From the NCBI RefSeq assembly GCF_001870515.1, contig NZ_MDGT01000003.1, positions 124,001 through 188,000 on the forward strand: 64,000 bases of DNA, in the 5' to 3' direction. The translations under genes and the position numbers were made by a program. The number at the start of each line of letters is the position of its first letter. Positions within the stretch are counted from its first letter, which is position 1. The notes under the pieces are model-generated. The model saw nothing but the letters and a program-made list of their open reading frames with translations. It ran no database searches and had not been told where the DNA came from. Shown piece after piece: positions 1-64,000 of this stretch. Source of the DNA: Idiomarina sp. MD25a (GTDB taxonomy: Bacteria > Pseudomonadota > Gammaproteobacteria > Enterobacterales > Alteromonadaceae).

Positions 1-221
1 TCGTCGAAGATGATATTAACGGCTATAAAACGCCTGCAAAACAAGACCGTTGGAGTGAGCAAGTGGTTAAGCTCATCAATGACGATGAGCTGCGTGAGCG
101 ACTCGGTAAACAAGCACTTAGGTTCGCTGCGGACTACTCTGTGGAGGCGTTTACTCGCCATGTTGAGTGCGTCTACGGCGAAACTTTAGCGCGATTCAAT
201 AATAAGGATAAGCGCGACTAA
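1..221 (+). CDS. Glycosyltransferase, C-terminal end (partial)
   Basis: Only the last 72 or so codons are inside the window; the frame runs from base 3 to TAA at 219-221. The visible part has the usual tail of GT-B group 1/4 glycosyltransferases: a short insertion (NGYKTP), then a helix pattern DRWSEQVVKLINDDELRERLG, and the closing FAADYSVEAFTRHVECVY. Such enzymes transfer sugars from nucleotide donors to lipid or glycan acceptors at the cytoplasmic membrane. The catalytic half lies outside the window, so substrate and exact family cannot be judged. It faces the PhoD-like gene with only 11 bp between stop codons. Confidence 0.6.
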   Translation, partial: VEDDINGYKTPAKQDRWSEQVVKLINDDELRERLGKQALRFAADYSVEAFTRHVECVYGETLARFNNKDKRD

Positions 222-254
222 CAAACGAGTTTCTACTCTTCTTTTAGAAACTCG
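221..254 (-). terminator. Hairpin between convergent glycosyltransferase and PhoD-like genes
   Basis: A perfect 10-bp inverted repeat (CGAGTTTCTA at 226-235, TAGAAACTCG at 245-254) with a 9-base loop covers the stop codon of the minus-strand gene. On the minus strand it is followed by the short T-rich run TTTGTT, so it may act as an intrinsic terminator for that gene. On the plus strand the T-run is weaker. Confidence 0.45.
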
Positions 255-2131
255 GTTTCGTTACCGTCTGCATTTAATTGTCGGATACGCGACGGAGCAC
301 CGTCCTGATCAAAACTGACCCAGCCGATACCGGAATGATTCCAGAGTCGCTCACCGGCATCACGGCCGGTCGGCAGCCGTGGCGACACGGCGAAACGGCG
401 TCGTTTAGTTAGCCAGTTGAGAGGTGAACGCGGGGAGTAAAGCCACCGATTCATACGGTCGAGCCACTCTAATAATGTATTCGGGAACTCGTTTTTAACG
501 CCACTACTGGTAATTTGCCATATCGATGATTCGGCTTTTTCGCGCCGTAACTGCACGTCATATACAAATGAATAGTGCACGTCACCCGACAGAATCGTGA
601 ACTTTTGCGGTGTGCGTTTGTGGGAAAAGATATTGAGTAGGGTATTGGCGGCACCGTTGTGCGCCATCCAGTTTTCAGCATCGACAACGAGTGGTTTACC
701 CAACGCGGTAAACACCGTTTGGATTGCTTCTATTAGTTTTACGCCAAATATCGGTGCAGGGGACACTAAAATGACAGCTTCTTGATCCATAATTTGGTGC
801 TGCATCTCCATTAGAGACTCCCAATCCATTAATCCCGATGGTTTGCGGGTGCTACGTTCACTTCGCCAGCGGCGGGTACGGGTATCGAGCACAAGAACCT
901 TGGGTTGCGTGTCTAAGGAGAACTGCCATTGCTCCCAATCCAGCAGTTGCTCGATAAGTTGATCGTGCTCCTCGGGTTGCTCAGTTAATGGCTTTTCAAG
1001 TAACTGTGCAGTGGCATCCATCAGAGGAGTTACCACTTCAGGTTGGTTGCCCCAACCTTGAAAAATTAAATAACCCCACAGCGCGTTGCCGACAATACGT
1101 TTTGAAAAAGGATGGTGGTAGGCCGTGAGCTCCCAAGCGGCTGATAGGTTCCAGTCATCGGTCACATCGTGATCGTCAAACATCATATAGTTGATACTGT
1201 GAGCCATGGCACGCGCTGCTTGCGGTAGTGTTTTAACGAACTCATCAACGGCTGCTTGTTCATCGATAAAGCGCTTTTGTTGTTCTTGGTTTAACTGCGA
1301 CGGTTGTTGCACCTTGATTAAACGCCACGGCGTGGGAGACCAACAGAGCAGATACATGGCGAAGACTTCAGCGACAGTAATCAGGTGATTTCCCGCGTGC
1401 GCTGAGGTAAAAATCGGTTTTTTCACGCCACCAAAAAATTTCTCAGTCAGCGCTTCATTCGCTTTAGTATCCGGTAGCAAGGACTGGCGACTGTAATAGC
1501 CATTCGGGTGTTGAATCAAGTCATTGAGCTGATTCAGTTGATCATCGGGCAAGGCCTCATCAGCCAGCTTTAGCACATCAATTAATGCGTGTATGGATGC
1601 CAACATCGGGCCAGCGACATCATCGACGTAGACTTGATCCCCTGTGTGCAGAAGAATACCCGCGCGTTTCGAGGGGCGATCGAGGTGTGCCTCAATCTCT
1701 TTATCAGCGCGTGATAACCCATCACGAGCGGGATGATGAGGGCGGCGACATGAACCATGAAGCAGTTGGTCAATCGTCTCTTTATAAACAAACTGCGGAC
1801 ATGTTTGCCCTGAATAAAGCAAGAAGTCATGTTGTTCTGATAAACGCTCGTTTTCGGTGGGCCAAACCAGGTCGTAACCGATTCGTTGGTTGTGAGCAAG
1901 CGGTTGAGCAGGCTCGACCCTTATCAACATCACATAAGCATGCTTGCCAATAGCAATGACTCGGTCTGTTTGTTTGATATCGACCGGCGTCTCATCGATA
2001 CTACATTCCACCTGAGGAACATGGTCGCTTTTTGTGACCAGCCATAAGTAAAAATGATCAGACTCAACATGCCTAACTAAGGGGCCGCAGAGTAATTGGG
2101 GTAAGTCTTTTAATGTCGGTTCACTCTTCAT
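233..2131 (-). CDS. PhoD-like metallophosphatase, cytoplasmic type
   Basis: A 632-residue protein with PhoD-like (alkaline phosphatase D/metallophosphatase) motifs: GDQVYVDD near residues 164-171, FDDHDVTDDWN near 318-328 and SGDVHYSF near 515-522. These Asp, Asn and His clusters bind the metals in this superfamily, so a phosphomonoesterase or phosphodiesterase reaction is likely. Classical PhoD is exported by Tat, but this N-terminus (MKSEPTLKDLPQLL) shows neither a twin-arginine motif nor a hydrophobic signal, so it should stay in the cytoplasm. The substrate is unknown. It stands alone on the minus strand between a convergent glycosyltransferase and a divergent peptidase. No Pho-box was noticed in the 115-bp upstream gap. 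Confidence 0.8.
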   Translation of the reverse strand: MKSEPTLKDLPQLLCGPLVRHVESDHFYLWLVTKSDHVPQVECSIDETPVDIKQTDRVIAIGKHAYVMLIRVEPAQPLAHNQRIGYDLVWPTENERLSEQHDFLLYSGQTCPQFVYKETIDQLLHGSCRRPHHPARDGLSRADKEIEAHLDRPSKRAGILLHTGDQVYVDDVAGPMLASIHALIDVLKLADEALPDDQLNQLNDLIQHPNGYYSRQSLLPDTKANEALTEKFFGGVKKPIFTSAHAGNHLITVAEVFAMYLLCWSPTPWRLIKVQQPSQLNQEQQKRFIDEQAAVDEFVKTLPQAARAMAHSINYMMFDDHDVTDDWNLSAAWELTAYHHPFSKRIVGNALWGYLIFQGWGNQPEVVTPLMDATAQLLEKPLTEQPEEHDQLIEQLLDWEQWQFSLDTQPKVLVLDTRTRRWRSERSTRKPSGLMDWESLMEMQHQIMDQEAVILVSPAPIFGVKLIEAIQTVFTALGKPLVVDAENWMAHNGAANTLLNIFSHKRTPQKFTILSGDVHYSFVYDVQLRREKAESSIWQITSSGVKNEFPNTLLEWLDRMNRWLYSPRSPLNWLTKRRRFAVSPRLPTGRDAGERLWNHSGIGWVSFDQDGAPSRIRQLNADGNETEFLKEE

Positions 2132-2246
2132 TTTGGCTTTGTCTCAAGTTAGGCATATTCGGTCGAAATACTGTTCTATCAAAGTTTCGCAATTCAGGAC
2201 AGTCTGTTAACTTAATAGTTACAAAATAACAACAAAGGAAATATCT

Positions 2247-4424
2247 ATGAAATACGTACTCAGTGCTGTCGCTGTTAGCGTACTTGTCGCGTGCTCTCCA
2301 GCACAAAACGATTCGTCGCAAACAGCTGAAACTCAGCAAGTGGAAAAGCAACAAGCGGAGTCGATGCAAGTGAAGTATCCAGAAACACGCAAAGGGGATA
2401 CCGTCGATACTTATTTCGATACAAAAGTGAAAGACCCGTATCGTTGGTTAGAAGATGATCGAAGTGCCGAAACCGAAGCGTGGGTAGAGGCGCAAAATGA
2501 GGTTACCTTCAATCATTTAGAAAAAATCCCGTTCCGCGACAAAATTGAAAAGCGCCTGACGGAGTTGTGGAATTACGAAAAAGTCAGTGCACCATTCAAA
2601 GAGGGTGACTACACCTACTACTATAAGAACGATGGTTTGCAGAACCAATACGTGGTCTATCGTAAGAAGAACGATAGTGACGAAGAAGAAGTGTTCTTGG
2701 ATCCGAATACCTTCAGCGAAGATGGAACAACGTCATTAGCACAACTGACCTTTAGTGAAGATGGAAAACTAGCAGCTTATTCGATTTCTGAGGGCGGGAG
2801 TGACTGGCGTAAAATTATTGTCATTGATGCTGAAACGAAAGAGCGTCTTGAGGACCCACTGGTTGATGTGAAGTTCAGTGGTATCTCTTGGAAAGGTAAC
2901 GAAGGGTTCTACTATTCAAGCTATGATAAGCCGGAAGGTAGTGAGCTCTCGGCAAAAACTGACCAACATAAGCTGTATTACCATGAGTTAGGTACGCCAC
3001 AGAGCGATGACGAGCTGGTATTCGGTGGCACGGACGCGCAGAAGCACCGCTATGTGGGCGGCTACGTGACAGACGACAATCAGTTTTTGGTGATCTCTGC
3101 CGCTAACTCAACATCAGGCAATAAACTCTTTATCAAAGACTTGAGCAAAGAGGATGCGCCACTGGTCACTGTGGTCGATGACTATGACTCAGATGTGTCG
3201 GTGTTAGATAGTGAAGACGGCAAACTCTATATCGAGACAAACCGTGAAGCGCCTAACGGCCGTGTCGTAGTAGTTGATGCTGGAGCGCCACAAGAAGCGA
3301 ACTGGAGCGACTTGATCCCTGAGACTGAGCACGTACTCAACCCAACCACCGGAGCAGGCTACATTTTCGCGGAATATATGGTCGATGCGGTCTCGCAAGT
3401 GAAGCAATTTGACTACCAAGGTAAAGAAATTCGTCAAATCGACTTACCAGGTGTCGGGAGTGCAGGTGGTTTTGGCGGTAAAGATGACGCTGAAACGTTG
3501 TACTACTCTTTTACTAATTACAGCACGCCACAAACTATCTATGCTTTGAATCCGGATACTGGCGAATCAACCGTTTATGAAGAGTCCGGCGCGGATTTCG
3601 ATTCAAGTAACTACGAGTCGAAACAGGTGTTCTACACGTCAAAAGACGGTACTCAGGTGCCAATGATCATTACCTATAAGAAAGGTACGGAGCTCGACGG
3701 TAGTAATCCAACGATCCTATATGGCTATGGTGGCTTTAATATCAGCTTAACGCCCTCGTTCAGCATCGCAAATGCGGCGTGGTTAGAAATGGGCGGTGTT
3801 TATGCCGTTGCTAACCTACGCGGTGGTGGTGAGTATGGTAAGGCATGGCACGATGCCGGTACGAAGATGCAAAAGCAGAACGTTTTTGACGACTTTATTG
3901 CTGCGGCAGAGTACTTGATTGATGAAGATTACACGTCAAAAGAAAAGCTTGCTATCCGTGGCGGTTCCAATGGCGGCTTATTAGTTGGCGCAACGATGAC
4001 ACAACGCCCTGACTTGTTTGCGGTTGCCTTACCTGCCGTCGGCGTTTTGGATATGTTGCGTTACCATACCTTCACTGCTGGCGCAGGCTGGGCTTACGAC
4101 TATGGTACAGCAGAGGATAGCAAAGAGATGTTCCAATACCTGCTGAACTACTCGCCCGTTCATAACGTAGAACAAGGTGTGGAGTATCCAGCAACATTGA
4201 TTACTACTGGTGATCACGATGACCGTGTGGTGCCTGCGCACTCATTTAAGTTTGCCGCAGAGTTGCAGGATAAAGCAGGTGGTAATGCACCGCAGCTGAT
4301 CCGAATTGAAACAAACGCGGGACATGGTGCAGGCACGCCCGTATCGAAGACTATTGAGCAGTATTCGGATATTTTCGGCTTTACCCTATACCACATGGGT
4401 TATCAGTCGTTACCGAACGAATAG
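2247..4424 (+). CDS. Prolyl oligopeptidase family S9A, lipoprotein
   Basis: A 725-residue serine peptidase that cleaves short peptides after proline. A lipoprotein signal ends in the lipobox LVAC (Cys16), so it should be anchored in the envelope. Next comes the S9A N-terminal segment ([23 protein letters not shown]), a beta-propeller to about residue 430, and an alpha/beta-hydrolase domain. The catalytic triad can be read as Ser574 (GGSNGG), Asp658 (GDHDDRVVP) and His693 (NAGHGAG), with Arg660 in the substrate-binding position. AAAGGAAA precedes the ATG. Only 8 bp separate it from the following lipoprotein gene, suggesting co-transcription. It fits a peptide-based lifestyle. Confidence 0.93.
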
Positions 4425-4432
4425 GAGGGGTA

Positions 4433-4720
4433 ATGAGAGCAACATTGTTAGCTTCAATCGCTGTCGCATCAGGCGCTTTATTATTAAGTGCCTGTAGTGC
4501 AGAAGAGTCACATACTCAGTGTACTTCTGCGCCACAGAGCGAATGGATGGACCAAGCTCAGTTTCAGCAAGGATTGGAAGAGCAGGGCTATAAAATTAAC
4601 GAGTTTAAAGTCACCGAAGGTCAGTGTTATGAGATCTATGGCTTTAATGCCGACGACCAAAAAGTAGAAATTTACTTTAACCCGGTTGATGGCAGTATCG
4701 TTAAACAAGAAATGGAATAA
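4433..4720 (+). CDS. Small PepSY-like lipoprotein
   Basis: A 95-residue protein with signal MRATLLASIAVASGALLLSAC; the lipobox LSAC gives an acylated Cys. The mature part (QFQQGLEEQGYKINEFKVTEGQCYEIYGFNADDQKVEIYFNPVDGSIV) follows the PepSY pattern: a helix, a beta-strand and a closing DGSIV. PepSY modules are thought to modulate peptidases or accompany redox/cytochrome proteins. It sits 8 bp after an S9A peptidase and 15 bp before a cytochrome b561, which matches both associations. AGGAGG-like sequence (ATAGGAGGGGTAATG) lies just before the start. Confidence 0.75.
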   Translation: MRATLLASIAVASGALLLSACSAEESHTQCTSAPQSEWMDQAQFQQGLEEQGYKINEFKVTEGQCYEIYGFNADDQKVEIYFNPVDGSIVKQEME

Positions 4721-4735
4721 GGTAGAGAGAGCGCT

Positions 4736-5242
4736 ATGCAAATTTGGGACATCGGTGTTCGTTGGTTTCATTGGAGTATAGCGCTCGTTTTTGTACTGAA
4801 TTATTTCTTACTCGAGCCGGGTGAGACGGCGCATCAAATTGCCGGTTATTACGCATTTGCGTGGCTCATTTTTCGCGTTATCTGGGGCTTTTTAGGACCT
4901 CAACGAGCGAGGTTCAGTGACTTCTTTCCAACGCCCTCGCGCATTAGAACTCATATCACGCATTTAAAACAACGTCAGTTACCTCGAGACGCCGGACACA
5001 ATCCGTTAGGTGGAGTCGTTATCTTACTAATGATGGTGTTATTGGCGTATCAAGCGACGACTGGATTTATGCTTGAAGAAGTAGACGCCTTTTATGGTAG
5101 TAGCACGCTAGAGGATGTACATGAACTCGGTGCGCATGCTTTGTTTGCTTTAGTTTGCCTGCACGTTGTTGCCGTTATCTTTGTGCAATGGTGGGGGCGC
5201 ATTCAATTAATACGCCCAATGATCACAGGTCGGCGCGACTAA
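4736..5242 (+). CDS. Cytochrome b561 family protein
   Basis: A 168-residue four-helix membrane cytochrome of the bacterial b561/Ni-Fe hydrogenase b-subunit-like family. His12 (VRWFHWS), His33 (ETAHQIAGYY) and the His residues in DVHELGAHALFALVCLHVV are in the pattern of b-haem ligands. Such proteins pass electrons between quinol and a periplasmic partner; here the partner may be the PepSY lipoprotein encoded 15 bp upstream. The substrate is not evident. Its stop codon overlaps the stop of sufE on the other strand by 4 bp (5239-5242), leaving no space for a terminator. Confidence 0.85.
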   Translation: MQIWDIGVRWFHWSIALVFVLNYFLLEPGETAHQIAGYYAFAWLIFRVIWGFLGPQRARFSDFFPTPSRIRTHITHLKQRQLPRDAGHNPLGGVVILLMMVLLAYQATTGFMLEEVDAFYGSSTLEDVHELGAHALFALVCLHVVAVIFVQWWGRIQLIRPMITGRRD

Positions 5243-5652
5243 GCGTTCTGTGCTATTGACTGAATTTTAGCGACAATCGCTTTAAGCCCATTACCACGGG
5301 TCGGCGTAATGTGATTTTCTAAATCCAATTCTTTGAAGTAACCATCAATATCAAACGCTAAAATTTGCTCAGGTGTCTTATTGTGAAATGCCGCTAATAC
5401 TAATGTCAGTAGGCCTTGTACGATGACTGCGTCACTATCGACTCGAAACAATAAACGGCCGTCTTTTTGCTCAGCAATGAGCCACACATTACTTTGACAA
5501 CCCCGCACAATAAATTCGTCTTTACGAAGCGCCTCTGGGAGACCCGGCAAGCCCTTACCGAGATCGATAATATACTGGTAGCGTTGCTCCCAATCATCTA
5601 AAAACTCGAGATCTTCAATGATTTCATCAGTGCTGGGTAGATTCATCTTCAC
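5239..5652 (-). CDS. sufE: Cysteine desulfuration protein SufE
   Basis: A 137-residue SufE/CsdE family protein that accepts persulfide sulfur from the cysteine desulfurase SufS and hands it to the SufBCD scaffold. The acceptor cysteine is Cys52 in the conserved motif VRGCQSNVW. Length matches SufE of other gammaproteobacteria. It is the last gene of the minus-strand sufB-C-D-S-A-T-E run, 25 bp after sufT. CsdE is a close paralogue, but the operon context favours SufE. Confidence 0.93.
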   Translation of the reverse strand: MKMNLPSTDEIIEDLEFLDDWEQRYQYIIDLGKGLPGLPEALRKDEFIVRGCQSNVWLIAEQKDGRLLFRVDSDAVIVQGLLTLVLAAFHNKTPEQILAFDIDGYFKELDLENHITPTRGNGLKAIVAKIQSIAQNA

Positions 5653-5677
5653 GTCGACCTTTATTGACTGCTAACAA

Positions 5678-6211
5678 TTAAAAGAATACGCCTGCTTCAA
5701 GCTGAGCTTCTTCGGACATCATGTCGCGCGACCACGGTGGATCGAATACCAAATTGACTTGGACGTCCTTCACATGTGGCACTAAGCTCAAGCGATACTC
5801 GACATCACCTACGAGCACGGGGCCCATGCCGCAACCGGGAGCGGTTAGCGTCATATCAATATCAATGCGTTGCGCATCTTGATCGATGTTGACGGCATAA
5901 ATCAGTCCTAATGAGACTAAGTTGATAGGGATTTCTGGATCGAAAATAGTCTCGAGTGCTTCCCATACTTGGGACTCACTAATCTGGCCATCAGCAGGCG
6001 GTTCGAAGTTAAGCGTCTGCGGTTTACGACCAATCGCATCGGCGTCTGTGCCGTCAATGCGCAGCATGTTACCCATCCAAGTCACGGTGTAGTTGCCACC
6101 TAAGTCCTGGGTTATATTGACGAATTCGCCTTTAGGGATAATCTTAACTTCGCCCGAGGGTACTTTGCGACACTTGACTTCGCGTTGGGTGGTGACCATT
6201 TTTTGTTGCAT
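5678..6211 (-). CDS. sufT: Fe-S assembly protein SufT (MIP18/DUF59 domain)
   Basis: A 177-residue protein with an N-terminal extension (about 1-75) and a MIP18/DUF59 domain: DPEIPINLVSLGLIY, then LTAPGCGMGPVL with the conserved cysteine, and VNLVFDPPWSRDMMSEEA. SufT proteins act as auxiliary maturation factors for Fe-S proteins when demand is high. It lies between sufA and sufE, 10 bp after sufA, and so belongs to the suf operon. E. coli suf lacks this gene; operons with sufT occur in many marine gammaproteobacteria and Gram-positives. Confidence 0.88.
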   Translation of the reverse strand: MQQKMVTTQREVKCRKVPSGEVKIIPKGEFVNITQDLGGNYTVTWMGNMLRIDGTDADAIGRKPQTLNFEPPADGQISESQVWEALETIFDPEIPINLVSLGLIYAVNIDQDAQRIDIDMTLTAPGCGMGPVLVGDVEYRLSLVPHVKDVQVNLVFDPPWSRDMMSEEAQLEAGVFF

Positions 6212-6221
6212 GAATCAGTAC

Positions 6222-6581
6222 CTATTCCTGCACGCTGAAGCTTTCACCACAGCCACACTCATTAACCACGTTAGGGTTATTAAATTTTACCACGCCATTA
6301 ATGCCTTCTTTGACGTAATCAATTTCGGTATTACGCAGGACATCAACGGCATCTTTAGCAATGGCCACGGTGAGTGTGTTATTAACTTGCACCAGCTCAT
6401 CATCAGCCTCAGCTTCAGGAACCGCATTCAACACGTATGCATAACCAGTACAACCGCTCATTTTGGTCGATAGGCGCAGTATCGCGCCAGGTTGATCAGC
6501 TAGTTTGCCCTCAAAATGCTTAATAGCGGTTGGGGTCATGCTAATGAGTTGTTGATTAGGTACAAAAGATTCGACAGACAT
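6222..6581 (-). CDS. sufA: A-type Fe-S carrier protein (SufA/IscA/ErpA family)
   Basis: A 119-residue HesB/IscA family protein. The three cluster-binding cysteines are visible as Cys44 (KMSGCTGYAY) and Cys109 and Cys111 (NECGCGES). A-type carriers receive [2Fe-2S] or [4Fe-4S] clusters from the SufBCD scaffold and deliver them to apoproteins. TAACGACAGGAGGTAA-type sequence with a strong AGGAGG lies before the start. Position within the suf run, 16 bp after sufS, favours SufA over IscA or ErpA. Confidence 0.9.
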   Translation of the reverse strand: MSVESFVPNQQLISMTPTAIKHFEGKLADQPGAILRLSTKMSGCTGYAYVLNAVPEAEADDELVQVNNTLTVAIAKDAVDVLRNTEIDYVKEGINGVVKFNNPNVVNECGCGESFSVQE

Positions 6582-6597
6582 AATTTACCTCCTGTCG

Positions 6598-7815
6598 TTA
6601 CGCTAACATCATTTGTGCTTTTTTGATTGCACTAAACAAGCGATCGATGTCAGCTCGCGTATTATATATTGAGAACGATGCCCGCGCGGTGCCTGGCACG
6701 CCTAAGCGCTTCATTAAAGGCTGTGCACAGTGATCACCGGTACGTATCGCCACGCCTTGTTTATCGAGGATAAAACCAACATCCGCTGGATGAGTGCCTT
6801 CGAGCACAAAACTCATCACGCCAATTTTATTCTTCGCGGTACCGATTAAACGCAAACCCTCAATGGTACTCGCACATTCGGTGGCATAGGTCAGCAAATC
6901 TTGCTCATGCGCTAAAATTGCATCAGCATCGAACTGCTGTAACCAACGCAAAGCAGCAGCAAGACCGATAACGCCAGCGATATTGGGTGTGCCAGCTTCT
7001 AATCGGTTGGGTAATTCACCCCAGGTCGCATCTTGATAGGTGACTGTGGCAATCATCTCGCCACCGACCAACCATACAGGCCAGTCTTGTAGTAACTCGT
7101 AACGCCCCCACAGCGCGCCAACACCGGTTGGGCCAAATACTTTATGACCTGAGAATACGTAAAAGTCGCAGCCAATTGCTTGCACGTCAACGGCGCCATG
7201 AGCAACACCCTGAGCCCCGTCCACCAAAACCAATGCGTCTACAGCTTTGGCGATTTGGGTCAGCTCTTGAACTGGATTAATGGTGCCCAACGCATTAGAG
7301 ATATGCGGGAACGCCACGAACGCTGTGCGCTCAGTGACGAGGTCCTCAAATGCCGTGATATCAAGTTCGCCTGCATCATTAATTGGCGCGACCTTAAGTG
7401 TGGCTCCTGCCTTTTTACAAGCTTGCTGCCAGGTGACAAGGTTTGCATGGTGTTCCATTTCGGTCACCAGAACTTCATCGCCGGCTTCTAAACGCTGTGC
7501 AACACCGTTAGCAATCAAATTAATGCCTTCGGTGGTGCCCGAAGTCCAAATCACTTCTTCGGTGCGTGAAGCGTTAAGATAGTGTGCAACGACTTGACGC
7601 GCCTCTTCATAACGACGTGTTGCTTTATCCGATAAAAAATGCGCACCACGGTGAACATTCGAATTATAGGTCGAATAGTATTCGACTAATGCATCGATCA
7701 CTGCCTGTGGCTTTTGCGTGGTCGCCGCGTTATCAAGATAAACTAACGGCTGACCGTTAACTTGCTCCTGCAACACCGGAAACTGGGCACGAATTTGCTC
7801 CACATTCAGGCTCAT
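6598..7815 (-). CDS. sufS: Cysteine desulfurase SufS
   Basis: A 405-residue group II cysteine desulfurase. It removes sulfur from L-cysteine to give alanine and an enzyme persulfide on Cys363 (RTGDHCAQPLM). The PLP-binding lysine is Lys225 (FSGHKVFGPTG), and the YLDNAATTQKP start is typical. Its ATG overlaps the sufD stop codon in an ATGA arrangement (7812-7815), so translation is coupled to sufD. Sulfur should pass to SufE, encoded two genes downstream. Confidence 0.96.
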   Translation of the reverse strand: MSLNVEQIRAQFPVLQEQVNGQPLVYLDNAATTQKPQAVIDALVEYYSTYNSNVHRGAHFLSDKATRRYEEARQVVAHYLNASRTEEVIWTSGTTEGINLIANGVAQRLEAGDEVLVTEMEHHANLVTWQQACKKAGATLKVAPINDAGELDITAFEDLVTERTAFVAFPHISNALGTINPVQELTQIAKAVDALVLVDGAQGVAHGAVDVQAIGCDFYVFSGHKVFGPTGVGALWGRYELLQDWPVWLVGGEMIATVTYQDATWGELPNRLEAGTPNIAGVIGLAAALRWLQQFDADAILAHEQDLLTYATECASTIEGLRLIGTAKNKIGVMSFVLEGTHPADVGFILDKQGVAIRTGDHCAQPLMKRLGVPGTARASFSIYNTRADIDRLFSAIKKAQMMLA

Positions 7816-9059
7816 GAGCGCTCCATCATGTCTTCAAAGCGCTGCTTCAGAATAGGCTGTAACCATTCGGCTAACGCTTCATTGGGCATGTCGAAAACCA
7901 TCTCTTGGACGAAACCAAAGTTGAGCATCACCAACGCTTTTTGCTTATCAATACCACGCGTTAACAAGTAGTACAGCGCTTCTTCGTCTATTTCTGCGAC
8001 GGTTGCGCCGTGAGCACATTGCACGTCATCTGCGTAGATTTCGAGCTCAGGTTTGGTATTAATTTGCGCTCCACGCGATAGCAATAGGTTGCGGTTATTC
8101 AGCTCTGCTAGTGTTTTTTGTGCATCGCGATGAATGTGGATACGACCGTTAAATACAGCTTTCGCTTTATCGCCGATGATGCCGCGTGCATTTTCTTCAG
8201 TGGTACCATTAGGCATCGCGTGCTCAATGGTACTGTGTAAATCAAAATGCTCTTTGGGTGCTAACAAGTACGCGTTATTGAATTTCGCGTGCGCATGCTC
8301 ACCTGCGTGAATAATATCCACGTCCAAACGCGTTAATTGTGAGCCGTAACCGATTAACGTGCTATTTAAACGACTTTTATTAGCGAGCTTAAAGTGACTG
8401 CCGCCGACATGGATCGCTTCACCCTGATGCAGTGCAAAACGATAATGTTCTAAACGTGCATTATCAGCAATATCATACTCAGCAAAGGCGGTATTCAAGC
8501 TATGACCCGTACCGCTACCGTGCTCGATTACTGTTGCTTTAGCATTTTCGCCTAAGCTGACCAGCACACGCGTGTGCGACTCGACGTTGTCGGTCGCAAA
8601 GTTCACGACACGGATAGGGCGCTCAATGGTTGCATTAGGCGCTACATCGATAACGATCCCCTGTGTCGCGAGTACGTCATTAACCAGTCCAAATAAATGG
8701 TGACTTGGCTTTACCTGAGTAAAGACTTGTTCAGCGATGTCCGATTTATCCGTCAAAGAACGAATTGTTAAGCCTTCGGGCAGGTTGAGTGCCGCCAAAT
8801 CGCTGGTTAAGCGTCCATCAACAAATACTAAGTCGATGGCATCGAGCCCCTTAATCGCGGGCGCTTCTGCTTCCGCATTACTCTCGGTCGGCAACGATAA
8901 ATCTTCGACCGCGTGCAGCGACGTGTATCGCCACGCTTCGGTGCGACGTCCAGGCCAAGATTGTTCTTTCAGCTTGGCCAGTGCCTCCGCACGTACTGGT
9001 GATAACCAATCATCAACGGCGGCGGCACGCTCAATTACGTGGGCTAACCATTGACTCAT
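7812..9059 (-). CDS. sufD: Fe-S scaffold subunit SufD
   Basis: SufD is a subunit of the SufBC2D complex on which Fe-S clusters are built. About 415 residues, with an N-terminal helical part (WLAHVIERAAAVDDWLSPVR) and the right-handed beta-helix core found in SufB and SufD. The C-terminal segment (DVQCAHGATVAEIDEEALYYLLTRGI) is conserved in the family. I take the ATG at 9059, which overlaps the sufC stop as ATGA. A longer frame to 9092 exists but would run 37 bp into sufC. Confidence 0.94.
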   Translation of the reverse strand: MSQWLAHVIERAAAVDDWLSPVRAEALAKLKEQSWPGRRTEAWRYTSLHAVEDLSLPTESNAEAEAPAIKGLDAIDLVFVDGRLTSDLAALNLPEGLTIRSLTDKSDIAEQVFTQVKPSHHLFGLVNDVLATQGIVIDVAPNATIERPIRVVNFATDNVESHTRVLVSLGENAKATVIEHGSGTGHSLNTAFAEYDIADNARLEHYRFALHQGEAIHVGGSHFKLANKSRLNSTLIGYGSQLTRLDVDIIHAGEHAHAKFNNAYLLAPKEHFDLHSTIEHAMPNGTTEENARGIIGDKAKAVFNGRIHIHRDAQKTLAELNNRNLLLSRGAQINTKPELEIYADDVQCAHGATVAEIDEEALYYLLTRGIDKQKALVMLNFGFVQEMVFDMPNEALAEWLQPILKQRFEDMMERS

Positions 9060-9817
9060 GCTTTTTCTCCCTCGTCTGCTTGACCTAACCAAGCGTAACC
9101 GGATGCTTCAACTTCTTTCGCAAGCTCTGGACCACCACTCTTGACGATTTTACCCTGTGCCAAGATATGCACGTAGTCTGGCTCGATGAAATCAAGTAGG
9201 CGCTGATAGTGAGTTACCACGATAAAGCTACGTTCGCCGTCACGTTGGCTATTAACGCCGTTAGCGACCACTTGTAATGCGTCAACGTCGAGTCCCGAGT
9301 CTGATTCATCAAGAATCGCCAACTTCGGTTTTAGCATGATTAACTGCATGATTTCGTTGCGCTTTTTCTCGCCGCCCGAGAAGCCTTCGTTGACACCACG
9401 CTTGAGGAAGTCAAGCGGCAAATTCACTTGCTTGCACGCTTCTTTCGCCATTTTCAAGAATTCAGCAGAACTCAGCTCGTCTTCGCCACGTGCTTTGCGC
9501 ATTGCGTTAACAGATTCTTTCATGAACTCCATGTTGCTCACGCCAGGAATCTCGACAGGATACTGGAATGCTAAGAACAGTCCGGCTTGAGCACGTTCTT
9601 CGACTTCCATATCGAGTAGGTTAGCGCCGTTGAAGGTGACTTCACCTTGTTCCACTTCATAGCCATCACGACCCGACAATACGTAACCTAAGGTACTTTT
9701 ACCAGCACCGTTGGGGCCCATGATTGCGTGCACTTCACCTGGCTTAATTTCCAAATTAAGCCCTTTGATAATGGTTTTTTCTTCGACGCGTGCATGTAGA
9801 TCTTTGATCGTAAGCAT
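9056..9817 (-). CDS. sufC: Fe-S assembly ATPase SufC
   Basis: A 253-residue ABC-type ATPase of the SufBC2D scaffold. Walker A is at residues 34-42 (GPNGAGKST), the family-specific signature is GFSGGEKKRNE, and Walker B is LAILDESDSGLD. ATP hydrolysis changes the SufB-SufD interface to allow cluster assembly; it is not a transporter. The gene begins 3 bp after sufB and overlaps sufD by 4 bp, so the scaffold genes form one translationally coupled block. Confidence 0.97.
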   Translation of the reverse strand: MLTIKDLHARVEEKTIIKGLNLEIKPGEVHAIMGPNGAGKSTLGYVLSGRDGYEVEQGEVTFNGANLLDMEVEERAQAGLFLAFQYPVEIPGVSNMEFMKESVNAMRKARGEDELSSAEFLKMAKEACKQVNLPLDFLKRGVNEGFSGGEKKRNEIMQLIMLKPKLAILDESDSGLDVDALQVVANGVNSQRDGERSFIVVTHYQRLLDFIEPDYVHILAQGKIVKSGGPELAKEVEASGYAWLGQADEGEKA

Positions 9818-9820
9818 TTA

Positions 9821-11257
9821 TTACCCCACTGAACCTTCAAGACTGATTTCAAGCAACTTACCGGCTTCCACGGCGAACTCCATAGGAAGCTCGCGGAATA
9901 CTTCTTTACAGAAGCCATTCACAATCATTGAGACTGCTTTCTCAGGGTCAAGGCCTCGTTGCTGACATAAAAAGAGCTGGTCATCGCTGACCTTAGATGT
10001 TGTTGCTTCGTGTTCAACAATCGCACTCGGATTGCTGCTTTCGATATACGGGAATGTATGCGCGCCACACTTATCGCCAATGAGTAGCGAGTCACACTCA
10101 GTGAAGTTACGCGCGCCTTCGGCACCTGGCCCCATCCGTACCAAACCACGATAGGCATTATTACTGTAGCCTGCTGAAATACCCTTAGAGATGATGGTCG
10201 ATTTGGTGTTTTTACCCAAGTGAATCATCTTAGTGCCGGTATCGGCTTGTTGTTTACCGCGGGTGAGCGCCACTGAATAGAATTCACCGACACTGTTATC
10301 ACCCTTAAGAATACAGCTTGGATACTTCCACGTCACAGCAGAACCTGTTTCAACTTGCGTCCAAGAGATCTTGGCGTTTTTCTCGCACAGACCACGCTTG
10401 GTAACGAAGTTGTAGATACCGCCTTTACCGTTTTCATCGCCTGGATACCAGTTTTGTACCGTTGAATATTTGATTTCTGCATCGTCTAAGGCGACCAGCT
10501 CTACTACCGCAGCGTGCAACTGATTCTCGTCACGTTGCGGTGCCGTGCAACCTTCGAGGTAGCTTACATAACTGCCTTCTTCGGCAACGATTAATGTACG
10601 CTCAAATTGACCTGTATTTTGCTCGTTGATGCGGAAATACGTTGAGAGCTCCATCGGGCAACGAACGCCTTTCGGGATGTACACGAAAGAACCATCGGTA
10701 AATACAGCGCTGTTGAGTGCAGCGAAGTAGTTATCGCCGCGTGGCACTACCGTGCCAAGATATTTTTTTACCAAGTCGGGGTACTTGTGCAGTGCTTCAG
10801 AAATTGGGCAGAAGATAACACCGGCTTCCTCGAGTTTCTCGCGGAAGGTGGTGACCACGGAAACAGAATCAAACACAGCATCAACGGCCACGCCCGCAAG
10901 CATTTCTTGCTCATGCAGAGGAATCCCAAGCTTTTCATAGGTGCGCAATAACTCAGGGTCTACTTCGTCCAATGACTTCGGTTTGTCTTTCATCGACTTA
11001 GGCGCTGAGTAATAGGAAATATCTTGATAGTCGATCTTTGGATAATCGACGTGCGCCCACTCGGGCTCAGTTAGTTTGAGCCAAGTTCGGTAGGCTTTTA
11101 ATCGCCATTCAAGCATCCACTCAGGTTCACCTTTAATGGCCGACAGGCGGCGGATGACGTCCTCATCCAACCCTACGGGAAAGGTTTCTGATTCGATTTC
11201 TGAGACAAAGCCCGCATCGTATTTCCGTGCGAGTGCCTGATCAATTTGTTCGCTCAT
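9821..11257 (-). CDS. sufB: Fe-S scaffold subunit SufB
   Basis: A 478-residue SufB, the subunit that carries the nascent cluster. It includes the conserved segments [22 protein letters not shown] (as [11 protein letters not shown]), [19 protein letters not shown] and the C-terminal [19 protein letters not shown]. The start is taken at ATG 11257, because AAGGTGG lies 5-11 bases upstream on the minus strand; a GTG at 11266 in frame would destroy that ribosome site. First gene of the suf operon. The leader from the predicted start of transcription is about 26 bases, and an IscR-like operator covers the promoter. Confidence 0.95.
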
Positions 11258-11289
11258 GCTTACCACCTTGCTGAACTTAAGATACCTTC

Positions 11290-11318
11290 ATTATAAAATA
11301 CCCGAGTAAAACACTCAA
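11290..11318 (-). promoter_or_regulatory. Sigma-70 promoter of the suf operon
   Basis: On the minus strand TTGAGT (11318-11313) and a perfect TATAAT (11295-11290) are separated by exactly 17 bp. Transcription would begin near 11283, about 26 bases before the sufB ATG. A second TATAAT lies further upstream (11348-11343) with a poorer -35 (AAGACT, 17-bp spacing), possibly an alternative promoter. Confidence 0.7.
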
Positions 11319-11322
11319 CTTT
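11298..11322. promoter_or_regulatory. IscR type-1-like operator over the suf promoter
   Basis: A 25-bp imperfect palindrome with ATACCCGAGT at its left end and ACTCAACTTT at its right, matching the published type-1 IscR motif (ATASYYGACT..AGTCRRSTAT) at about 22 of 25 positions. The main difference is a compensated change of GACT/AGTC to GAGT/ACTC. It covers the -35 hexamer and spacer of the suf promoter, as expected for repression by [2Fe-2S]-IscR when clusters are plentiful. No iscR gene is present in the window. Confidence 0.65.
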
Positions 11323-11423
11323 AAACCGCCGTTCGGGCGTGTATTATATGCTTTTTTAATGCACAAGTCTTTGCTGGGATCGGTGGATGATCATGAAAGG
11401 ATCGATTGTGGCGAGAGAAGAAA

Positions 11424-11449
11424 CAAAAAAGCCGGCGAAAGTGCCGGCT
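11424..11449 (-). terminator. Intrinsic terminator after the peroxiredoxin gene
   Basis: Reading the minus strand, AGCCGGC and GCCGGCT form a 7-bp GC-rich stem around the loop ACTTTC and are followed by TTTTTTG. This is a textbook Rho-independent terminator 22 bp after the stop codon of the peroxiredoxin gene; it also separates that operon from suf. Confidence 0.9.
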
Positions 11450-11471
11450 CTATTAAACAGCTTCGTTTAAG

Positions 11472-12104
11472 TTACTTGTTGATATCCGTTAAGCGTAGAT
11501 ATGGACGCAATGTTTCATAGCCTTGCGGGAACTTCTTCTGTGCGTCTTCTTCCGATACCGTCGGACGGATAATCACTCGATCGCCCGGCACCCAATCAGC
11601 AGGACAAGCCACTTCTTGTGAGTCAGTGGTCTGCAATGCGTCGATGACACGCAGAATTTCCGCAAAATTACGGCCTACCGTCATCGGGTAAGTCATGGTT
11701 AAACGGATTTTCTGTTCGGGATCGATAATAAATACTGAACGTACCGTTGCCGTTTGGCTTTCACCCGGGTGGATCATATCGTAGAGTTCAGCCACTTTGC
11801 GCTCTTGGTCTGCAACGATAGGAAATTCCAACAAGGTGTTTTGTGTGTCGTTGACGTCGTTAATCCAGCCGTTATGGGCCTCAACCGTATCGGTTGAGAG
11901 GCCAAGAGGCTTGACATTGCGCTTGGCAAATTCAGGCGCAAGCTGTGACGTGCGACCCATTTCCGTCGTACACACTGGAGTGTAGTCCGCTGGATGACTG
12001 AAGAAGAATACCCAAGAGCCTTTTGCCCAATCGTGAAAATCGATTTTACCTTGGGTGGTTTCAATCTCAAAATTTGGAGCTTTATCGCCAATTCGTAAAC
12101 CCAT
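11472..12104 (-). CDS. 1-Cys peroxiredoxin (Prx6 family)
   Basis: A 210-residue thioredoxin-fold peroxidase that reduces hydrogen peroxide and alkyl hydroperoxides. The peroxidatic cysteine is Cys45 in HPADYTPVCTTEMG. The long C-terminal domain with GDRVIIRPTVSEEDAQKKFP and ETLRPYLR is typical of the Prx6 subfamily. A second cysteine (EVACPADW) occurs near residue 171, in place of the more usual threonine, and might act as a resolving residue. The start at 12104 is chosen for AAGGAGAA 7-8 bases upstream; an in-frame extension to 12167 would overlap the preceding gene by 47 bp. Second gene after the 2OG oxygenase. Confidence 0.92.
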   Translation of the reverse strand: MGLRIGDKAPNFEIETTQGKIDFHDWAKGSWVFFFSHPADYTPVCTTEMGRTSQLAPEFAKRNVKPLGLSTDTVEAHNGWINDVNDTQNTLLEFPIVADQERKVAELYDMIHPGESQTATVRSVFIIDPEQKIRLTMTYPMTVGRNFAEILRVIDALQTTDSQEVACPADWVPGDRVIIRPTVSEEDAQKKFPQGYETLRPYLRLTDINK

Positions 12105-12120
12105 CTCTGTTCTCCTTACG

Positions 12121-13170
12121 TTAAATGGTGCATTCACTACAAATATCGTTGATCGGTAGTTGTGCAAAGCTATTGACCAGCAATGTTCGCGCAGTTTGTT
12201 GGCAGTAATAGCGACGTGTCACATGTGTGTGTGAGCGTAAACGCCCTTTAAGTACATTATTACCGACATCGGTCAATAACGGATTGTTGGGATCCGCAGA
12301 TGGTCCTGATGCGCGTGCTTTCAGTTCTTCAGGTAATGATAGTACAGGCACAGTGGCAGATAACTGAGCGGCCATAAAAAAAGCAATTGAATAACGCTCG
12401 ACACCTTGCTTTGGACTTTCAACTTTGTGATTAGTTGCCTTTAAAAAGCCATTAGATGCAAGTTCTAGTAGTTCACCAATATTAACCACAAAGGCACCGG
12501 GAATAGGCGCCACATCAACCCACTGAGCACCTCGTTCTACTTTGAGCCCACTTTGGGCATCTTGCATGACCAATGTTAGGTAACCTGGATCCTTGTGCGC
12601 TCCCACGCCTTGTTGCGGATTTTGCTGACCAGGATAGCGTATGAGCTTGGCATGGGTGTATGGTTGCGTACCAATGGTATGGTCCAATGCATAAGCATCA
12701 ACCCCTAGCGATAAACATAATTTCTGCAACAGGTCTACAGTGATATCGCTCAATCGGTGCTGCAGTGTTGTCAGAGTCGGTTTTAGCGTCGGCATACTGG
12801 TTGGCCATAGATTAGGGCCAATCAGCTTTTGCCAAGGTTGCGACAATGCTGATTCAGGAATTGCCGGTTCTTCGTTCATCCAGTCAAACTGCTCACGCGC
12901 ATCGAGTCGACCCCCAGTCATCTCACTGCCCATCGCGTTATAGCCACGAAAATGCGGTGAGTGAATCATATCGACTGCCTGTTTGTGTTGCGCAGAGAGT
13001 TGAAAAAACTCACGGCTTAGCCGCAAATAGTTTTGCTGACTCTCGTGACTGATACCGTGATCAACTAAATAAAAGAATCCTACATCGCTTGCCGCGCGCC
13101 GGAGTTGGGCTAAACCGGCTGCAGATTCGAGCTGAGTCATTGATATGATAGGTAAAGTGGCTACAGTCAT
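12121..13170 (-). CDS. 2-oxoglutarate/Fe(II) oxygenase, isopenicillin-N-synthase-like
   Basis: A 349-residue member of the DIOX/IPNS-like non-haem iron oxygenases. An N-terminal DIOX_N region (GFFYLVDHGI) precedes the jelly-roll domain. Iron ligands read as His192 and Asp194 (GAHKDPGYLTL) and His248 (TNHKVESP); the 2-oxoglutarate-binding R-x-S is Arg259 and Ser261. The substrate is unknown. GGGAGGCG lies directly before the ATG. The peroxiredoxin gene follows after 16 bp, so a peroxide-removing enzyme is made together with an oxygen-using one. Confidence 0.85.
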   Translation of the reverse strand: MTVATLPIISMTQLESAAGLAQLRRAASDVGFFYLVDHGISHESQQNYLRLSREFFQLSAQHKQAVDMIHSPHFRGYNAMGSEMTGGRLDAREQFDWMNEEPAIPESALSQPWQKLIGPNLWPTSMPTLKPTLTTLQHRLSDITVDLLQKLCLSLGVDAYALDHTIGTQPYTHAKLIRYPGQQNPQQGVGAHKDPGYLTLVMQDAQSGLKVERGAQWVDVAPIPGAFVVNIGELLELASNGFLKATNHKVESPKQGVERYSIAFFMAAQLSATVPVLSLPEELKARASGPSADPNNPLLTDVGNNVLKGRLRSHTHVTRRYYCQQTARTLLVNSFAQLPINDICSECTI

Positions 13171-13187
13171 AAGCGCCTCCCTGAAAC

Positions 13188-13201
13188 TTGATGACGCTCA
13201 A
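13188..13201. promoter_or_regulatory. FNR-box-like sequence before the oxygenase/peroxiredoxin operon
   Basis: TTGATGACGCTCAA matches TTGAT-N4-ATCAA at 9 of 10 fixed positions. It lies only 18 bp before the oxygenase ATG and touches a possible -10 (TATATT, 13205-13200, minus strand). Binding here would block transcription, which would make sense for an oxygen-requiring enzyme. A single mismatch box can occur by chance. Confidence 0.35.
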
Positions 13202-13241
13202 TATATGACGCACGGTATACTTTATAAACGAACGAATGTTT

Positions 13242-13278
13242 CTATATTAGATTGAAACGCTATATTCGCTGCTATATT
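13242..13278. repeat. Three CTATATT repeats upstream of the PAS-GGDEF gene
   Basis: The heptamer CTATATT occurs at 13242-13248, 13260-13266 and 13272-13278, with steps of 18 and 12 bp, in the 163-bp gap before the cyclase gene. The first copy also sits between GTTTC and GAAAC, a short inverted repeat. The run could be an operator or simply an AT-rich promoter; no known motif is recognised. Confidence 0.35.
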
Positions 13279-13333
13279 CTGCTTTAGAGAATACTAAATA
13301 AAATAGTTATCAGTAAAAGGAACGAGCGTTCTG

Positions 13334-14980
13334 ATGTATACCTCGCCAAAGCCACCTGAATCGCTGTACGTGAAAAAGCTATTGTCGATGATTGAAGCGA
13401 CGCAGGCTGGCACGTGGGAGTGGAACGTACAAACCGGCGAATACCGCTTTAACGAGCGTTGGGCAGAGATTATCGGTTATCAACTGGATGAACTGACACC
13501 GAGTATCGACAGTTGGCTCCAACACTCGCATCCAGAAGACCTCGTTTTATCCAATCAGCGACTTGAAGAGCACTTTGCAGGTCGCTCGCCATTTTATGAG
13601 TGTGAAGCGCGAATGCGCCACAAGGATGGGCATTGGGTTTGGGTTCGTGATTCGGGACGGTGTGAAACGTGGACTGCCGATGGCAAGCCTGAGTGGGTAA
13701 TAGGAAGCCATATTGAAATTACCCACCTGGTTGAGTTGCGTCATCGCTTTTCTACGATTGCTTCGTTAATTCCAGGTGTCGTTTATGAGTTCCAGCAGTT
13801 CAAAGATGGTCGGACACGGTTCCCGTACGCCAGCGCAGGCATTAAAGAAATTTACGGTGTCGACCCCGAGCACGTCATCGAGGATGCATCAGCCGTGTTT
13901 GAAACGCTTCACCCTGATGATATGCCTCACATTATGGAAACTATCGCACAATCCCGTGCCGATATGAGCGACTGGGTCTGTGAATACCGCGTGGTAGTAA
14001 ATGGCAAGGAGCGTTGGGTATTTGGCCACGCTCGACCGGTTTATAAGACGAATGATGCGATTAGTTGGTACGGCATGATTGTCGATATTTCTGAGCGCAA
14101 AATGATGGAGCTTGAGCTCGAACGTAGCCGGCGTAATTTAAAACAGGCGCAAGCATTAACCAAACTCGGTCACTGGGAAGCCAACCTGAACAATAGAACA
14201 ATCTATTGGTCTGATATGATCTATACCATCTTAGGTTGGCGCGAAAAGCCAGACAGTGGCGACTTTCACTTTTTTCGAGACAGAACCCACCCCGATGACC
14301 TCGATCAAATTATAAAAGCCGAACGTGAATTAAAGCCCGGCCACACTGTCGATATTCAGCATCGCGTTCAACACACGGATGGACACTATTTGTGGGTGAG
14401 GCAGATCGTGGAAATGGAAGCTAACGGTGAAATGGTGTTAGGCACACTAAGGGATATTACCGAAGAGAAAGAACTCGAGTTAAAACTGAAAGAGCAAGCA
14501 GAACGTGACCCACTTACCGGCGCTTATAATCGGCGCTTTTTTACCGAGGCTTTAGAAACACTGGTGTATCGGAGTGAACGCTATGAAGAATCCTTGGCGA
14601 TCGTCACGTTTGATATCGATCATTTTAAGCGAATTAATGATAACTTTGGTCACGAAGCGGGTGATCGCGTATTAATTGAGTTGGTGCAGACGCTCGGCGG
14701 ATTGGTAAGGGAAAGCGATATCTTTGCGCGTACTGGCGGTGAAGAGTTTTCGCTGTTGTTACCCAATCAGACGCTGCAACAAGCAACTCATACGGCTGAG
14801 CGATTCCGCGCCGCTTTAGAGGCGTTAGTGATTCGATCTGAGGGCAATGAAATTAAAATTACAGCTTCGTTTGGCGTTGCCATCCATCGCAACGGCGCGA
14901 CGCATAATGAAGTACTGCGCCACGCTGACAAAGCGCTGTACGCCGCTAAAAGTTGCGGACGTAACTGTGTGATGAGTTAA
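13334..14980 (+). CDS. Diguanylate cyclase with three PAS domains
   Basis: A 548-residue soluble signalling protein without membrane segments. Three PAS/PAC modules follow one another at about 15-130, 140-255 and 265-385; each has the PAS_3-type W-x-W or WVR and HPDD pattern (SHPEDL, LHPDDM, THPDDL). A GGDEF domain follows with active-site GGEEF at 468-472 and an allosteric I-site RESD at 459-462, so c-di-GMP synthesis with product inhibition is expected. The PAS domains probably sense a small ligand or redox state in the cytoplasm. Its stop overlaps that of the convergent phosphoesterase gene by 4 bp (TTAA). Confidence 0.93.
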   Translation: MYTSPKPPESLYVKKLLSMIEATQAGTWEWNVQTGEYRFNERWAEIIGYQLDELTPSIDSWLQHSHPEDLVLSNQRLEEHFAGRSPFYECEARMRHKDGHWVWVRDSGRCETWTADGKPEWVIGSHIEITHLVELRHRFSTIASLIPGVVYEFQQFKDGRTRFPYASAGIKEIYGVDPEHVIEDASAVFETLHPDDMPHIMETIAQSRADMSDWVCEYRVVVNGKERWVFGHARPVYKTNDAISWYGMIVDISERKMMELELERSRRNLKQAQALTKLGHWEANLNNRTIYWSDMIYTILGWREKPDSGDFHFFRDRTHPDDLDQIIKAERELKPGHTVDIQHRVQHTDGHYLWVRQIVEMEANGEMVLGTLRDITEEKELELKLKEQAERDPLTGAYNRRFFTEALETLVYRSERYEESLAIVTFDIDHFKRINDNFGHEAGDRVLIELVQTLGGLVRESDIFARTGGEEFSLLLPNQTLQQATHTAERFRAALEALVIRSEGNEIKITASFGVAIHRNGATHNEVLRHADKALYAAKSCGRNCVMS

Positions 14981-15786
14981 GCTACACGGGGTTTGAGTTG
15001 TTTGATGCTCGCCTGACTATTGAGCCATGAAGGTACGTCTAATAGCTCCCATTCGCCATTTTCGTGTTCAACGATAGCGCTACAGGAATCTTGCCAGTCA
15101 CCGGTGTTTAAATAATGCGTATTATTAAAATGACGATCGGCGGGCACATGGATATGTCCGCATATGACGCCGTCATAACCCTTACGTTCTGCGTAGGCGG
15201 TCGCAGCAAGTTGATAACGGTGTACATATTTCAATGCTTGCGAAGAACGAGACTTCACTGCTTTGGCTAGGCTCCAATAGACGTAACCCTTTCGAGTGCG
15301 CCAACGATTAAAGCGACGGTTAATTTTAAGCAACCCTTCATAGATGTTATCGCCAACCCAATTGAGCAGGCGATGTCCTCTTACTTGATTATCAAATTGA
15401 TCCCCGTGCATTACGATATAATGGCGGTCATTAATCGCGTGATAATCATAGGTGTTGGTCAACTGGATATTAACGATGCCCTTATCAAAGGGGTAGTCGT
15501 CGAGCAGCTGGCGTAAGCCACCATCGTGATTGCCTGTGATATAAACTACCTGTACGCCCTCTTGCGCCTGCTTGAGCAGTTTGCGAATCACTTTAATATG
15601 CGACTCATCCAACCCTTGGCCTTTGCTACGGATCGCCCATAAATCAATAATATCACCTACTAAAACTAGTTTTTTAAAACGAATATGCTTTAAAAACTCG
15701 AGCAGCAGCTCACAATGACTGGTGGATGAACCGAGGTGAATATCAGAAAGAAACAGCGTGTTGACCGATGGCTTATGTTTGCTCAT
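14977..15786 (-). CDS. LpxH-like metallophosphoesterase
   Basis: A calcineurin-like phosphoesterase of about 269 residues. Metal-binding motifs appear in order: LFLSDIHLGS, LVGDIIDLW, ITGNHDGG, MHGDQFDN and GHIHVPAD. This set resembles UDP-2,3-diacylglucosamine diphosphatases, which remove UMP in lipid A synthesis, but it is longer than LpxH of E. coli, so a second LpxH-like phosphatase is also possible. The start at 15786 is chosen because GGGAGGCT lies 7 bases upstream; a longer in-frame start at 15837 lacks such a site. Confidence 0.8.
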   Translation of the reverse strand: MSKHKPSVNTLFLSDIHLGSSTSHCELLLEFLKHIRFKKLVLVGDIIDLWAIRSKGQGLDESHIKVIRKLLKQAQEGVQVVYITGNHDGGLRQLLDDYPFDKGIVNIQLTNTYDYHAINDRHYIVMHGDQFDNQVRGHRLLNWVGDNIYEGLLKINRRFNRWRTRKGYVYWSLAKAVKSRSSQALKYVHRYQLAATAYAERKGYDGVICGHIHVPADRHFNNTHYLNTGDWQDSCSAIVEHENGEWELLDVPSWLNSQASIKQLKPRVA

Positions 15787-15946
15787 GTTCAGCCTCCCGA
15801 TGATGAACGCTGAAAAAATAGCCCGTAAAGATGACAACCCGTTTAATAGCTCATGACAAATCTGTGAATAAAATAGACCGTTCAGCTCTGGCTGTGTAAA
15901 ATCTGGTGCGTTTTATGAACTGATTTGTAAGGTAAGAGAGACTATT

Positions 15947-16663
15947 ATGGGCCGCGCCTATCAAAACCGAAAAGAATCCATTGCAAAAACAGCGACCGCA
16001 AAGAGCCGCGTATACAGTCGCTTTGGTCGCGAAATTTATGTCTGTGCAAAACAAAGTGGGCCCGATCCTGATGCGAACTTGGCATTACGGAGCTTGATTG
16101 ACCGGGCCAAAAAGGAGCAGGTTCCGTCTCATGTTATTGATAAAGCGCTTGATAAAGCGCAGGGCGGTGCGGGTGAAGACTTTTCACCGGCTCGTTACGA
16201 GGGTTATGGGCCCAGTAACTGCATGGTCATTGTGGAATGTCTTACGGATAATCCGAACCGCACGTTTGGTGAGGTGCGCAACTGCTTCACTAAAAGCAAA
16301 TGTAAGATCGGTGAGCAGGGCAGTGTCATGCATTCGTTCGAACATTGTGCGATTTTTGCGTTCAAACATGACAACGAAGACGAGGTGCTCGAGGCATTGA
16401 TGGATGCTGATGTCGATGTGGGCGACGTGGAGTTTGATGACGGTGTTGTTACCGTGTTCGCTCCGCATACTGAGTATGCAGCTGCGCGCCAGGCATTAAC
16501 CGCTGCTTTCGCCGATATCGACTTTGATACGGACGAAATTCAATTTGTTCCTCATGTCACGACCGCAATTGCGGAAGATGATATGCCGATGTTTGAGCGT
16601 TTGATGGATATGCTTAACGACTGTGATGATGTGCAAAACATCTATCACAATGCTGAGGTATAA
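15947..16663 (+). CDS. YebC/PmpR family regulator, YeeN-like
   Basis: A 238-residue protein of the YebC/PmpR/TACO1 family. The N-terminus MGRAYQNRKESIAKTATAKS, the central RYEGYGPSNCMVIVECLTDNPNRT and the terminal DDVQNIYHNAEV match the second subfamily, to which E. coli YeeN belongs. Members were first described as DNA-binding regulators and have more recently been linked to translation of proline-rich sequences by the ribosome. It is distinct from the yebC normally located beside ruvC. ompW lies 81 bp downstream. Confidence 0.9.
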   Translation: MGRAYQNRKESIAKTATAKSRVYSRFGREIYVCAKQSGPDPDANLALRSLIDRAKKEQVPSHVIDKALDKAQGGAGEDFSPARYEGYGPSNCMVIVECLTDNPNRTFGEVRNCFTKSKCKIGEQGSVMHSFEHCAIFAFKHDNEDEVLEALMDADVDVGDVEFDDGVVTVFAPHTEYAAARQALTAAFADIDFDTDEIQFVPHVTTAIAEDDMPMFERLMDMLNDCDDVQNIYHNAEV

Positions 16664-16672
16664 AAGACTCTG

Positions 16673-16714
16673 TTGATACAGGTCAAGCATCGCTGATCTC
16701 AAACTCGTTATGCT
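16673..16714 (+). promoter_or_regulatory. FNR-box-like site and -10 element of ompW
   Basis: TTGATACAGGTCAA (16673-16686) differs from the FNR box at one position. A -10-like TATGCT follows at 16709-16714. If transcription starts near 16721, the box is centred at -41.5, exactly where FNR activates class II promoters. ompW of E. coli is known to be activated by FNR, which supports the reading. Confidence 0.55.
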
Positions 16715-16744
16715 TCATGGGTCATCTAAAAGTAGGAGTGACTC

Positions 16745-17443
16745 ATGAAGCGTTTAACTTCCGCCGTTGCACTTGCAACACTGTTCGCCGCATCGTTTGC
16801 CCAAGCGCAAGACTTCTCAATTAACGTGGGTGCTATTTCAGTTATTCCTGATGATAGTAGCAGCTCATTAAACACTGTAGAGCAAGTAGCTGGACTACCT
16901 GCTAACTCAACCGGTGTCGCCGTAAACACCAACACCCAGCTCGGTCTCACTTTTGACTATCAGTGGGAAAATGGTTGGGGCCTTGAATTGGTCGCAGCGA
17001 CGCCGTTCTCTCACGATATCTACGGTTCGGGCACTTTGAGCGGCTTGTCTATCGGTAAGACCAAACATTTACCGCCAACGTTATTTGTTCAATACCATTG
17101 GGATACGGGTGTTCAAGGACTTGAGCCCTTTGTTGGCTTAGGTGTTAACTACACCACGTTTTTCGATGATCAGGCATCGAGCGAGCTAACCCAAACGTTA
17201 CAAACACTCGGCGTAGCGGGCGCTGATGACTCCGTAGATTTGGCGTTATCCAATTCTTGGGGGGCGGCAATACAGGCGGGTGTGAACTGGGAGATCTCAG
17301 AGCGTTGGGGTGCGCAGTTAATGGTGAGCCATATCGACATTGATACCACAGCGTCAGTCCGTTTAAACGGCAGTACAATTGAGCAGACGGATGTGGCAAT
17401 TGACCCCTATGTGGCGATGATTGCGCTACGGTATACCTTCTAG
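16745..17443 (+). CDS. ompW: Outer membrane protein OmpW family
   Basis: A 232-residue eight-stranded beta-barrel. A signal peptide MKRLTSAVALATLFAASFAQA precedes the mature start QDFSINVGA. Family features are GLTFDYQWENGWGLELVAATPFSHDI, the KHLPPTLFVQYHW segment, GLGVNYTTFF and the C-terminal strand MIALRYTF ending in Phe, needed for barrel assembly. OmpW proteins form a narrow hydrophobic channel and are often induced by low oxygen or osmotic stress. TAGGAG precedes the ATG. The stop codon directly abuts the Pho-box of ppk. Confidence 0.93.
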   Translation: MKRLTSAVALATLFAASFAQAQDFSINVGAISVIPDDSSSSLNTVEQVAGLPANSTGVAVNTNTQLGLTFDYQWENGWGLELVAATPFSHDIYGSGTLSGLSIGKTKHLPPTLFVQYHWDTGVQGLEPFVGLGVNYTTFFDDQASSELTQTLQTLGVAGADDSVDLALSNSWGAAIQAGVNWEISERWGAQLMVSHIDIDTTASVRLNGSTIEQTDVAIDPYVAMIALRYTF

Positions 17444-17461
17444 TTGTCATTTTACTGTCAT
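17444..17461 (+). promoter_or_regulatory. Pho-box-like sequence upstream of ppk
   Basis: TTGTCAT-TTTA-CTGTCAT at 17444-17461 has the two 7-bp direct repeats with 4-bp A/T spacer of a PhoB binding site (consensus CTGTCAT-A/T4-CTGTCAY); only the first base differs. A possible -10 (TATATT, 17490-17495) lies 28 bp downstream, somewhat further than in the best-known Pho promoters; TGTAAT at 17464-17469 is another candidate. PhoB control of polyphosphate kinase is known in other gammaproteobacteria. Confidence 0.6.
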
Positions 17462-17523
17462 ACTGTAATCGCTTGGTCGCGCTATTCTGTATATTAAATA
17501 GATGAGCGGCCAGGCGTTTTTGT

Positions 17524-19590
17524 ATGAAGTTCTATTTTAAAGAATTAAGTTGGCTTTCGTTTAACGAGCGCGTGCTTCAAGAAGCCAATGACGAGGAAGT
17601 GCCCGTTATTGAACGAGTAAGATTCCTTGGTATATTTTCCTCTAACATGGACGAGTTTTTTCAGGTCCGTGTCGCAGATGTGCGTCGACGAATTTTCTTT
17701 GCACAAACTGATGCACAACGAAAAGACAGCGAGCGATTACTGCATCTTATCCAACAAAAAGTAGTGCAGTTACAGGAACAGTTCGAGCTGATTCACCGTA
17801 AAGTGATAAAGGCGTTGCGGGCTGAAAACATTATTTGGGCTTCGGGTGAGCAAGTCACAGAAGAGGAAAAGACAGGTTTACGGGAGTATTTTGATAATAA
17901 AATAAAGCCGCAAATTGTGCCTATCCTCATTAACGATACGACCGATTTGGTTAAAGTCATAAACGAAGATAAAACTTACTTATTGGCGCAATTGCAACAG
18001 TCAGGTCAACGTAAGTACGCTGCAGTGCAGATCCCCTCTCATGAGTTATCGCGTTTTGTTATTTTGCCTAAAAAGCGTGATAGCAAGTTGCGTAAAGTAC
18101 TATTCCTAGATGATGTTGTTTTACTCAATTTGGCCAGTTTATTTAAAGGCATTGTGCCGTTTCAGTCTATTATTGCCTTTTCTTTCAAAATGACGCGTGA
18201 TGCAGAGTACCGCCCCTCTGATGATATTGAGCAGAGCTTACTTGAACGTATGGAAGAAGGCTTAAAACAGCGGGAAAAAGCGGACCCTGTAAGGCTTGTT
18301 TATGATCGGGCAATGCCGATTCACATGTTGAATTTGTTGAGTAAGAAACTACATCTTAATCAATACGATGCCATGGTTGCGGGCGGCCGCTATCGCAATA
18401 CGAAAGACTTTTTAAGCTTTAAAAACTTAGGCGGCAAAAAGCTCGAGCATCCACCGATTCCTGCACTCAAGCATCCTCGTTTTGAGTTGGCGGACAATGT
18501 ATTTGATGCCATTAAGCGTAATGATATTTTGCTTTACTACCCCTATCATCGGTTTGGTCACTTTACTGAGGTGATCCGACAGGCCTGTTATGACCCCCAT
18601 GTGTTAAAAATTCATATGTGTATTTATCGCGTTGCACCTAATTCTCGGATTATTCATTCATTGATGGACGCGGTGCAAAACGGAAAGAAAGTCACCGTGA
18701 TGGTCGAGCTGCAAGCGCGGTTTGACGAGGAGGCCAATATCGAATGGGCGAAGGAGCTGACTGAATCAGGTGTGAAAGTGATTTTCGGTCTGCAAGGACT
18801 CAAGGTTCATTCGAAGTTATTGTTGATACATCGCCAAGAGGAGCATGCTATTCGCCGTTATGGTGTTATTGGGACGGGGAACTTTCATGAAAAAACAGCA
18901 AAACTCTACACCGACTTTAGCTTGTTTACTTGTCACCCTGAGATCTGTTCAGATATTGAGAACGTGTTTAATTATCTTGAGCAACCTTATCGTTTTTACC
19001 CGTGGCATCAGCTATTGGTGGCGCCCAATAATTTACGTACGCGAATTAATGAACTCATTGAGAGAGAAATTAATTATGCGAAAAATGGTAAACCTGCGGA
19101 AATTTTCTTAAAGCTGAACAATCTGGTTGATAATGCGCTGATCGTACAACTCTACCGAGCGAGTCGCGCAGGCGTAAAAATTCGTTGCATTGTGCGCGGA
19201 ATGTGTACGCTGCGACCCAATGTACCTAAGCTCAGCGAAAATATCGAAGTTATTAGTATTATTGATCGGTTTTTAGAGCATGCGCGTGTCTATATCTTTG
19301 GCAATGATGGTGATACAAAGGTCTTTATTTCGTCGGCTGATTTGATGACACGTAACGTCGATCATCGGGTTGAGGTCGCATGCCCAATTTATGATCACGC
19401 TGCACAACAGGATATACTGACTATTATGGATATGCAGTGGAACGATAATATCAAAGCACGTCGTATCGATGCCGAACAAGTGAATGAGTATGTCACTCCA
19501 GTGTCTGAGCGCGGCCAGATTTCTCGTCGTAAGCGGTTGAGGTCACAATTAAAAATACATGAATACTTCAAACGAAGAACTTATGACTGA
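17524..19590 (+). CDS. ppk1: Polyphosphate kinase 1
   Basis: A 688-residue PPK1, which polymerises the gamma-phosphate of ATP into inorganic polyphosphate. The N-terminal domain shows KELSWLSFNERVLQEA and IFSSNMDEFFQVRV. The catalytic histidine that becomes phosphorylated is His429 (GLKVHSKLLLIHR), followed by IGTGNFHEKTAKLYTDFSL. The second essential histidine is His586 (RFLEHARVYIF), then ISSADLMTRNVDHRVEV. The gene starts 80 bp after ompW and overlaps ppx, so synthesis and breakdown of polyphosphate are encoded together. Confidence 0.97.
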   Translation: MKFYFKELSWLSFNERVLQEANDEEVPVIERVRFLGIFSSNMDEFFQVRVADVRRRIFFAQTDAQRKDSERLLHLIQQKVVQLQEQFELIHRKVIKALRAENIIWASGEQVTEEEKTGLREYFDNKIKPQIVPILINDTTDLVKVINEDKTYLLAQLQQSGQRKYAAVQIPSHELSRFVILPKKRDSKLRKVLFLDDVVLLNLASLFKGIVPFQSIIAFSFKMTRDAEYRPSDDIEQSLLERMEEGLKQREKADPVRLVYDRAMPIHMLNLLSKKLHLNQYDAMVAGGRYRNTKDFLSFKNLGGKKLEHPPIPALKHPRFELADNVFDAIKRNDILLYYPYHRFGHFTEVIRQACYDPHVLKIHMCIYRVAPNSRIIHSLMDAVQNGKKVTVMVELQARFDEEANIEWAKELTESGVKVIFGLQGLKVHSKLLLIHRQEEHAIRRYGVIGTGNFHEKTAKLYTDFSLFTCHPEICSDIENVFNYLEQPYRFYPWHQLLVAPNNLRTRINELIEREINYAKNGKPAEIFLKLNNLVDNALIVQLYRASRAGVKIRCIVRGMCTLRPNVPKLSENIEVISIIDRFLEHARVYIFGNDGDTKVFISSADLMTRNVDHRVEVACPIYDHAAQQDILTIMDMQWNDNIKARRIDAEQVNEYVTPVSERGQISRRKRLRSQLKIHEYFKRRTYD

Positions 19591-21097
19591 AACTACTCAT
19601 TCTGATTGGTTGAAATCAGATAACCGTGAGCACCTGGCAGCGCTTGATTTGGGCTCGAACAGCTTCCACTTGATCATTGGTCGGGTAATTGAAGGACAAA
19701 TACAACCGATACATAAGTTCAAGCAACGCGTGTCTTTGGCAGAAGGATTGGTGAATAAAGGCATCAGCGTTGAGGCATTTGAGCGTGGTTTAGATGCGCT
19801 GTCCCAATTTGCCATGCATCTGAGAGACTTCAGTCCGGAGCGGGTGCGTGTTGTGGCGACTCACACCTTACGTGAAGCGAACAATCGTAAAAAGTTTATT
19901 CATGCCGCACGGCAGCTATTGCCGTTTCCAATTGAAGTCATTTCAGGTCGTGAAGAAGCCCGTCTTATATATTTGGGCGTGGCGCAAGCGGTTCCGTTTC
20001 GTGGCGTACGGCTGATTATTGATATTGGCGGTGGTAGTACTGAATTTGCCGTCGGTCAGGGTGAGATACCCGAGATATTGCTATCAAAAAGTTTTGGTAG
20101 TTTAGTTATTTCGGAGCGTTTTTTTGCGAAAGGCAAGATTACTGAAAAGCGCTTTCATAGAGCGGTTCTTAGCGTCAAACAAGAGCTTGAGCCATTTAGT
20201 AAGCAGCTCAAGCGAGCTCACGCGGAACAAGTGTTAGGTACCTCTGGTACTATAAAGGCGCTAGCCAAGTGGATTAACCCAAACGCCGACGGCGATTTAA
20301 CGATAACACTGCACCAGTTGCATCAGTTGCGCGACAAGTTGCTGTCGTTAAAAAATGTAGCACAGATTGACCCAACAGAGATCGAGGTACAACGGATACC
20401 GTCAATTGTCGGTGGGTTAGCAGTGCTCATTGCCGTGTGTGAAGAACTTAATATTGATTGTTTAAGTTCGGTGGATGCGGCACTCCGTGAAGGCGTGTTA
20501 TTTGAACTCGCAGAACAGGCGGTGTTTCACAAAGACATTCGTTATAAAACTATTCAAAGTATGGCTGCGCGCTATCAAGTGGATGATGCTCAGGCGCAAC
20601 GCGTATGGGCTTCGGTAGAATGCATTTTGCAGGGACTCGGTAAAGCGTGGCAACTGAATACACCTGACATCAAACTCTTGCTCGTTGGCGCAAGTGGCTT
20701 ACATGAGGTGGGCATGAATATAAGCTCAAGCGCTATTCAAAAGCACTCGGGCTATATTCTCTCGAACGCTTATATGCCAGGCTTTAGCTCAGATGAGCAG
20801 CGCGTGCTCGCCTTGTTGTGCCGCTATTTCCGTAAGAAAATTGTTGTCGATGACTTGTCCGAATTTGCTCAGTTTGACCACCTTACCGTTGCTCGCATGA
20901 TTGTGGTGATTCGATTGGCGGTACTACTTAACGCGAGTCGACAGACGCATAACGTGTTGCATTCGGTCAAGTTAAAAGGCTCGACATTATTATTGAAGCT
21001 ACAAGGACCGTTGGCAAAAAGCGCGATACTGGAAGCGGATATCGTTCGCGAGAATAAATATTTAAGTGTGCTCGGATACCAGTTGAGCACTGAATAA
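19559..21097 (+). CDS. ppx: Exopolyphosphatase Ppx/GppA
   Basis: A 512-residue member of the actin-like Ppx/GppA phosphatases, which remove terminal phosphate from polyphosphate or from pppGpp. Nucleotide/phosphate loops are ALDLGSNSFHLIIGRV and LIIDIGGGSTEFAVG; VATHTLREANN and GTSGTIKALAKW are also conserved. A C-terminal HD-like helical domain follows residue 320. The first ATG (19559) overlaps ppk by 32 bp; ATG 19583 is an alternative with GAAGAA upstream and an 8-bp overlap. The overlap implies coupling with ppk1 and favours Ppx over GppA. Confidence 0.93.
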   Translation: MNTSNEELMTETTHSDWLKSDNREHLAALDLGSNSFHLIIGRVIEGQIQPIHKFKQRVSLAEGLVNKGISVEAFERGLDALSQFAMHLRDFSPERVRVVATHTLREANNRKKFIHAARQLLPFPIEVISGREEARLIYLGVAQAVPFRGVRLIIDIGGGSTEFAVGQGEIPEILLSKSFGSLVISERFFAKGKITEKRFHRAVLSVKQELEPFSKQLKRAHAEQVLGTSGTIKALAKWINPNADGDLTITLHQLHQLRDKLLSLKNVAQIDPTEIEVQRIPSIVGGLAVLIAVCEELNIDCLSSVDAALREGVLFELAEQAVFHKDIRYKTIQSMAARYQVDDAQAQRVWASVECILQGLGKAWQLNTPDIKLLLVGASGLHEVGMNISSSAIQKHSGYILSNAYMPGFSSDEQRVLALLCRYFRKKIVVDDLSEFAQFDHLTVARMIVVIRLAVLLNASRQTHNVLHSVKLKGSTLLLKLQGPLAKSAILEADIVRENKYLSVLGYQLSTE

Positions 21098-21119
21098 TGT
21101 CCCCTCAGCTCATGGGTCA

Positions 21120-21146
21120 GATCAAGTCTTTAGTGAAGACTTGATC
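21120..21146. repeat. Perfect 11-bp inverted repeat after ppx
   Basis: GATCAAGTCTT (21120-21130) and AAGACTTGATC (21136-21146) are perfect reverse complements around the loop TAGTG. It could end the ppk-ppx transcript, but no T-run follows. The right arm overlaps the left half of the FNR box at 21141-21154, so a protein-binding role is also possible. Confidence 0.6.
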
Positions 21147-21154
21147 CTGATCAA
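21141..21154 (+). promoter_or_regulatory. Perfect FNR box upstream of the chemoreceptor-hemerythrin gene
   Basis: TTGATCCTGATCAA fits TTGAT-N4-ATCAA at all ten fixed positions. A -10-like GATAAC lies at 21175-21180, which would put the box near -40 from the transcription start, the activating class II position. The start codon is 84 bp downstream of the box. Confidence 0.7.
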
Positions 21155-21237
21155 TTCATTAGTGTCATAAATTGGATAACGTGCATTCAGAAATGCTACC
21201 GGTTGGGTAGTTATGTAAGCCAATTTTCGGAGGGCTT

Positions 21238-22938
21238 GTGCACGCACTCGTTTCAGTCACCAAACCAATCCAACTTTTCTTCAATGGCCTGCGTTTCAGG
21301 AACAAATTTATTGTCACCGGCAGCTTGTTGTTTTTGCCTGTTATTGTGCTCAGTTTATTAATGATGTGGGACTCTTACCAACGCCAGCAGGCGGCGCTTA
21401 ATGGTCATGCGCTCGATGTGAGTGATCCTACACAAGTTATCCTATGGAATGCGGTTATGCTCGCTGGCATGGTGTTGGTTCAACTCATTATCTTCACTGC
21501 CATGTATACCGGAATTAAACGTTCACTGGGCGAGGCTAACCGAATATCAAACGCATTGGCCAATGGCGATCTTAATAATACCGCACAACTCAAAGGCAGT
21601 GATGAATTGGCGTGGCTTACTGAGCGACTCAACACAATCTCTGTTGAGACAAGTTATTCGGTTCACGCAATTCGCACAGCCAGCGATGGTTTGAATCGAC
21701 TCGGTACCGCTAATTACGATGCCAACAAAGCGTTAGCAGAGAAAACTAAACAGCAAGCCGATACGATGTATCAAGTTTCCTCTGCCGCTGAACAAATGAC
21801 CGCTGCCATCAATGAAGTGTCTGAATCGACTCAAAGAGCGGCTACCAGCGCTCATGAAAGCCTTAACGCTGCGAGCAGTGGACGGCAGCGCGTACAGCAA
21901 TTAGCAAAACATAACATCACTTTGAGTGAGGATATCTTGCATTCGCAATCGGTGATCAAGAGCCTGTCTGAAGATAGCAAAGCTATTGGCACTATCTTGA
22001 CGACCATCAATGACATTGCCGAGCAAACCAATTTACTTGCACTTAACGCGGCCATCGAGGCAGCGCGAGCGGGCGAGACAGGACGCGGCTTTGCGGTAGT
22101 CGCTGACGAAGTGCGTAAACTTGCTCATCGGGTACAAACATCAACGGGCGAAATCCAAAGCGTGGTGGAACGTTTGGAGCAAAACACCCAACAAGCGGTG
22201 AGTAGTCTTAATAATAATGCGCAGCAAGCAGAGCGAGCAAAACTATCTGCTGAAGAGGCTGAGGCGGCGCTCGATACCATCGTAACCTTTACTCATCAAA
22301 TTACTGATCTCAATACCCAGGTGGCCTCTGCAACCGAGCAACAGGCGATGACCACTACAACGATTAAAGAAGCGATTACCACGGCGACCGATGCGGCGAA
22401 AGAAGTTGATAGCTATTCACAACATGCACTTGAGAGTGCTGCGCAGCTAACGACGCTTGGCGGTGAGATTCAATCGTTAGGTGATCGCTATTCAGTCGAC
22501 GCCCAGATAATCGAATCGCGTCTGGCGCAGCAAGAAAAGCTAATTGAATGGTCACCGCAGTTTGATGTTGGTATTGAGGAGATTAATCGTCAGCACCAGC
22601 GGTTGATTTACATTGCCAACGAGCTGTACCGAATACAGCAGCGAGGTGGTGACCGTCAGGCGGTTGAACGATTATTGAGTTCATTGATTAACTACACTGC
22701 AACCCATTTTAGTTACGAAGAGTTGTTAATGGAGCGCCACGACTACCCCGATCTGGGTGCGCATAAACACAAGCATCAGCAGTTAGTGCAGCAAGTCATT
22801 GATTTTCGGACCCGTATCGAGCGTGGCGACCAAGTGGTAGGAGAGTTACTCGAATTTGTGAAGCGATGGCTATTGCAGCATATTCAGCACAGTGATAAGG
22901 CTTATCAAGCCCACCTGAATGAGCGAGGGGTACATTAA
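21238..22938 (+). CDS. Methyl-accepting chemotaxis protein fused to a hemerythrin domain
   Basis: A 566-residue receptor starting at GTG with GGAGG-like sequence (CGGAGGGCTT) before it. Two membrane helices (about residues 28-48 and 62-86) enclose a periplasmic part of only about 20 residues, so no external sensor domain fits. A HAMP-like linker and the signalling hairpin with [30 protein letters not shown] follow. The C-terminus is a complete bacteriohemerythrin: di-iron ligands His453, His490, Glu494, His509, His513, His548 and Asp553 are all present. It probably senses oxygen in the cytoplasm and steers aerotaxis. A perfect FNR box lies upstream. Confidence 0.93.
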
Positions 22939-22945
22939 CCCCTCG
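22924..22945. terminator. Hairpin between chemoreceptor and gcdH
   Basis: CGAGGGG (22924-22930) pairs with CCCCTCG (22939-22945) around an 8-base loop that contains the TAA of the chemoreceptor gene. It sits in the 24-bp gap of two convergent genes and could end either transcript, though neither side has a clear T-run. Confidence 0.4.
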
Positions 22946-22962
22946 TTATCCTATGTATGCTT

Positions 22963-24135
22963 TTAAAAAGCGCTGATACCCGTCTGACCGCGACCCAATA
23001 TCAGCGCATGCACATCATGGGTGCCCTCGTAGGTGTTAACTGACTCGAGGTTCATAACATGCCTTATCACATGATACTCATCAGAAATGCCATTGCCGCC
23101 ATGCATATCACGCGATTGACGAGCGATATCCAGCGCTTTGCCACAGTTATTGCGTTTAATAAGCGAAATAGCCGTTGGGTTAAGTGCGTCTAAATCGAGT
23201 TGACGACCCGCCTGAAGCGCTGCAAGCAAGCCCAAGCTTATCTCCGTTTGCATATCCGCTAATTTCTTTTGAATCAGCTGATTGGCGGCCAGCGGACGTC
23301 CAAACTGCTCACGGTCTAAGGTGTATTGACGCGCTGCATGCCAACAAAATTCGGCAGCACCCATGGCTCCCCAAGCGATGCCGTATCGCGCCTTATTGAG
23401 GCAACTGAAAGGCCCCTTAAGACCGCTCACGTTTGGGAGTCGTTGCTCTTCGCTGACTTCAACATTGTCCATTACAATCTCACCGGTAATCGATGCGCGT
23501 AATGAAAACTTACCTTCGATTTCGGGTGTGGATAAGCCCTGCATGCCGCGTTCTAAAATGAAGCCTACGATATCGCCGTCGAATTTAGCCCATACAACAA
23601 ACACATCAGCGATAGGTGAATTAGTAATCCACATTTTGGAGCCTGTGATGCGGTAACCCGCCTCGGTTTTTATCGCTTTAGTTCGCATACTCGCAGGATC
23701 AGAGCCCGCGTCTGGTTCAGTGAGGCCAAAACTACCGACCCATTCACCGGTTGCCAATTTGGGTAGGTATTTTTGACGTTGCTTTTCGCTGCCGAATGCG
23801 TGAATAGGGTGCATAACTAAAGATGATTGAACACTCATCGCACTGCGGTAACCGCTATCGACTCGTTCGATTTCCCGTGCGATTAAGCCATAACTGACAT
23901 GATTTACACCCGCACCACCGTATGCTTCTGGAATAGTCGCGCCGAGTAAACCTAACTGCCCGAGTTCTTGCATGATCTCACGGTCAAAGCGTTCTTCGCG
24001 AAATGCAGATTGAACGCGAGGCATCAGCTTAGCTTGCGCGTATTGATGCGCTGTCTTTTGTATTAACAGCTCTTCTTCAGTCAGTTGATGGCGTAAGTTA
24101 AGTGGATCTGACCAATCAAACGCAGGTTGCGGCAT
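22963..24135 (-). CDS. gcdH: Acyl-CoA dehydrogenase, glutaryl-CoA dehydrogenase type
   Basis: A 390-residue FAD-dependent acyl-CoA dehydrogenase. Substrate and flavin motifs include [34 protein letters not shown] and the catalytic glutamate Glu370 in [16 protein letters not shown]. The combination with [16 protein letters not shown] is characteristic of glutaryl-CoA dehydrogenases, which oxidise and decarboxylate glutaryl-CoA to crotonyl-CoA in lysine and tryptophan breakdown. It begins 17 bp after the fnr stop, so it may be transcribed with fnr. Confidence 0.9.
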
Positions 24136-24152
24136 GATACCTCTCTTAAATT

Positions 24153-24878
24153 TTAGCTCGCCATCTGTTTAAGCTCAGCTGGCGCTTGGATAAATAGAAT
24201 CGACTGTTTGGTGTCGATGATATCCTTTTGTTTTAGTGAGGAAAACACGCGGCTCACAGTTTCTACAGCTAAACCCAGATAGTTAGCAATGTCAGTGCGT
24301 GTCATGGGAAGTTTAAACTCATGACGCGAGAAACCGTGTTCATATAAATGGTCAGATAGACCCATAATAAAGGATGCCACTCGTTGCTCAGCCGTGGTAT
24401 TAACCACGTTGAGATAGTGCGTATTGCGTTGGCCAATACGGTGACTGAGGAGTCTGAGTAGATTTTTATCAACACCTGTGAAATTTTGTGCGAACAATCG
24501 ATTTAGCTTTATTTCGCACAGCATCGAGGTCTCCATTGCCTCACAGTAGGTTACAGCAGCACCGTTGGAAATCGACTCCATGCCAATGATATCGCCGGTT
24601 AAATGGAAACTGGTGATTTGTTGTTTACCCTCACTATCGATGGTGTAGCATTTTACCGAGCCACTCTTAACTGCAAATAATGAATTGAGCGGCTGGTCAG
24701 GGCTGTAAACCATGTCACGTTTGCTGTAAACGTGCGGTTCACGGCTACTTTTGTCCAATTTATCGATCTCACTTGAGACGAGACCCGCAGGTACACAAAT
24801 AGATTGCATACTGCATTGGTTACATTGAATTGGATTTCTCATACCTGACTCGCTTCGACGGTGATTCATGCGGCACAT
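24153..24878 (-). CDS. fnr: Oxygen-sensing regulator FNR
   Basis: A 241-residue CRP/FNR family activator. Cluster cysteines read as Cys19, Cys22 and Cys28 ([11 protein letters not shown]) and Cys121 (METSMLCEI), the same pattern as the [4Fe-4S] cluster of E. coli FNR. The helix-turn-helix has [13 protein letters not shown]; Glu, Ser and Arg in VETVSR are the residues that read TTGAT. The cluster breaks down in oxygen, so the protein is active only without oxygen. Start 24878 is chosen for AGGGGA just upstream; a GTG at 24896 and an ATG at 24842 are alternatives. Two FNR boxes lie upstream, pointing to self-control. Confidence 0.95.
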
Positions 24879-24905
24879 CTGACGTCCCCTTAACACCTGA
24901 TGGTG

Positions 24906-24919
24906 TTGATATAGATCAG
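24906..24919. promoter_or_regulatory. FNR-box-like site close to the fnr start
   Basis: TTGATATAGATCAG has one mismatch to the FNR box. It lies 28 bp before the proposed fnr ATG, in or downstream of the likely transcription start, a position from which FNR would repress its own gene. Confidence 0.5.
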
Positions 24920-24964
24920 TATTAATCGTGATGCAGAGCGTAGCAAATGCCTGCTTTGCAAAAC

Positions 24965-24978
24965 TTGATCTAGATCAA
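24965..24978. promoter_or_regulatory. Perfect FNR box in the fnr upstream region
   Basis: TTGATCTAGATCAA is a perfect, fully palindromic FNR box between hemN (stop at 25004) and fnr. A weak -10-like TACGCT (24942-24937, minus strand) stands at the same distance from the box as the -10 of ompW does from its box, so FNR could activate fnr here. Confidence 0.7.
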
Positions 24979-25003
24979 GCTGGTTATAAATTATCCGCTA
25001 TCT

Positions 25004-26359
25004 TCATATTACACGAGAATACCGCATTTGATGAGTATTTAAATACTCATCGAAACTGCTAGCAATTGTCCTTACCAGAAGCTTACCTGCCGAGGTGATT
25101 GTTAATTGGTCTGTGGTGAGTTTGACCAAGCCATCGTCGATGAAGGGTTGTAAGCGTTTAATCTCTTCAGCGAAGTGACTTGCAAAGTTATCGATTGACC
25201 ATTTTGTATTAAAGGCATGAAGGTTAACTTTAAACTCACACAGTAACCTTTTAATCAGATCGCCGCGAATCTTATCTTCTAACGTTGAGTGATAGCCTTT
25301 GATAATAGGCAGTTGCTGTTTAACAAGTGCATCGTAATAATCTTTTAATCCTTTTTCATTTTGCCAAAAATGACCATCGATGTGAGAGATTGAAGATACG
25401 CCGAGCCCTAACACTGCGCTTTGCTCTTGAGTGACATAACCTTGAAAATTGCGGGTCAGAGTGCCCTCGCGTTGAGCGATGGCAAGCGAATCTGTTGGCT
25501 TAGCAAAGTGGTCCATGCCAATAAATTGGTAATCGAGCCCAGTGAGATGCTCAATGGCTTGCTTGAACAAAGCGAGTTTTTGCTCCGGCTTGGGTAACCA
25601 ACTCGCTTTAATTTTGCGTTGCGCTGCAAAGCGCTCTGGTAAATGAGCATAATTAAAGAGCGATACACGATCAGGATTTAAACGCTCGACTAGTGCGAGC
25701 GTGTGGGCAAACCGGGTTTCGGTTTGTAGTGGCAGACCGTAAATGAGATCAAAGCTAATAGACTCAAATCCGAGCGAACGCGCATGGCTGACTTGCTCTG
25801 CCACGAGCTCAAAGGACTGAGTGCGATGAATTGCGATTTGGACATCGTTATCGAAGTCTTGAATACCAAAACTTAAGCGATTAAAGCCTAAAGTACGCAA
25901 TACACTGAGTTTTTCATTATCACATTGACGTGGATCGATCTCGATACTCAGCTCCTTGATGCTTTGATTCGAACTGACATCTTTGATCAGAGCCATCAAG
26001 CGTCGCAGCTGAGCTGTGTTTAAGAATGTCGGTGTACCACCGCCTAGGTGAACACTGGCAATATGTTTGTTAGCTAATACATGACGATAGAGTTCTAACT
26101 CCGTGCCTAAAGCATCTAGATACTCATCGGCTTTATACTGATGGCGAGTAATAATCTTGTTGCAACCGCAGTAATAGCATAGCGAGGCGCAAAAAGGTAA
26201 ATGAATATAGAGCGAAATCGGCTTTTTATAATCAGCGACAACCGCTTGACAAGTGGATGTGTCGATCTGGTCATGGAAGCTTAGAGCCGTTGGATATGAA
26301 GTATATCTAGGCCCGTGAATATTGTACTTCTTCAGCCAGTTCCAGTCCCACTGCTGCAT
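25004..26359 (-). CDS. hemN: Oxygen-independent coproporphyrinogen III oxidase
   Basis: A 451-residue radical SAM enzyme that decarboxylates coproporphyrinogen III to protoporphyrinogen IX without oxygen, in the cytoplasm. The [4Fe-4S] cysteines are Cys57, Cys61 and Cys64 (PFCASLCYYCGC), with Cys66 at the fourth conserved place as in E. coli HemN. HLGGGTPTFL binds SAM. Length and the N-terminal YNIHGPRYTSYPTAL argue for true HemN, not HemW. GGAGG lies 8 bases before the ATG. A perfect FNR box is about 70 bp upstream, consistent with anaerobic induction. Confidence 0.96.
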   Translation of the reverse strand: MQQWDWNWLKKYNIHGPRYTSYPTALSFHDQIDTSTCQAVVADYKKPISLYIHLPFCASLCYYCGCNKIITRHQYKADEYLDALGTELELYRHVLANKHIASVHLGGGTPTFLNTAQLRRLMALIKDVSSNQSIKELSIEIDPRQCDNEKLSVLRTLGFNRLSFGIQDFDNDVQIAIHRTQSFELVAEQVSHARSLGFESISFDLIYGLPLQTETRFAHTLALVERLNPDRVSLFNYAHLPERFAAQRKIKASWLPKPEQKLALFKQAIEHLTGLDYQFIGMDHFAKPTDSLAIAQREGTLTRNFQGYVTQEQSAVLGLGVSSISHIDGHFWQNEKGLKDYYDALVKQQLPIIKGYHSTLEDKIRGDLIKRLLCEFKVNLHAFNTKWSIDNFASHFAEEIKRLQPFIDDGLVKLTTDQLTITSAGKLLVRTIASSFDEYLNTHQMRYSRVI

Positions 26360-26427
26360 ATTAAACCTCCAATTATCGTGATAGTGCGGAAGTTTAGCAG
26401 TTAAGTAAGCTCGGTATGTTTTAGCTT

Positions 26428-26441
26428 TTGATTTGAATCAA
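26428..26441. promoter_or_regulatory. Perfect FNR box upstream of hemN
   Basis: TTGATTTGAATCAA fits TTGAT-N4-ATCAA at all ten fixed positions and lies in the gap between hemN and the preceding same-strand gene. The hemN -10 is not clear; TAAACT (26396-26391) is one candidate. Confidence 0.65.
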
Positions 26442-26458
26442 GGGTGGTTTAAAAACGC

Positions 26459-26845
26459 TCAGTGATTACTTTTGGGCTCCTCATATTCATCTAAACATGC
26501 CAGCCATACCGCGACAATCAGCAATATACTTCCCACAGTGATTCGAAGCCACAATGGTAAAGGTACCAACCAAGAAATCAGATAGCCGCTTGCCATCATG
26601 GTAATCGCGATAACTTTATTGCGTCGACGTATTTGTCGATGTTCGCGCCAAGCAATAAGGTCGGGACCGTATTTAGGATGGTTTAACAACCACGTCTCGA
26701 GTTGTGGCCATCCTTTGCTTGCTGCCCATAACGCGACAATTAGGAAAGGAACAGTTGGCATGACCGGTAGCGCAAGACCGATAATGCCAAGCATAACAAA
26801 TAGAACGGCAATACAACGCCAAATTGTGATGTACATCCACTTCAT
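26459..26845 (-). CDS. DUF454 (YbaN-like) inner membrane protein
   Basis: A 128-residue membrane protein of the DUF454/YbaN family. Hydrophobic helices at about residues 5-42 (containing LGIIGLALPVMPTVPFLI, the family hallmark) and two more at 80-115; WLLNHPKYGPDLIAWREH lies between them. Function is unknown. It stands between the DUF4870 gene and hemN on the minus strand. Confidence 0.82.
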   Translation of the reverse strand: MKWMYITIWRCIAVLFVMLGIIGLALPVMPTVPFLIVALWAASKGWPQLETWLLNHPKYGPDLIAWREHRQIRRRNKVIAITMMASGYLISWLVPLPLWLRITVGSILLIVAVWLACLDEYEEPKSNH

Positions 26846-26913
26846 GAATACGACCCAAACGCTATGGTCGCTCGAGTGTACGCAAATCTACAGGGCTACA
26901 CCAGCTCTCACTA

Positions 26914-27393
26914 TCACAAAAACCGAATTGATAGTGGATAATTTTTGGTAACACCTTCTTTAGCGTTCATCGCCCCGAGAATAACAAAAATGATCGAGAG
27001 TATGCCGAGAATAAATAACGGTATAAACGATAGGCCAAAGGTAATAAAACCGAGGAAAAATAGCACGATTGAGTATATTAAAGCGCTTAAAAGCCAATTA
27101 AAAATGATTCGGCCATGGGCATCAATGTATGAGTCCTCGCGCTTGAGGATCCACATTACAATGGGCACTAAAAAGCCAATGATGGGTAATACAAAGCTAC
27201 AAAACTGTGCAAGATGCATGAAGAACGCATAGGTTTTTTCATCTTCAGTGAGCTTACGCAACCCGTCAAACTCCGACTTAGACCCAAGCTCACTTTCGTT
27301 ATTAAGTTTCTCGCGTTGTCGGTTGTACTCATCCTCCGAGATAGTCCCCTCTTCTTTTAACTGATTGAGTACCCGTAATTTTTCGTAATCCAT
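26914..27393 (-). CDS. DUF4870 membrane protein with N-terminal SHOCT motif
   Basis: A 159-residue protein. Residues 3-32 (YEKLRVLNQLKEEGTISEDEYNRQ) form a SHOCT-type short helical module, often found at the ends of membrane or oligomerising proteins. From residue 52 there is a DUF4870/Tic20-like domain (FFMHLAQFCSFVLPIIGFLVPIVMWIL, then AHGRIIFNWLLSALIYSIVL) with three or four membrane helices. The function is not known. It is divergent from the M14 peptidase gene. Confidence 0.8.
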   Translation of the reverse strand: MDYEKLRVLNQLKEEGTISEDEYNRQREKLNNESELGSKSEFDGLRKLTEDEKTYAFFMHLAQFCSFVLPIIGFLVPIVMWILKREDSYIDAHGRIIFNWLLSALIYSIVLFFLGFITFGLSFIPLFILGILSIIFVILGAMNAKEGVTKNYPLSIRFL

Positions 27394-27483
27394 GTTTTGC
27401 CCTCATGGGTTAAAAAGGACGTTAAATATCTATCCAATACTAAAAAAAGTCGGTAAGCTAATTGCTTAAAAAAGGTACGGAAA

Positions 27484-30171
27484 ATGCTGAAACTGACTCG
27501 TTTATCTCGCCCTAAGCGCCAATCGATGTGTGGCATTATATTAGCTATGCTATTCGCTGGCCCAACGTTTGTTAACGCAAAAGCAACAATCAATCAGTAT
27601 GACTATCAAGATTCTGTTTCAACTGTCAAGGATATTTTAGGTTATGAAATTGGCACTAAAATTTCTTCTCCCGATGCCATATATCAGTATTTTCGTGCGC
27701 TGAGTGATAGCCATAGTGACCGTGTTCGGTTAATCGAATATGGGCGCTCATGGGAGGGACGTCCTCTCTATTTTGTTGCCGTATCCGCCCCCCAACATAT
27801 TGCTGAGCTTGATAATTACGCTGCACGTATGAGCGCACTCGGTGACCCGCGTAAAACCTCTTCACGTGAGGCAGAGCAGTTGGCGAAGGGCATACCGAGT
27901 AGTGTTTGGTTATCTTATGGCGTACATGGAAACGAGATTTCATCTCCTGAAGCAGCCATGATGACGCTGTATCATCTGTTAGCAGATACATCAGCTGACA
28001 CAAAAAACTGGTTAGAAAATACTGTCGTGTTTATCGATCCGTTACAAAATCCCGATGGTCGGGCACGGTTTGTTAGTCGTTATTACGCAACTGTTGGCTT
28101 AATTCATGATGCCGACCGACGAAGTGCCGAACACAATGAACCTTGGCCACAAGGACGCTCCAACCACTACCTTTTTGATCTTAACCGTGACTGGATTGCG
28201 CTTACGCAGCCAGAAATTAAAGGTCACGTGGCGGCATTAAAAGATTATCCACCGTTGCTGTTTGTTGATTTACACGAAATGGGTGGAGACTCGAGTTACT
28301 ACTTTACACCTGAAGCGCGCCCCTATAACCCCTACATCACTGAGTCACAACGCGAAATATTACATTGGGTGGGGCGCAATAACGCAGAGTGGTTCGATGA
28401 TGCCGGTTATGACTACTACACTCGCGAGATATTTGATGCCTTTTACCCAGGCTATGGTGCAAGCTGGCCGCTTTATTCCGGTTCGGTGGCGATGACGTAC
28501 GAAATGGCCTCGGCACGAGGTCATCGTTTTGCGCGCGAGGATGGTACGATACTGACCTATCTTGATGGTGTTGAACGTCACTTTACCAGTAGTTTGGCGA
28601 CTATTGAGACAGCCAGCGTTCGTCGCGAGGCATTATTAAATCGATATCGCGATTATCGTATCAGCGCTGTCGAACAAGGTCGGGCGAGTGACCGTAGGAC
28701 CGTGGCTATTGCTGATCCAAAGAACCCGGCGGGGCAACAGCGGCTTGCAGCTTTACTGCAGGAACACGGTATTGAGGTGATGCGCAGTGAAAAGGCGCTA
28801 GAGGTGTGTGACGTAAACTACCCTAAAGGTAGTTACTTTGTTGACATGGCACAGCCGAACTATCGTTTGATTCGGGTGTTGCTAGACGAACAAATCGATA
28901 TGGCTGATGATTTTGTTGAACAACAGAAGCAGCGCAAAGCTAATTTATTAGATGATCAGATTTATGACGTAACGGGCTGGTCGCTCCCGCTTATGTTTAA
29001 TGTCGATGTTGCTTACTGTGATGAAGCGGTGCAATCACCCGTGGTACAGGAAGCTATTGCGCCAATAGCACCTGGGCGACTAACTAATGCAGACGCTCAG
29101 ATCGGTTATATTGTGAAAGCGGGTGATATGAACTCAAGCCGGTTTATTGCTGCCGCGCTGCGCGCGGGCTTAGCGATTAAACAAAGTGAACTGGCTTTTA
29201 CCCATGAGAAGGCAGGTGAATTTCCAGCCGGCACTGTCATCTTAACGCGAGCTGAGAACTCCACGAACGATCTAGTTACCACCCTGCAACGTTTAGCTGT
29301 TGAAACAGGCGCTCATATCATCGGGGTTGATACGAGCTGGGTGGTTAAGGGACCTAATTTTGGTTCGGAAAATGTTCAGTCGTTAACCGCGCCAAAGATT
29401 GCAATGGCATGGGATGAGCCAGTTTCATCATTAAGTGCTGGTCACACGCGTTTTGTAATTGAACGGCAAATCGGTTATCCGGTCATAGCAATACGTACGA
29501 CGCAGTTAGTAAGTACCAACCTAGCAGGCATTGATGTGTTGATCCTGCCAGAAGCTCAGGCGAGCTATGCGAACTATTTTTCGCCAACAGGTCTCACGAA
29601 TTTGCAAAACTGGGTCGAAAACGGTGGCGTTCTCATCACTTTGGGTAACGCAACAGGGTGGGCTGTAGAGGCTGACTTACTGTCGACACATATGGAATAT
29701 GCCGTGGATTCGGCTGAGGCAGACAACGCTGATGAAAAAGCGCTTAGACCTGCCAAGATAATCGAGTCTGCCGCGGTGTTTAAGGAGCATATCAAAGCAT
29801 CCGAAAAGATGCCTGACTACGTGCCGGGCGCCTTGGTTAATGTTGAAGTCGATCAGAATCATTGGCTAACTGCAGGAATACAGAGTGAACTAGTTGCTAC
29901 ATTTACGGGTAATCAAGTGTTCGCTCCCCTGAGTATTGACGATGGCCGTAATTTAGCTTGGTTCGCTGAAGGTGAGAGAGTATTAGCAAGTGGCCTGTTG
30001 TGGCCAGATATAAAGCAACAACTTCCGTTTAAGCCGCAATTAATGGTCGAGCCTATGGGTAAAGGGATGCTGATAGCTTATGCGCAATCGCCTACTTATC
30101 GCGCTTATATGGATGGCTGGGTTCCGTTGCTGACAAACAGTCTGTTTTTGGCACCTGCTAAAACGAAATAA
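27484..30171 (+). CDS. Secreted M14 family zinc carboxypeptidase
   Basis: An 895-residue metallopeptidase with a signal peptide (MLCKLT-like basic start, then CGIILAMLFAGPTFVNA). The M14 domain spans roughly residues 55-370: zinc ligands in SYGVHGNEISSPEAA (His and Glu) and FVDLHEMGGDSSYYF (His), with MTYEMASARGHRF near the expected catalytic glutamate. The C-terminal half, about 500 residues, contains a glutamine-amidotransferase-like fold region (VLILPEAQASYANYF) and is typical of large M14 proteins in marine bacteria. It likely trims peptides outside the inner membrane. It starts a six-gene same-strand run. Confidence 0.88.
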   Translation: MLKLTRLSRPKRQSMCGIILAMLFAGPTFVNAKATINQYDYQDSVSTVKDILGYEIGTKISSPDAIYQYFRALSDSHSDRVRLIEYGRSWEGRPLYFVAVSAPQHIAELDNYAARMSALGDPRKTSSREAEQLAKGIPSSVWLSYGVHGNEISSPEAAMMTLYHLLADTSADTKNWLENTVVFIDPLQNPDGRARFVSRYYATVGLIHDADRRSAEHNEPWPQGRSNHYLFDLNRDWIALTQPEIKGHVAALKDYPPLLFVDLHEMGGDSSYYFTPEARPYNPYITESQREILHWVGRNNAEWFDDAGYDYYTREIFDAFYPGYGASWPLYSGSVAMTYEMASARGHRFAREDGTILTYLDGVERHFTSSLATIETASVRREALLNRYRDYRISAVEQGRASDRRTVAIADPKNPAGQQRLAALLQEHGIEVMRSEKALEVCDVNYPKGSYFVDMAQPNYRLIRVLLDEQIDMADDFVEQQKQRKANLLDDQIYDVTGWSLPLMFNVDVAYCDEAVQSPVVQEAIAPIAPGRLTNADAQIGYIVKAGDMNSSRFIAAALRAGLAIKQSELAFTHEKAGEFPAGTVILTRAENSTNDLVTTLQRLAVETGAHIIGVDTSWVVKGPNFGSENVQSLTAPKIAMAWDEPVSSLSAGHTRFVIERQIGYPVIAIRTTQLVSTNLAGIDVLILPEAQASYANYFSPTGLTNLQNWVENGGVLITLGNATGWAVEADLLSTHMEYAVDSAEADNADEKALRPAKIIESAAVFKEHIKASEKMPDYVPGALVNVEVDQNHWLTAGIQSELVATFTGNQVFAPLSIDDGRNLAWFAEGERVLASGLLWPDIKQQLPFKPQLMVEPMGKGMLIAYAQSPTYRAYMDGWVPLLTNSLFLAPAKTK

Positions 30172-30188
30172 CGAGGTCATGGTTTAAC

Positions 30189-31220
30189 ATGGATTTGAGA
30201 AAGGTCAGCGATACGCCAAACGATTCGGCGGACGACGTTGTTAGCCAGTTTACCGGAAAAGTAGCCCATCGAATTTATTGGGGTGCCGTACTGGTAACGT
30301 TGCCGCTGACCATCATCCAAGCACTTGAGGGTAAGTGGTTAATGCTCGCCTGGCTGTGTGCATTCTTGTGCTACACATCTATAACAGCGTTGCGCGTTAA
30401 ACGATTGAGTAAGCGGCGCGGGCGTCACATTATCTTTATCACGTTGTTGTGTGCAGCGGTGATGTACTCGACATTGGTTAACGGAATTCATGGCTTGTTG
30501 TGGGCCTACCCGGTCATGGCGTCGATCGCATTCTTGCTCTCGTGGCGACTGGCGATCGTCGTTGCTGTCACATTCGTAATCTTATTAACCAGCGTGAGTC
30601 TATACACGATTGAACCTGATGTAGCTTGGCGCTCATTAGTGTCGCTGTTAGTGCTAATGATCCTCACGTTAACACTCGTAAGGTTACTGACGCGTATGCA
30701 GCGACACTTCACAGAACTGGCTGTCACCGACACATTAACGGGCGTTTATAATCGAAAGCAACTGCAGACCGATATCGAGCAGCTAGTTGCTCTAAAAGCG
30801 CGTCATGGGCGTGCCATCTCCGCAGCCCTATGTGATATTGACTACTTTAAAGATGTGAATGATAAGTATGGTCACTTTGATGGCGATCGACTACTCATCC
30901 AAGCGGCGCAACTTATTAAGTCTAACTTTAGGGCTTCTGATAAAGTGTTCCGAGTCGGTGGCGAGGAGTTTGTTATTTTAATGCCTGACACGAGCCTTGA
31001 GGGCGCTACTCAGGCAGCAGAAAAGTTGCGCGAAAATTTCGCAAAGACTGACTTTGAACTCAAGCAAGATCCGGTCAATATGACGATTTCTATTGGCGTG
31101 AGTGAGCTAGGAAAAGATGAAAATTGGCTCGACTGGTTAGAGCGCGCGGATAAGTTGCTTTACCACGCAAAAGACATGGGACGAAACCAAGTCCGCAATA
31201 CAGTGCAGGAGATAGCGTAA
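30189..31220 (+). CDS. Membrane-bound diguanylate cyclase
   Basis: A 343-residue protein. The first 165 residues contain about six hydrophobic helices without a recognised sensor domain. The GGDEF domain (about 175-340) keeps the active site GGEEF at 257-261 and the inhibitory site RASD at 248-251, so it should make c-di-GMP. Its TAA shares a base with the ATG of ktrA (TAATG at 31218-31222), so translation is coupled to the potassium-uptake regulator. It begins 17 bp after the M14 peptidase. Confidence 0.92.
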   Translation: MDLRKVSDTPNDSADDVVSQFTGKVAHRIYWGAVLVTLPLTIIQALEGKWLMLAWLCAFLCYTSITALRVKRLSKRRGRHIIFITLLCAAVMYSTLVNGIHGLLWAYPVMASIAFLLSWRLAIVVAVTFVILLTSVSLYTIEPDVAWRSLVSLLVLMILTLTLVRLLTRMQRHFTELAVTDTLTGVYNRKQLQTDIEQLVALKARHGRAISAALCDIDYFKDVNDKYGHFDGDRLLIQAAQLIKSNFRASDKVFRVGGEEFVILMPDTSLEGATQAAEKLRENFAKTDFELKQDPVNMTISIGVSELGKDENWLDWLERADKLLYHAKDMGRNQVRNTVQEIA

Positions 31221-31873
31221 TGGCACAGTTTGGTGTAGTCGGCTTAGGTCGATTTGGTGCGAGAACTTCGCTCGAGTTACTGAATCTAGGGCATGAGGTT
31301 ATTGGTGTTGATTCCGACGAGAAGCGCGTCGATGCGCTTGCTGATCAGCTTACCCATGCAGCCATTGCGGATGTGACAGATGAGCAGGCGTTACGAGAAC
31401 TCAACTTAGAAAGTTGTGACACTGTGCTGGTTGCGATCGGCGAAGACTTACAGGCTAGTCTTTTGACGGTTTTACACCTAAAAAGTATTGGTGTTGAGAC
31501 GATTTGGGCAAAAGCAACGTCTAAAGAGCATCACCAAATACTGTCAAAATTAGGTGTTTCGCGGATTGTCCACCCAGAGGAAGAAATGGGGATTCGTGTC
31601 GCGCAGTCGTTGAATTATCCGATGGTCAATGAATATATGTCGCTAGGGCATAATTGGTTCTGCGTTGAAATCGCTGTCAGTGAAAACTTAGAAGGTAAAA
31701 CAATTAATGATATTTTGCCTGATGATGTCGAAAACTTTCACGTTCTGTTGTTAAAGCGTCGCGACGAAGTCGTCGCCAGCCCAGACTTTTCTAGCGAATT
31801 GCAGGGCAACGAGACCATGGTTATTGCGGGTAGTTTAAAAGCGCTAAAATCCATGGCGCCTAAGTTGAAATAA
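31220..31873 (+). CDS. ktrA: Potassium uptake regulatory subunit KtrA (TrkA family)
   Basis: A 217-residue protein with one RCK unit: the nucleotide-binding loop VGLGRFGARTS at the N-terminus, Asp at the end of the second strand (VIGVDSDE), and a TrkA_C domain from about residue 135. KtrA forms an octameric ring beneath the membrane subunit KtrB and opens it in response to ATP or NAD(H). A single RCK unit distinguishes it from the duplicated TrkA of E. coli. ktrB follows after 1 bp. Confidence 0.93.
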   Translation: MAQFGVVGLGRFGARTSLELLNLGHEVIGVDSDEKRVDALADQLTHAAIADVTDEQALRELNLESCDTVLVAIGEDLQASLLTVLHLKSIGVETIWAKATSKEHHQILSKLGVSRIVHPEEEMGIRVAQSLNYPMVNEYMSLGHNWFCVEIAVSENLEGKTINDILPDDVENFHVLLLKRRDEVVASPDFSSELQGNETMVIAGSLKALKSMAPKLK

Positions 31874-31874
31874 T

Positions 31875-33245
31875 ATGAAACTGTGGAAGCCGTCTCTCGC
31901 ATTTTTATATAAAACCTCCGCACGCACGCAGAGCAAAGCGTTTAAAGCCAGCCCTCCAGTTGTTTTAGCGACTGGCTTTGCAGTGTTAATTATACTGGGT
32001 ACTTTTGCGTTGAAGTTACCGTTTGCCACGCTAGAGCCTATTACTTGGTTGCAGGCGGTCTTTACGGCAACTTCTGCGGTAACTGTGACCGGCCTAGTGG
32101 TAGCAGACACGGGTGGAGACTTTACGTTATTTGGTACAAGCGTGATAGCCGTGTTGATTCAACTAGGCGGTATTGGCTTTATGACGTTTGCGATTCTGGC
32201 AGTATCTTCATTGGGCGGTAAAATATCGATTCAACAACGGTTATTGGCTAAAGAAGCAATGAACCAAACTAGCCTAATGAATATCGTTAAAACGGCGAAG
32301 GCGGTATTGCTACTTGCCGTTATCTGCGAACTGGTCGCCGCATTGGCGCTGACTTTATTGTGGTGGCCCGAAATGCCGCTACTCACAGCGTTTGGTCATG
32401 GCATATTTTACGCCATATCCGCATTTAATAATGCGGGCTTTGGACTTTCGCCAGACAGTCTGATTCCTTATGCGAGCAATTTACCCGTTAACTTAATTAT
32501 CTCGTTTTTATTTATAGTGGGTGGCCTAGGTTTTTCCGTTATCACCAACATGTACGAAGGTCGACGTTGGCGTAATTTCTCGGTATATACCAAGAGTATT
32601 TTGATGACCACATTGGTGATCAATTTAGTGTCGATGTTTGTGATTTATGGGTTAGAACATAGCAACCCCAAAACATTAGGTGGGCTCGATGAGTTGGGTC
32701 AATGGACAGCGGCTTGGTTTCAAGCAGTCACGCCGCGTACTGCTGGCTTTAACAGCGTGGATATTGGCTCTTTGACCGATGCAAGTGCAGTATATATGTT
32801 GCTGCTTATGTTTATCGGGGGTGGGTCGATGAGTACCGCAGGCGGAATTAAGCTGGGTACTTTTATCATTTTAATGTTAGCAACTTATACCTTCATCCGT
32901 CGCCGTGAACACGTAACCCTGATGGAACGTTCTGTATCACAGGATGCGGTGATGAAAGCTCTCGCAGTCACCATGGTGACCATCGCAATGTTATTTATTG
33001 GCATATTTGTACTAATGATTCTCAACAATCTGCCGTTTATAGATATAGCGTTCGAAGTTTTATCGGCTTCAGCAACGGTGGGATTATCCAGAGGCATTAC
33101 GGAGGATCTGACACCCGTCAGTCAGTGCATCATCATGTTATTGATGTTTGCGGGTCGTGTCGGACCATTGACGCTGGTGTATTTCCTGACCACGCCTAAT
33201 AAGCGCAGAATTCGCTATCCACAGACCACCATACAGGTCGGTTAA
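31875..33245 (+). CDS. ktrB: Potassium/sodium transport membrane subunit KtrB (TrkH family)
   Basis: A 456-residue TrkH/KtrB-type channel with four M1-P-M2 repeats. Selectivity-loop glycines are visible in ATSAVTVTGLVVADT, AFNNAGFGLSPDSL, TPRTAGFNSVDIG and SASATVGLSRGI. The M2 segment around FIGGGSMSTAGGIKLGTF matches the gate loop of the third repeat. It imports K+ with Na+ coupling in marine relatives such as Vibrio. Directly linked to ktrA. Confidence 0.95.
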   Translation: MKLWKPSLAFLYKTSARTQSKAFKASPPVVLATGFAVLIILGTFALKLPFATLEPITWLQAVFTATSAVTVTGLVVADTGGDFTLFGTSVIAVLIQLGGIGFMTFAILAVSSLGGKISIQQRLLAKEAMNQTSLMNIVKTAKAVLLLAVICELVAALALTLLWWPEMPLLTAFGHGIFYAISAFNNAGFGLSPDSLIPYASNLPVNLIISFLFIVGGLGFSVITNMYEGRRWRNFSVYTKSILMTTLVINLVSMFVIYGLEHSNPKTLGGLDELGQWTAAWFQAVTPRTAGFNSVDIGSLTDASAVYMLLLMFIGGGSMSTAGGIKLGTFIILMLATYTFIRRREHVTLMERSVSQDAVMKALAVTMVTIAMLFIGIFVLMILNNLPFIDIAFEVLSASATVGLSRGITEDLTPVSQCIIMLLMFAGRVGPLTLVYFLTTPNKRRIRYPQTTIQVG

Positions 33246-33273
33246 CAAAGAGTGGGATTAAGAGATCGTAAAC

Positions 33274-35166
33274 ATGTTGAAATCATTGAAGTTTACTCAA
33301 AAAGTTATTATTGCTGCTTCGGCTATTTTGGTACTGGTTTTAGGTATTTTTACGGCGACTAACTTTTGGCAGATGTCTGACCAAATTCGTTCTGATTTGC
33401 GCACTCAAATTAATGCGATGTCAGGCTCGGTGTCTAATAATATCTCCCAATGGCTTAATGACCGCATGCGCATTGTACGCGCCACTGCCGAGTCGTATGA
33501 TCCTGCGGATGAGACCGAAATGGCTTTGCGTAAAGTCCAGCAAGCGAAACGGTCAGGCGATTTTAAGAATGTTTATTATGGCCTTATCGACGGTCAGTTT
33601 ATTCTAGATGATACGAGTATTGACTTACCTGACGATTACGATGCGCGCCAACGGCCATGGTATCAATTGGCTATCGAACAAAAGCAACCGACCTACACTC
33701 AGCCGTACATTGATGTCACCACCAATGAGTTAACGATTTCAGCGGTGGTCCCTATGACGGAAAATGGTCAGCTATTGGGTGTCGCCGGTGGCGACATGAT
33801 GCTTGATACCGTTTCGGCAATCGTCAACAACACTGATTTTATGGGATTAGGCTTTGCCTTTTTGGTGAATCAACAGGGCAAAATATTAAGCCACCCGGAA
33901 ACTGCCAACGTTGATAAAACGATTTCCCAGTATCTTGGCGATAACGCCCGAATTACCAGAGAGTTTGTCGACTATCCGATAAATGACCGCGAGTACATGC
34001 TCACTTTTCAACCTGTTGAGGGTATTGATGGTGTTAACTGGTACTTGGCCGTAGCTATCGATACCGAAAAGGCGTATGCTGATGTTTCTTCATTTGCGTG
34101 GTCTGCGGTAATTTACCTAATTATCGGTATTGGCGCAGTCATTTTATTGCTTAATGCATTGCTCTCTGTGTTGCTGAAGCCATTGCGTCAGCTTAATTAT
34201 GCAGTCACTGACCTAGCGCGAGGAGAGGGCGACCTAACGCAACGTATTTCTGTCAAAAGTGAGGATGAATTTGGCGTAGTCGCCTCGCGCATGAACGAGT
34301 TCATCGAAAAGATTCAGATAGCTATTCTTGATGTGCGTAAGGCATCTAAACAGCTTGAAGCCAATGTTACGCAAATGGTTTCAGCCAATAACGAATCCGT
34401 TGCACTCGGTGATGAACAGTCGGCACGCACCAATACGGTCGTTACTGCTATTAATGAGTTAGGCGCGAGCTCAAGTGATATATCGTCTAGTGCAGGAAGC
34501 GCCTCCGAAAAAGCCACCCGGGCGACAGAAATTTCGGTGTCTGCACGCGAGGCGCTTAAGTTCAATATGCAACAAATTACCGATTTGTCGAAGCGTATGA
34601 AGGACTCCGTCGATGCCATTCATAGCCTTGATGAGAATACTCAAAACATCGGTAAGATCGTTGAAGTGATTATGGGCATCACTGAGCAAACCAACTTACT
34701 CGCACTGAACGCAGCTATTGAAGCTGCTCGTGCCGGTGAAGCAGGACGAGGCTTTGCGGTGGTAGCAGATGAGGTTCGTAGCCTCGCGCAACGCACATCG
34801 CAGTCTGCTGGTGAAATCGAGACAATGATTTCTCAAGTGCGTGAGGGAACACGCACGGTGGTGGAAATTATTAATGACAGTCAGGAAACCAGCGAGGCGT
34901 GCGTGGCGAGTGCCGACGAATCAACGCGGCATATGACAGAAATTGATGAAGTGATTGCACAAATTGATGATATGAATCATTCTGTTGCATCTGCGACACA
35001 GCAGCAAAGCCAGGTGATTCGAACACTTGACCGCGATGTAACAGATATTAATGAAATGAACGAACGCAGTCAGCAAAACTTGAAGAAAACACACCAAGCC
35101 TGTCAGACCTTGCAAGGTGAGTTTGATCGTTTAGAGTCCTTGGTAAGTAAGTTTAAATTGTCGTAA
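33274..35166 (+). CDS. Methyl-accepting chemotaxis protein with dCache-type sensor
   Basis: A 630-residue chemoreceptor. Membrane helix at about 13-30, a periplasmic double-Cache domain (about 35-275; [36 protein letters not shown] is its ligand-binding core), second helix at about 280-305, HAMP ([25 protein letters not shown]), and signalling domain with [30 protein letters not shown]. The motif around Arg-Trp-Tyr (RPWYQ) and the following Asp occurs in amino-acid-sensing dCache domains, so amino acids are a reasonable guess for the ligand. It lies 28 bp after ktrB. Confidence 0.93.
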
Positions 35167-35185
35167 CTAATTTAGGAGAAGGATT

Positions 35186-35623
35186 ATGAAACGCGCATGG
35201 TTAATTGGCGCCCTCGCCATGTTTGGTGGCTCAGTAGTTGCCACTGCACAAGCTCAAGAAATGGCTCAGAGCGAAGCTCCACAAGATGCACAGGCTTATA
35301 TCATTTCACCGCAAGATGGCGAAGTGGTTAATTCAACTTTCAAGGTTAAATTCGGCTTGTCAGGTATGGGCGTAGCGCCTGCGGGTGTTGACGTAAAAAA
35401 TACGGGGCACCATCACCTATTAGTGGATATGGATTCGCTTCCGCCAATGGATCAACCTATGGGTGGCGATATCATTCACTTTGGCGGCGGTCAGACCGAA
35501 ACAACGCTGACACTTGAGCCAGGCGAACACACCTTGCAAATCATTCTTGGCGATAAGAATCACGTACCACACAACCCCGCGGTTGTTTCTAAGAAAATCA
35601 CTATCACTGTCAAAGGTGACTAA
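35186..35623 (+). CDS. Periplasmic DUF4399 protein
   Basis: A 145-residue exported protein. Signal peptide MKRAWLIGALAMFGGSVVATAQA, then a DUF4399 beta-sandwich with IISPQDGEVVNSTFKVKFGLSGMGVAPAG and HHHLLVD, and HTLQIILGDKNHVPHNPAVVS. The histidines in GHHHLLVD and NHVPH suggest metal binding, but this is inference. AGGAGAAGG precedes the ATG. Last gene of the plus-strand run; its stop overlaps that of dinB by 4 bp. Confidence 0.88.
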   Translation: MKRAWLIGALAMFGGSVVATAQAQEMAQSEAPQDAQAYIISPQDGEVVNSTFKVKFGLSGMGVAPAGVDVKNTGHHHLLVDMDSLPPMDQPMGGDIIHFGGGQTETTLTLEPGEHTLQIILGDKNHVPHNPAVVSKKITITVKGD

Positions 35624-36690
35624 TCAAGCTCAAGCTCTAGTTGGGTTTGTTGGTTGGGATCAGGTAAGGTTACGCTGATCCCAACTAATCTTACATGCTT
35701 ACCCGCACCTCGCTGCCAAGCCTCTTCAGCTAGTTGATAAAACAAACTGGGTGAGACGAATCCATTCGCTTTAGATACTGTGGTTTGATTAAAATCAGAG
35801 AACTTAAGCTTTAAGGTTTGCGTTTTTATCGCTCGTTCACGCCAATGCTCGACTTGTAAGCGTTTTTTTAGCTGAGGTAGTAACTGCTGCTGAATATAGT
35901 CCTGTACCGTCGTTAGCTGTTGAATATCCGCTGGCAGCGTTTGTTCAACTCCAACGCTTTTACGGGTTCTATCGGTTGTAACCGGGCGCGGATCAATGCC
36001 TTGGCAACGTTGAAATAGTAGCCAGCCAGCCTTTTCTCCTAATATTTGTTGCAGTTGCGATGTGTTGGCCGTCTGAATGTGATGTCCATGAGTTAACCCA
36101 TAGCGTGCAAGTGTTTCCTGACTCTTAGGTCCAACACCTGGAATTCGCTTAAGCGGTAAAGTGGCTAAATAGTCAAACACCTGTTCTGGTGGCACCACTT
36201 TCTGGCCGTTGGGCTTATTATCATCGCTGGCAATTTTTGCGACCATCTTCTGATTGGATATACCAGCAGAGCCAGTGATTCCAAGTTGGCTAATTTCCTT
36301 TCTAATAGCTTCAACAGTCAAGCTAGCGCTACCTTTAAAGGCATCGTTGTCGGTTAAATCAAGATAAAATTCGTCGATAGACGCGGGTTCGACTAGCGGT
36401 GTATATCTCGCGAGAATCTCACGCACCTGATACGAAAGTGCCTTATATTCGGCGAAGTTTGGCTTAACAAAGATCAATTGAGGACATAGCTGTCGCGCTC
36501 GGTGTCCAGACATGGCGCTATGCACGCCGAAGCGACGGGCTAAATAATTAGCTGTCGCGACCACACCGCGATCGCCGCCACCGCCTACCGCAAAGGGTTT
36601 ATTCTTGAGGCTGGGATCGCGCAGTACTTCAACAGCAGCGAAGAAAGCGTCAAGATCCAATAACGCTATTTTACGAGTCACTTCGTTCAA
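35620..36690 (-). CDS. dinB: DNA polymerase IV
   Basis: A Y-family translesion polymerase of about 356 residues. Catalytic acidic residues are Asp12 (LLDLDAFFAAVE) and the Asp-Glu pair in ASIDEFYLDLT; the helix-hairpin-helix LKRIPGVGPKSQETL and the little-finger domain RKSVGVEQTLPADI follow. I propose a TTG start at 36690 with AAAGGA six bases upstream. The open frame continues to an ATG at 36810, but that would overlap the start of the divergent cytochrome gene and no family member has this extension. No good LexA box was seen. Confidence 0.93.
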   Translation of the reverse strand: MNEVTRKIALLDLDAFFAAVEVLRDPSLKNKPFAVGGGGDRGVVATANYLARRFGVHSAMSGHRARQLCPQLIFVKPNFAEYKALSYQVREILARYTPLVEPASIDEFYLDLTDNDAFKGSASLTVEAIRKEISQLGITGSAGISNQKMVAKIASDDNKPNGQKVVPPEQVFDYLATLPLKRIPGVGPKSQETLARYGLTHGHHIQTANTSQLQQILGEKAGWLLFQRCQGIDPRPVTTDRTRKSVGVEQTLPADIQQLTTVQDYIQQQLLPQLKKRLQVEHWRERAIKTQTLKLKFSDFNQTTVSKANGFVSPSLFYQLAEEAWQRGAGKHVRLVGISVTLPDPNQQTQLELELD

Positions 36691-36770
36691 GTGTTTATCC
36701 TTTGAGCTTTTGTGGGTATAATCTCCGAGTACTGGGTATAGTGTACCAGCCAGATTCTTAGGAGACACTC

Positions 36771-37196
36771 GTGAAACGATTGACGACACTTGCACTGAAG
36801 AGCCTTTCATTCGGCTTGGCCGCCATGATCAGTTTTGGCGCCTCTGCCGCTGTTCAAGATGACATGTCAAAGGACGCTATTGCAAAACGTATTGAGCCGA
36901 TTGGTAAAATCCGCGTAGCAGGCGAGAGCGCAGCTAGCGAAGCCGCGGCGAGTGGACCTCGCTCTGGTGAAGCTGTGTTCGGTCAGTATTGTACAGCGTG
37001 TCACACTTCAGGCGTGATGGGTGCGCCAAAAATTAATAATGCGGACGATTGGGAACCACGTCTTGCCCAAGGCATGGATACCGTTTTAAAACACGCGATC
37101 AATGGTTTTAACGCAATGCCTCCAAAAGGTACATGTGCTGATTGCTCTGATGATGAGATCAAAGCAGCCATTGAGTATATGACTGCAGAAATCTAA
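36771..37196 (+). CDS. Cytochrome c5 family protein
   Basis: A 141-residue exported monohaem cytochrome. Signal peptide MKRLTTLALKSLSFGLAAMISFGASA, a linker rich in Ala and Glu to about residue 62, then the class I domain: haem motif CTACH (QYCTACHTSGVMGAPK), axial methionine in NAMPPKG, and a CADCSDDE pair of cysteines typical of c5. It should shuttle electrons to terminal oxidases in the periplasm. A TATAAT (36717-36722) lies in the divergent gap, and TTAGGAGA precedes the start. Confidence 0.92.
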   Translation: MKRLTTLALKSLSFGLAAMISFGASAAVQDDMSKDAIAKRIEPIGKIRVAGESAASEAAASGPRSGEAVFGQYCTACHTSGVMGAPKINNADDWEPRLAQGMDTVLKHAINGFNAMPPKGTCADCSDDEIKAAIEYMTAEI

Positions 37197-37226
37197 TCAA
37201 TTACGTGCAGTGATAAAAGAATATGA

Positions 37227-37253
37227 GCCATCGCAATTAGCGGTGGCTTTTTT
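37227..37253 (+). terminator. Intrinsic terminator after cytochrome c5
   Basis: GCCATCGC (37227-37234) pairs with GCGGTGGC (37240-37247) with one G-T wobble around AATTA, followed by TTTTTT. It lies 30 bp after the stop codon. Confidence 0.9.
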
Positions 37254-37388
37254 GTATATATAAGCGGCAATTTCTTGCAACCCACTGGTTATAGTTTATA
37301 CTTTACGTTTGTTAATAATTGTAACAACCCGATAAGTAAAACAATAAATAACTATAATTAGAAGTGATGGTTAGGGAGTCCCCGCATC

Positions 37389-39989
37389 ATGGCGGCATCT
37401 AGTGGGCCGAACAATAATCAAACAGAGCTTGCTCGCGAAAACCAAAAGCTCACCAAGGTTATTGAACGCCTAAAACGGCTTACATACAGTTATCGTTCAG
37501 CAGAAGTGGTGCAGAAGGCACTCTTCCGTATTTCTGAGCTTGCAGCCTCTGCGCGCAGCATGGATAACTTTTATCAATCAGTGCACGCCATCATCGGCGA
37601 GCTAATGTATGCTCGCAACTTTTATGTTTGCTTTTACGAGCCTGAAAAGAAAGTCGTCAGTTTCGCTTACTTCGTTGATGAGTTTGACGAGAAACAAGCA
37701 ATCGAGCAAATGCCAATGGAGTCTTTGGCACGCGGTTTGACCGGCTATGTCATGCGAACGGGTCAGTCATTGCTATGCCCTCCGGACGTGTTTCAGCAGC
37801 TAATCCAGCAAGGTGAAGTTGAGGAAATGGGCTCGGCTCCTGTTGACTGGTTAGGTGTACCGCTTATTTCAGGTAGTAATGTCATCGGTGCCATGGTGGT
37901 GCAAAGTTACCACGATAATCATCGATATGATGAAAACGACAAAGATCTTCTCACCTTCGTATCGCAGCATGTCGTCAATGCACTTGAGCGATTAAAGCAG
38001 AAGGAAATTCTACAGAACGAAATTGCTCACCAAACAGCTGAGCTGCGCCACGCCAACGAAAGTTTGATGAAAGAAATCACGGTGCGGGAGAAAGTCGAGC
38101 AGCAAACTTCAGTGCTGTTCGCAATTTCTGAGCTGACCAATACGTCAGAAGATATGGTGACCTTCTACGAAGCCTTGCATAGCCAAATCGCGACATTGAT
38201 TCATGCTGATAACTTCTACGTTGCTTTGGTTTCGTCTGATAACAAGTATATTCGCTTTCCATACCATAAAGACGAACGTGACAATAAGGCTGAACGTCGA
38301 CGTATTGGTAAAGGACTGACAGAATACGTGATGCGTAAAGCGGAGCCAGCGTTTATTGATGCTAAAGAACGCGCGCTTTTAACTGAGAATAACGAGATTA
38401 AGCTGACTGAAGATACCGGCAGCGTAGCAAAGCAATGGCTGGGAAGTCCGCTTGTTTTGGACGGCAAAGCATTTGGTGTGATTGCTGTACAGACCTATGA
38501 TGACGAGTTTTTATATAAACACGAAGACTTAGAACTATTGAACTTTGTTTCCCAGCACGTCGCTGTTGCTATCGAACGGCGCCGGGCGAATGAGGAAATT
38601 CAACGAGTTAACCAATTCCTAGAGAAAAAAGTAGAAGAACGCACCGAAGAGCTCGTTTCTGAGATCGAACGACGCAAGAAAATTGAGGCACGTTTATTCC
38701 ACGATGCTCATCACGACAGTCTAACCGGTTTACCCAATAGGGCTTTGTTTACTGAGAGTTTGCAGCAAGCCTTGGCTCATCAGCGGCGTCATCCAGAACA
38801 CTTTTTTGCAGTCTTATTTCTCGACCTCGATCGATTTAAAACCATCAACGACACATTAGGTCACTCGGCGGGTGACGAGTTTCTATTGGACGTTAGTAAA
38901 CGTATCCAGACGTGTGTACGAGAAAATGATTTGGTTGCGAGACTTGGTGGCGATGAGTTTGTCATTCTATTAGATACGATGTCATCGGTTGACGACGCGC
39001 GTGAGATCGCAAAACGAATTATCTCAAGTTTAAATGAGCCCTTTATTCTGAATGGTCACGAACACTACTCGGGTGCGAGTATTGGTATCGCTATGTGCGA
39101 TGATTCGCAAGACTCGGTAGAGCGTCTACTGCGTGATGCTGATGCTGCGATGTATGAGGCTAAATCACAAGGACGTGGGCGATACGTGGTGTTTGATAAT
39201 ACTATGCATCGCACATTAGTCGAATCGGTTAAGCGTGAACGAGCGTTGCGTCATGCCCGCATCGATCAAGATTTTTTTGTCGAGTTTGAGACGATTGCAG
39301 ACATTGAGGGTCGCCAGCAGCATGCGTCGGAAGCCTTTTTACAGTGGAATATTGAAAGTAATCGAGTTAAAACGTCAGATTACTTAGCGCTCGCTGAAAA
39401 GACGGGGCTCATTGTTAAGTTGGATCAATACCTATTGAAACGTTGTTGCGAGCATTTACTCAACTCAGGTCAAAGTGAAGAGCGTATTCATCTCAATCTA
39501 TCGGTAAGGCATCTACTTAAGTCGGGTTATATTCGACAACTCTTGAATATTGTCGAGCGATACAAAGTAAATCCCTCGCAACTGGTGTTGGAGTTTTCTG
39601 AGACTGCACTTACACAAAATGATAAACGTTCAGTAGCGAGTCTAAGACGTCTATCACAGGCCGGCTTTAAGCTTGTGATTGATCATTTTGGTCGTGGCGC
39701 GGGACCACTGCAGTTTTTATATAATTATCCATTTTCGAAACTCAAGCTCGATCAAGATTATGTCATGCGGTTAGAATCTAGTAGTCGAGCGCGTGCCATG
39801 TTGCGCCACGTTGCCACGCTCTGCGAAGAGTTAGAAATCGAATTGTATGCAGCTGGCGTTAAAACGGAATCTTTAGCGAATATATTAAGTGAGTTAGGTG
39901 TTGAGTATGGGCAAGGGGCGTACGTAACAAAATGCCTCAAATCGCTTCAACCAAAATCACGCACGACCGTCAATGGCACGTTAAACTAA
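37389..39989 (+). CDS. GAF-GAF-GGDEF-EAL protein with degenerate EAL
   Basis: An 866-residue soluble signalling protein. Coiled coil (about 15-45), GAF domain 1 (about 50-205), coiled coil, GAF domain 2 (about 245-395), a second coiled coil with MEKKVEERTEEL-like sequence (FLEKKVEERTEELVSEIERRKK), GGDEF (about 435-605) and EAL (about 615-860). The cyclase is intact: GGDEF 520-524 and I-site REND 511-514. The EAL domain is not: EAF at 648-650, DDFG is DHFG (765-768) and the active-site Glu of the EGVE(T) motif is Ala822. It probably makes c-di-GMP, or only binds it through EAL. GAF ligands unknown. The stop overlaps that of rep by 4 bp. Confidence 0.9.
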   Translation: MAASSGPNNNQTELARENQKLTKVIERLKRLTYSYRSAEVVQKALFRISELAASARSMDNFYQSVHAIIGELMYARNFYVCFYEPEKKVVSFAYFVDEFDEKQAIEQMPMESLARGLTGYVMRTGQSLLCPPDVFQQLIQQGEVEEMGSAPVDWLGVPLISGSNVIGAMVVQSYHDNHRYDENDKDLLTFVSQHVVNALERLKQKEILQNEIAHQTAELRHANESLMKEITVREKVEQQTSVLFAISELTNTSEDMVTFYEALHSQIATLIHADNFYVALVSSDNKYIRFPYHKDERDNKAERRRIGKGLTEYVMRKAEPAFIDAKERALLTENNEIKLTEDTGSVAKQWLGSPLVLDGKAFGVIAVQTYDDEFLYKHEDLELLNFVSQHVAVAIERRRANEEIQRVNQFLEKKVEERTEELVSEIERRKKIEARLFHDAHHDSLTGLPNRALFTESLQQALAHQRRHPEHFFAVLFLDLDRFKTINDTLGHSAGDEFLLDVSKRIQTCVRENDLVARLGGDEFVILLDTMSSVDDAREIAKRIISSLNEPFILNGHEHYSGASIGIAMCDDSQDSVERLLRDADAAMYEAKSQGRGRYVVFDNTMHRTLVESVKRERALRHARIDQDFFVEFETIADIEGRQQHASEAFLQWNIESNRVKTSDYLALAEKTGLIVKLDQYLLKRCCEHLLNSGQSEERIHLNLSVRHLLKSGYIRQLLNIVERYKVNPSQLVLEFSETALTQNDKRSVASLRRLSQAGFKLVIDHFGRGAGPLQFLYNYPFSKLKLDQDYVMRLESSSRARAMLRHVATLCEELEIELYAAGVKTESLANILSELGVEYGQGAYVTKCLKSLQPKSRTTVNGTLN

Positions 39990-42004
39990 GAAGGCTTGTT
40001 TAGCGCATTCTTCAGCATTTCTAGTCCTCGTTGACGAGAAGTCTCACGTTCTTCTTCGCTTGGTTTATGTTTGTCGTGCTCCCAGGCAATGTCATCCTGT
40101 GGGAGTTCAAGTAAAAAGCGGCTGGGTTGTGGCTGGAAAACCTCACCAAATTGGCGCCTCTCCTTAGCTAAGGTAAAGACCAAACGCTGCTGAGCACGGG
40201 TTATTCCGACATAAGCTAAACGGCGTTCTTCCTCAATATCGTTGCCATCAATACTGCTTTGGTGGGGGAGTAATCCTTCTTCCATGCCGACTAAAAAGAC
40301 AAAGGGAAACTCAAGTCCTTTTGATGCATGTAAAGTCATCAGCTGTACCTGATCAAACTGTTCATCGTCTTCATTGCGAGACATCATGTCGCGTAAACAC
40401 AACTTAGCGACCGCCTGCTCTAAAGAAATGGGCTCGTACTCATCGTTACCCGCTAACATATCGGACACCCATTTATGCAACTCATAAACGTTCTTAACCC
40501 GCATTTCCGCTGCCTTCGCGCTTGGACTACTTTCAAATAACCAGTCGTCGTAGCCAATATCTGCGAGTAAAGTGCGCACGGCAACAGCAGCACTGTCGTT
40601 ATGATCGGCATCCCGCGCAGCCTTCTTAATCATCTGTGCAAAGGTATCGACCGCATTAAAGGTTTGTGTATTGAGCAAGGTTTTTAAGTGAATAGAGTCG
40701 CAAGCTTCTAATAGGCTACAACCGAGCTGTTTAGATAGTTCGCCAATACGCTGTACGGTTTGTGGACCAATACCTCGGCGCGGGACATTTATAATACGAA
40801 GGAAAGCAGTGTCGTCGACGGGATTAACCAACAGGCGCAGATAGGCCATAATGTCTTTTACTTCAGCACGCGCAAAAAACGACTGCCCACCAGTGATTTT
40901 GTATGGAATTCGGTTGTTCATCAGCGCTTTCTCAAACAACCGGGATTGATGGTTGCCTCGATATAGAATCGCAAAATGATGATAAGGTGTCTTGCTTAAA
41001 AAGCGTTGCTTTACAATTTCGGCGACTACACGCTCCGCCTCATGTTCTTCGTTGCGGCCAAAAATAACCCGCAAAGATTCACCGTACTCTTTATCTGAGA
41101 ATAATTTTTTCTCAAATACGTGGGGATTATTTTCTATCAGAATATTCGCTGCTTTTAGAATACGACCGTGAGAGCGATAATTTTGCTCCAACTTAACGAC
41201 CTTCAAAGCGGGAAAGTCTTGCTGCAGAAGCGCTAAGTTCTGTGGTTGTGCGCCACGCCATGAGTAAATTGACTGATCGTCGTCGCCAACTACGGTAAAA
41301 CGTGCTCGTTCGCCGACTAGAAGCTTAACCAAAAGGTACTGACTCGTATTGGTGTCTTGATACTCATCGACGAGTAAGTAGCGAAATTTCTTTTGCCATC
41401 GGGCACGGACATGTTCGTTGCGTTGTAATAATTGACTTGGTAAGCGAATCAGATCATCAAAGTCGACTGCGTTGCAGGCGAGCAAATGTTTTTCGTATTG
41501 TGCAAAAACTGTAGCAAATTGTCGGTCATCTTCCGTCGAAGCCTCTTGCAACGCTTGCTCTGGCGATGTCATGGCGTTTTTCCATTGACCGATACGGTGC
41601 TGACATTTTTGAATAACCGCTTTGTCGCCTTCCCACGCGTCCTCTGTAAGGCCATTGAGCAGTGCATAGGTGTCTTGATCATCGAACAGAGAAAACCCGG
41701 GCTTGAGACCGAGTGCGCTGAGCTCGCGTCGAATAATATTAAGTCCTAAGGTGTGAAACGTCGATACCGTTAAACCGCGAGCGCCTCCGGCTCCCATGGT
41801 TTGGTTGACACGCTCCCGCATCTCGCGCGCGGCCTTATTGGTAAAAGTGACGGCAGCGATTTGACGGGCGGTGTAAATATTTTCACGGATCAGATAAGCG
41901 ATTTTTTCAGTAATTACGCGCGTTTTACCACTGCCTGCGCCCGCTAAAACGAGTAAAGGACCTTGCACATAGTGAACGGCTTGTCGCTGTCGATCGTTTA
42001 ACAT
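39986..42004 (-). CDS. rep: ATP-dependent DNA helicase Rep
   Basis: A 672-residue superfamily 1A helicase that moves 3' to 5' and clears proteins ahead of replication forks. Walker A is GAGSGKTRVITEKIAYLIR near the N-terminus; motif II DEYQDTN; motif III VVGDDDQSIYSWRGA; motif IV EQNYRSHG; later motifs LMTLHASKGLEF and VGITRAQQRL. The N-terminus MLNDRQRQAVHYVQGPLLVLAGAGSGKT aligns with Rep, not UvrD. I chose ATG 42004; an upstream frame to 42076 adds a non-conserved extension that runs towards ubiK. Confidence 0.94.
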   Translation of the reverse strand: MLNDRQRQAVHYVQGPLLVLAGAGSGKTRVITEKIAYLIRENIYTARQIAAVTFTNKAAREMRERVNQTMGAGGARGLTVSTFHTLGLNIIRRELSALGLKPGFSLFDDQDTYALLNGLTEDAWEGDKAVIQKCQHRIGQWKNAMTSPEQALQEASTEDDRQFATVFAQYEKHLLACNAVDFDDLIRLPSQLLQRNEHVRARWQKKFRYLLVDEYQDTNTSQYLLVKLLVGERARFTVVGDDDQSIYSWRGAQPQNLALLQQDFPALKVVKLEQNYRSHGRILKAANILIENNPHVFEKKLFSDKEYGESLRVIFGRNEEHEAERVVAEIVKQRFLSKTPYHHFAILYRGNHQSRLFEKALMNNRIPYKITGGQSFFARAEVKDIMAYLRLLVNPVDDTAFLRIINVPRRGIGPQTVQRIGELSKQLGCSLLEACDSIHLKTLLNTQTFNAVDTFAQMIKKAARDADHNDSAAVAVRTLLADIGYDDWLFESSPSAKAAEMRVKNVYELHKWVSDMLAGNDEYEPISLEQAVAKLCLRDMMSRNEDDEQFDQVQLMTLHASKGLEFPFVFLVGMEEGLLPHQSSIDGNDIEEERRLAYVGITRAQQRLVFTLAKERRQFGEVFQPQPSRFLLELPQDDIAWEHDKHKPSEEERETSRQRGLEMLKNALNKPS

Positions 42005-42102
42005 TATTAAGGCTCGGTTAGGAGTGGTACAATAAATCAAGAGCGGCGATTTTAGCGTACTTTTGTCTGAGCCCAAACGGTTAAATTAATTAAGGACCCC
42101 TT

Positions 42103-42354
42103 ATGGACAACAAGACTATTGAAAACATTGCTAAACAAATTAGCGAAAGCATGCCATCTGGCGTAAAAGAATTAGCCGGTAACGTTGAGCAGCGTGTTAA
42201 ACAAACTTTGCAATCACAACTTGCTAAACTCGATCTGGTCACTCGCGAAGAGATGGATGTTCAGCAACAACTGTTGCTACGTCTGCGAGAGCGTGTAGAG
42301 CAGTTAGAGCAGCAAGTAGCTGAACAGAATAAGCAAGACGACACGCAAGAGTAA
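42103..42354 (+). CDS. ubiK: Ubiquinone biosynthesis accessory factor UbiK
   Basis: An 83-residue member of the UbiK family (formerly YqiC/BMFP). An amphipathic N-terminal helix (TIENIAKQISESMPSGVKEL) is followed by a coiled coil (LVTREEMDVQQQLLLRLRERVEQLEQQVAEQ), through which it trimerises. It helps UbiJ and the Ubi complex in late ubiquinone synthesis and can bind membranes. AAGGACCCCTT lies before the ATG. Divergent from rep; fpr follows after 14 bp. Confidence 0.9.
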   Translation: MDNKTIENIAKQISESMPSGVKELAGNVEQRVKQTLQSQLAKLDLVTREEMDVQQQLLLRLRERVEQLEQQVAEQNKQDDTQE

Positions 42355-42368
42355 GGGTAAAGAGTAAG

Positions 42369-43109
42369 ATGATTCAATGGATTAGCGGTAAAGTCGTTGA
42401 GAATTTTCAATGGAGTGACAGTGTTTTTAGCCTACGCGTAATCACTGAATCATTTGATTTTAAAGCGGGGCAGTTCGTACGGTTAGGTTTAAACGTTGGC
42501 GGTGAGCAAATTCTTCGCGCTTATTCGGTCGCCAGTGCGCCGCAAGAGTCTATTCTCGATTTCGTGATTGCAAAGGTCGAAGGTGGATTATTAAGTCCAC
42601 TATTAGCAGAGCTGAAGCCAGGCGATGAAGTCAATATCACTCAGCCGGCAGGGGGCTTTTTTACGCTGGATGAGGTACCCGATGGCGATGATCTTTGGCT
42701 GCTCTCCACAGGAACCGGTATTGGTCCGTTTATTTCAATGCTGCGTACTGAGCAACCGTGGCGTCGATTTAAACGTATTGTGTTAGTGCAGGGCGTCCGC
42801 GAAGCGCAAGACTTGACCTATCGGGAGTTTGTTAATGAGTGTCAGCAACGTTATCCAGGGCAGTTAGTTTATCAGCCGATTGTATCTCGTGAGGCACTGC
42901 CGGGAGCATTGTCAGGTCGGATCCCCGACTTAATCGCGAGTAATCAATTACAAGAGGCCTGTGGTGTTCATTTTAACGAGCGTAGTCAGGTCATGCTGTG
43001 CGGTAACCCCGATATGATACAAGCATCGCGTGAACAGTTAAAAGCGCTCGGTTTAGAAAAAAATACACGCCGTAAGCCAGGCCAAGTAACCTCTGAAAAC
43101 TATTGGTAA
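42369..43109 (+). CDS. fpr: Ferredoxin/flavodoxin-NADP+ reductase
   Basis: A 246-residue FNR-type flavoprotein reductase. FAD is bound through RAYSVASAP; NADP through STGTGIGPFISMLRT; the closing RKPGQVTSENYW with the C-terminal Trp is typical of bacterial Fpr. It exchanges electrons between NADPH and ferredoxin or flavodoxin, for example to support Fe-S cluster assembly and radical SAM enzymes. It lies 14 bp after ubiK and is probably transcribed with it. Confidence 0.93.
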   Translation: MIQWISGKVVENFQWSDSVFSLRVITESFDFKAGQFVRLGLNVGGEQILRAYSVASAPQESILDFVIAKVEGGLLSPLLAELKPGDEVNITQPAGGFFTLDEVPDGDDLWLLSTGTGIGPFISMLRTEQPWRRFKRIVLVQGVREAQDLTYREFVNECQQRYPGQLVYQPIVSREALPGALSGRIPDLIASNQLQEACGVHFNERSQVMLCGNPDMIQASREQLKALGLEKNTRRKPGQVTSENYW

Positions 43110-43194
43110 TCGCCCCGTCGACAAAAAATTCTGCTCAAGCTGACATCTAAGTTACCGTTGTATCGCTATGCTCTCCTAATTTGCGAGAGAGAGC

Positions 43195-44730
43195 ATGGCT
43201 ACTGCAACTGTTTTTACCCGCGCCAGTATTGGTATTGAAGCCCCCGAAGTACGTGTAGAAGTTGATCTCGCCCGTGGATTACCGACCTTCACGATTGTTG
43301 GGATGCCCGCGACATCGGTAAGAGAAGCGAGGGATCGTGTTAAATCAGCTATTCTCAATGTAGGCCTCGAATTCCCCGCGGCAACGCGTATCATCGTCAA
43401 CTTAGCACCCGCTGAAATTCCCAAGCAAGGTGCTCGCTTCGACTTGGCGATAGCCGTAGGTATCCTTGCCGCCTCGGACCAACTCGATGCTGGGCAATTA
43501 GCACAATTTGAATTCTACGGTGAACTCGCGCTAGCGGGCAATTCTCAAGCCGTGTCGGGCTTGATTCCCGCATTGATAGCCGCTAGGCAGGCACAAAGAA
43601 CCGTGTTTGTTCCTTCGGCCAATGAGGCGGAAGCGGGTTATGCCGCGCAGAGTAACCATTTTCTAGTGCCCGACTTAGCGGCGTTGTTTGAACACTTGCA
43701 AGGACATAACAAGTTAGCGCATGCCCAAACTCAGAATCAGCCAACCGATGCCGCCAACAATCTCGGCGATCTAGCTGATATTATTGGACAGACTCAAGCA
43801 AAGCGGGCGCTGCTCATTGCCGCAGCCGGTCGTCATCATCTACTTTTTGTCGGGCCGCCTGGGACTGGAAAAACGATGCTCGCTCAGCGCTTCTTAACTA
43901 TCTTACCAACACCCACACACCATGAAGGCATGCAAATCGCCAGCATAAAGTCACTGGTTGAGACACACCTGACCCCTCAGCAGCTCACTCAACGAAATTT
44001 GCGTATGCCTCATCATACATGTTCGGCTGCGGCGCTTGTCGGCGGCGGCTCGCCGCCCAAGCCAGGTGAAGTGAGCCTCGCGCATCATGGCGTTTTATTT
44101 CTTGATGAATTGGCTGAGTTTTCTCGCTATGTACTTGATTCATTACGTGAGCCATTACAATCGGGCGAAGTCACCATAAGTCGAGCTGGGTATCAAACGA
44201 CTTACCCTGCTCACTTTCAATTAGTTGCAGCGCTTAACCCTTCGCCTTGTGGCCAATTTGATGGAACGTTAGATAGCTGCCGCTCAACACCTGACCAAAT
44301 TCTTAAATATCTGAATAAACTATCGGGCCCATTGCTTGACCGAATCGACCTTCAAGTCGAGGTACCTCGAGAAACAGAGTCACTTAGACAGCTCGATGGG
44401 CAGCACAAGCCCACGCCCACTTCACCTCAAATTCGCAAGCAAGTCGTTGAATGTCATCAACGACAAAGGCAACGCCAAGGCTGTTTGAACGGTGAGTTAG
44501 CAGCACAGGCTGTACTAGAACATAGCCAACTTGGCAAGGATGACCATAGGTTTTTAGTTGAGGTGGTAGAAAAGTTGGGGCTTTCACATCGAGCATTTTA
44601 TCGCACCTTGAGGCTGGCACGTACGATTGCCGACCTCGATGATAAGGCGTCGGTGGGCCGACGCCACATCGCTGAGGCATTAAGCTATCGTTCGCTCGAC
44701 CGCTTGTTAGAGCAATTAAGAAAACTCTAA
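43195..44730 (+). CDS. comM: YifB/ComM family Mg-chelatase-like AAA ATPase
   Basis: A 511-residue AAA+ protein. The N-terminal ChlI-like/Lon-protease-fold domain (ATVFTRASIGIEAPEVRVEVDLARGLPTF) is followed by Walker A GPPGTGKTMLAQRF, a Walker B VLFLDELAEF and a Mg-chelatase C-terminal helical domain (LSHRAFYRTLRLARTIADLD). ComM of Vibrio is a hexameric helicase that drives branch migration during natural transformation. GAGAGAGA precedes the ATG. It converges with the ABC exporter genes with only 9 bp between stops. Confidence 0.94.
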   Translation: MATATVFTRASIGIEAPEVRVEVDLARGLPTFTIVGMPATSVREARDRVKSAILNVGLEFPAATRIIVNLAPAEIPKQGARFDLAIAVGILAASDQLDAGQLAQFEFYGELALAGNSQAVSGLIPALIAARQAQRTVFVPSANEAEAGYAAQSNHFLVPDLAALFEHLQGHNKLAHAQTQNQPTDAANNLGDLADIIGQTQAKRALLIAAAGRHHLLFVGPPGTGKTMLAQRFLTILPTPTHHEGMQIASIKSLVETHLTPQQLTQRNLRMPHHTCSAAALVGGGSPPKPGEVSLAHHGVLFLDELAEFSRYVLDSLREPLQSGEVTISRAGYQTTYPAHFQLVAALNPSPCGQFDGTLDSCRSTPDQILKYLNKLSGPLLDRIDLQVEVPRETESLRQLDGQHKPTPTSPQIRKQVVECHQRQRQRQGCLNGELAAQAVLEHSQLGKDDHRFLVEVVEKLGLSHRAFYRTLRLARTIADLDDKASVGRRHIAEALSYRSLDRLLEQLRKL

Positions 44731-44739
44731 TTCTACTGT

Positions 44740-47163
44740 CTACTCATCGCGTAAAATACGTTGTATAGGGAGTGATAACTGGCGCCAAATAGCCGGAATA
44801 TAACTCAGTAACACCAATAGTAGAATCGCGACGAGGCTTAACACGAGATAATGAACCGTGAATAACTCGGCATGAAATTGCTGAGAAAACCAACTATTGA
44901 TGGCGGCGATGAGTATCACACCTAGGATCAAACCGGATAGCAGTTTCGTGACCAACATGCGCGATATACTTTTCGCAACGTCGCTGACTTGAGCGCCGAC
45001 AGCTTGCATAACTGCGTACAGTCGACTGCGTTGAATGACATAGGCAACGATTTGTTGATATAAACTGGTCGCGGCTAAAGCGCAGATCAATAAGGTTAAG
45101 CCAAGCAATAGTTGCGCAAGTACAAACCACTCCTCATCCTGCTGCTTTAATAGCTGTAGCAGCGTGCCGTCGTTGTTAACATTGTACATATTCTCACGGC
45201 TCGCAGCTTGTTGTTGCATCAGTTCAACAACCGCATCGACGTTAGTAGGTCGCGTGTACAGATATATTTCGCGGAGCAATTGGCCACTTTCCCTTATGAG
45301 GTTATAAATCATTGGTTGTGCGTTTTGATTAAGGCTCGAGTGGGGTAAGTCTTTACTCACTCCGACAATGATAATGGGTTCATCCTCAGTAAACTGATAA
45401 CTCGAAGCATCTTTAATAAATAGAGTTTGTTGGAGTGCTTGTTGCGGTTGTTTGAAGCCCAGCTCGCGTGCGGCAGTTTCGTTGATAATAACCTGATTAA
45501 CTTCGGCTGGATTTCGATCGCCCGCAATAGGAACAGCATCTAAAACGTTAAAATAATTATCAGAAACTGACATTATCTGGATAGGAATAGCGGAAGGCGC
45601 ATTTAAGCCCTCAGTGCTTGCCTGCGTAGCACTTGGATTAGAATCGATAAAGTTATCGACGCTCATGGCGACATCAAATGGTTGATTAGCGAGCTTACTC
45701 TTCCATTCGTTGAGATTAATGACAGGGTCGGAGCTGGTTTCACCTTGTTTATAGCTTAGTTGAGTGATGTCGGTATTGACTGAAACCTGCTCAAGTTGCT
45801 GCTCTTGCGTTAGCCAAAGGCTGATAGAGCACGTAATAGCAACCAGTGCTAATGCAATCTGCACTGTCATATTGCCAGCATTGAGCCAACGCTGTAGCCG
45901 CCCTTGTCCGTTACTTTTACTGCGTGAGAATCGAGCTTGTCGGTTGAGAGAAATAAACGGCATTAATCCAACTAAAATTGCCAGAGTTGCCGTTAAAAGA
46001 ACGCTCAATATAATCCCAGTGGCCTTAATTTCGCTACTGAGCAGTGAGACCAATACGAGCTCAGCTTCTACGTGCTTTAGAATATACCAACTTAGAACAG
46101 CACCAAGCACCACCGATACGAACCCTAAAAGTGAGTTTTCAGTGAACAGCTGGCGGACTAGATCCTTGTTGGATGCGCCCACAGCTTTTCGTGTTTGAAA
46201 TTCTTGTTCTCGTTGCAGGTACTCAGAGAAGTTGGAAGTGAGTAGGTTAAATAAACCAATGAGCAGGAAGCCGAGCGTAAGACCTAGTAACATTTGCCAT
46301 TGATCGATTAGCCTTTGGCGCTGCTGAGGATGAAATTGAAGACCCTCAATCACCTTAGGGGTCCAACTCGCAGTGCCTGAAAGTAATACGACACTGTCAT
46401 CGTCCGCTTCTTCTTTAGCTAGTGTGATAGCGGATACATCTTCAGGCTCGTAACCCGGCTTTAACTCAGCGATGCCGTAGCGAAATGCAACGGACTCGAC
46501 CAGCTGATTAATTATTTTATCCACATATTCATCAGGTGGCCTATTAGAACCAAAATTAATACCAAAGGTTGAAGTCACTTTTTGATCGGTTAAAACGATA
46601 TCTGAGACGATACCTTGAAATAACCTAAATCCTTTCGGTAGGACGCCTGCGACAGGTAGTTGCGCACCGGTAAGGCTGGCATTAATAACAAGCTCTTCGA
46701 TCGGCTTAGCACCTAAAGATTGCCAATATGGGTAAGACAAAATAACACGTGTATCCGAGAGCTTTTTCATCACTGGGGGAAGTTCGTCCGCAAAACGGTC
46801 GATAAACGATGGGGGAAGATATACTGCACCGGCATCGTCGATAGCAACGCCACTTTGGTCCTTCAAACCTCGGAGCGTCCGGTTGCTCAGCGTCATCAAT
46901 TTACCAATGGCTGGCGACTGTGTGAATTTGTCTAAGTTGGTCTTATCAATCGGATTAAATTTACCGCTATGGGACTCTAAACCGATGGTGATATAAGGCG
47001 TTGAATCAGACATCCATGGCTGTCTATCGCTAAATAGCGCAGGTGCTGTAGCGATTAAATTGGCGGTAAAAGCACAAAATAGGCTGAGACATAAAATTAA
47101 CGTTAATGTCTGAAATTTACGCTTCTGCCACTGCCTGAGCGCGTAACGCAAGTTGAAAAACAT
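44740..47163 (-). CDS. ABC transporter permease with two FtsX domains (MacB-like)
   Basis: An 807-residue permease. N-terminal helix (LTLILCLSLFCAFTANLIATAP) and a large MacB_PCD periplasmic domain to about residue 290, then three helices with an FtsX domain; a second unit repeats the plan (helix near residue 425, periplasmic domain, C-terminal FtsX at about 680-800). Such proteins act as mechanotransmission devices that export peptides, lipids or toxins or move lipoproteins. The cognate ATPase gene ends 1 bp upstream. No membrane-fusion protein gene is adjacent, and cargo is unknown. Confidence 0.88.
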   Translation of the reverse strand: MFFNLRYALRQWQKRKFQTLTLILCLSLFCAFTANLIATAPALFSDRQPWMSDSTPYITIGLESHSGKFNPIDKTNLDKFTQSPAIGKLMTLSNRTLRGLKDQSGVAIDDAGAVYLPPSFIDRFADELPPVMKKLSDTRVILSYPYWQSLGAKPIEELVINASLTGAQLPVAGVLPKGFRLFQGIVSDIVLTDQKVTSTFGINFGSNRPPDEYVDKIINQLVESVAFRYGIAELKPGYEPEDVSAITLAKEEADDDSVVLLSGTASWTPKVIEGLQFHPQQRQRLIDQWQMLLGLTLGFLLIGLFNLLTSNFSEYLQREQEFQTRKAVGASNKDLVRQLFTENSLLGFVSVVLGAVLSWYILKHVEAELVLVSLLSSEIKATGIILSVLLTATLAILVGLMPFISLNRQARFSRSKSNGQGRLQRWLNAGNMTVQIALALVAITCSISLWLTQEQQLEQVSVNTDITQLSYKQGETSSDPVINLNEWKSKLANQPFDVAMSVDNFIDSNPSATQASTEGLNAPSAIPIQIMSVSDNYFNVLDAVPIAGDRNPAEVNQVIINETAARELGFKQPQQALQQTLFIKDASSYQFTEDEPIIIVGVSKDLPHSSLNQNAQPMIYNLIRESGQLLREIYLYTRPTNVDAVVELMQQQAASRENMYNVNNDGTLLQLLKQQDEEWFVLAQLLLGLTLLICALAATSLYQQIVAYVIQRSRLYAVMQAVGAQVSDVAKSISRMLVTKLLSGLILGVILIAAINSWFSQQFHAELFTVHYLVLSLVAILLLVLLSYIPAIWRQLSLPIQRILRDE

Positions 47164-47164
47164 G

Positions 47165-47842
47165 TTATGCGCTCCACTGACCGTCTCTTAATTGTAAGCG
47201 GCGCTTACAACGCGCAGCGACTTTCGCATCATGGGTCACAATCAGGATTGTGGAGCCCTGTTCATGCAATGATTCGAGTACCGCTAAAATTTGCTCAGCG
47301 GTAACGCTATCGAGGTTACCCGTGGGCTCATCCGCAAGAATAAGGCTAGGGTTGGTTACTAATGCTCGAGCAATAGCCACACGTTGCTGTTGGCCACCTG
47401 ATAGTTGCGTTGGGTAATTGTCTGCTTTATCTGCTATTTCAACTTGTGTTAAAGCCTTCATGGCACGTTCTTTATACTGGTGCTTATTGATCGAAGGATG
47501 ATAACGGAGTGGGAGCATGACGTTTTCTACAACGGTCATGTCATTAACCAGATTAAAGTTTTGAAAAATCCAACCCACGTGTTGATTACGCAGAGAGGCG
47601 CGTTGATATGCCGATAACGTATGGACGGGATGACCTGCTAAAGAGTATTCACCGTTGCTTTGTACGTCGAGTAAACCAATGATCGAAAGCAGGGTAGACT
47701 TACCGCTACCGGAAGGCCCCTCCAGGGCAACGAATTCACCTTTATTGATAACTAAATCGATACTTTTTAATGCCTCAAACTGCGTTTTACCCGAGCCAAA
47801 CACTTTACTCATTGCCGATGTTTCGATTAACGCCTCAGCCAT
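47165..47842 (-). CDS. ABC transporter ATP-binding protein (MacB/LolD type)
   Basis: A 225-residue ATPase. Walker A GPSGSGKSTLLSIIG, Q-loop around WIFQNFNLV, signature LSGGQQQRVAIARAL, Walker [13 protein letters not shown] and switch histidine VTHD. The sequence belongs to the LolD/MacB/FtsE group that works with FtsX-fold permeases. It is the first gene of a two-gene operon with the large permease. The 169-bp gap upstream, shared with the OmpK-like gene, contains a perfect 22-bp palindrome. Confidence 0.93.
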   Translation of the reverse strand: MAEALIETSAMSKVFGSGKTQFEALKSIDLVINKGEFVALEGPSGSGKSTLLSIIGLLDVQSNGEYSLAGHPVHTLSAYQRASLRNQHVGWIFQNFNLVNDMTVVENVMLPLRYHPSINKHQYKERAMKALTQVEIADKADNYPTQLSGGQQQRVAIARALVTNPSLILADEPTGNLDSVTAEQILAVLESLHEQGSTILIVTHDAKVAARCKRRLQLRDGQWSA

Positions 47843-47879
47843 TCCCGCCTCACTTATTATTTTTGTTTTAGCAACGACA

Positions 47880-47901
47880 AACTATGATTCTTATCATAGT
47901 T
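47880..47901. promoter_or_regulatory. Perfect palindrome between ABC exporter and porin genes
   Basis: AACTATGAT (47880-47888) and ATCATAGTT (47893-47901) are perfect reverse complements with TCTT between. It matches the 7-1-7 Fur model (TGATAAT-n-ATTATCA) at about 10 of 14 positions in each of two overlapping registers, so Fur or another dimeric regulator could bind. It lies 38 bp before the ATPase start and 110 bp before the porin start. Confidence 0.45.
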
Positions 47902-48011
47902 GTTTATATCAATTATTTAGAAAAATTAACAGGTGCTTCAACAATGTACTTTTCGATAGGGCACTGGCATAATCCGCGCCTTGCTTTAAGTCGCCTTCGG
48001 TTAGAACGGAA

Positions 48012-48728
48012 ATGAGTACTATGTCGCGCAATTTTATCTCGATAGCTAGCCTTGTGCTGTTGGGTTTCACCACTAGCAACGTATCCGCAGAGCAATATTG
48101 GTCGGACGCCAGCCTGACTTATTTAAATGGCAGTCAATATGAAGTCGGCGATCCTGATCGACAGGTTTTGACCTTCGAGTACGTTGCGGGCTACGACTGG
48201 GGCAAACTATTTAGCTTTGCGGATCGGTTAGAGTCGAGTGATGGGTTTAAGGAAACCTACATTGAAATTTCGCCTGAGTACTATATTGCTGAATTCGAGA
48301 ATAGCTGGATTAAAAATTTTAGCGTATCGGGTACAGCAGAAGTGGGGGATGGATTTACTAACTATCTTTACGGTTTGGGCGTGGCATTTGATGTACCAGG
48401 CTTTGATTTTTTAGAGCTTGATGCTTATAAGCGTAATAATGACGGATTACCTAACAATTACCAACTAACCGCATCGTGGGGAGCGCGCTTTGTCATCGCC
48501 GATACGCAATGGTTGTATGACGGCTTTATCGACTATGCTTCAGGTATCTCAGGTGTGGGGCCTGCTAATCTAAACTTTACCTCACAGCTCAAACTGGATT
48601 TAGCGCCTTACTTTAATATCGATTCGCCTCTGTATATCGGTGTCGAATATGTGTACTGGCGTAATAAATTCTATATTGATGGCGTTAACGAACATAACCC
48701 TAATTTGCTGGTTAAGTGGCACTTCTAG
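48012..48728 (+). CDS. Tsx/OmpK family outer membrane protein
   Basis: A 238-residue outer membrane barrel of the nucleoside-specific channel (Tsx)/OmpK family. Signal peptide MSTMSRNFISIASLVLLGFTTSNVSA, then EQYWSDASLTYLNGSQYEVGDPDRQVLTFEYVAGYDWGK, with later barrel strands and a terminal WHF. In vibrios OmpK serves as a phage receptor; Tsx takes up nucleosides. The exact solute is not predictable. A second in-frame ATG lies at 48021. Confidence 0.87.
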   Translation: MSTMSRNFISIASLVLLGFTTSNVSAEQYWSDASLTYLNGSQYEVGDPDRQVLTFEYVAGYDWGKLFSFADRLESSDGFKETYIEISPEYYIAEFENSWIKNFSVSGTAEVGDGFTNYLYGLGVAFDVPGFDFLELDAYKRNNDGLPNNYQLTASWGARFVIADTQWLYDGFIDYASGISGVGPANLNFTSQLKLDLAPYFNIDSPLYIGVEYVYWRNKFYIDGVNEHNPNLLVKWHF

Positions 48729-48736
48729 TGCCACTT
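48714..48736. terminator. Hairpin over the stop codon of the OmpK-like gene
   Basis: AAGTGGCAC (48714-48722) and GTGCCACTT (48728-48736) form a perfect 9-bp stem with loop TTCTA. It lies 6 bp from the stop of the convergent chemoreceptor gene, so it may end or stabilise both transcripts. There is no T-run on either side. Confidence 0.45.
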
Positions 48737-48742
48737 GAATTA

Positions 48743-50659
48743 TTAGCGTGTTTTAAATTGTGAGAGTAGCTCGGCGAGGTGACGTGCCATTTCGTTCATG
48801 TGTTGGCAATCGTTATGACTGGTGCCCACAGCCGCACTGACTTCGCGTGAGAAGTCCGCAATCGACTGAATGTTCTTCGCCACATCTTGGCTTACAGAGG
48901 CTTGCTCTTCAGTAGCTGTGGCAATCTGCGTGCTCATATCTGCGGTTTGTTGAATCAACGTGACTAACGACATAAGCTGACTGGCCGAGTCAGCCACGTG
49001 CTCACTGGTCGAGAGTGCATCACCTCGACTGTGTTGCATGCGTTTGACTGCATCCGCAGCCGATTGCCGTAATTCAGCCATCTGTTCTCGCACGCGTTCT
49101 GTAGATTCATTAGTTTTGCGTGCGAGTGTGCGTACCTCATCTGCGACAACTGCAAAACCACGTCCCGCCTCACCCGCGCGAGCGGACTCAATCGCCGCAT
49201 TGAGCGCGAGTAAATTCGTTTGTTCTGAAATCGCCTCAATTGTTTCAATAACCGATGATATGCCTTGTACCTTATCAGCCAATTCAGAAACCGTCTGAGA
49301 GGCATGGTCGATCTCGTTGGAAAGCGACTGCATGCGCTGTTCAGCTTGTTGTAACTTAGTGCGATTCTGTTGTGTGCTCTCATTAGCTGTTGCTGCGCCC
49401 GTTGCTGTCTCATTGGCATTATGGGCAATCTCTTTAACTGTGGTTTCCATTTCACTCATCGCCACAGCCACTTGGTCGGTTTTATCTTCTTGATCACTGG
49501 ACAGGCGATTAATTTGCGACATTGAGCGGTCGATTTCGTCCACTTTGAGATTAAGCTGCTCGTTAGTTTGACGCACCGTATCAATGATATTGCCGAGGTT
49601 ATTAACAAACGCATTAAAGCCCAATGCTAATTCGCCTAGTTCATCATTGGTAACCACCTCAAGACGTTGGGTCAAATCACCGCCCTCCTGAGCCATCGAG
49701 GTGAGCCGTTGTGCAACATGTTTGATGGGTTTGACGATACGCCGCGCATAAAATGCCATGGCTAGTACGAATAACGCACCAACTAATAGTGAAACAATAA
49801 TTAGCGTAACGAGCGTCGTGTAAAGCTCGCCAAAAACCTCTTGCTCGGGGAGTTCAACAATAATGCGCCACTGGGTATTGGGGAGCTCAGTACTTGCAAC
49901 GATGAACGATTCACCGTTGCGCTCGGTAACCGAATGATGGAACTCACCCTGCTTAAGTAATTCGTTTGCGACGGAGTCACCGACCACGTTAGCCAGTGCA
50001 ACTTGCTGCGTTAAACTTGAATGAATTTGGATATTACCTTGCTGATTGACCAAATACGCAGTTCCATTTTCACCCACCTTATAATCAGTGATGGCCTGAG
50101 TGAGCTTTTCTAGCGATTTACCAATACCAGCAACGGCGATGACGCGATCGCCATTAGTGACTTTGACATTGACAAAAATCGTCGGGATACCGGTGTTTTC
50201 ATCGACATCGAAATTGAGCTCAACAGGATGAGTGCCATTTAAAAAGTTATAAAACCATTGATCGCGGTCATTGCTTTGGCTGACTTGTTTAAGTAGACCA
50301 TCGGCGGTGTAATAATTACTGCTCAAGTCGGATACTAAGAAGGCAGCGCTTGCCTGATTATTATTGAGCACTGAGTCGAGATGGTTCACGATGGCTTGTT
50401 GTGACTCCTGAGATTCACCATCTTGCAGTGCTTCAATAAGAAAAGTGTTCTGAGCTAAGGCGGTCGATGCTTGAATTGGCTCACTAATGAGCGCTCCAAT
50501 CTCGCCTCTTACCTCGCCAAGTGTGGCAGGTAATTCTTGTTCAATTACGCGTTTGTTGAGCATCGTTGATATCATCAAGCCGGTTATTGTGAGATTGATG
50601 ACCAATAGGGTCATCATCGCAATAGCGATGCCCAAAGTTAATTTTGATTGTAAACGCAT
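48743..50659 (-). CDS. Methyl-accepting chemotaxis protein with dCache-type sensor
   Basis: A 638-residue chemoreceptor. Helix 1 at about 9-32, periplasmic double-Cache domain (about 35-275; contains [42 protein letters not shown] and [19 protein letters not shown]), helix 2 at about 282-305, HAMP, then the signalling hairpin with [30 protein letters not shown]. The ligand is unknown; the sensor differs from that of the receptor at 33.3 kb. It follows threonine aldolase on the same strand after 56 bp. Confidence 0.93.
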
Positions 50660-50715
50660 GTGAACTCTCCTCAGCTTATGAAGAGTGTATCGGCTAGTTT
50701 AAATCGCGCTTTAGT

Positions 50716-51732
50716 CTATTGTGTTTTTAGAAACTCTTCAAAAAGCACTGTAAAGCGTTCTAAGTCGTGTCGGGTAATATCTAAATGAGTCACTAACCGT
50801 AATTTTCTTGCCGCCCCCACTTTTATCTTATTTTCTTCCATAAACCGCTGGAGAGACTGAGCAAACTCGAGTGATGGTAAGGTTACATACACCATATTAG
50901 TACGCGCATCACTCACACCAATATGTGAATTAACGCAGAGATTTTGTAGCGTAGCGGCAAGCCATTTGGCGTTATCGTGATCATCTTGAATGCGCTCAAG
51001 GTGATGGTTTAAAGCATAATCAATGGCGGCTGCCAAAATACCCGCTTGGCGCATCCCCCCGCCGACCATCTTACGCCAACGTCTGGCACGTGCAATGTAG
51101 TCGGCCGGGCCAACGAGTAAAGAGCCAACCGGGGCGCCTAAACCTTTCGAGCAGCATACTGAAACAGAATCGAATGGCGCAGCCAACTCGGCGGCAGTCA
51201 ACTGGGTTGCGGCCATAGCGTTAACTAATCGGGCGCCGTCGAGGTGCATTTTTAAACCGTGCTGTTCAGCAAGCGATCGTGCTTGAGCGAAGTAGTCTTG
51301 AGAAACCACCTGACCGGCATGCGTGTTCTCAAATGCAAGTAAGCGGGTAATCGGAAAATGAGGATCATTTGGCTTGATGCGCTCGGCGATAGTGTCTAAC
51401 GACAGAGTACCATCGGCTTCGACTTCGATGGTTTGTGGCACGATGCCTCCGAGCACCGCAGCGCCGCCCGCCTCATAACGATAGGTGTGATATTCCTGAC
51501 CGACGATATATTCTTCACCGTTACGACAATGGCTGAGCAAACCTAATAAGTTACTTTGTGTGCCGGAACTGCAGAAAAGCGCATCCTCTTTACCTAGCCA
51601 ACGTGCAACGCGCTGCTCTAACGCGTTAATTGTGGCATCTTCACCATACACATCGTCACCCACATCAGCGCGAGTCATTGCATCACGCATCGCTAAAGTT
51701 GGTTGGGTTACTGTATCGCTTCTTAAATCCAT
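50716..51732 (-). CDS. ltaE: Low-specificity L-threonine aldolase
   Basis: A 338-residue PLP enzyme that splits L-threonine or L-allo-threonine into glycine and acetaldehyde. The start MDLRSDTVTQPTLAMRDAM and the following DVYGEDATINALE are hallmarks; the PLP-lysine is in VSVCCSKGLGAPVGS. It is divergent from the cystathionine beta-synthase gene; together with the serine/threonine dehydratase further on, the region is rich in hydroxy-amino-acid enzymes. Confidence 0.94.
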   Translation of the reverse strand: MDLRSDTVTQPTLAMRDAMTRADVGDDVYGEDATINALEQRVARWLGKEDALFCSSGTQSNLLGLLSHCRNGEEYIVGQEYHTYRYEAGGAAVLGGIVPQTIEVEADGTLSLDTIAERIKPNDPHFPITRLLAFENTHAGQVVSQDYFAQARSLAEQHGLKMHLDGARLVNAMAATQLTAAELAAPFDSVSVCCSKGLGAPVGSLLVGPADYIARARRWRKMVGGGMRQAGILAAAIDYALNHHLERIQDDHDNAKWLAATLQNLCVNSHIGVSDARTNMVYVTLPSLEFAQSLQRFMEENKIKVGAARKLRLVTHLDITRHDLERFTVLFEEFLKTQ

Positions 51733-51785
51733 TTGCGTCTCGCTTGACTAGTTATTGTATTGAACAAAGCGTTCTAAGGCGGTGG

Positions 51786-51814
51786 TTGTTAAGTGGTCAA
51801 AGTATAGGGATAAT
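51786..51814 (+). promoter_or_regulatory. Predicted promoter of the transsulfuration pair
   Basis: TTGTTA (51786-51791) and GATAAT (51809-51814) are separated by 17 bp, with 4 of 6 and 5 of 6 matches to the sigma-70 consensus. Transcription would start about 30 bases before the ATG at 51851. Confidence 0.45.
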
Positions 51815-51850
51815 GAACCGCATTGAACAGATGAGAAAAAGCGACGCGAT

Positions 51851-52816
51851 ATGAAAGTATATGACAACGTATTGGAAATGATTGGCAACACGCCGTTAGT
51901 AAAAGTGAATAACATTGATACAGGTCCCTGTGACTTGTACCTCAAATTAGAGCTGCAGAATCCGGGTGGGTCTATCAAGGACCGCATCGCCGTTGAGATG
52001 ATTAATGCAGCTGAGCGTGATGGCAAACTGAAGCCAGGCGACACCATTATTGAAGCAACTGCGGGTAATACAGGCTTGGGTTTGGCGCTAGTTGCGGCAA
52101 GCAAGGGCTACCCCTTGATGATCGTAATGCCTGATAAAATGAGCCAAGAGAAAGTCAACAATTTGCGTGCAATGGGTGCGACAGTCAAACAGACTCGCTC
52201 AGATGTACAAAAAGGTCATCCTGAATACTACCAAGATATGGCCGCGCGCTTAGCCGAAGAAAACGGCTGGTTTTATGTAAACCAATTTGAGAATCCTGCC
52301 AACGTAGAGGCGCATTACAAAACCACGGGTCCAGAGATTTGGCAACAAACGGACGGCGACATTGATGCCTTCGTCTGTGGTGTTGGTTCAGGCGGTACAC
52401 TAACAGGTATTGGCCGCTATCTCCGTGAGCAGAAGTCCGATGTTGATTTAGTGCTTGCCGATCCCGCGGGTTCAATTTTGGAACCATTAGTTAATCGTGG
52501 AGAGCACGTCGAAGCGGGCAGCTGGTTGGCAGAAGGTATTGGCGAGGATTTCGTACCAAAAATCTGCGAAATTGAATTAGCCAATAAAGCCTACGCTATC
52601 TCTGATAAAGAAGGTATGCAGATGGCGCGTCAGGTGCTCGAGAAAGAGGGCGTTATGGTGGGCTCCTCAAGCGGCACCTTAATCGCTGCTGCAGTGCGTT
52701 ATTGCCAAGATCAAACAGAGAAAAAGCAAGTCGTCACACTTGCATGTGATACGGGTAACCGCTACTTATCGAAATTGTTCAACGATGAGTGGATGCGTGA
52801 AAATAATTTGCTGTAA
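51851..52816 (+). CDS. Cystathionine beta-synthase-like / cysteine synthase
   Basis: A 321-residue fold-type II PLP enzyme. PLP lysine in NPGGSIKDRIAVEM, the substrate loop EATAGNTGLGLALVAA and the phosphate loop GVGSGGTLTGIGRYL are visible. The family includes O-acetylserine sulfhydrylases (CysK/CysM) and bacterial cystathionine beta-synthases without CBS domains. EATAGNTG in place of EPTSGNTG and the adjacent gamma-lyase gene (12 bp downstream) favour cystathionine synthesis from serine and homocysteine, that is, reverse transsulfuration. Sulfhydrylase activity cannot be excluded. Confidence 0.85.
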   Translation: MKVYDNVLEMIGNTPLVKVNNIDTGPCDLYLKLELQNPGGSIKDRIAVEMINAAERDGKLKPGDTIIEATAGNTGLGLALVAASKGYPLMIVMPDKMSQEKVNNLRAMGATVKQTRSDVQKGHPEYYQDMAARLAEENGWFYVNQFENPANVEAHYKTTGPEIWQQTDGDIDAFVCGVGSGGTLTGIGRYLREQKSDVDLVLADPAGSILEPLVNRGEHVEAGSWLAEGIGEDFVPKICEIELANKAYAISDKEGMQMARQVLEKEGVMVGSSSGTLIAAAVRYCQDQTEKKQVVTLACDTGNRYLSKLFNDEWMRENNLL

Positions 52817-52828
52817 GGAGTTGTAATA

Positions 52829-54001
52829 ATGGCATCAAACAAACCAATGAAATTTGCGACACGCACCATTCATGGTGGTCAGTCACCTGAGCCGGTCACT
52901 GGGGCTGTTATGCCTCCGATTTTTACCAGTTCAACCTATGCGCAAGAGAGTCCGGGCGAACATAAAGGCTTTGAATATTCGCGCTCGCATAACCCAACAC
53001 GTTTTGCTTGGGAACGCGCAGTCGCGAATTTGGAAGGGGGCACTCAAGGTCTTGCTTTTGCTTCCGGCATGGCGGCGACTTCAACAATTTTAGAGTTGCT
53101 TGATAGCGGCGACCACGTGGTTGCTATGGATGACTTATACGGCGGTAGTTTCCGTTTGTTCGATAAGGTACGTGGGCGTTCAGCAGGACTTAAGTTCTCA
53201 TACGTTGACCTTGCCGACATTAAACAAGTCGAACAGGCGCTGACCTCAGAAACACGTATGATTTGGGTTGAAACACCGAGCAACCCAATGTTGAAATTGG
53301 TTGATATCGAAGCCATTGTAAAAACAGCAAAGGCACATAACCCAGACATCATCGTAGTAGTGGATAACACGTTCGCGACGCCTTTTAATCAGCGTCCAAT
53401 TGAGCTGGGAGCCGACATCGTAATGCATTCGGCGACTAAGTACTTAAATGGTCATTCTGACATGGTGGGTGGTATCGCTGTTGTCGGTGATAACCAAGAC
53501 TTAGTCGAACAGATGCTATTCTTGCAAAATTCGGTGGGTGCTGTTGCGGGTCCTTTTGATTCTTATCTGGCGCTACGCGGAGTGAAAACCCTCGCGTTGC
53601 GTATGCGTCATCATAATCAAGCAGCGCTCGAGTTGGCACAGTGGCTCGAGCAACATCCGAAAGTTGAGAAGGTGATCTACCCAGGTCTTGAAAGCCATCC
53701 ACAACATGAGCTTGCGAAGCGTCAGATGTCCGGTTTTGGCGGCATGATCTCAATTTTATTGAAAGGCGATTTAGCGGCCGCCCGTAAGTTCTTAGAGTCG
53801 GTCGAAATCTTTGCCCTAGCAGAAAGTTTAGGTGGGGTTGAATCGTTAATTGAACACCCTGCGATCATGACACATGCGTCGGTACCAAAAGAAAATCGTG
53901 AGAAACTAGGTATCTTAGACAACTTTGTTCGTGTCTCGGTGGGTATTGAAGATCTAGACGATCTTAAAGCCGATCTGGATGCTGCTCTAAACGCGTTCTA
54001 A
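52829..54001 (+). CDS. Cystathionine gamma-lyase / gamma-synthase family enzyme
   Basis: A 390-residue Cys/Met-metabolism PLP enzyme. The PLP lysine lies in MHSATKYLNGHSDMVGG; the phosphate-binding loop is ASGMAATSTILELL, and YSRSHNPTRFAWERAVANLEGG and HPAIMTHASVP are conserved. Together with the preceding beta-synthase it should convert cystathionine to cysteine, 2-oxobutanoate and ammonia. Gamma-synthases are very similar, so direction is inferred from the neighbour. TAAGGAGT before the ATG; an intrinsic terminator follows. Confidence 0.88.
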   Translation: MASNKPMKFATRTIHGGQSPEPVTGAVMPPIFTSSTYAQESPGEHKGFEYSRSHNPTRFAWERAVANLEGGTQGLAFASGMAATSTILELLDSGDHVVAMDDLYGGSFRLFDKVRGRSAGLKFSYVDLADIKQVEQALTSETRMIWVETPSNPMLKLVDIEAIVKTAKAHNPDIIVVVDNTFATPFNQRPIELGADIVMHSATKYLNGHSDMVGGIAVVGDNQDLVEQMLFLQNSVGAVAGPFDSYLALRGVKTLALRMRHHNQAALELAQWLEQHPKVEKVIYPGLESHPQHELAKRQMSGFGGMISILLKGDLAAARKFLESVEIFALAESLGGVESLIEHPAIMTHASVPKENREKLGILDNFVRVSVGIEDLDDLKADLDAALNAF

Positions 54002-54040
54002 ACGATATTATCGATTAAAATCAAAGTTATACAACTTAAA

Positions 54041-54065
54041 AGCCGGTCGCCAGACCGGTTTTTTT
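54041..54065 (+). terminator. Intrinsic terminator after the transsulfuration pair
   Basis: CCGGTC (54043-54048) and GACCGG (54053-54058) form a stem around GCCA, extended by G-T and A-T pairs, then seven T. It stands 40 bp after the stop codon. Confidence 0.9.
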
Positions 54066-54184
54066 ATATATAAATCAATAATTTATACATTATTTTACAG
54101 TTTCGTCATAATTGAGTAGGCTTAGGAATAACAAAAAACTGCAGTTCGCAGTGATAAAAATGTTCGCTAAAGAAGGAAATAATT

Positions 54185-54412
54185 ATGCTATTGAGCCTAC
54201 TGTTACTTCAGGGACTCGTAGCCGCGTTATTGTTTTACGGCTTAGTCGGTCAGTATCAATCTAAACCCCTTTGGAGTTTATTAGCGGTATTGACTGCAGG
54301 GTTTATTCCTCCGCTCAATTGGGGTCTGTTACTTGCTGCTATCGGGCACCGTATGTGGAAGCGTTCTCCAGCGATGCGTCAGTCTATTCATGAACCTCAA
54401 GCACGGATGTAA
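54185..54412 (+). CDS. Small membrane protein, unknown
   Basis: A 75-residue protein with two hydrophobic helices (LLSLLLLQGLVAALLFYGLVG and SLLAVLTAGFIPPLNWGLLLA) and a basic C-terminus (RMWKRSPAMRQS). AGAAGGAAAT stands 6-8 bases before the ATG, supporting translation. No family is recognised. The VOC gene follows after 6 bp, so both are probably in one transcript. Codon use does not stand out from its neighbours. Confidence 0.6.
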   Translation: MLLSLLLLQGLVAALLFYGLVGQYQSKPLWSLLAVLTAGFIPPLNWGLLLAAIGHRMWKRSPAMRQSIHEPQARM

Positions 54413-54418
54413 TCGCCA

Positions 54419-54841
54419 ATGCCAGCAGTACGTCCGTTTCATTTAGCCTTACCTGTAAAGTCCCTCGATAATGCACGCAAGTTCTATGGTGAGATCTTGG
54501 GGCTGGAACAGGGGCGTAGTAGTGATGATTGGATCGATTGGAACTTCTTTGGTCATCAATTCGTGACGCATGTGGCACCTGAAATAGCCGGTGTTAAAAA
54601 CCACAGTGGCGTCGATGGTCATAATGTGCCCGTACCTCACTTCGGTGTCGTGTTATTACGCGAAGATTGGGATGACGTTGCGCGCAAAATTGCTGAGTCA
54701 GATATTGAGTTTGTCATCGAACCATACATTCGTTTCCAGGGCAAACCGGGTGAGCAAGGCACGATGTTTTTTTACGACTACTGCGGCAATGCGCTTGAAT
54801 TTAAAACGTTCAAAAGCGACGACGATATCTTCGCGACTTAA
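54419..54841 (+). CDS. VOC/glyoxalase superfamily protein
   Basis: A 140-residue protein with two beta-alpha-beta-beta-beta units of the vicinal-oxygen-chelate fold. Metal-ligand positions are likely His8 (PFHLALPV), a His in VPHFGVVL and Glu in ALEFKTF. The combination DWIDWNFFGHQFVTHVAPE resembles a family of uncharacterised dioxygenase-like VOC proteins. Substrate unknown. The stop overlaps the stop of the convergent dehydratase gene by 4 bp. Confidence 0.82.
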   Translation: MPAVRPFHLALPVKSLDNARKFYGEILGLEQGRSSDDWIDWNFFGHQFVTHVAPEIAGVKNHSGVDGHNVPVPHFGVVLLREDWDDVARKIAESDIEFVIEPYIRFQGKPGEQGTMFFYDYCGNALEFKTFKSDDDIFAT

Positions 54842-55785
54842 ACCTTGAGCGGCTGACTGGGCTCGGCCGCGATATTCCCACCACTTAATATAATCCCAAC
54901 TCGTTTTCCGGCGAATCGGCTTCGCTCTTGCTTCAGCGCCGCCAGCGTGATCGCTGAGGATGGTTCTACAATGATTTTAAGACGCTGCCAAATCAGTTCC
55001 ATTGCCGCTTTCGTGTCTTTATCCTCAATGACAAGCACATCGCTTACGTGGCGCTTTAATATTTCGAAATTATATTCACCTAATTGCGTAAGTAAGCCAT
55101 CGCAAATACTACGCGGTGGTTTCGCGGGTTGTCGGATTCCGCTGCTGAGCGACTCAAACCCATCATTGGCGAGCATCGGTTCAGCGCCATAAACTTCCAG
55201 TCCTTGCGCCGCTAGGCATGCGCCTGCCAGCAGACCACCACCGCCCAAAGGGGTGACGACGGCGTCTAAATCTTCAACTTGTTTGAGTAGCTCTAACGTT
55301 GCTGTTCCTTGTCCCGCGATAATATCGGGATGATCATAGGGGGGAATAAATGTCTCACCGGTATGCGCTCGTTCTGCTGCGAATCGCTCTCGCGCTTCCA
55401 TACCGGGCTCTATAGTCACTATTGAGGCTCCGCTGGCTTCAATATTGTTACGTTTAATCGCAGGCGCATTATTGGGCACCGCGACCGTAACGGAAATGCC
55501 CAAACGTGCGCCAGCATAGCCCAGCGCGGCACCGTGATTACCTGATGATACGGTAAAAACACCAGTTTGACGTTGTTGCTCTGACAGAGATAACAACGCA
55601 TTGCTGGCGCCTCGATACTTAAACGCGCCGGATTTCTGGAGGTTTTCGCACTTAAAGAAAACTTCACAGCCCAGGGCATCATCGATTTCTGAACATGTGA
55701 GTACCGGTGTGTGTTTAATGAAACCCTCCAAGCGATTGGCAGCTAATACAATGTCATCGTAGCGAGGCAAGCTTATTTTAGGCAT
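54838..55785 (-). CDS. Threonine/serine dehydratase family (serine racemase-like)
   Basis: A 315-residue fold-type II PLP enzyme. PLP lysine in KSGAFKYRGASNAL, phosphate loop LGGGGLLAG, and conserved SSGNHGAALGYAGARLG. The protein is short, without the ACT regulatory domain of biosynthetic IlvA, and so resembles catabolic threonine dehydratase, serine racemase or threo-3-hydroxyaspartate dehydratase. The likely reaction is removal of ammonia from serine or threonine. The exact substrate cannot be fixed from sequence. Confidence 0.85.
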   Translation of the reverse strand: MPKISLPRYDDIVLAANRLEGFIKHTPVLTCSEIDDALGCEVFFKCENLQKSGAFKYRGASNALLSLSEQQRQTGVFTVSSGNHGAALGYAGARLGISVTVAVPNNAPAIKRNNIEASGASIVTIEPGMEARERFAAERAHTGETFIPPYDHPDIIAGQGTATLELLKQVEDLDAVVTPLGGGGLLAGACLAAQGLEVYGAEPMLANDGFESLSSGIRQPAKPPRSICDGLLTQLGEYNFEILKRHVSDVLVIEDKDTKAAMELIWQRLKIIVEPSSAITLAALKQERSRFAGKRVGIILSGGNIAAEPSQPLKV

Positions 55786-55819
55786 AATACGGGTCCTTCA
55801 GCGAAAACGAGGATTGCTT

Positions 55820-56431
55820 GTGGGTCAATTAAATACGTTTCAGCGCATCCGTGCGATGGAAACCGAAAAACAATCATTGTTTGCATTGTATCTGTGCGAG
55901 CGGATGCTGCCAAATTATGAATTTTTTCATCAGCTCACGGGGTTCGGTGAACTCAAACCGCTGCGTGGTGCACTCAACGCGCTATGGGACCGTCATGCTA
56001 ATCCTAAACACAGCAAAATTAATGCGGAACGTTGGCAAGAGAAAGTCGATGAAGTGACGCCGAGTGAATATGGTCATGACATGCTCGGGGTATATCCTGC
56101 GATGGATGCGTGTACTGCTATCAGTACCTTGCTGCAAGGCGTGCTCGATAAAGACTCAAAAAACTTTGTTGATGTGGCGAAAGTATCGCAAGCCTCGGTG
56201 GCTAAATTCATTGAACTCAATATCGCCGATGAGGTGCCCGCCGAGCAGTTACGAGAGGCGGTTAATCAACATGAGTTGTATCAGTACGAAGTTGAAATGC
56301 AGCAAGCGATGCTCAACTATCTCGAAGCGCAACCGACAGTGACTAAGGCATTGGTTAACCAGCTGAAGCAAATGGTGGCCGATGAAGGTATCTCTAACAT
56401 CGGCCTTGAAGTGAATCAGTCATCAGACTGA
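55820..56431 (+). CDS. DUF416 (YjaG-like) protein
   Basis: A 203-residue, mostly helical cytosolic protein of the DUF416 family, like E. coli YjaG: the segments LYLCERMLPNYEFFHQLTGFG, LGVYPAMDACTAISTLLQGVLD, VSQASVAKFIEL and the closing ISNIGLE match. No function is established. I take GTG 55820 because GAGGA lies 6 bases upstream; a TTG at 55814 is also in frame. Divergent from the dehydratase gene; its end overlaps the DUF1145 gene by 16 bp. Confidence 0.85.
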   Translation: MGQLNTFQRIRAMETEKQSLFALYLCERMLPNYEFFHQLTGFGELKPLRGALNALWDRHANPKHSKINAERWQEKVDEVTPSEYGHDMLGVYPAMDACTAISTLLQGVLDKDSKNFVDVAKVSQASVAKFIELNIADEVPAEQLREAVNQHELYQYEVEMQQAMLNYLEAQPTVTKALVNQLKQMVADEGISNIGLEVNQSSD

Positions 56432-56694
56432 CGTGCGTAGATTGTTAGCCATCCAAAAATGCCGAAGATAAGAATCTGCCAGCCATCTCCCTTTTTCCAA
56501 GGGAGCTGAGCTTTCATCGTGGCAACAAAAATCCCCAGCAATAACAAATGCATAATGACAAGTATGCCGAGTAACATGGCAATTAGCCCATAAGCTTGGG
56601 TGCTCATGTCGACGACTAAACCCGACAAAAGCGCAAGCAAAGCAATCCATATAATGGCAAAAATAGCTTTGCCGAGAAGTAAAATCATATTCAT
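56416..56694 (-). CDS. DUF1145 membrane protein (YhhL-like)
   Basis: A 92-residue protein with two or three hydrophobic helices (LLGKAIFAIIWIALLALLSGLV, LIAMLLGILVIMHLLLLGIFVATM) and the motif PWKKGDGWQILIFGIFGWLTI typical of DUF1145. In E. coli the homologue yhhL also follows rsmD. Its ATG overlaps the rsmD stop codon by 4 bp (56691-56694), so translation is coupled. Confidence 0.85.
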   Translation of the reverse strand: MNMILLLGKAIFAIIWIALLALLSGLVVDMSTQAYGLIAMLLGILVIMHLLLLGIFVATMKAQLPWKKGDGWQILIFGIFGWLTIYARQSDD

Positions 56695-57290
56695 GCGTGT
56701 GTTGTCTCTTCAGTTGATGGAGTGAGCAGCCTAAAGCTGACCTGACCGTGATGTTTTTCTCTGAGGATATCGAAGTCATTGAAGACTTCAGGCGGCAGGT
56801 TGCGTTCACTTTCGACGTAAACTAGCGAATCCGAATGTAACCACTCACCTCGTTTCAGCGCGTCAAGCGTCGGACTGACGAGTGATTTATTAAACGGTGG
56901 ATCGATAAATACGATGTCTAGCTTAGTGTGTTGAGTTGATTCCGCTATTAGCCAATCGAGAGCGCTTTGTTGTATCACATTAATTTGTGGTGCCGATAAG
57001 CGACTGACATTTTGCTTCAATTGCTGCGCCGCCGCCTTATCCATCTCTATCAGAGTTACCTGTTGGGCGCCTCTCGATGCGGCTTCAAAGCCTAAGCTGC
57101 CGCTGCCAGCAAACAGGTCAGCAACTTGTGCACCTTGAATATCAAATTGCAGCCAATTAAATAAGGTTTCTCGTACGCGATCCGTGGTGGGGCGAAGTCC
57201 CTCGGCTGTCAGTATGGGCAGCTTGCGACCGCGCCATTGCCCGGCAATGAGGCGCAATTCCCCTGTTTTCTTGTTGCTTTGCTTTCTCAC
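56691..57290 (-). CDS. rsmD: 16S rRNA (guanine966-N2)-methyltransferase RsmD
   Basis: A 199-residue SAM-dependent methyltransferase that modifies G966 of 16S rRNA in the small subunit. Conserved parts are LRLIAGQWRGRKLP, RPTTDRVRETLFNWL, the SAM loop VADLFAGSGSLGFEAASRGA and the catalytic DPPF (FIDPPFNKSL). Divergent from ftsY, as in many gammaproteobacteria. Confidence 0.96.
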   Translation of the reverse strand: MRKQSNKKTGELRLIAGQWRGRKLPILTAEGLRPTTDRVRETLFNWLQFDIQGAQVADLFAGSGSLGFEAASRGAQQVTLIEMDKAAAQQLKQNVSRLSAPQINVIQQSALDWLIAESTQHTKLDIVFIDPPFNKSLVSPTLDALKRGEWLHSDSLVYVESERNLPPEVFNDFDILREKHHGQVSFRLLTPSTEETTHA

Positions 57291-57399
57291 AATATAATCG
57301 GCCTGGTTAATTATCTGGGTGCGTCGTCAGTTTCGCTACAGCGTGGTAAACTATCACTAGTTTAACGATTTAATGGTTGTAGTTCCAAGGTATTCAATT

Positions 57400-58620
57400 A
57401 TGGCAAAAGGTTTGTTTTCAATGTTTCGACGCAATAAATCGTCGAAACAAGATGAGAAAGAAATAAAACAAGATGAACAAGAGCAGCAGTCGAGCCCACG
57501 TGATGCTGATGCAACGGAAGACTGTGCGCAAGTGACGGCCGATTCAGCCGCAGGAAAGCCGTTACCCAAGGTCGAGCCGGAACCACCTAAGCAGTCTGAG
57601 CCTGAACCTGAACTCGAACCTGAGGTTGTCTCTACAAACGAGACAGGAGCTGAGTCTAACATTGAGGCTGAAGCAGCACCCGCTAAGAAGAAGGGGCTTT
57701 GGGCTCGTTTGACCGAGGGACTCAAGCGGACATCGGGCAGTATTGGCTCGGGCTTATTCGGCGTTTTTAAAGGTAAGAAGATCGATGACGATCTGTTTGA
57801 AGAGCTGGAAACGCAGCTATTAATGGCTGATTTAGGTGTGAAAACGACCACAAAAATCATCGATAATCTGACGCATCAAGCGGATCGCAAACAACTTAAA
57901 GATGCCGAAGCGCTGTATGAATTGCTACAAGAGCAGATGGAAGCCTTGCTCGAGCCGGTTGATAAGCCGCTAGCGATCGATACGAGTAAAACGCCCTACG
58001 TTATTTTGATGACTGGTGTAAATGGTGTGGGTAAAACCACCACCATTGGTAAGCTCGCTAAACAGTTCAAACGCGAGGGTAAGTCAGTCATGCTCGCAGC
58101 CGGGGACACGTTCCGCGCCGCTGCTGTAGAACAGTTACAGATTTGGGGCGAACGCAACGAAATCCCTGTCATTGCACAACAAACCGGTTCTGATAGTGCA
58201 TCGGTATTGTTCGATGCAATGCAGGCGGCGAAAGCCCGTGGCATAGACGTGCTTATTGCCGATACGGCTGGGCGTTTGCAAAATAAATCTAACCTCATGG
58301 AAGAACTGAAGAAAATTGTACGGGTGATGAAAAAGCAGGATCCAGAAGCGCCCCACGAAGTGATGCTGACATTAGATGCGGGCACCGGTCAGAATGCCAT
58401 CTCGCAAGCTAAACTGTTTACCGAAGCTGTAGGGGTGAGCGGTATCGTGATGACGAAACTGGATGGAACTGCAAAAGGGGGCGTCATCTTTGCCGTTGCT
58501 GATGAGTTCAAAATACCGATCCGATACATTGGTGTGGGCGAGCAACTGGACGATCTAAGGCCATTTGTCGCGCGAGACTTTATTCAAGCGCTATTTGACC
58601 GTAAGCTAGACCAAGAATAA
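57400..58620 (+). CDS. ftsY: Signal recognition particle receptor FtsY
   Basis: A 406-residue SRP receptor GTPase that brings ribosomes to the Sec translocon. The N-terminal A-domain (to about residue 100) is rich in Glu, Lys and Pro, with a run of Glu-Pro repeats near 60-80, and mediates membrane contact. The NG domain follows: P-loop GVNGVGKTTTIGKLA, DTFRAAAVEQL, DTAGRLQNKSNLMEEL, TKLDGTAKGG. I use the ATG at 57400 (MAKGLFSMF), with AAGGT upstream; an ATG 27 bp earlier has no ribosome site. First gene of ftsYEX-rpoH. Confidence 0.96.
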   Translation: MAKGLFSMFRRNKSSKQDEKEIKQDEQEQQSSPRDADATEDCAQVTADSAAGKPLPKVEPEPPKQSEPEPELEPEVVSTNETGAESNIEAEAAPAKKKGLWARLTEGLKRTSGSIGSGLFGVFKGKKIDDDLFEELETQLLMADLGVKTTTKIIDNLTHQADRKQLKDAEALYELLQEQMEALLEPVDKPLAIDTSKTPYVILMTGVNGVGKTTTIGKLAKQFKREGKSVMLAAGDTFRAAAVEQLQIWGERNEIPVIAQQTGSDSASVLFDAMQAAKARGIDVLIADTAGRLQNKSNLMEELKKIVRVMKKQDPEAPHEVMLTLDAGTGQNAISQAKLFTEAVGVSGIVMTKLDGTAKGGVIFAVADEFKIPIRYIGVGEQLDDLRPFVARDFIQALFDRKLDQE

Positions 58621-58637
58621 AACAACCTTAAGACACT

Positions 58638-59315
58638 ATGATACGCTTCGAGCAAGTCAGTAAAACCTATCCTGGGGGGCACCAAGCCCTCAGTCATGTT
58701 GATTTTCATGTTGAACCCGGCGAGATGGCGTTTCTGACAGGACACTCCGGCGCGGGTAAAAGTACCTTACTCAAGTTAATCAGTGTGATGGAGCGTCCGA
58801 CCGCCGGTCGAGTGCGTATCAATGGTCATGATCTCAATACAATTAAGCCGAGGCAGGTTCCTTTCGTACGTCGCGACATTGGTATGATATTTCAAGACCA
58901 TCGGCTGTTAATGGACAAATCGGTGTTTGATAACGTCGCACTACCCTTAATCATAGAAGGTTACAGCGTACAAGAGGCCCGTAAACGAGTGCTTGCGGCC
59001 CTTGAAAAGGTTGGTTTGGCGGACAAATATCGGCATTTTCCCATGATGCTCTCAGGTGGTGAACAGCAGCGAGTCGGTATTGCACGCGCTATCGTAACAA
59101 AACCACCGTTACTATTAGCCGACGAACCGACGGGTAACCTAGACCCTAAGCTCTCAATGGATATTATTCGGCTATTTGAGGAGTTTAACCAAGTCGGTGT
59201 ATCGGTTCTTATTGCGACGCACGATTTAGGTCTGATTGCGCGGTTAAAATATCGGACTTTGACCTTAAAAGAGGGACGGCTCATTAATGATGGTTTGCAG
59301 GAGCAATCGGTATGA
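58638..59315 (+). CDS. ftsE: Cell division ATP-binding protein FtsE
   Basis: A 225-residue ABC ATPase of the divisome. Walker [16 protein letters not shown]-loop [11 protein letters not shown], signature [15 protein letters not shown], Walker [13 protein letters not shown]. With FtsX it activates EnvC and, through it, the septal amidases; envC is encoded about 3 kb further on. Its TGA overlaps the ftsX ATG (ATGA, 59312-59315). Confidence 0.96.
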
Positions 59316-60304
59316 GTCTATTGTTCCGTAACCGAGTGATCGAAAAAGGCGCACAGCAGCAAAAGGGGTTGCCACTTTGGCGGCGCTTGTTGATGGTGCC
59401 GGTTCACCACCTACAACAGGCAGTGAGTAGCTTAGGTGAGTTATGGCGAAACCCAATTGCTAGCTTAATGACGGTCGCTGTACTCGGGTTAAGCTTAACA
59501 TTACCCAGTGCGCTGTATGTGATGGTGAAAAATACCACCCAAATTGCTGATCAGTGGCAGCAAGCCTCTGAAATTTCTTTATTTCTGCGTACTGATGCAA
59601 GCCAACAATCGGTTGCTACACTGAAGCAGCAAATAAGTATTCGTAATGACGTTGAGTCGGTTCAGTGGGTTACTAAACAAGCAGGGTTCGAACAGTTTAA
59701 AGCGACCTCAGGCTTCGGTGAAACACTGGATTATTTCGATAGTAATCCACTGCCTGATGTGCTCATTGTCACGCCCGCACAACAAGCACGGACCCCAGCA
59801 CGAGCCGAGGCGTTGTTAGAGGAGCTTCAGCAAGCGCGTGAAGTGCAAATGGGTAAGCTTGATGTTGCTTGGCTGTCGCGCTTGCAAGCGATTGTCGACT
59901 TAATTCAGGACGTATTGGCCGCATTAGCATTGTTGTTATGTATCTCTGTGATTCTGATCGTCAGCAATACGATCCGTCTGAATATACTCAGTAAACGTGA
60001 TGAGATCGTTATAATGAAGCTGGTCGGAGCCACCGACGCATTTATTCAACGGCCGTTTCTTTATACCGGTGTTTGGTATGGTGTTGCAGGCGGCGTGATT
60101 GCATGGTTGGCAACCCAATTATTGATCTGGTGGATAGGTTCTGCCGTAACGGATGTAACTGAATTATATCAATCACAGTTTTCCCTTTCAGGATTGACTG
60201 TGGGAGAGATGTTAATGGTCTGGTTGGTCGCTGTGGCGCTGGGCTTAATCGGTAGTTTTTTAGCGGTGAGAAAGCACATAAAAAGTATCGAACCAGACGC
60301 ATGA
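59312..60304 (+). CDS. ftsX: Cell division permease FtsX
   Basis: A 330-residue FtsX with a cytoplasmic N-terminus of about 50 residues, four membrane helices (near 53-73, 205-225, 255-275 and 295-315) and the large periplasmic loop between helices 1 and 2 (about 75-195) that contacts EnvC. FtsX transmits ATP hydrolysis by FtsE to the outside instead of moving a substrate. Confidence 0.95.
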
Positions 60305-60323
60305 TCGAAAACGATCGCAAGAC

Positions 60324-60351
60324 TTGCGTTGACAAACATGCGCGTTATACT
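60324..60351 (+). promoter_or_regulatory. Predicted sigma-70 promoter upstream of rpoH
   Basis: TTGCGT (60324-60329) and TATACT (60346-60351) with a 16-bp spacer. It lies just after ftsX, giving a leader of about 130 bases for rpoH. Confidence 0.45.
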
Positions 60352-60408
60352 GAGATTCTTGGCGAGTGTTTTTTTCGGGTCCAGTAATAACGACCTGTTG
60401 CGCTAAAG

Positions 60409-60436
60409 GGAACTTGCGTGTAAAAAAACGGTCATA
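60409..60436 (+). promoter_or_regulatory. Sigma-E-type promoter of rpoH
   Basis: GGAACTT (60409-60415) equals the sigma-E -35 consensus; 16 bp further TCATA (60432-60436) fits the looser -10 (TCNNA). Transcription would start near 60442, about 46 bases before the rpoH ATG. In E. coli rpoH also has a sigma-E promoter, so that envelope stress raises sigma-32. Confidence 0.6.
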
Positions 60437-60487
60437 TGAATAGGCTATGCTAGTCGATACATGTAGTGAGTAATTAGAGGTTGTTAA

Positions 60488-61348
60488 ATGAGCACTGAAT
60501 TAAAAACCATGGCTTTATCGGTCCCTCAGGGCGGGGGTCTTGACGGTTACATTCAGTCAGTCAACCGCATTCCAATGCTGAGCGCTGAGAAAGAAAAAGC
60601 GCTGGCAAAACGTTTGCAGGAAGATAAAGACTTAGATGCAGCGAAAGAGTTAATCATGTCGCATCTACGTTTTGTCGTGCATATCGCCCGTGGCTATTCT
60701 GGCTACGGCCTGCCGCAAGCGGATTTGATTCAAGAAGGTAACATTGGTCTCATGAAAGCGGTAAAACGCTTTAACCCAGAAGTGGGTGTGCGCCTTGTTT
60801 CATTTGCTGTGCATTGGATTAAGGCAGAGATTCACGAATATGTATTGCGTAATTGGCGAGTTGTTAAAGTCGCTACCACCAAAGCGCAGCGTAAATTGTT
60901 TTTCAATTTGCGTAAAATGAAGAAACGTTTAGGCTGGTTCAATCAAGACGAAGTCGAAACGGTGGCAAAAGAACTAGGTGTTTCGAGCAAAGAAGTCATG
61001 GAAATGGAAGCGCGGATGAGTGCTCATGACCAAGCTTTTGAACTGAGTTCTGACGACGACGATTCTAAAGAAGGCTCGACTTACTCACCCGCGATGTATC
61101 TCGAGGATAAACGCTCGGACCTTGCGGAAGAAATCGAAACTGAAGACTACGAAGCACATACTCAGAAGAAGCTGTTCTCAGCGATGGGTGAGCTTGATGA
61201 ACGTAGTCAGGATATCGTTCAGTCACGTTGGTTGTCCGAGAGTAAATCAACACTGCACGATCTTGCTGCAAAATATGAGGTATCGGCTGAACGAGTGCGT
61301 CAACTCGAGCAAAATGCGATGAAAAAGCTTCGTGCAGCGATGTCCTAG
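60488..61348 (+). CDS. rpoH: RNA polymerase sigma-32 (heat shock)
   Basis: A 286-residue sigma-70 family factor for heat-shock promoters. Region 2 is seen as [56 protein letters not shown]; the RpoH box QRKLFFNLR lies at 134-142, and region 4 ends with [23 protein letters not shown]. The acidic stretch [10 protein letters not shown] near 195 is a family variable region. It follows ftsX after 183 bp, with two putative promoters in that gap. Confidence 0.97.
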
Positions 61349-61367
61349 CTGACTTTGAATTATCTTG

Positions 61368-61395
61368 AAAGGCGCTACTTTTGTAGCGCCTTTTT
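61368..61395 (+). terminator. Intrinsic terminator after rpoH
   Basis: GGCGCTAC (61371-61378) and GTAGCGCC (61383-61390) form a perfect 8-bp stem around TTTT, followed by TTTTT and preceded by AAA. It lies 22 bp after the stop codon. Confidence 0.93.
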
Positions 61396-61429
61396 CGTTT
61401 CTGTTTGTCTCTTTTTTTAGGGGGTGTTC

Positions 61430-61687
61430 ATGGATTGTCGTTTGGGGTGTGGCGCCTGCTGCATTGCCCCTTCCATCAGTTCACCGATTCCTGGGATGCC
61501 AGAGGGGAAAAAGGCAGGTGAACGCTGCGTCCAACTTGACGACGACAACTTGTGTCGTTTGTTTGGTGATCCACGCCGACCACAGGTGTGTTCAGATTTT
61601 GATGCGACACGCGATGTGTGTGGTGATAACCGCGCGCAAGCGCTTATTCTATTGACTCGTCTGGAGCAAGCTACTGGGAATGCTTGA
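61430..61687 (+). CDS. YkgJ-like cysteine cluster protein
   Basis: An 85-residue protein of the CxxCxxxCC (YkgJ/UPF0153) zinc/iron-chelating family. The N-terminus reads MDCRLGCGACC, and further cysteines occur in GERCVQL, DNLCRLF, PQVCSDF and RDVCGD. The family is thought to bind a metal or Fe-S centre. The ATG at 61430 has AGGGGG directly upstream; a GTG two codons earlier is also in frame. Its 3' end overlaps that of the convergent yibQ gene by 39 bp. Confidence 0.85.
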   Translation: MDCRLGCGACCIAPSISSPIPGMPEGKKAGERCVQLDDDNLCRLFGDPRRPQVCSDFDATRDVCGDNRAQALILLTRLEQATGNA

Positions 61688-62407
61688 ATCGCTTTTAATC
61701 GTTAGTTCCGACGCAAAGACTAATTGCACACCATCCTGATCTAACGAGCCCAAGCGCCGCTTTAAAAAAGCAATCGTTTCGGGGTAGGGATGCCCGATAG
61801 CTATCGCTGCACCCTGTTGGTGAGCAATTCGGATTAATTCATCAAATTGCTGAGTAAGATACCGCTCACTTGTTTCGTTATCGATAAAAACATGACGGCG
61901 CGCGACAGGCACCTGATAGTGGTGTGCGATTTGCTCGGCGACGGTATACTCAGTGGTGCGGCTGTCTACGAAATACAAGTCATGATTCTTCAGTGACTCC
62001 ATCACCGCTTGCATGGGTTGAGTAAGTTGTGTGAGTTGGCTACCCATGTGATTGTTGATACCGGCTACATAAGGAATATCATCTAATACTTGACGGAGTT
62101 TTAGTTTTATCTCTGCACTCGACATATCAGATGTTAGCGCACCTAAGCCCAGTGCATTACCCGCTAAAGCTTGCATTGGAACATGCGCCATAATTTGTTT
62201 GCCTTGATGATGCGCTTTTAAGGCAAAAGACCGACCGTACGGGGTAAAAGGTAACACGGCAAACGTAACGTCACCAGGTAACTCAGCTGCCGCTAGATCT
62301 TCAGGATGGTTACCGATGTCATCAATGATAATCGCAATTTTATCGCTAGCGATCACAGGCGTGGTCAATAAAAAGCTAAGAAAAATCAGATACAAGTAGC
62401 GGTGCAT
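61649..62407 (-). CDS. yibQ: Divergent polysaccharide deacetylase family protein (YibQ)
   Basis: A 252-residue exported protein of the DUF610/YibQ family. Signal peptide MHRYLYLIFLSFLLTTPVIAS, then a NodB-like barrel: IAIIIDDIGNH (Asp pair), FAVLPFTPYG, HVPMQA, GINNHMGSQLT, YFVDSRTTEYT, AIAIGHPYPETI. These carry the metal-binding Asp and His pattern of deacetylases, though activity is unproven. The ATG 62407 gives a good signal peptide; an ATG at 62425 would overlap envC by 13 bp. Linked to envC, as in E. coli. Confidence 0.88.
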   Translation of the reverse strand: MHRYLYLIFLSFLLTTPVIASDKIAIIIDDIGNHPEDLAAAELPGDVTFAVLPFTPYGRSFALKAHHQGKQIMAHVPMQALAGNALGLGALTSDMSSAEIKLKLRQVLDDIPYVAGINNHMGSQLTQLTQPMQAVMESLKNHDLYFVDSRTTEYTVAEQIAHHYQVPVARRHVFIDNETSERYLTQQFDELIRIAHQQGAAIAIGHPYPETIAFLKRRLGSLDQDGVQLVFASELTIKSDSSIPSSLLQTSQ

Positions 62408-62412
62408 AGCAG

Positions 62413-63558
62413 TTAGCGGATCCATTGGGTTGGATTTTCCGGTTGACCTTTAAAGCGGATTTCGAAGTACAGCGCCGGTGAGTTCTGTGCCCCGCTTTGA
62501 CCCATCAGCGCAATTTCCTCGTTCTGTTGTACCTCTTCGCCAACATTCTTGAATATCACTTGATTGTAGCCATAAAGACTCATATAGCCCTCACCGTGAT
62601 CAATCACTATTACTAGCCCGAATCCGCGTAACCAGTCGGCAAAAACAACACGACCATCGGCAATGCTGCGGATGCTTTGTCCCTGTTCACCATCAATTAG
62701 CACGCCTTTCCAGCGAATAGGGCCTTCGCGACGTTCGCCGAACAAACGCTGCACTTTACCATTGGTTGGCCACTGTAAGCTCGCTTTGATAGGTTTTAAT
62801 CCGATTAACTCAATGCGATCACTAAGTGCCTCTTCGATTGCTGCGATAACCTGCTCCAGCTCGGCTTGGCTGCTTCGTAACTCAGCGATTTTTTCTTCCT
62901 CTGAGCGTTGTTCATTGCGCAGCTTAGCAATCGCCTGCTCTTGTTTTTCTTGTTGCTCGGTCAGTGCGGACCGTTGCGCTGTTTGCTCAGCGCGTAGCTC
63001 AGTTTGCTGCTGATATTGTGCCTGCAGCGCTTGTTTGACCTGTTCTAATTGAGCCTGTGTTTTTTTTAAGCTGTCGATCGCTGCAATACGGGCATCGTTC
63101 AGGTACTTATAATAAGTCAGCTGACGTTCTAAAGAGGATGCCTTTTGCTGATTCAATAGCAACTTGAGATAATCGTAATCTCCGTTTGCATAGGCAGCGA
63201 TGACTTGATCTTTCAACGCGTTCAGTTGTTCACGGATGTCTGCTTCGAGCCGAGTTTGCTCCGCTTCATTATTGTCGATCTTGCTTTCTAACTGTTGTAA
63301 CCGTTGTCGCGTGTTTTGTAGTGTCTCAGCGAGCTTGGCGGTGCGTAACTCCAGTTTCTTAAGCGCCTGTTGACTTGATGTGAGCGCTTGTTTGCGTGAT
63401 TCAAAAGCCTCAAGCCGAGATTCGATCTCGGCTTGAATTGCTTTAAGCTCTGCCTGCTTCTCAGCTTTTGTTTGTTCGGTCGGCTGTTGCGCAAGCGCTA
63501 CAACAGAGACCAAAGAAACGGCGAGAAGGAGGCTCCACGCAACGAGTTTCAACATCAA
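62413..63558 (-). CDS. envC: Murein hydrolase activator EnvC
   Basis: A 381-residue periplasmic activator of the septal amidases. Signal peptide (LVAWSLLLAVSLVSVVALAQ), a long coiled coil (about 28-245) that contacts FtsX, and a C-terminal LytM/M23 domain (about 265-381). The domain is degenerate: the first zinc ligand is replaced (RWKGVLIDG) and the HxH is SLYGYNQ, exactly as in E. coli EnvC. It therefore regulates amidases and does not cut peptidoglycan itself. Its neighbours are gpmI (upstream) and yibQ (downstream) on the minus strand. Confidence 0.95.
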   Translation of the reverse strand: MMLKLVAWSLLLAVSLVSVVALAQQPTEQTKAEKQAELKAIQAEIESRLEAFESRKQALTSSQQALKKLELRTAKLAETLQNTRQRLQQLESKIDNNEAEQTRLEADIREQLNALKDQVIAAYANGDYDYLKLLLNQQKASSLERQLTYYKYLNDARIAAIDSLKKTQAQLEQVKQALQAQYQQQTELRAEQTAQRSALTEQQEKQEQAIAKLRNEQRSEEEKIAELRSSQAELEQVIAAIEEALSDRIELIGLKPIKASLQWPTNGKVQRLFGERREGPIRWKGVLIDGEQGQSIRSIADGRVVFADWLRGFGLVIVIDHGEGYMSLYGYNQVIFKNVGEEVQQNEEIALMGQSGAQNSPALYFEIRFKGQPENPTQWIR

Positions 63559-64000
63559 TTAATCGTCCAGTTGCATGAGCGTTTTACCCGTCATTTCATT
63601 CGGCTGCTCAAGCCCCATTAGATGCAACATGGTAGGCGCCACATCGGAGAGAATGCCATTACGTGGTGTTGCATGACGACCGACATAGATAAACGGAACA
63701 AGCTCGCTGGTATGCGCTGTGTGGGCTTGTCCAGTGCTAGGGTCGCTCATCTGTTCGGCATTACCGTGGTCAGCGGTAATAAGACATTCACCACCGACTT
63801 TTTGCAATGCTTCAACCACTCGTCCCACAGAGTGGTCAACGGCTTCACAGGCCTTCACCGCCGCATCAAAGTTACCCGTATGACCGACCATGTCACCATT
63901 GGGGTAGTTACAAATAATGACGTCATACTTTTGTCCATCAACGGCTTCAACGATCGCATCAGTGAGCTGCTCTGAACTCATCTCAGGTTGCAGGTCGTAG
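63559..64000 (-). CDS. gpmI: 2,3-bisphosphoglycerate-independent phosphoglycerate mutase, C-terminal part
   Basis: The last 147 codons of GpmI, which interconverts 3- and 2-phosphoglycerate with two manganese ions. The reading frame is open to the window edge, so the start lies outside. Visible: [32 protein letters not shown] (metal-binding Asp and His), [12 protein letters not shown] (Asp and His) and the closing [16 protein letters not shown]. The stop is directly next to the envC start codon. Confidence 0.95.

Follow-up and report, generated by a model that had tools for sequence, protein, structure and literature searches.

A predicted FNR-linked chemoreceptor with a cytoplasmic hemerythrin domain in Idiomarina

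The best-studied of the hemerythrin chemoreceptors (hemerythrin MCPs) is DcrH, and in the portions of PMC9388753 and PMC13401364 available to us both its signalling mechanism and the in vivo role of hemerythrin chemoreceptors in general are described as poorly known. The control of an oxygen receptor by an FNR-type regulator has a precedent as well, in the regulation of aer by ANR in Pseudomonas aeruginosa (Hong et al. 2004, as cited in the accessible part of PMC13401364). The sequence-only reading of the DNA presented here, which had placed a hemerythrin receptor under an FNR box and had listed FNR control of an oxygen receptor as one of its unusual points, is to be revised in that respect. 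We analysed the receptor gene of the window, that is, the whole stretch of 64,000 nucleotides, and compared it with a genus set (Idiomarina-like) of 19 genomes, the one of the window included. The features located are collected in Table 1. We consider it probable, judging from sequence, that the gene encodes an FNR-activated membrane chemoreceptor with a cytoplasmic di-iron hemerythrin as its oxygen input, and that a NIT-type external domain was lost from it.

Table 1. Location of the receptor, its domains and the neighbouring features in the window
Feature	Position	Strand	Basis or remark
MCP-hemerythrin chemoreceptor	21238..22938	+	566 aa, GTG start
Probable ribosome-binding site GGAGGG	21229..21234	+	sequence
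Transmembrane helix 1, residues 24-42	21307..21363	+	hydropathy
External loop, 24 residues	21364..21435	+	hydropathy; ten orthologues have a ~270-aa domain there
Transmembrane helix 2, residues 67-85	21436..21492	+	hydropathy
MCP signalling domain, residues 205-384	21850..22389	+	Pfam MCPsignal PF00015, E 9.4e-41, above cut-off
Bacteriohemerythrin domain, residues 435-561	22540..22920	+	NCBIfam, above cut-off
Perfect FNR box TTGATCCTGATCAA	21141..21154		0 mismatches; centre 90 bp before the start codon
Hairpin after ppx	21115..21152	+	-21.1 kcal/mol, 0/200 shuffles as good
Candidate -10 element GATAAC	21175..21180	+	20 nt after the box
fnr	24153..24896	-	aligns to solved FNR-type regulators 9qly, 5cvr and others, E 8e-45 to 7e-44
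Perfect FNR box upstream of fnr	24965..24978		second site, 1 mismatch, 24906-24919

The receptor and its external domain

The C-terminal domain of the receptor was also matched above cut-off by the Pfam Hemerythrin model (E 5e-13, residues 445-556), and the closest solved structure was the hemerythrin domain of DcrH (2avk, E 4e-22), in line with the earlier mention of DcrH as a known fusion of this kind. The HAMP model of Pfam scored 20 bits in the receptor of the window against a cut-off of 25, and 28.6 bits, above the cut-off, in the orthologue L127. The hemerythrin had been read as complete, and the residue numbers given for its seven di-iron ligands (H453, H490, E494, H509, H513, H548 and D553) are correct; none of the seven, five His, one Glu and one Asp, differs in any of the 18 aligned proteins, namely the receptor of the window, 14 orthologues from the genus and three from two other genera. 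Hydropathy agrees with the claim of about 20 residues outside the membrane. Since the hemerythrin comes after the signalling domain, it would be cytoplasmic, and this domain order supports the proposal of a cytoplasmic hemerythrin input, for which oxygen is the predicted ligand.

Of the inputs of the membrane-anchored receptor, the one still recognisable would be this di-iron hemerythrin at the cytoplasmic C-terminus. The hemerythrin domain would be altered by oxygen, or by an oxygen-driven redox change at the di-iron site, and the change would pass through the adjacent signalling coiled coil to the activity of CheA and, we infer, to the direction of swimming. It is conceivable, if doubtful, that the hemerythrin senses another cue for taxis (redox state, NO or peroxide) or that it stores oxygen or iron. 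The sections of PMC9388753 at hand describe the oxy forms of other bacterial hemerythrin sensors as unstable and redox sensing as possible, and they describe DcrH, the best solved relative, as binding oxygen, which speaks against this alternative, as does the conservation of all hemerythrin ligands; a sensing role is favoured by the fusion to a complete MCP signalling domain.

An orthologue of the receptor was found in 15 of the 19 genus genomes, three of them 95-98% and eleven 53-58% identical to the protein of the window. The other four genomes gave no orthologue, their best matches being other MCPs with ∼30-35% identity. The closest named record among the matches listed, in a search that may omit records very near the window's genome, was the receptor of Idiomarina baltica OS145 (95% identical). 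An acyl-CoA dehydrogenase gene (acad) and fnr are near the receptor gene in all 15 orthologue loci; acad directly adjoins it in nine and is separated from it by ∼3.2 kb in six. Two ORFs occupy the interval between acad and the receptor in L117 (2828-6030), one 2-oxoacid dehydrogenase-like and the other acyltransferase-like, both named by eye. The gene upstream of the receptor is ppk-ppx in four loci and deoD, which we take to encode purine nucleoside phosphorylase, in ten, and neither was found in one. The fnr gene had been placed about 2 kb away: it is indeed nearby, but the distance was misjudged, as its end is 1.2 kb from the receptor gene and its start ∼3.7 kb from the box. In the alignment of Fnr to the solved regulators the N-terminal motif cysteines, the later cysteine and the E-SR of the recognition helix are all kept, and we presume that these positions bind the cluster and recognise DNA, respectively. 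A predicted FNR with its cluster cysteines is thus encoded in the same genome as the receptor.

The orthologues fall into ten long proteins (803-811 aa, with ∼270 residues between the helices) and five short ones, those of the window, L114-L116 and L127. Three relatives from two other genera are long as well, and their external parts match the NIT domain above cut-off (E 3.7e-10, 1.4e-10 and 2.6e-8). Homology of the Idiomarina long domain to these three extends over almost all of it (hhalign E 3.5e-20, probability 99.3). Assignment to NIT from the Idiomarina long domain by itself did not succeed, the Pfam model giving no match in the five members scanned, and it comes from the three relatives; a PDB profile search with the long domain gave nothing convincing (best E 0.041). 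The NIT domain is absent from the receptor of the window. Because the relatives outside the genus are long and homologous to the Idiomarina long domain, the long form is most likely ancestral, and the short external part of the window's receptor is most likely derived, the domain having been lost later. The ancestor of the receptor would thus have been a longer protein that carried a NIT-type domain outside the membrane, lost in this lineage. The reduced periplasmic part, which had been taken as an unusual point of this receptor, is therefore better read as a secondary loss. Nor is the short loop peculiar to it, since short-loop hemerythrin receptors also occur in other families (L181 and L182). 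These come from a survey of the class in which the hemerythrin receptor query matched 71 of 274 genomes and 11 of the 30 listed loci were looked at.

In a tree of acad and fnr, L127 stands apart from the remaining short forms, and a single short clade is rejected by it (AU p 1.5e-6), so two losses of the external domain are probable. The tree built from the receptor itself, which carried a long-branch warning, agrees in its best topology with two losses, and a single origin of the short form is not firmly rejected there (AU p 0.058). A single loss followed by spread through recombination is possible. We also considered loss of nitrate respiration as the reason for the loss of NIT, but the counts are too few to be more than suggestive: narG was found in 4 of 10 long-form genomes, 0 of 5 short-form genomes and 1 of the 4 genomes with no receptor, and napA in 0 of the 19 genus genomes. 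The four long-form genomes with narG (G147, G148, G155 and G157) carry it ∼18-23 kb from the receptor gene. A NIT domain need not mean nitrate, since that of PA4520 bound neither nitrate nor nitrite according to the part of PMC6381276 available.

The FNR box upstream of the receptor gene

The FNR box claimed before the gene was found at its position by a search with the pattern TTGAT-N4-ATCAA. FNR-like sites are frequent in this DNA: the window has 90 with two or fewer mismatches vs 41.75 expected, its genome has 20 perfect sites vs 4 for the reversed pattern, and the 19 genomes together have 265 vs 21, the reversed control containing TAG, which may make it scarce in coding DNA. By itself a perfect match says little, because 13 of the 20 perfect sites of the genome fall inside mechanically picked ORFs. 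Of the seven intergenic ones, six lie before the receptor, fnr, hemN, cydA, a U32 peptidase gene and aer, and one is between convergent genes.

The presence of the same box before orthologues, which had been suggested as a check, was confirmed. A box with no more than one mismatch lies directly before 13 of the 15 orthologues (eight perfect, five with one mismatch). From box centre to start codon the distance is 89-90 bp in the four members of the window's clade and 114-116 bp in the remaining nine. In the remaining two, L117 and L118, the receptor begins 12 and 10 nt after the deoD stop codon, and deoD itself has a perfect box before it, at 90 nt in L117 and at 77 nt from the matched deoD start in L118. 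The deoD-receptor arrangement in L117 (6072-9310) and in the same region of L118 is an odd likely operon. With 13 direct boxes and two acting through deoD, all 15 orthologues have a box placed to control the gene. By chance, a box with at most one mismatch is expected in 0.5% of 130-bp stretches when bases are shuffled in 200-bp blocks, and in 3% when the site density of the same regions, boxes included, is used. The orthologues are related and so do not amount to 15 independent trials, but they represent four different upstream contexts; since the upstream neighbours vary while the box stays, the box goes with the receptor, and a chance box is ruled out by this conservation despite changing neighbours. 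What truly speaks for the predicted site is its conserved position in the orthologues, which makes the box strong evidence. Outside the genus, perfect boxes were observed 127 and 102 nt before the receptor in two of the three relatives from two other genera, and the third, L005, has only a one-mismatch site at -298. No box with one or fewer mismatches was detected in the 400 nt searched before the short-loop receptors L181 and L182. The proposed FNR control of the receptor is supported by the box for all 15 genus orthologues, the predicted FNR link of the receptor is well supported, and it is probably older than the genus.

As oxygen falls, FNR would become active, bind the upstream box and raise transcription of the receptor, so that a direct oxygen sensor would become more abundant in cells at the edge of anoxia. 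All 13 orthologues with a direct box have, 20 nt beyond it, a hexamer whose last three letters are AAC (TATAAC in L119 and L121). The usual E. coli class II arrangement has 22 nt from the box to the -10 element, and the activation by FNR is what we infer from a spacing that is near this, but not exactly it. We regard it as unlikely that FNR or another Crp/Fnr protein binds the box and represses the receptor, which would then be made with oxygen present. This reading draws on the two nucleotides missing from the usual activating spacing, on the candidate status of the -10 element and on the fact that FNR boxes can repress; it is opposed by the position of the box, which precedes the candidate -10 and lies 89-116 bp before the start codon, and by the different geometry of the aer box, which lies after a promoter-like site in the same genomes.

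The box, except its last two bases, lies on the 3' arm of the hairpin after ppx, a feature absent from the sequence-only reading. This hairpin is kept in L114 and L115, is weak in L116 (15/200 shuffles as good) and was not seen in the fold of L126, and in L127 a different predicted hairpin (-15.9 kcal/mol, 4/200 shuffles as good) includes the box. No T run follows the stem, the terminator scan gave none there, and Rfam gave no match within 14000-32000 at gathering thresholds. That the box is a by-product of a hairpin ending the ppk-ppx transcript, with no role for the receptor, has nearly the whole box on one arm of a stable hairpin in its favour, together with the hairpin of L127, and is nevertheless very improbable: the box is perfect in L114, L115, L116, L126 and L127 whatever the hairpin, including where it is weak or missing, it is kept in orthologues with other upstream genes, and the stem does not look like a terminator.

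Further FNR-like sites were observed in the window. Together with the sites upstream of fnr, a box before hemN (26428-26441) makes autoregulation of fnr by FNR and FNR control of anaerobic haem synthesis likely, as far as sequence can tell. A one-mismatch box lies between yebC and ompW (16673-16686), and a box with no more than one mismatch was found there in 7 of 7 regions holding both genes, perfect in L121 and L126. Another one-mismatch box (13188-13201) lies ∼130 bp before the gene of a three-PAS diguanylate cyclase (13334-14980).

The aer gene and a possible exchange of receptors

The aer gene encodes a PAS oxygen/energy receptor (PAS-MCP). In the window's own genome a perfect FNR box (L133 1550-1563, C3:90349-90362) is found ∼15 nt before aer and directly behind a sigma-28-like promoter. 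We surveyed one aer copy, the best, per genus genome (19 in all). In 14 a perfect box is located between -29 and -47 relative to the start codon; among the other upstream regions, one has a one-mismatch site at -42, one has a one-mismatch site at -111 and three have none. Compared with the sigma-28 promoter consensus, a TAAA/CAAA...CGATA arrangement precedes aer in 16 of 19 genomes (0.17 expected by shuffling), CGATA itself in 19 of 19, and the box starts 9-13 nt after CGATA in the 14 genomes where it is perfect. Since a protein bound there would occupy the transcription start or the bases just beyond it, the aer box appears to be in a repression position, and repression of aer by FNR is possible. 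The sigma-28-like pattern of aer was found before the receptor in only one of the 15 orthologues, L119, where it is inside deoD. A sigma-28 promoter for the receptor itself was sought and rejected: nothing stands out in the window's clade; in L119-L127 a TATATTTC-N11-GCCGATG-like block is the best site in eight of nine, with 7-76 of 300 shuffles reaching its score, and in L122 the best site is elsewhere and 218 of 300 shuffles reach the score.

The perfect aer box was found in 14 of the 15 genomes with the receptor (G148 lacks it) and in 0 of the 4 genomes with no receptor, one of which has the one-mismatch site at -42. The association gives a plain Fisher p of 0.0013, calculated by hand. On the tree, however, there are only three independent receptor-aer box pairs, 2.5 agreeing on average and none opposed, which is too few for significance. 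In one of the four genomes with no receptor the search for fnr gave no match, and in another FNR is only 38% identical. Outside the genus, none of 27 aer-like copies (from 17 of 22 family genomes) has a box with one or fewer mismatches close to the start codon, which was set by rule for these copies; perfect sites lie at -148 and -110 before two of them. Three long-receptor genomes there also have no close aer box, which disfavours such a switch outside the genus. We regard the receptor-aer box association as a lead and not a result.

Tentatively, FNR might act as an oxygen-receptor switch: as oxygen falls, it would block the flagellar, sigma-28-like promoter of aer, the flavin/PAS receptor gene, and turn on the hemerythrin receptor. 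If so, the cell would go from sensing its respiratory energy to sensing oxygen directly. In this reading the receptor formerly responded to an outside signal too, by way of a NIT-type domain; this domain disappeared, probably in two separate events, whereas hemerythrin and box stayed. The presence of aer in these genomes as well, with its FNR box in opposite geometry, raises the question of whether marine bacteria exchange oxygen receptors when oxygen is low.

Comparison with known systems

The predicted receptor resembles DcrH of Desulfovibrio vulgaris in being a membrane MCP with a cytoplasmic C-terminal hemerythrin and all the ligands. DcrH has a periplasmic domain, as stated in the available part of PMC9388753, whereas the receptor of the window has a 24-residue loop and an FNR box. 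A folded periplasmic domain of the DcrH kind is absent from it, and is not required of every hemerythrin MCP. By description only, it can be likened to MCP-Hr1/Hr2 of a magnetotactic bacterium, hemerythrin MCPs which the accessible text of PMC12442639 presents as putative aerotaxis receptors that were deleted. Chemoreceptors with a NIT domain, such as PA4520, share the NIT-related external domain with the long form; the receptor of the window has lost it. The aer gene of P. aeruginosa offers a likeness in regulation, as an oxygen-taxis receptor under an FNR-type regulator (PMC13401364, in the portion available), but it encodes a PAS receptor and the gene of the window a hemerythrin receptor. 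In the literature covered, at the level of titles and the starts of abstracts and with most subscription journals outside its scope, no FNR control of a hemerythrin receptor was found. These genomes lend themselves to a natural comparison, since the receptor occurs in them both with its external domain and lacking it, under a conserved, predicted low-oxygen switch. Hemerythrin receptors (DcrH) and the control of aer by Anr are thus already known, and what the present locus would add to them is a conserved FNR-linked hemerythrin chemoreceptor.
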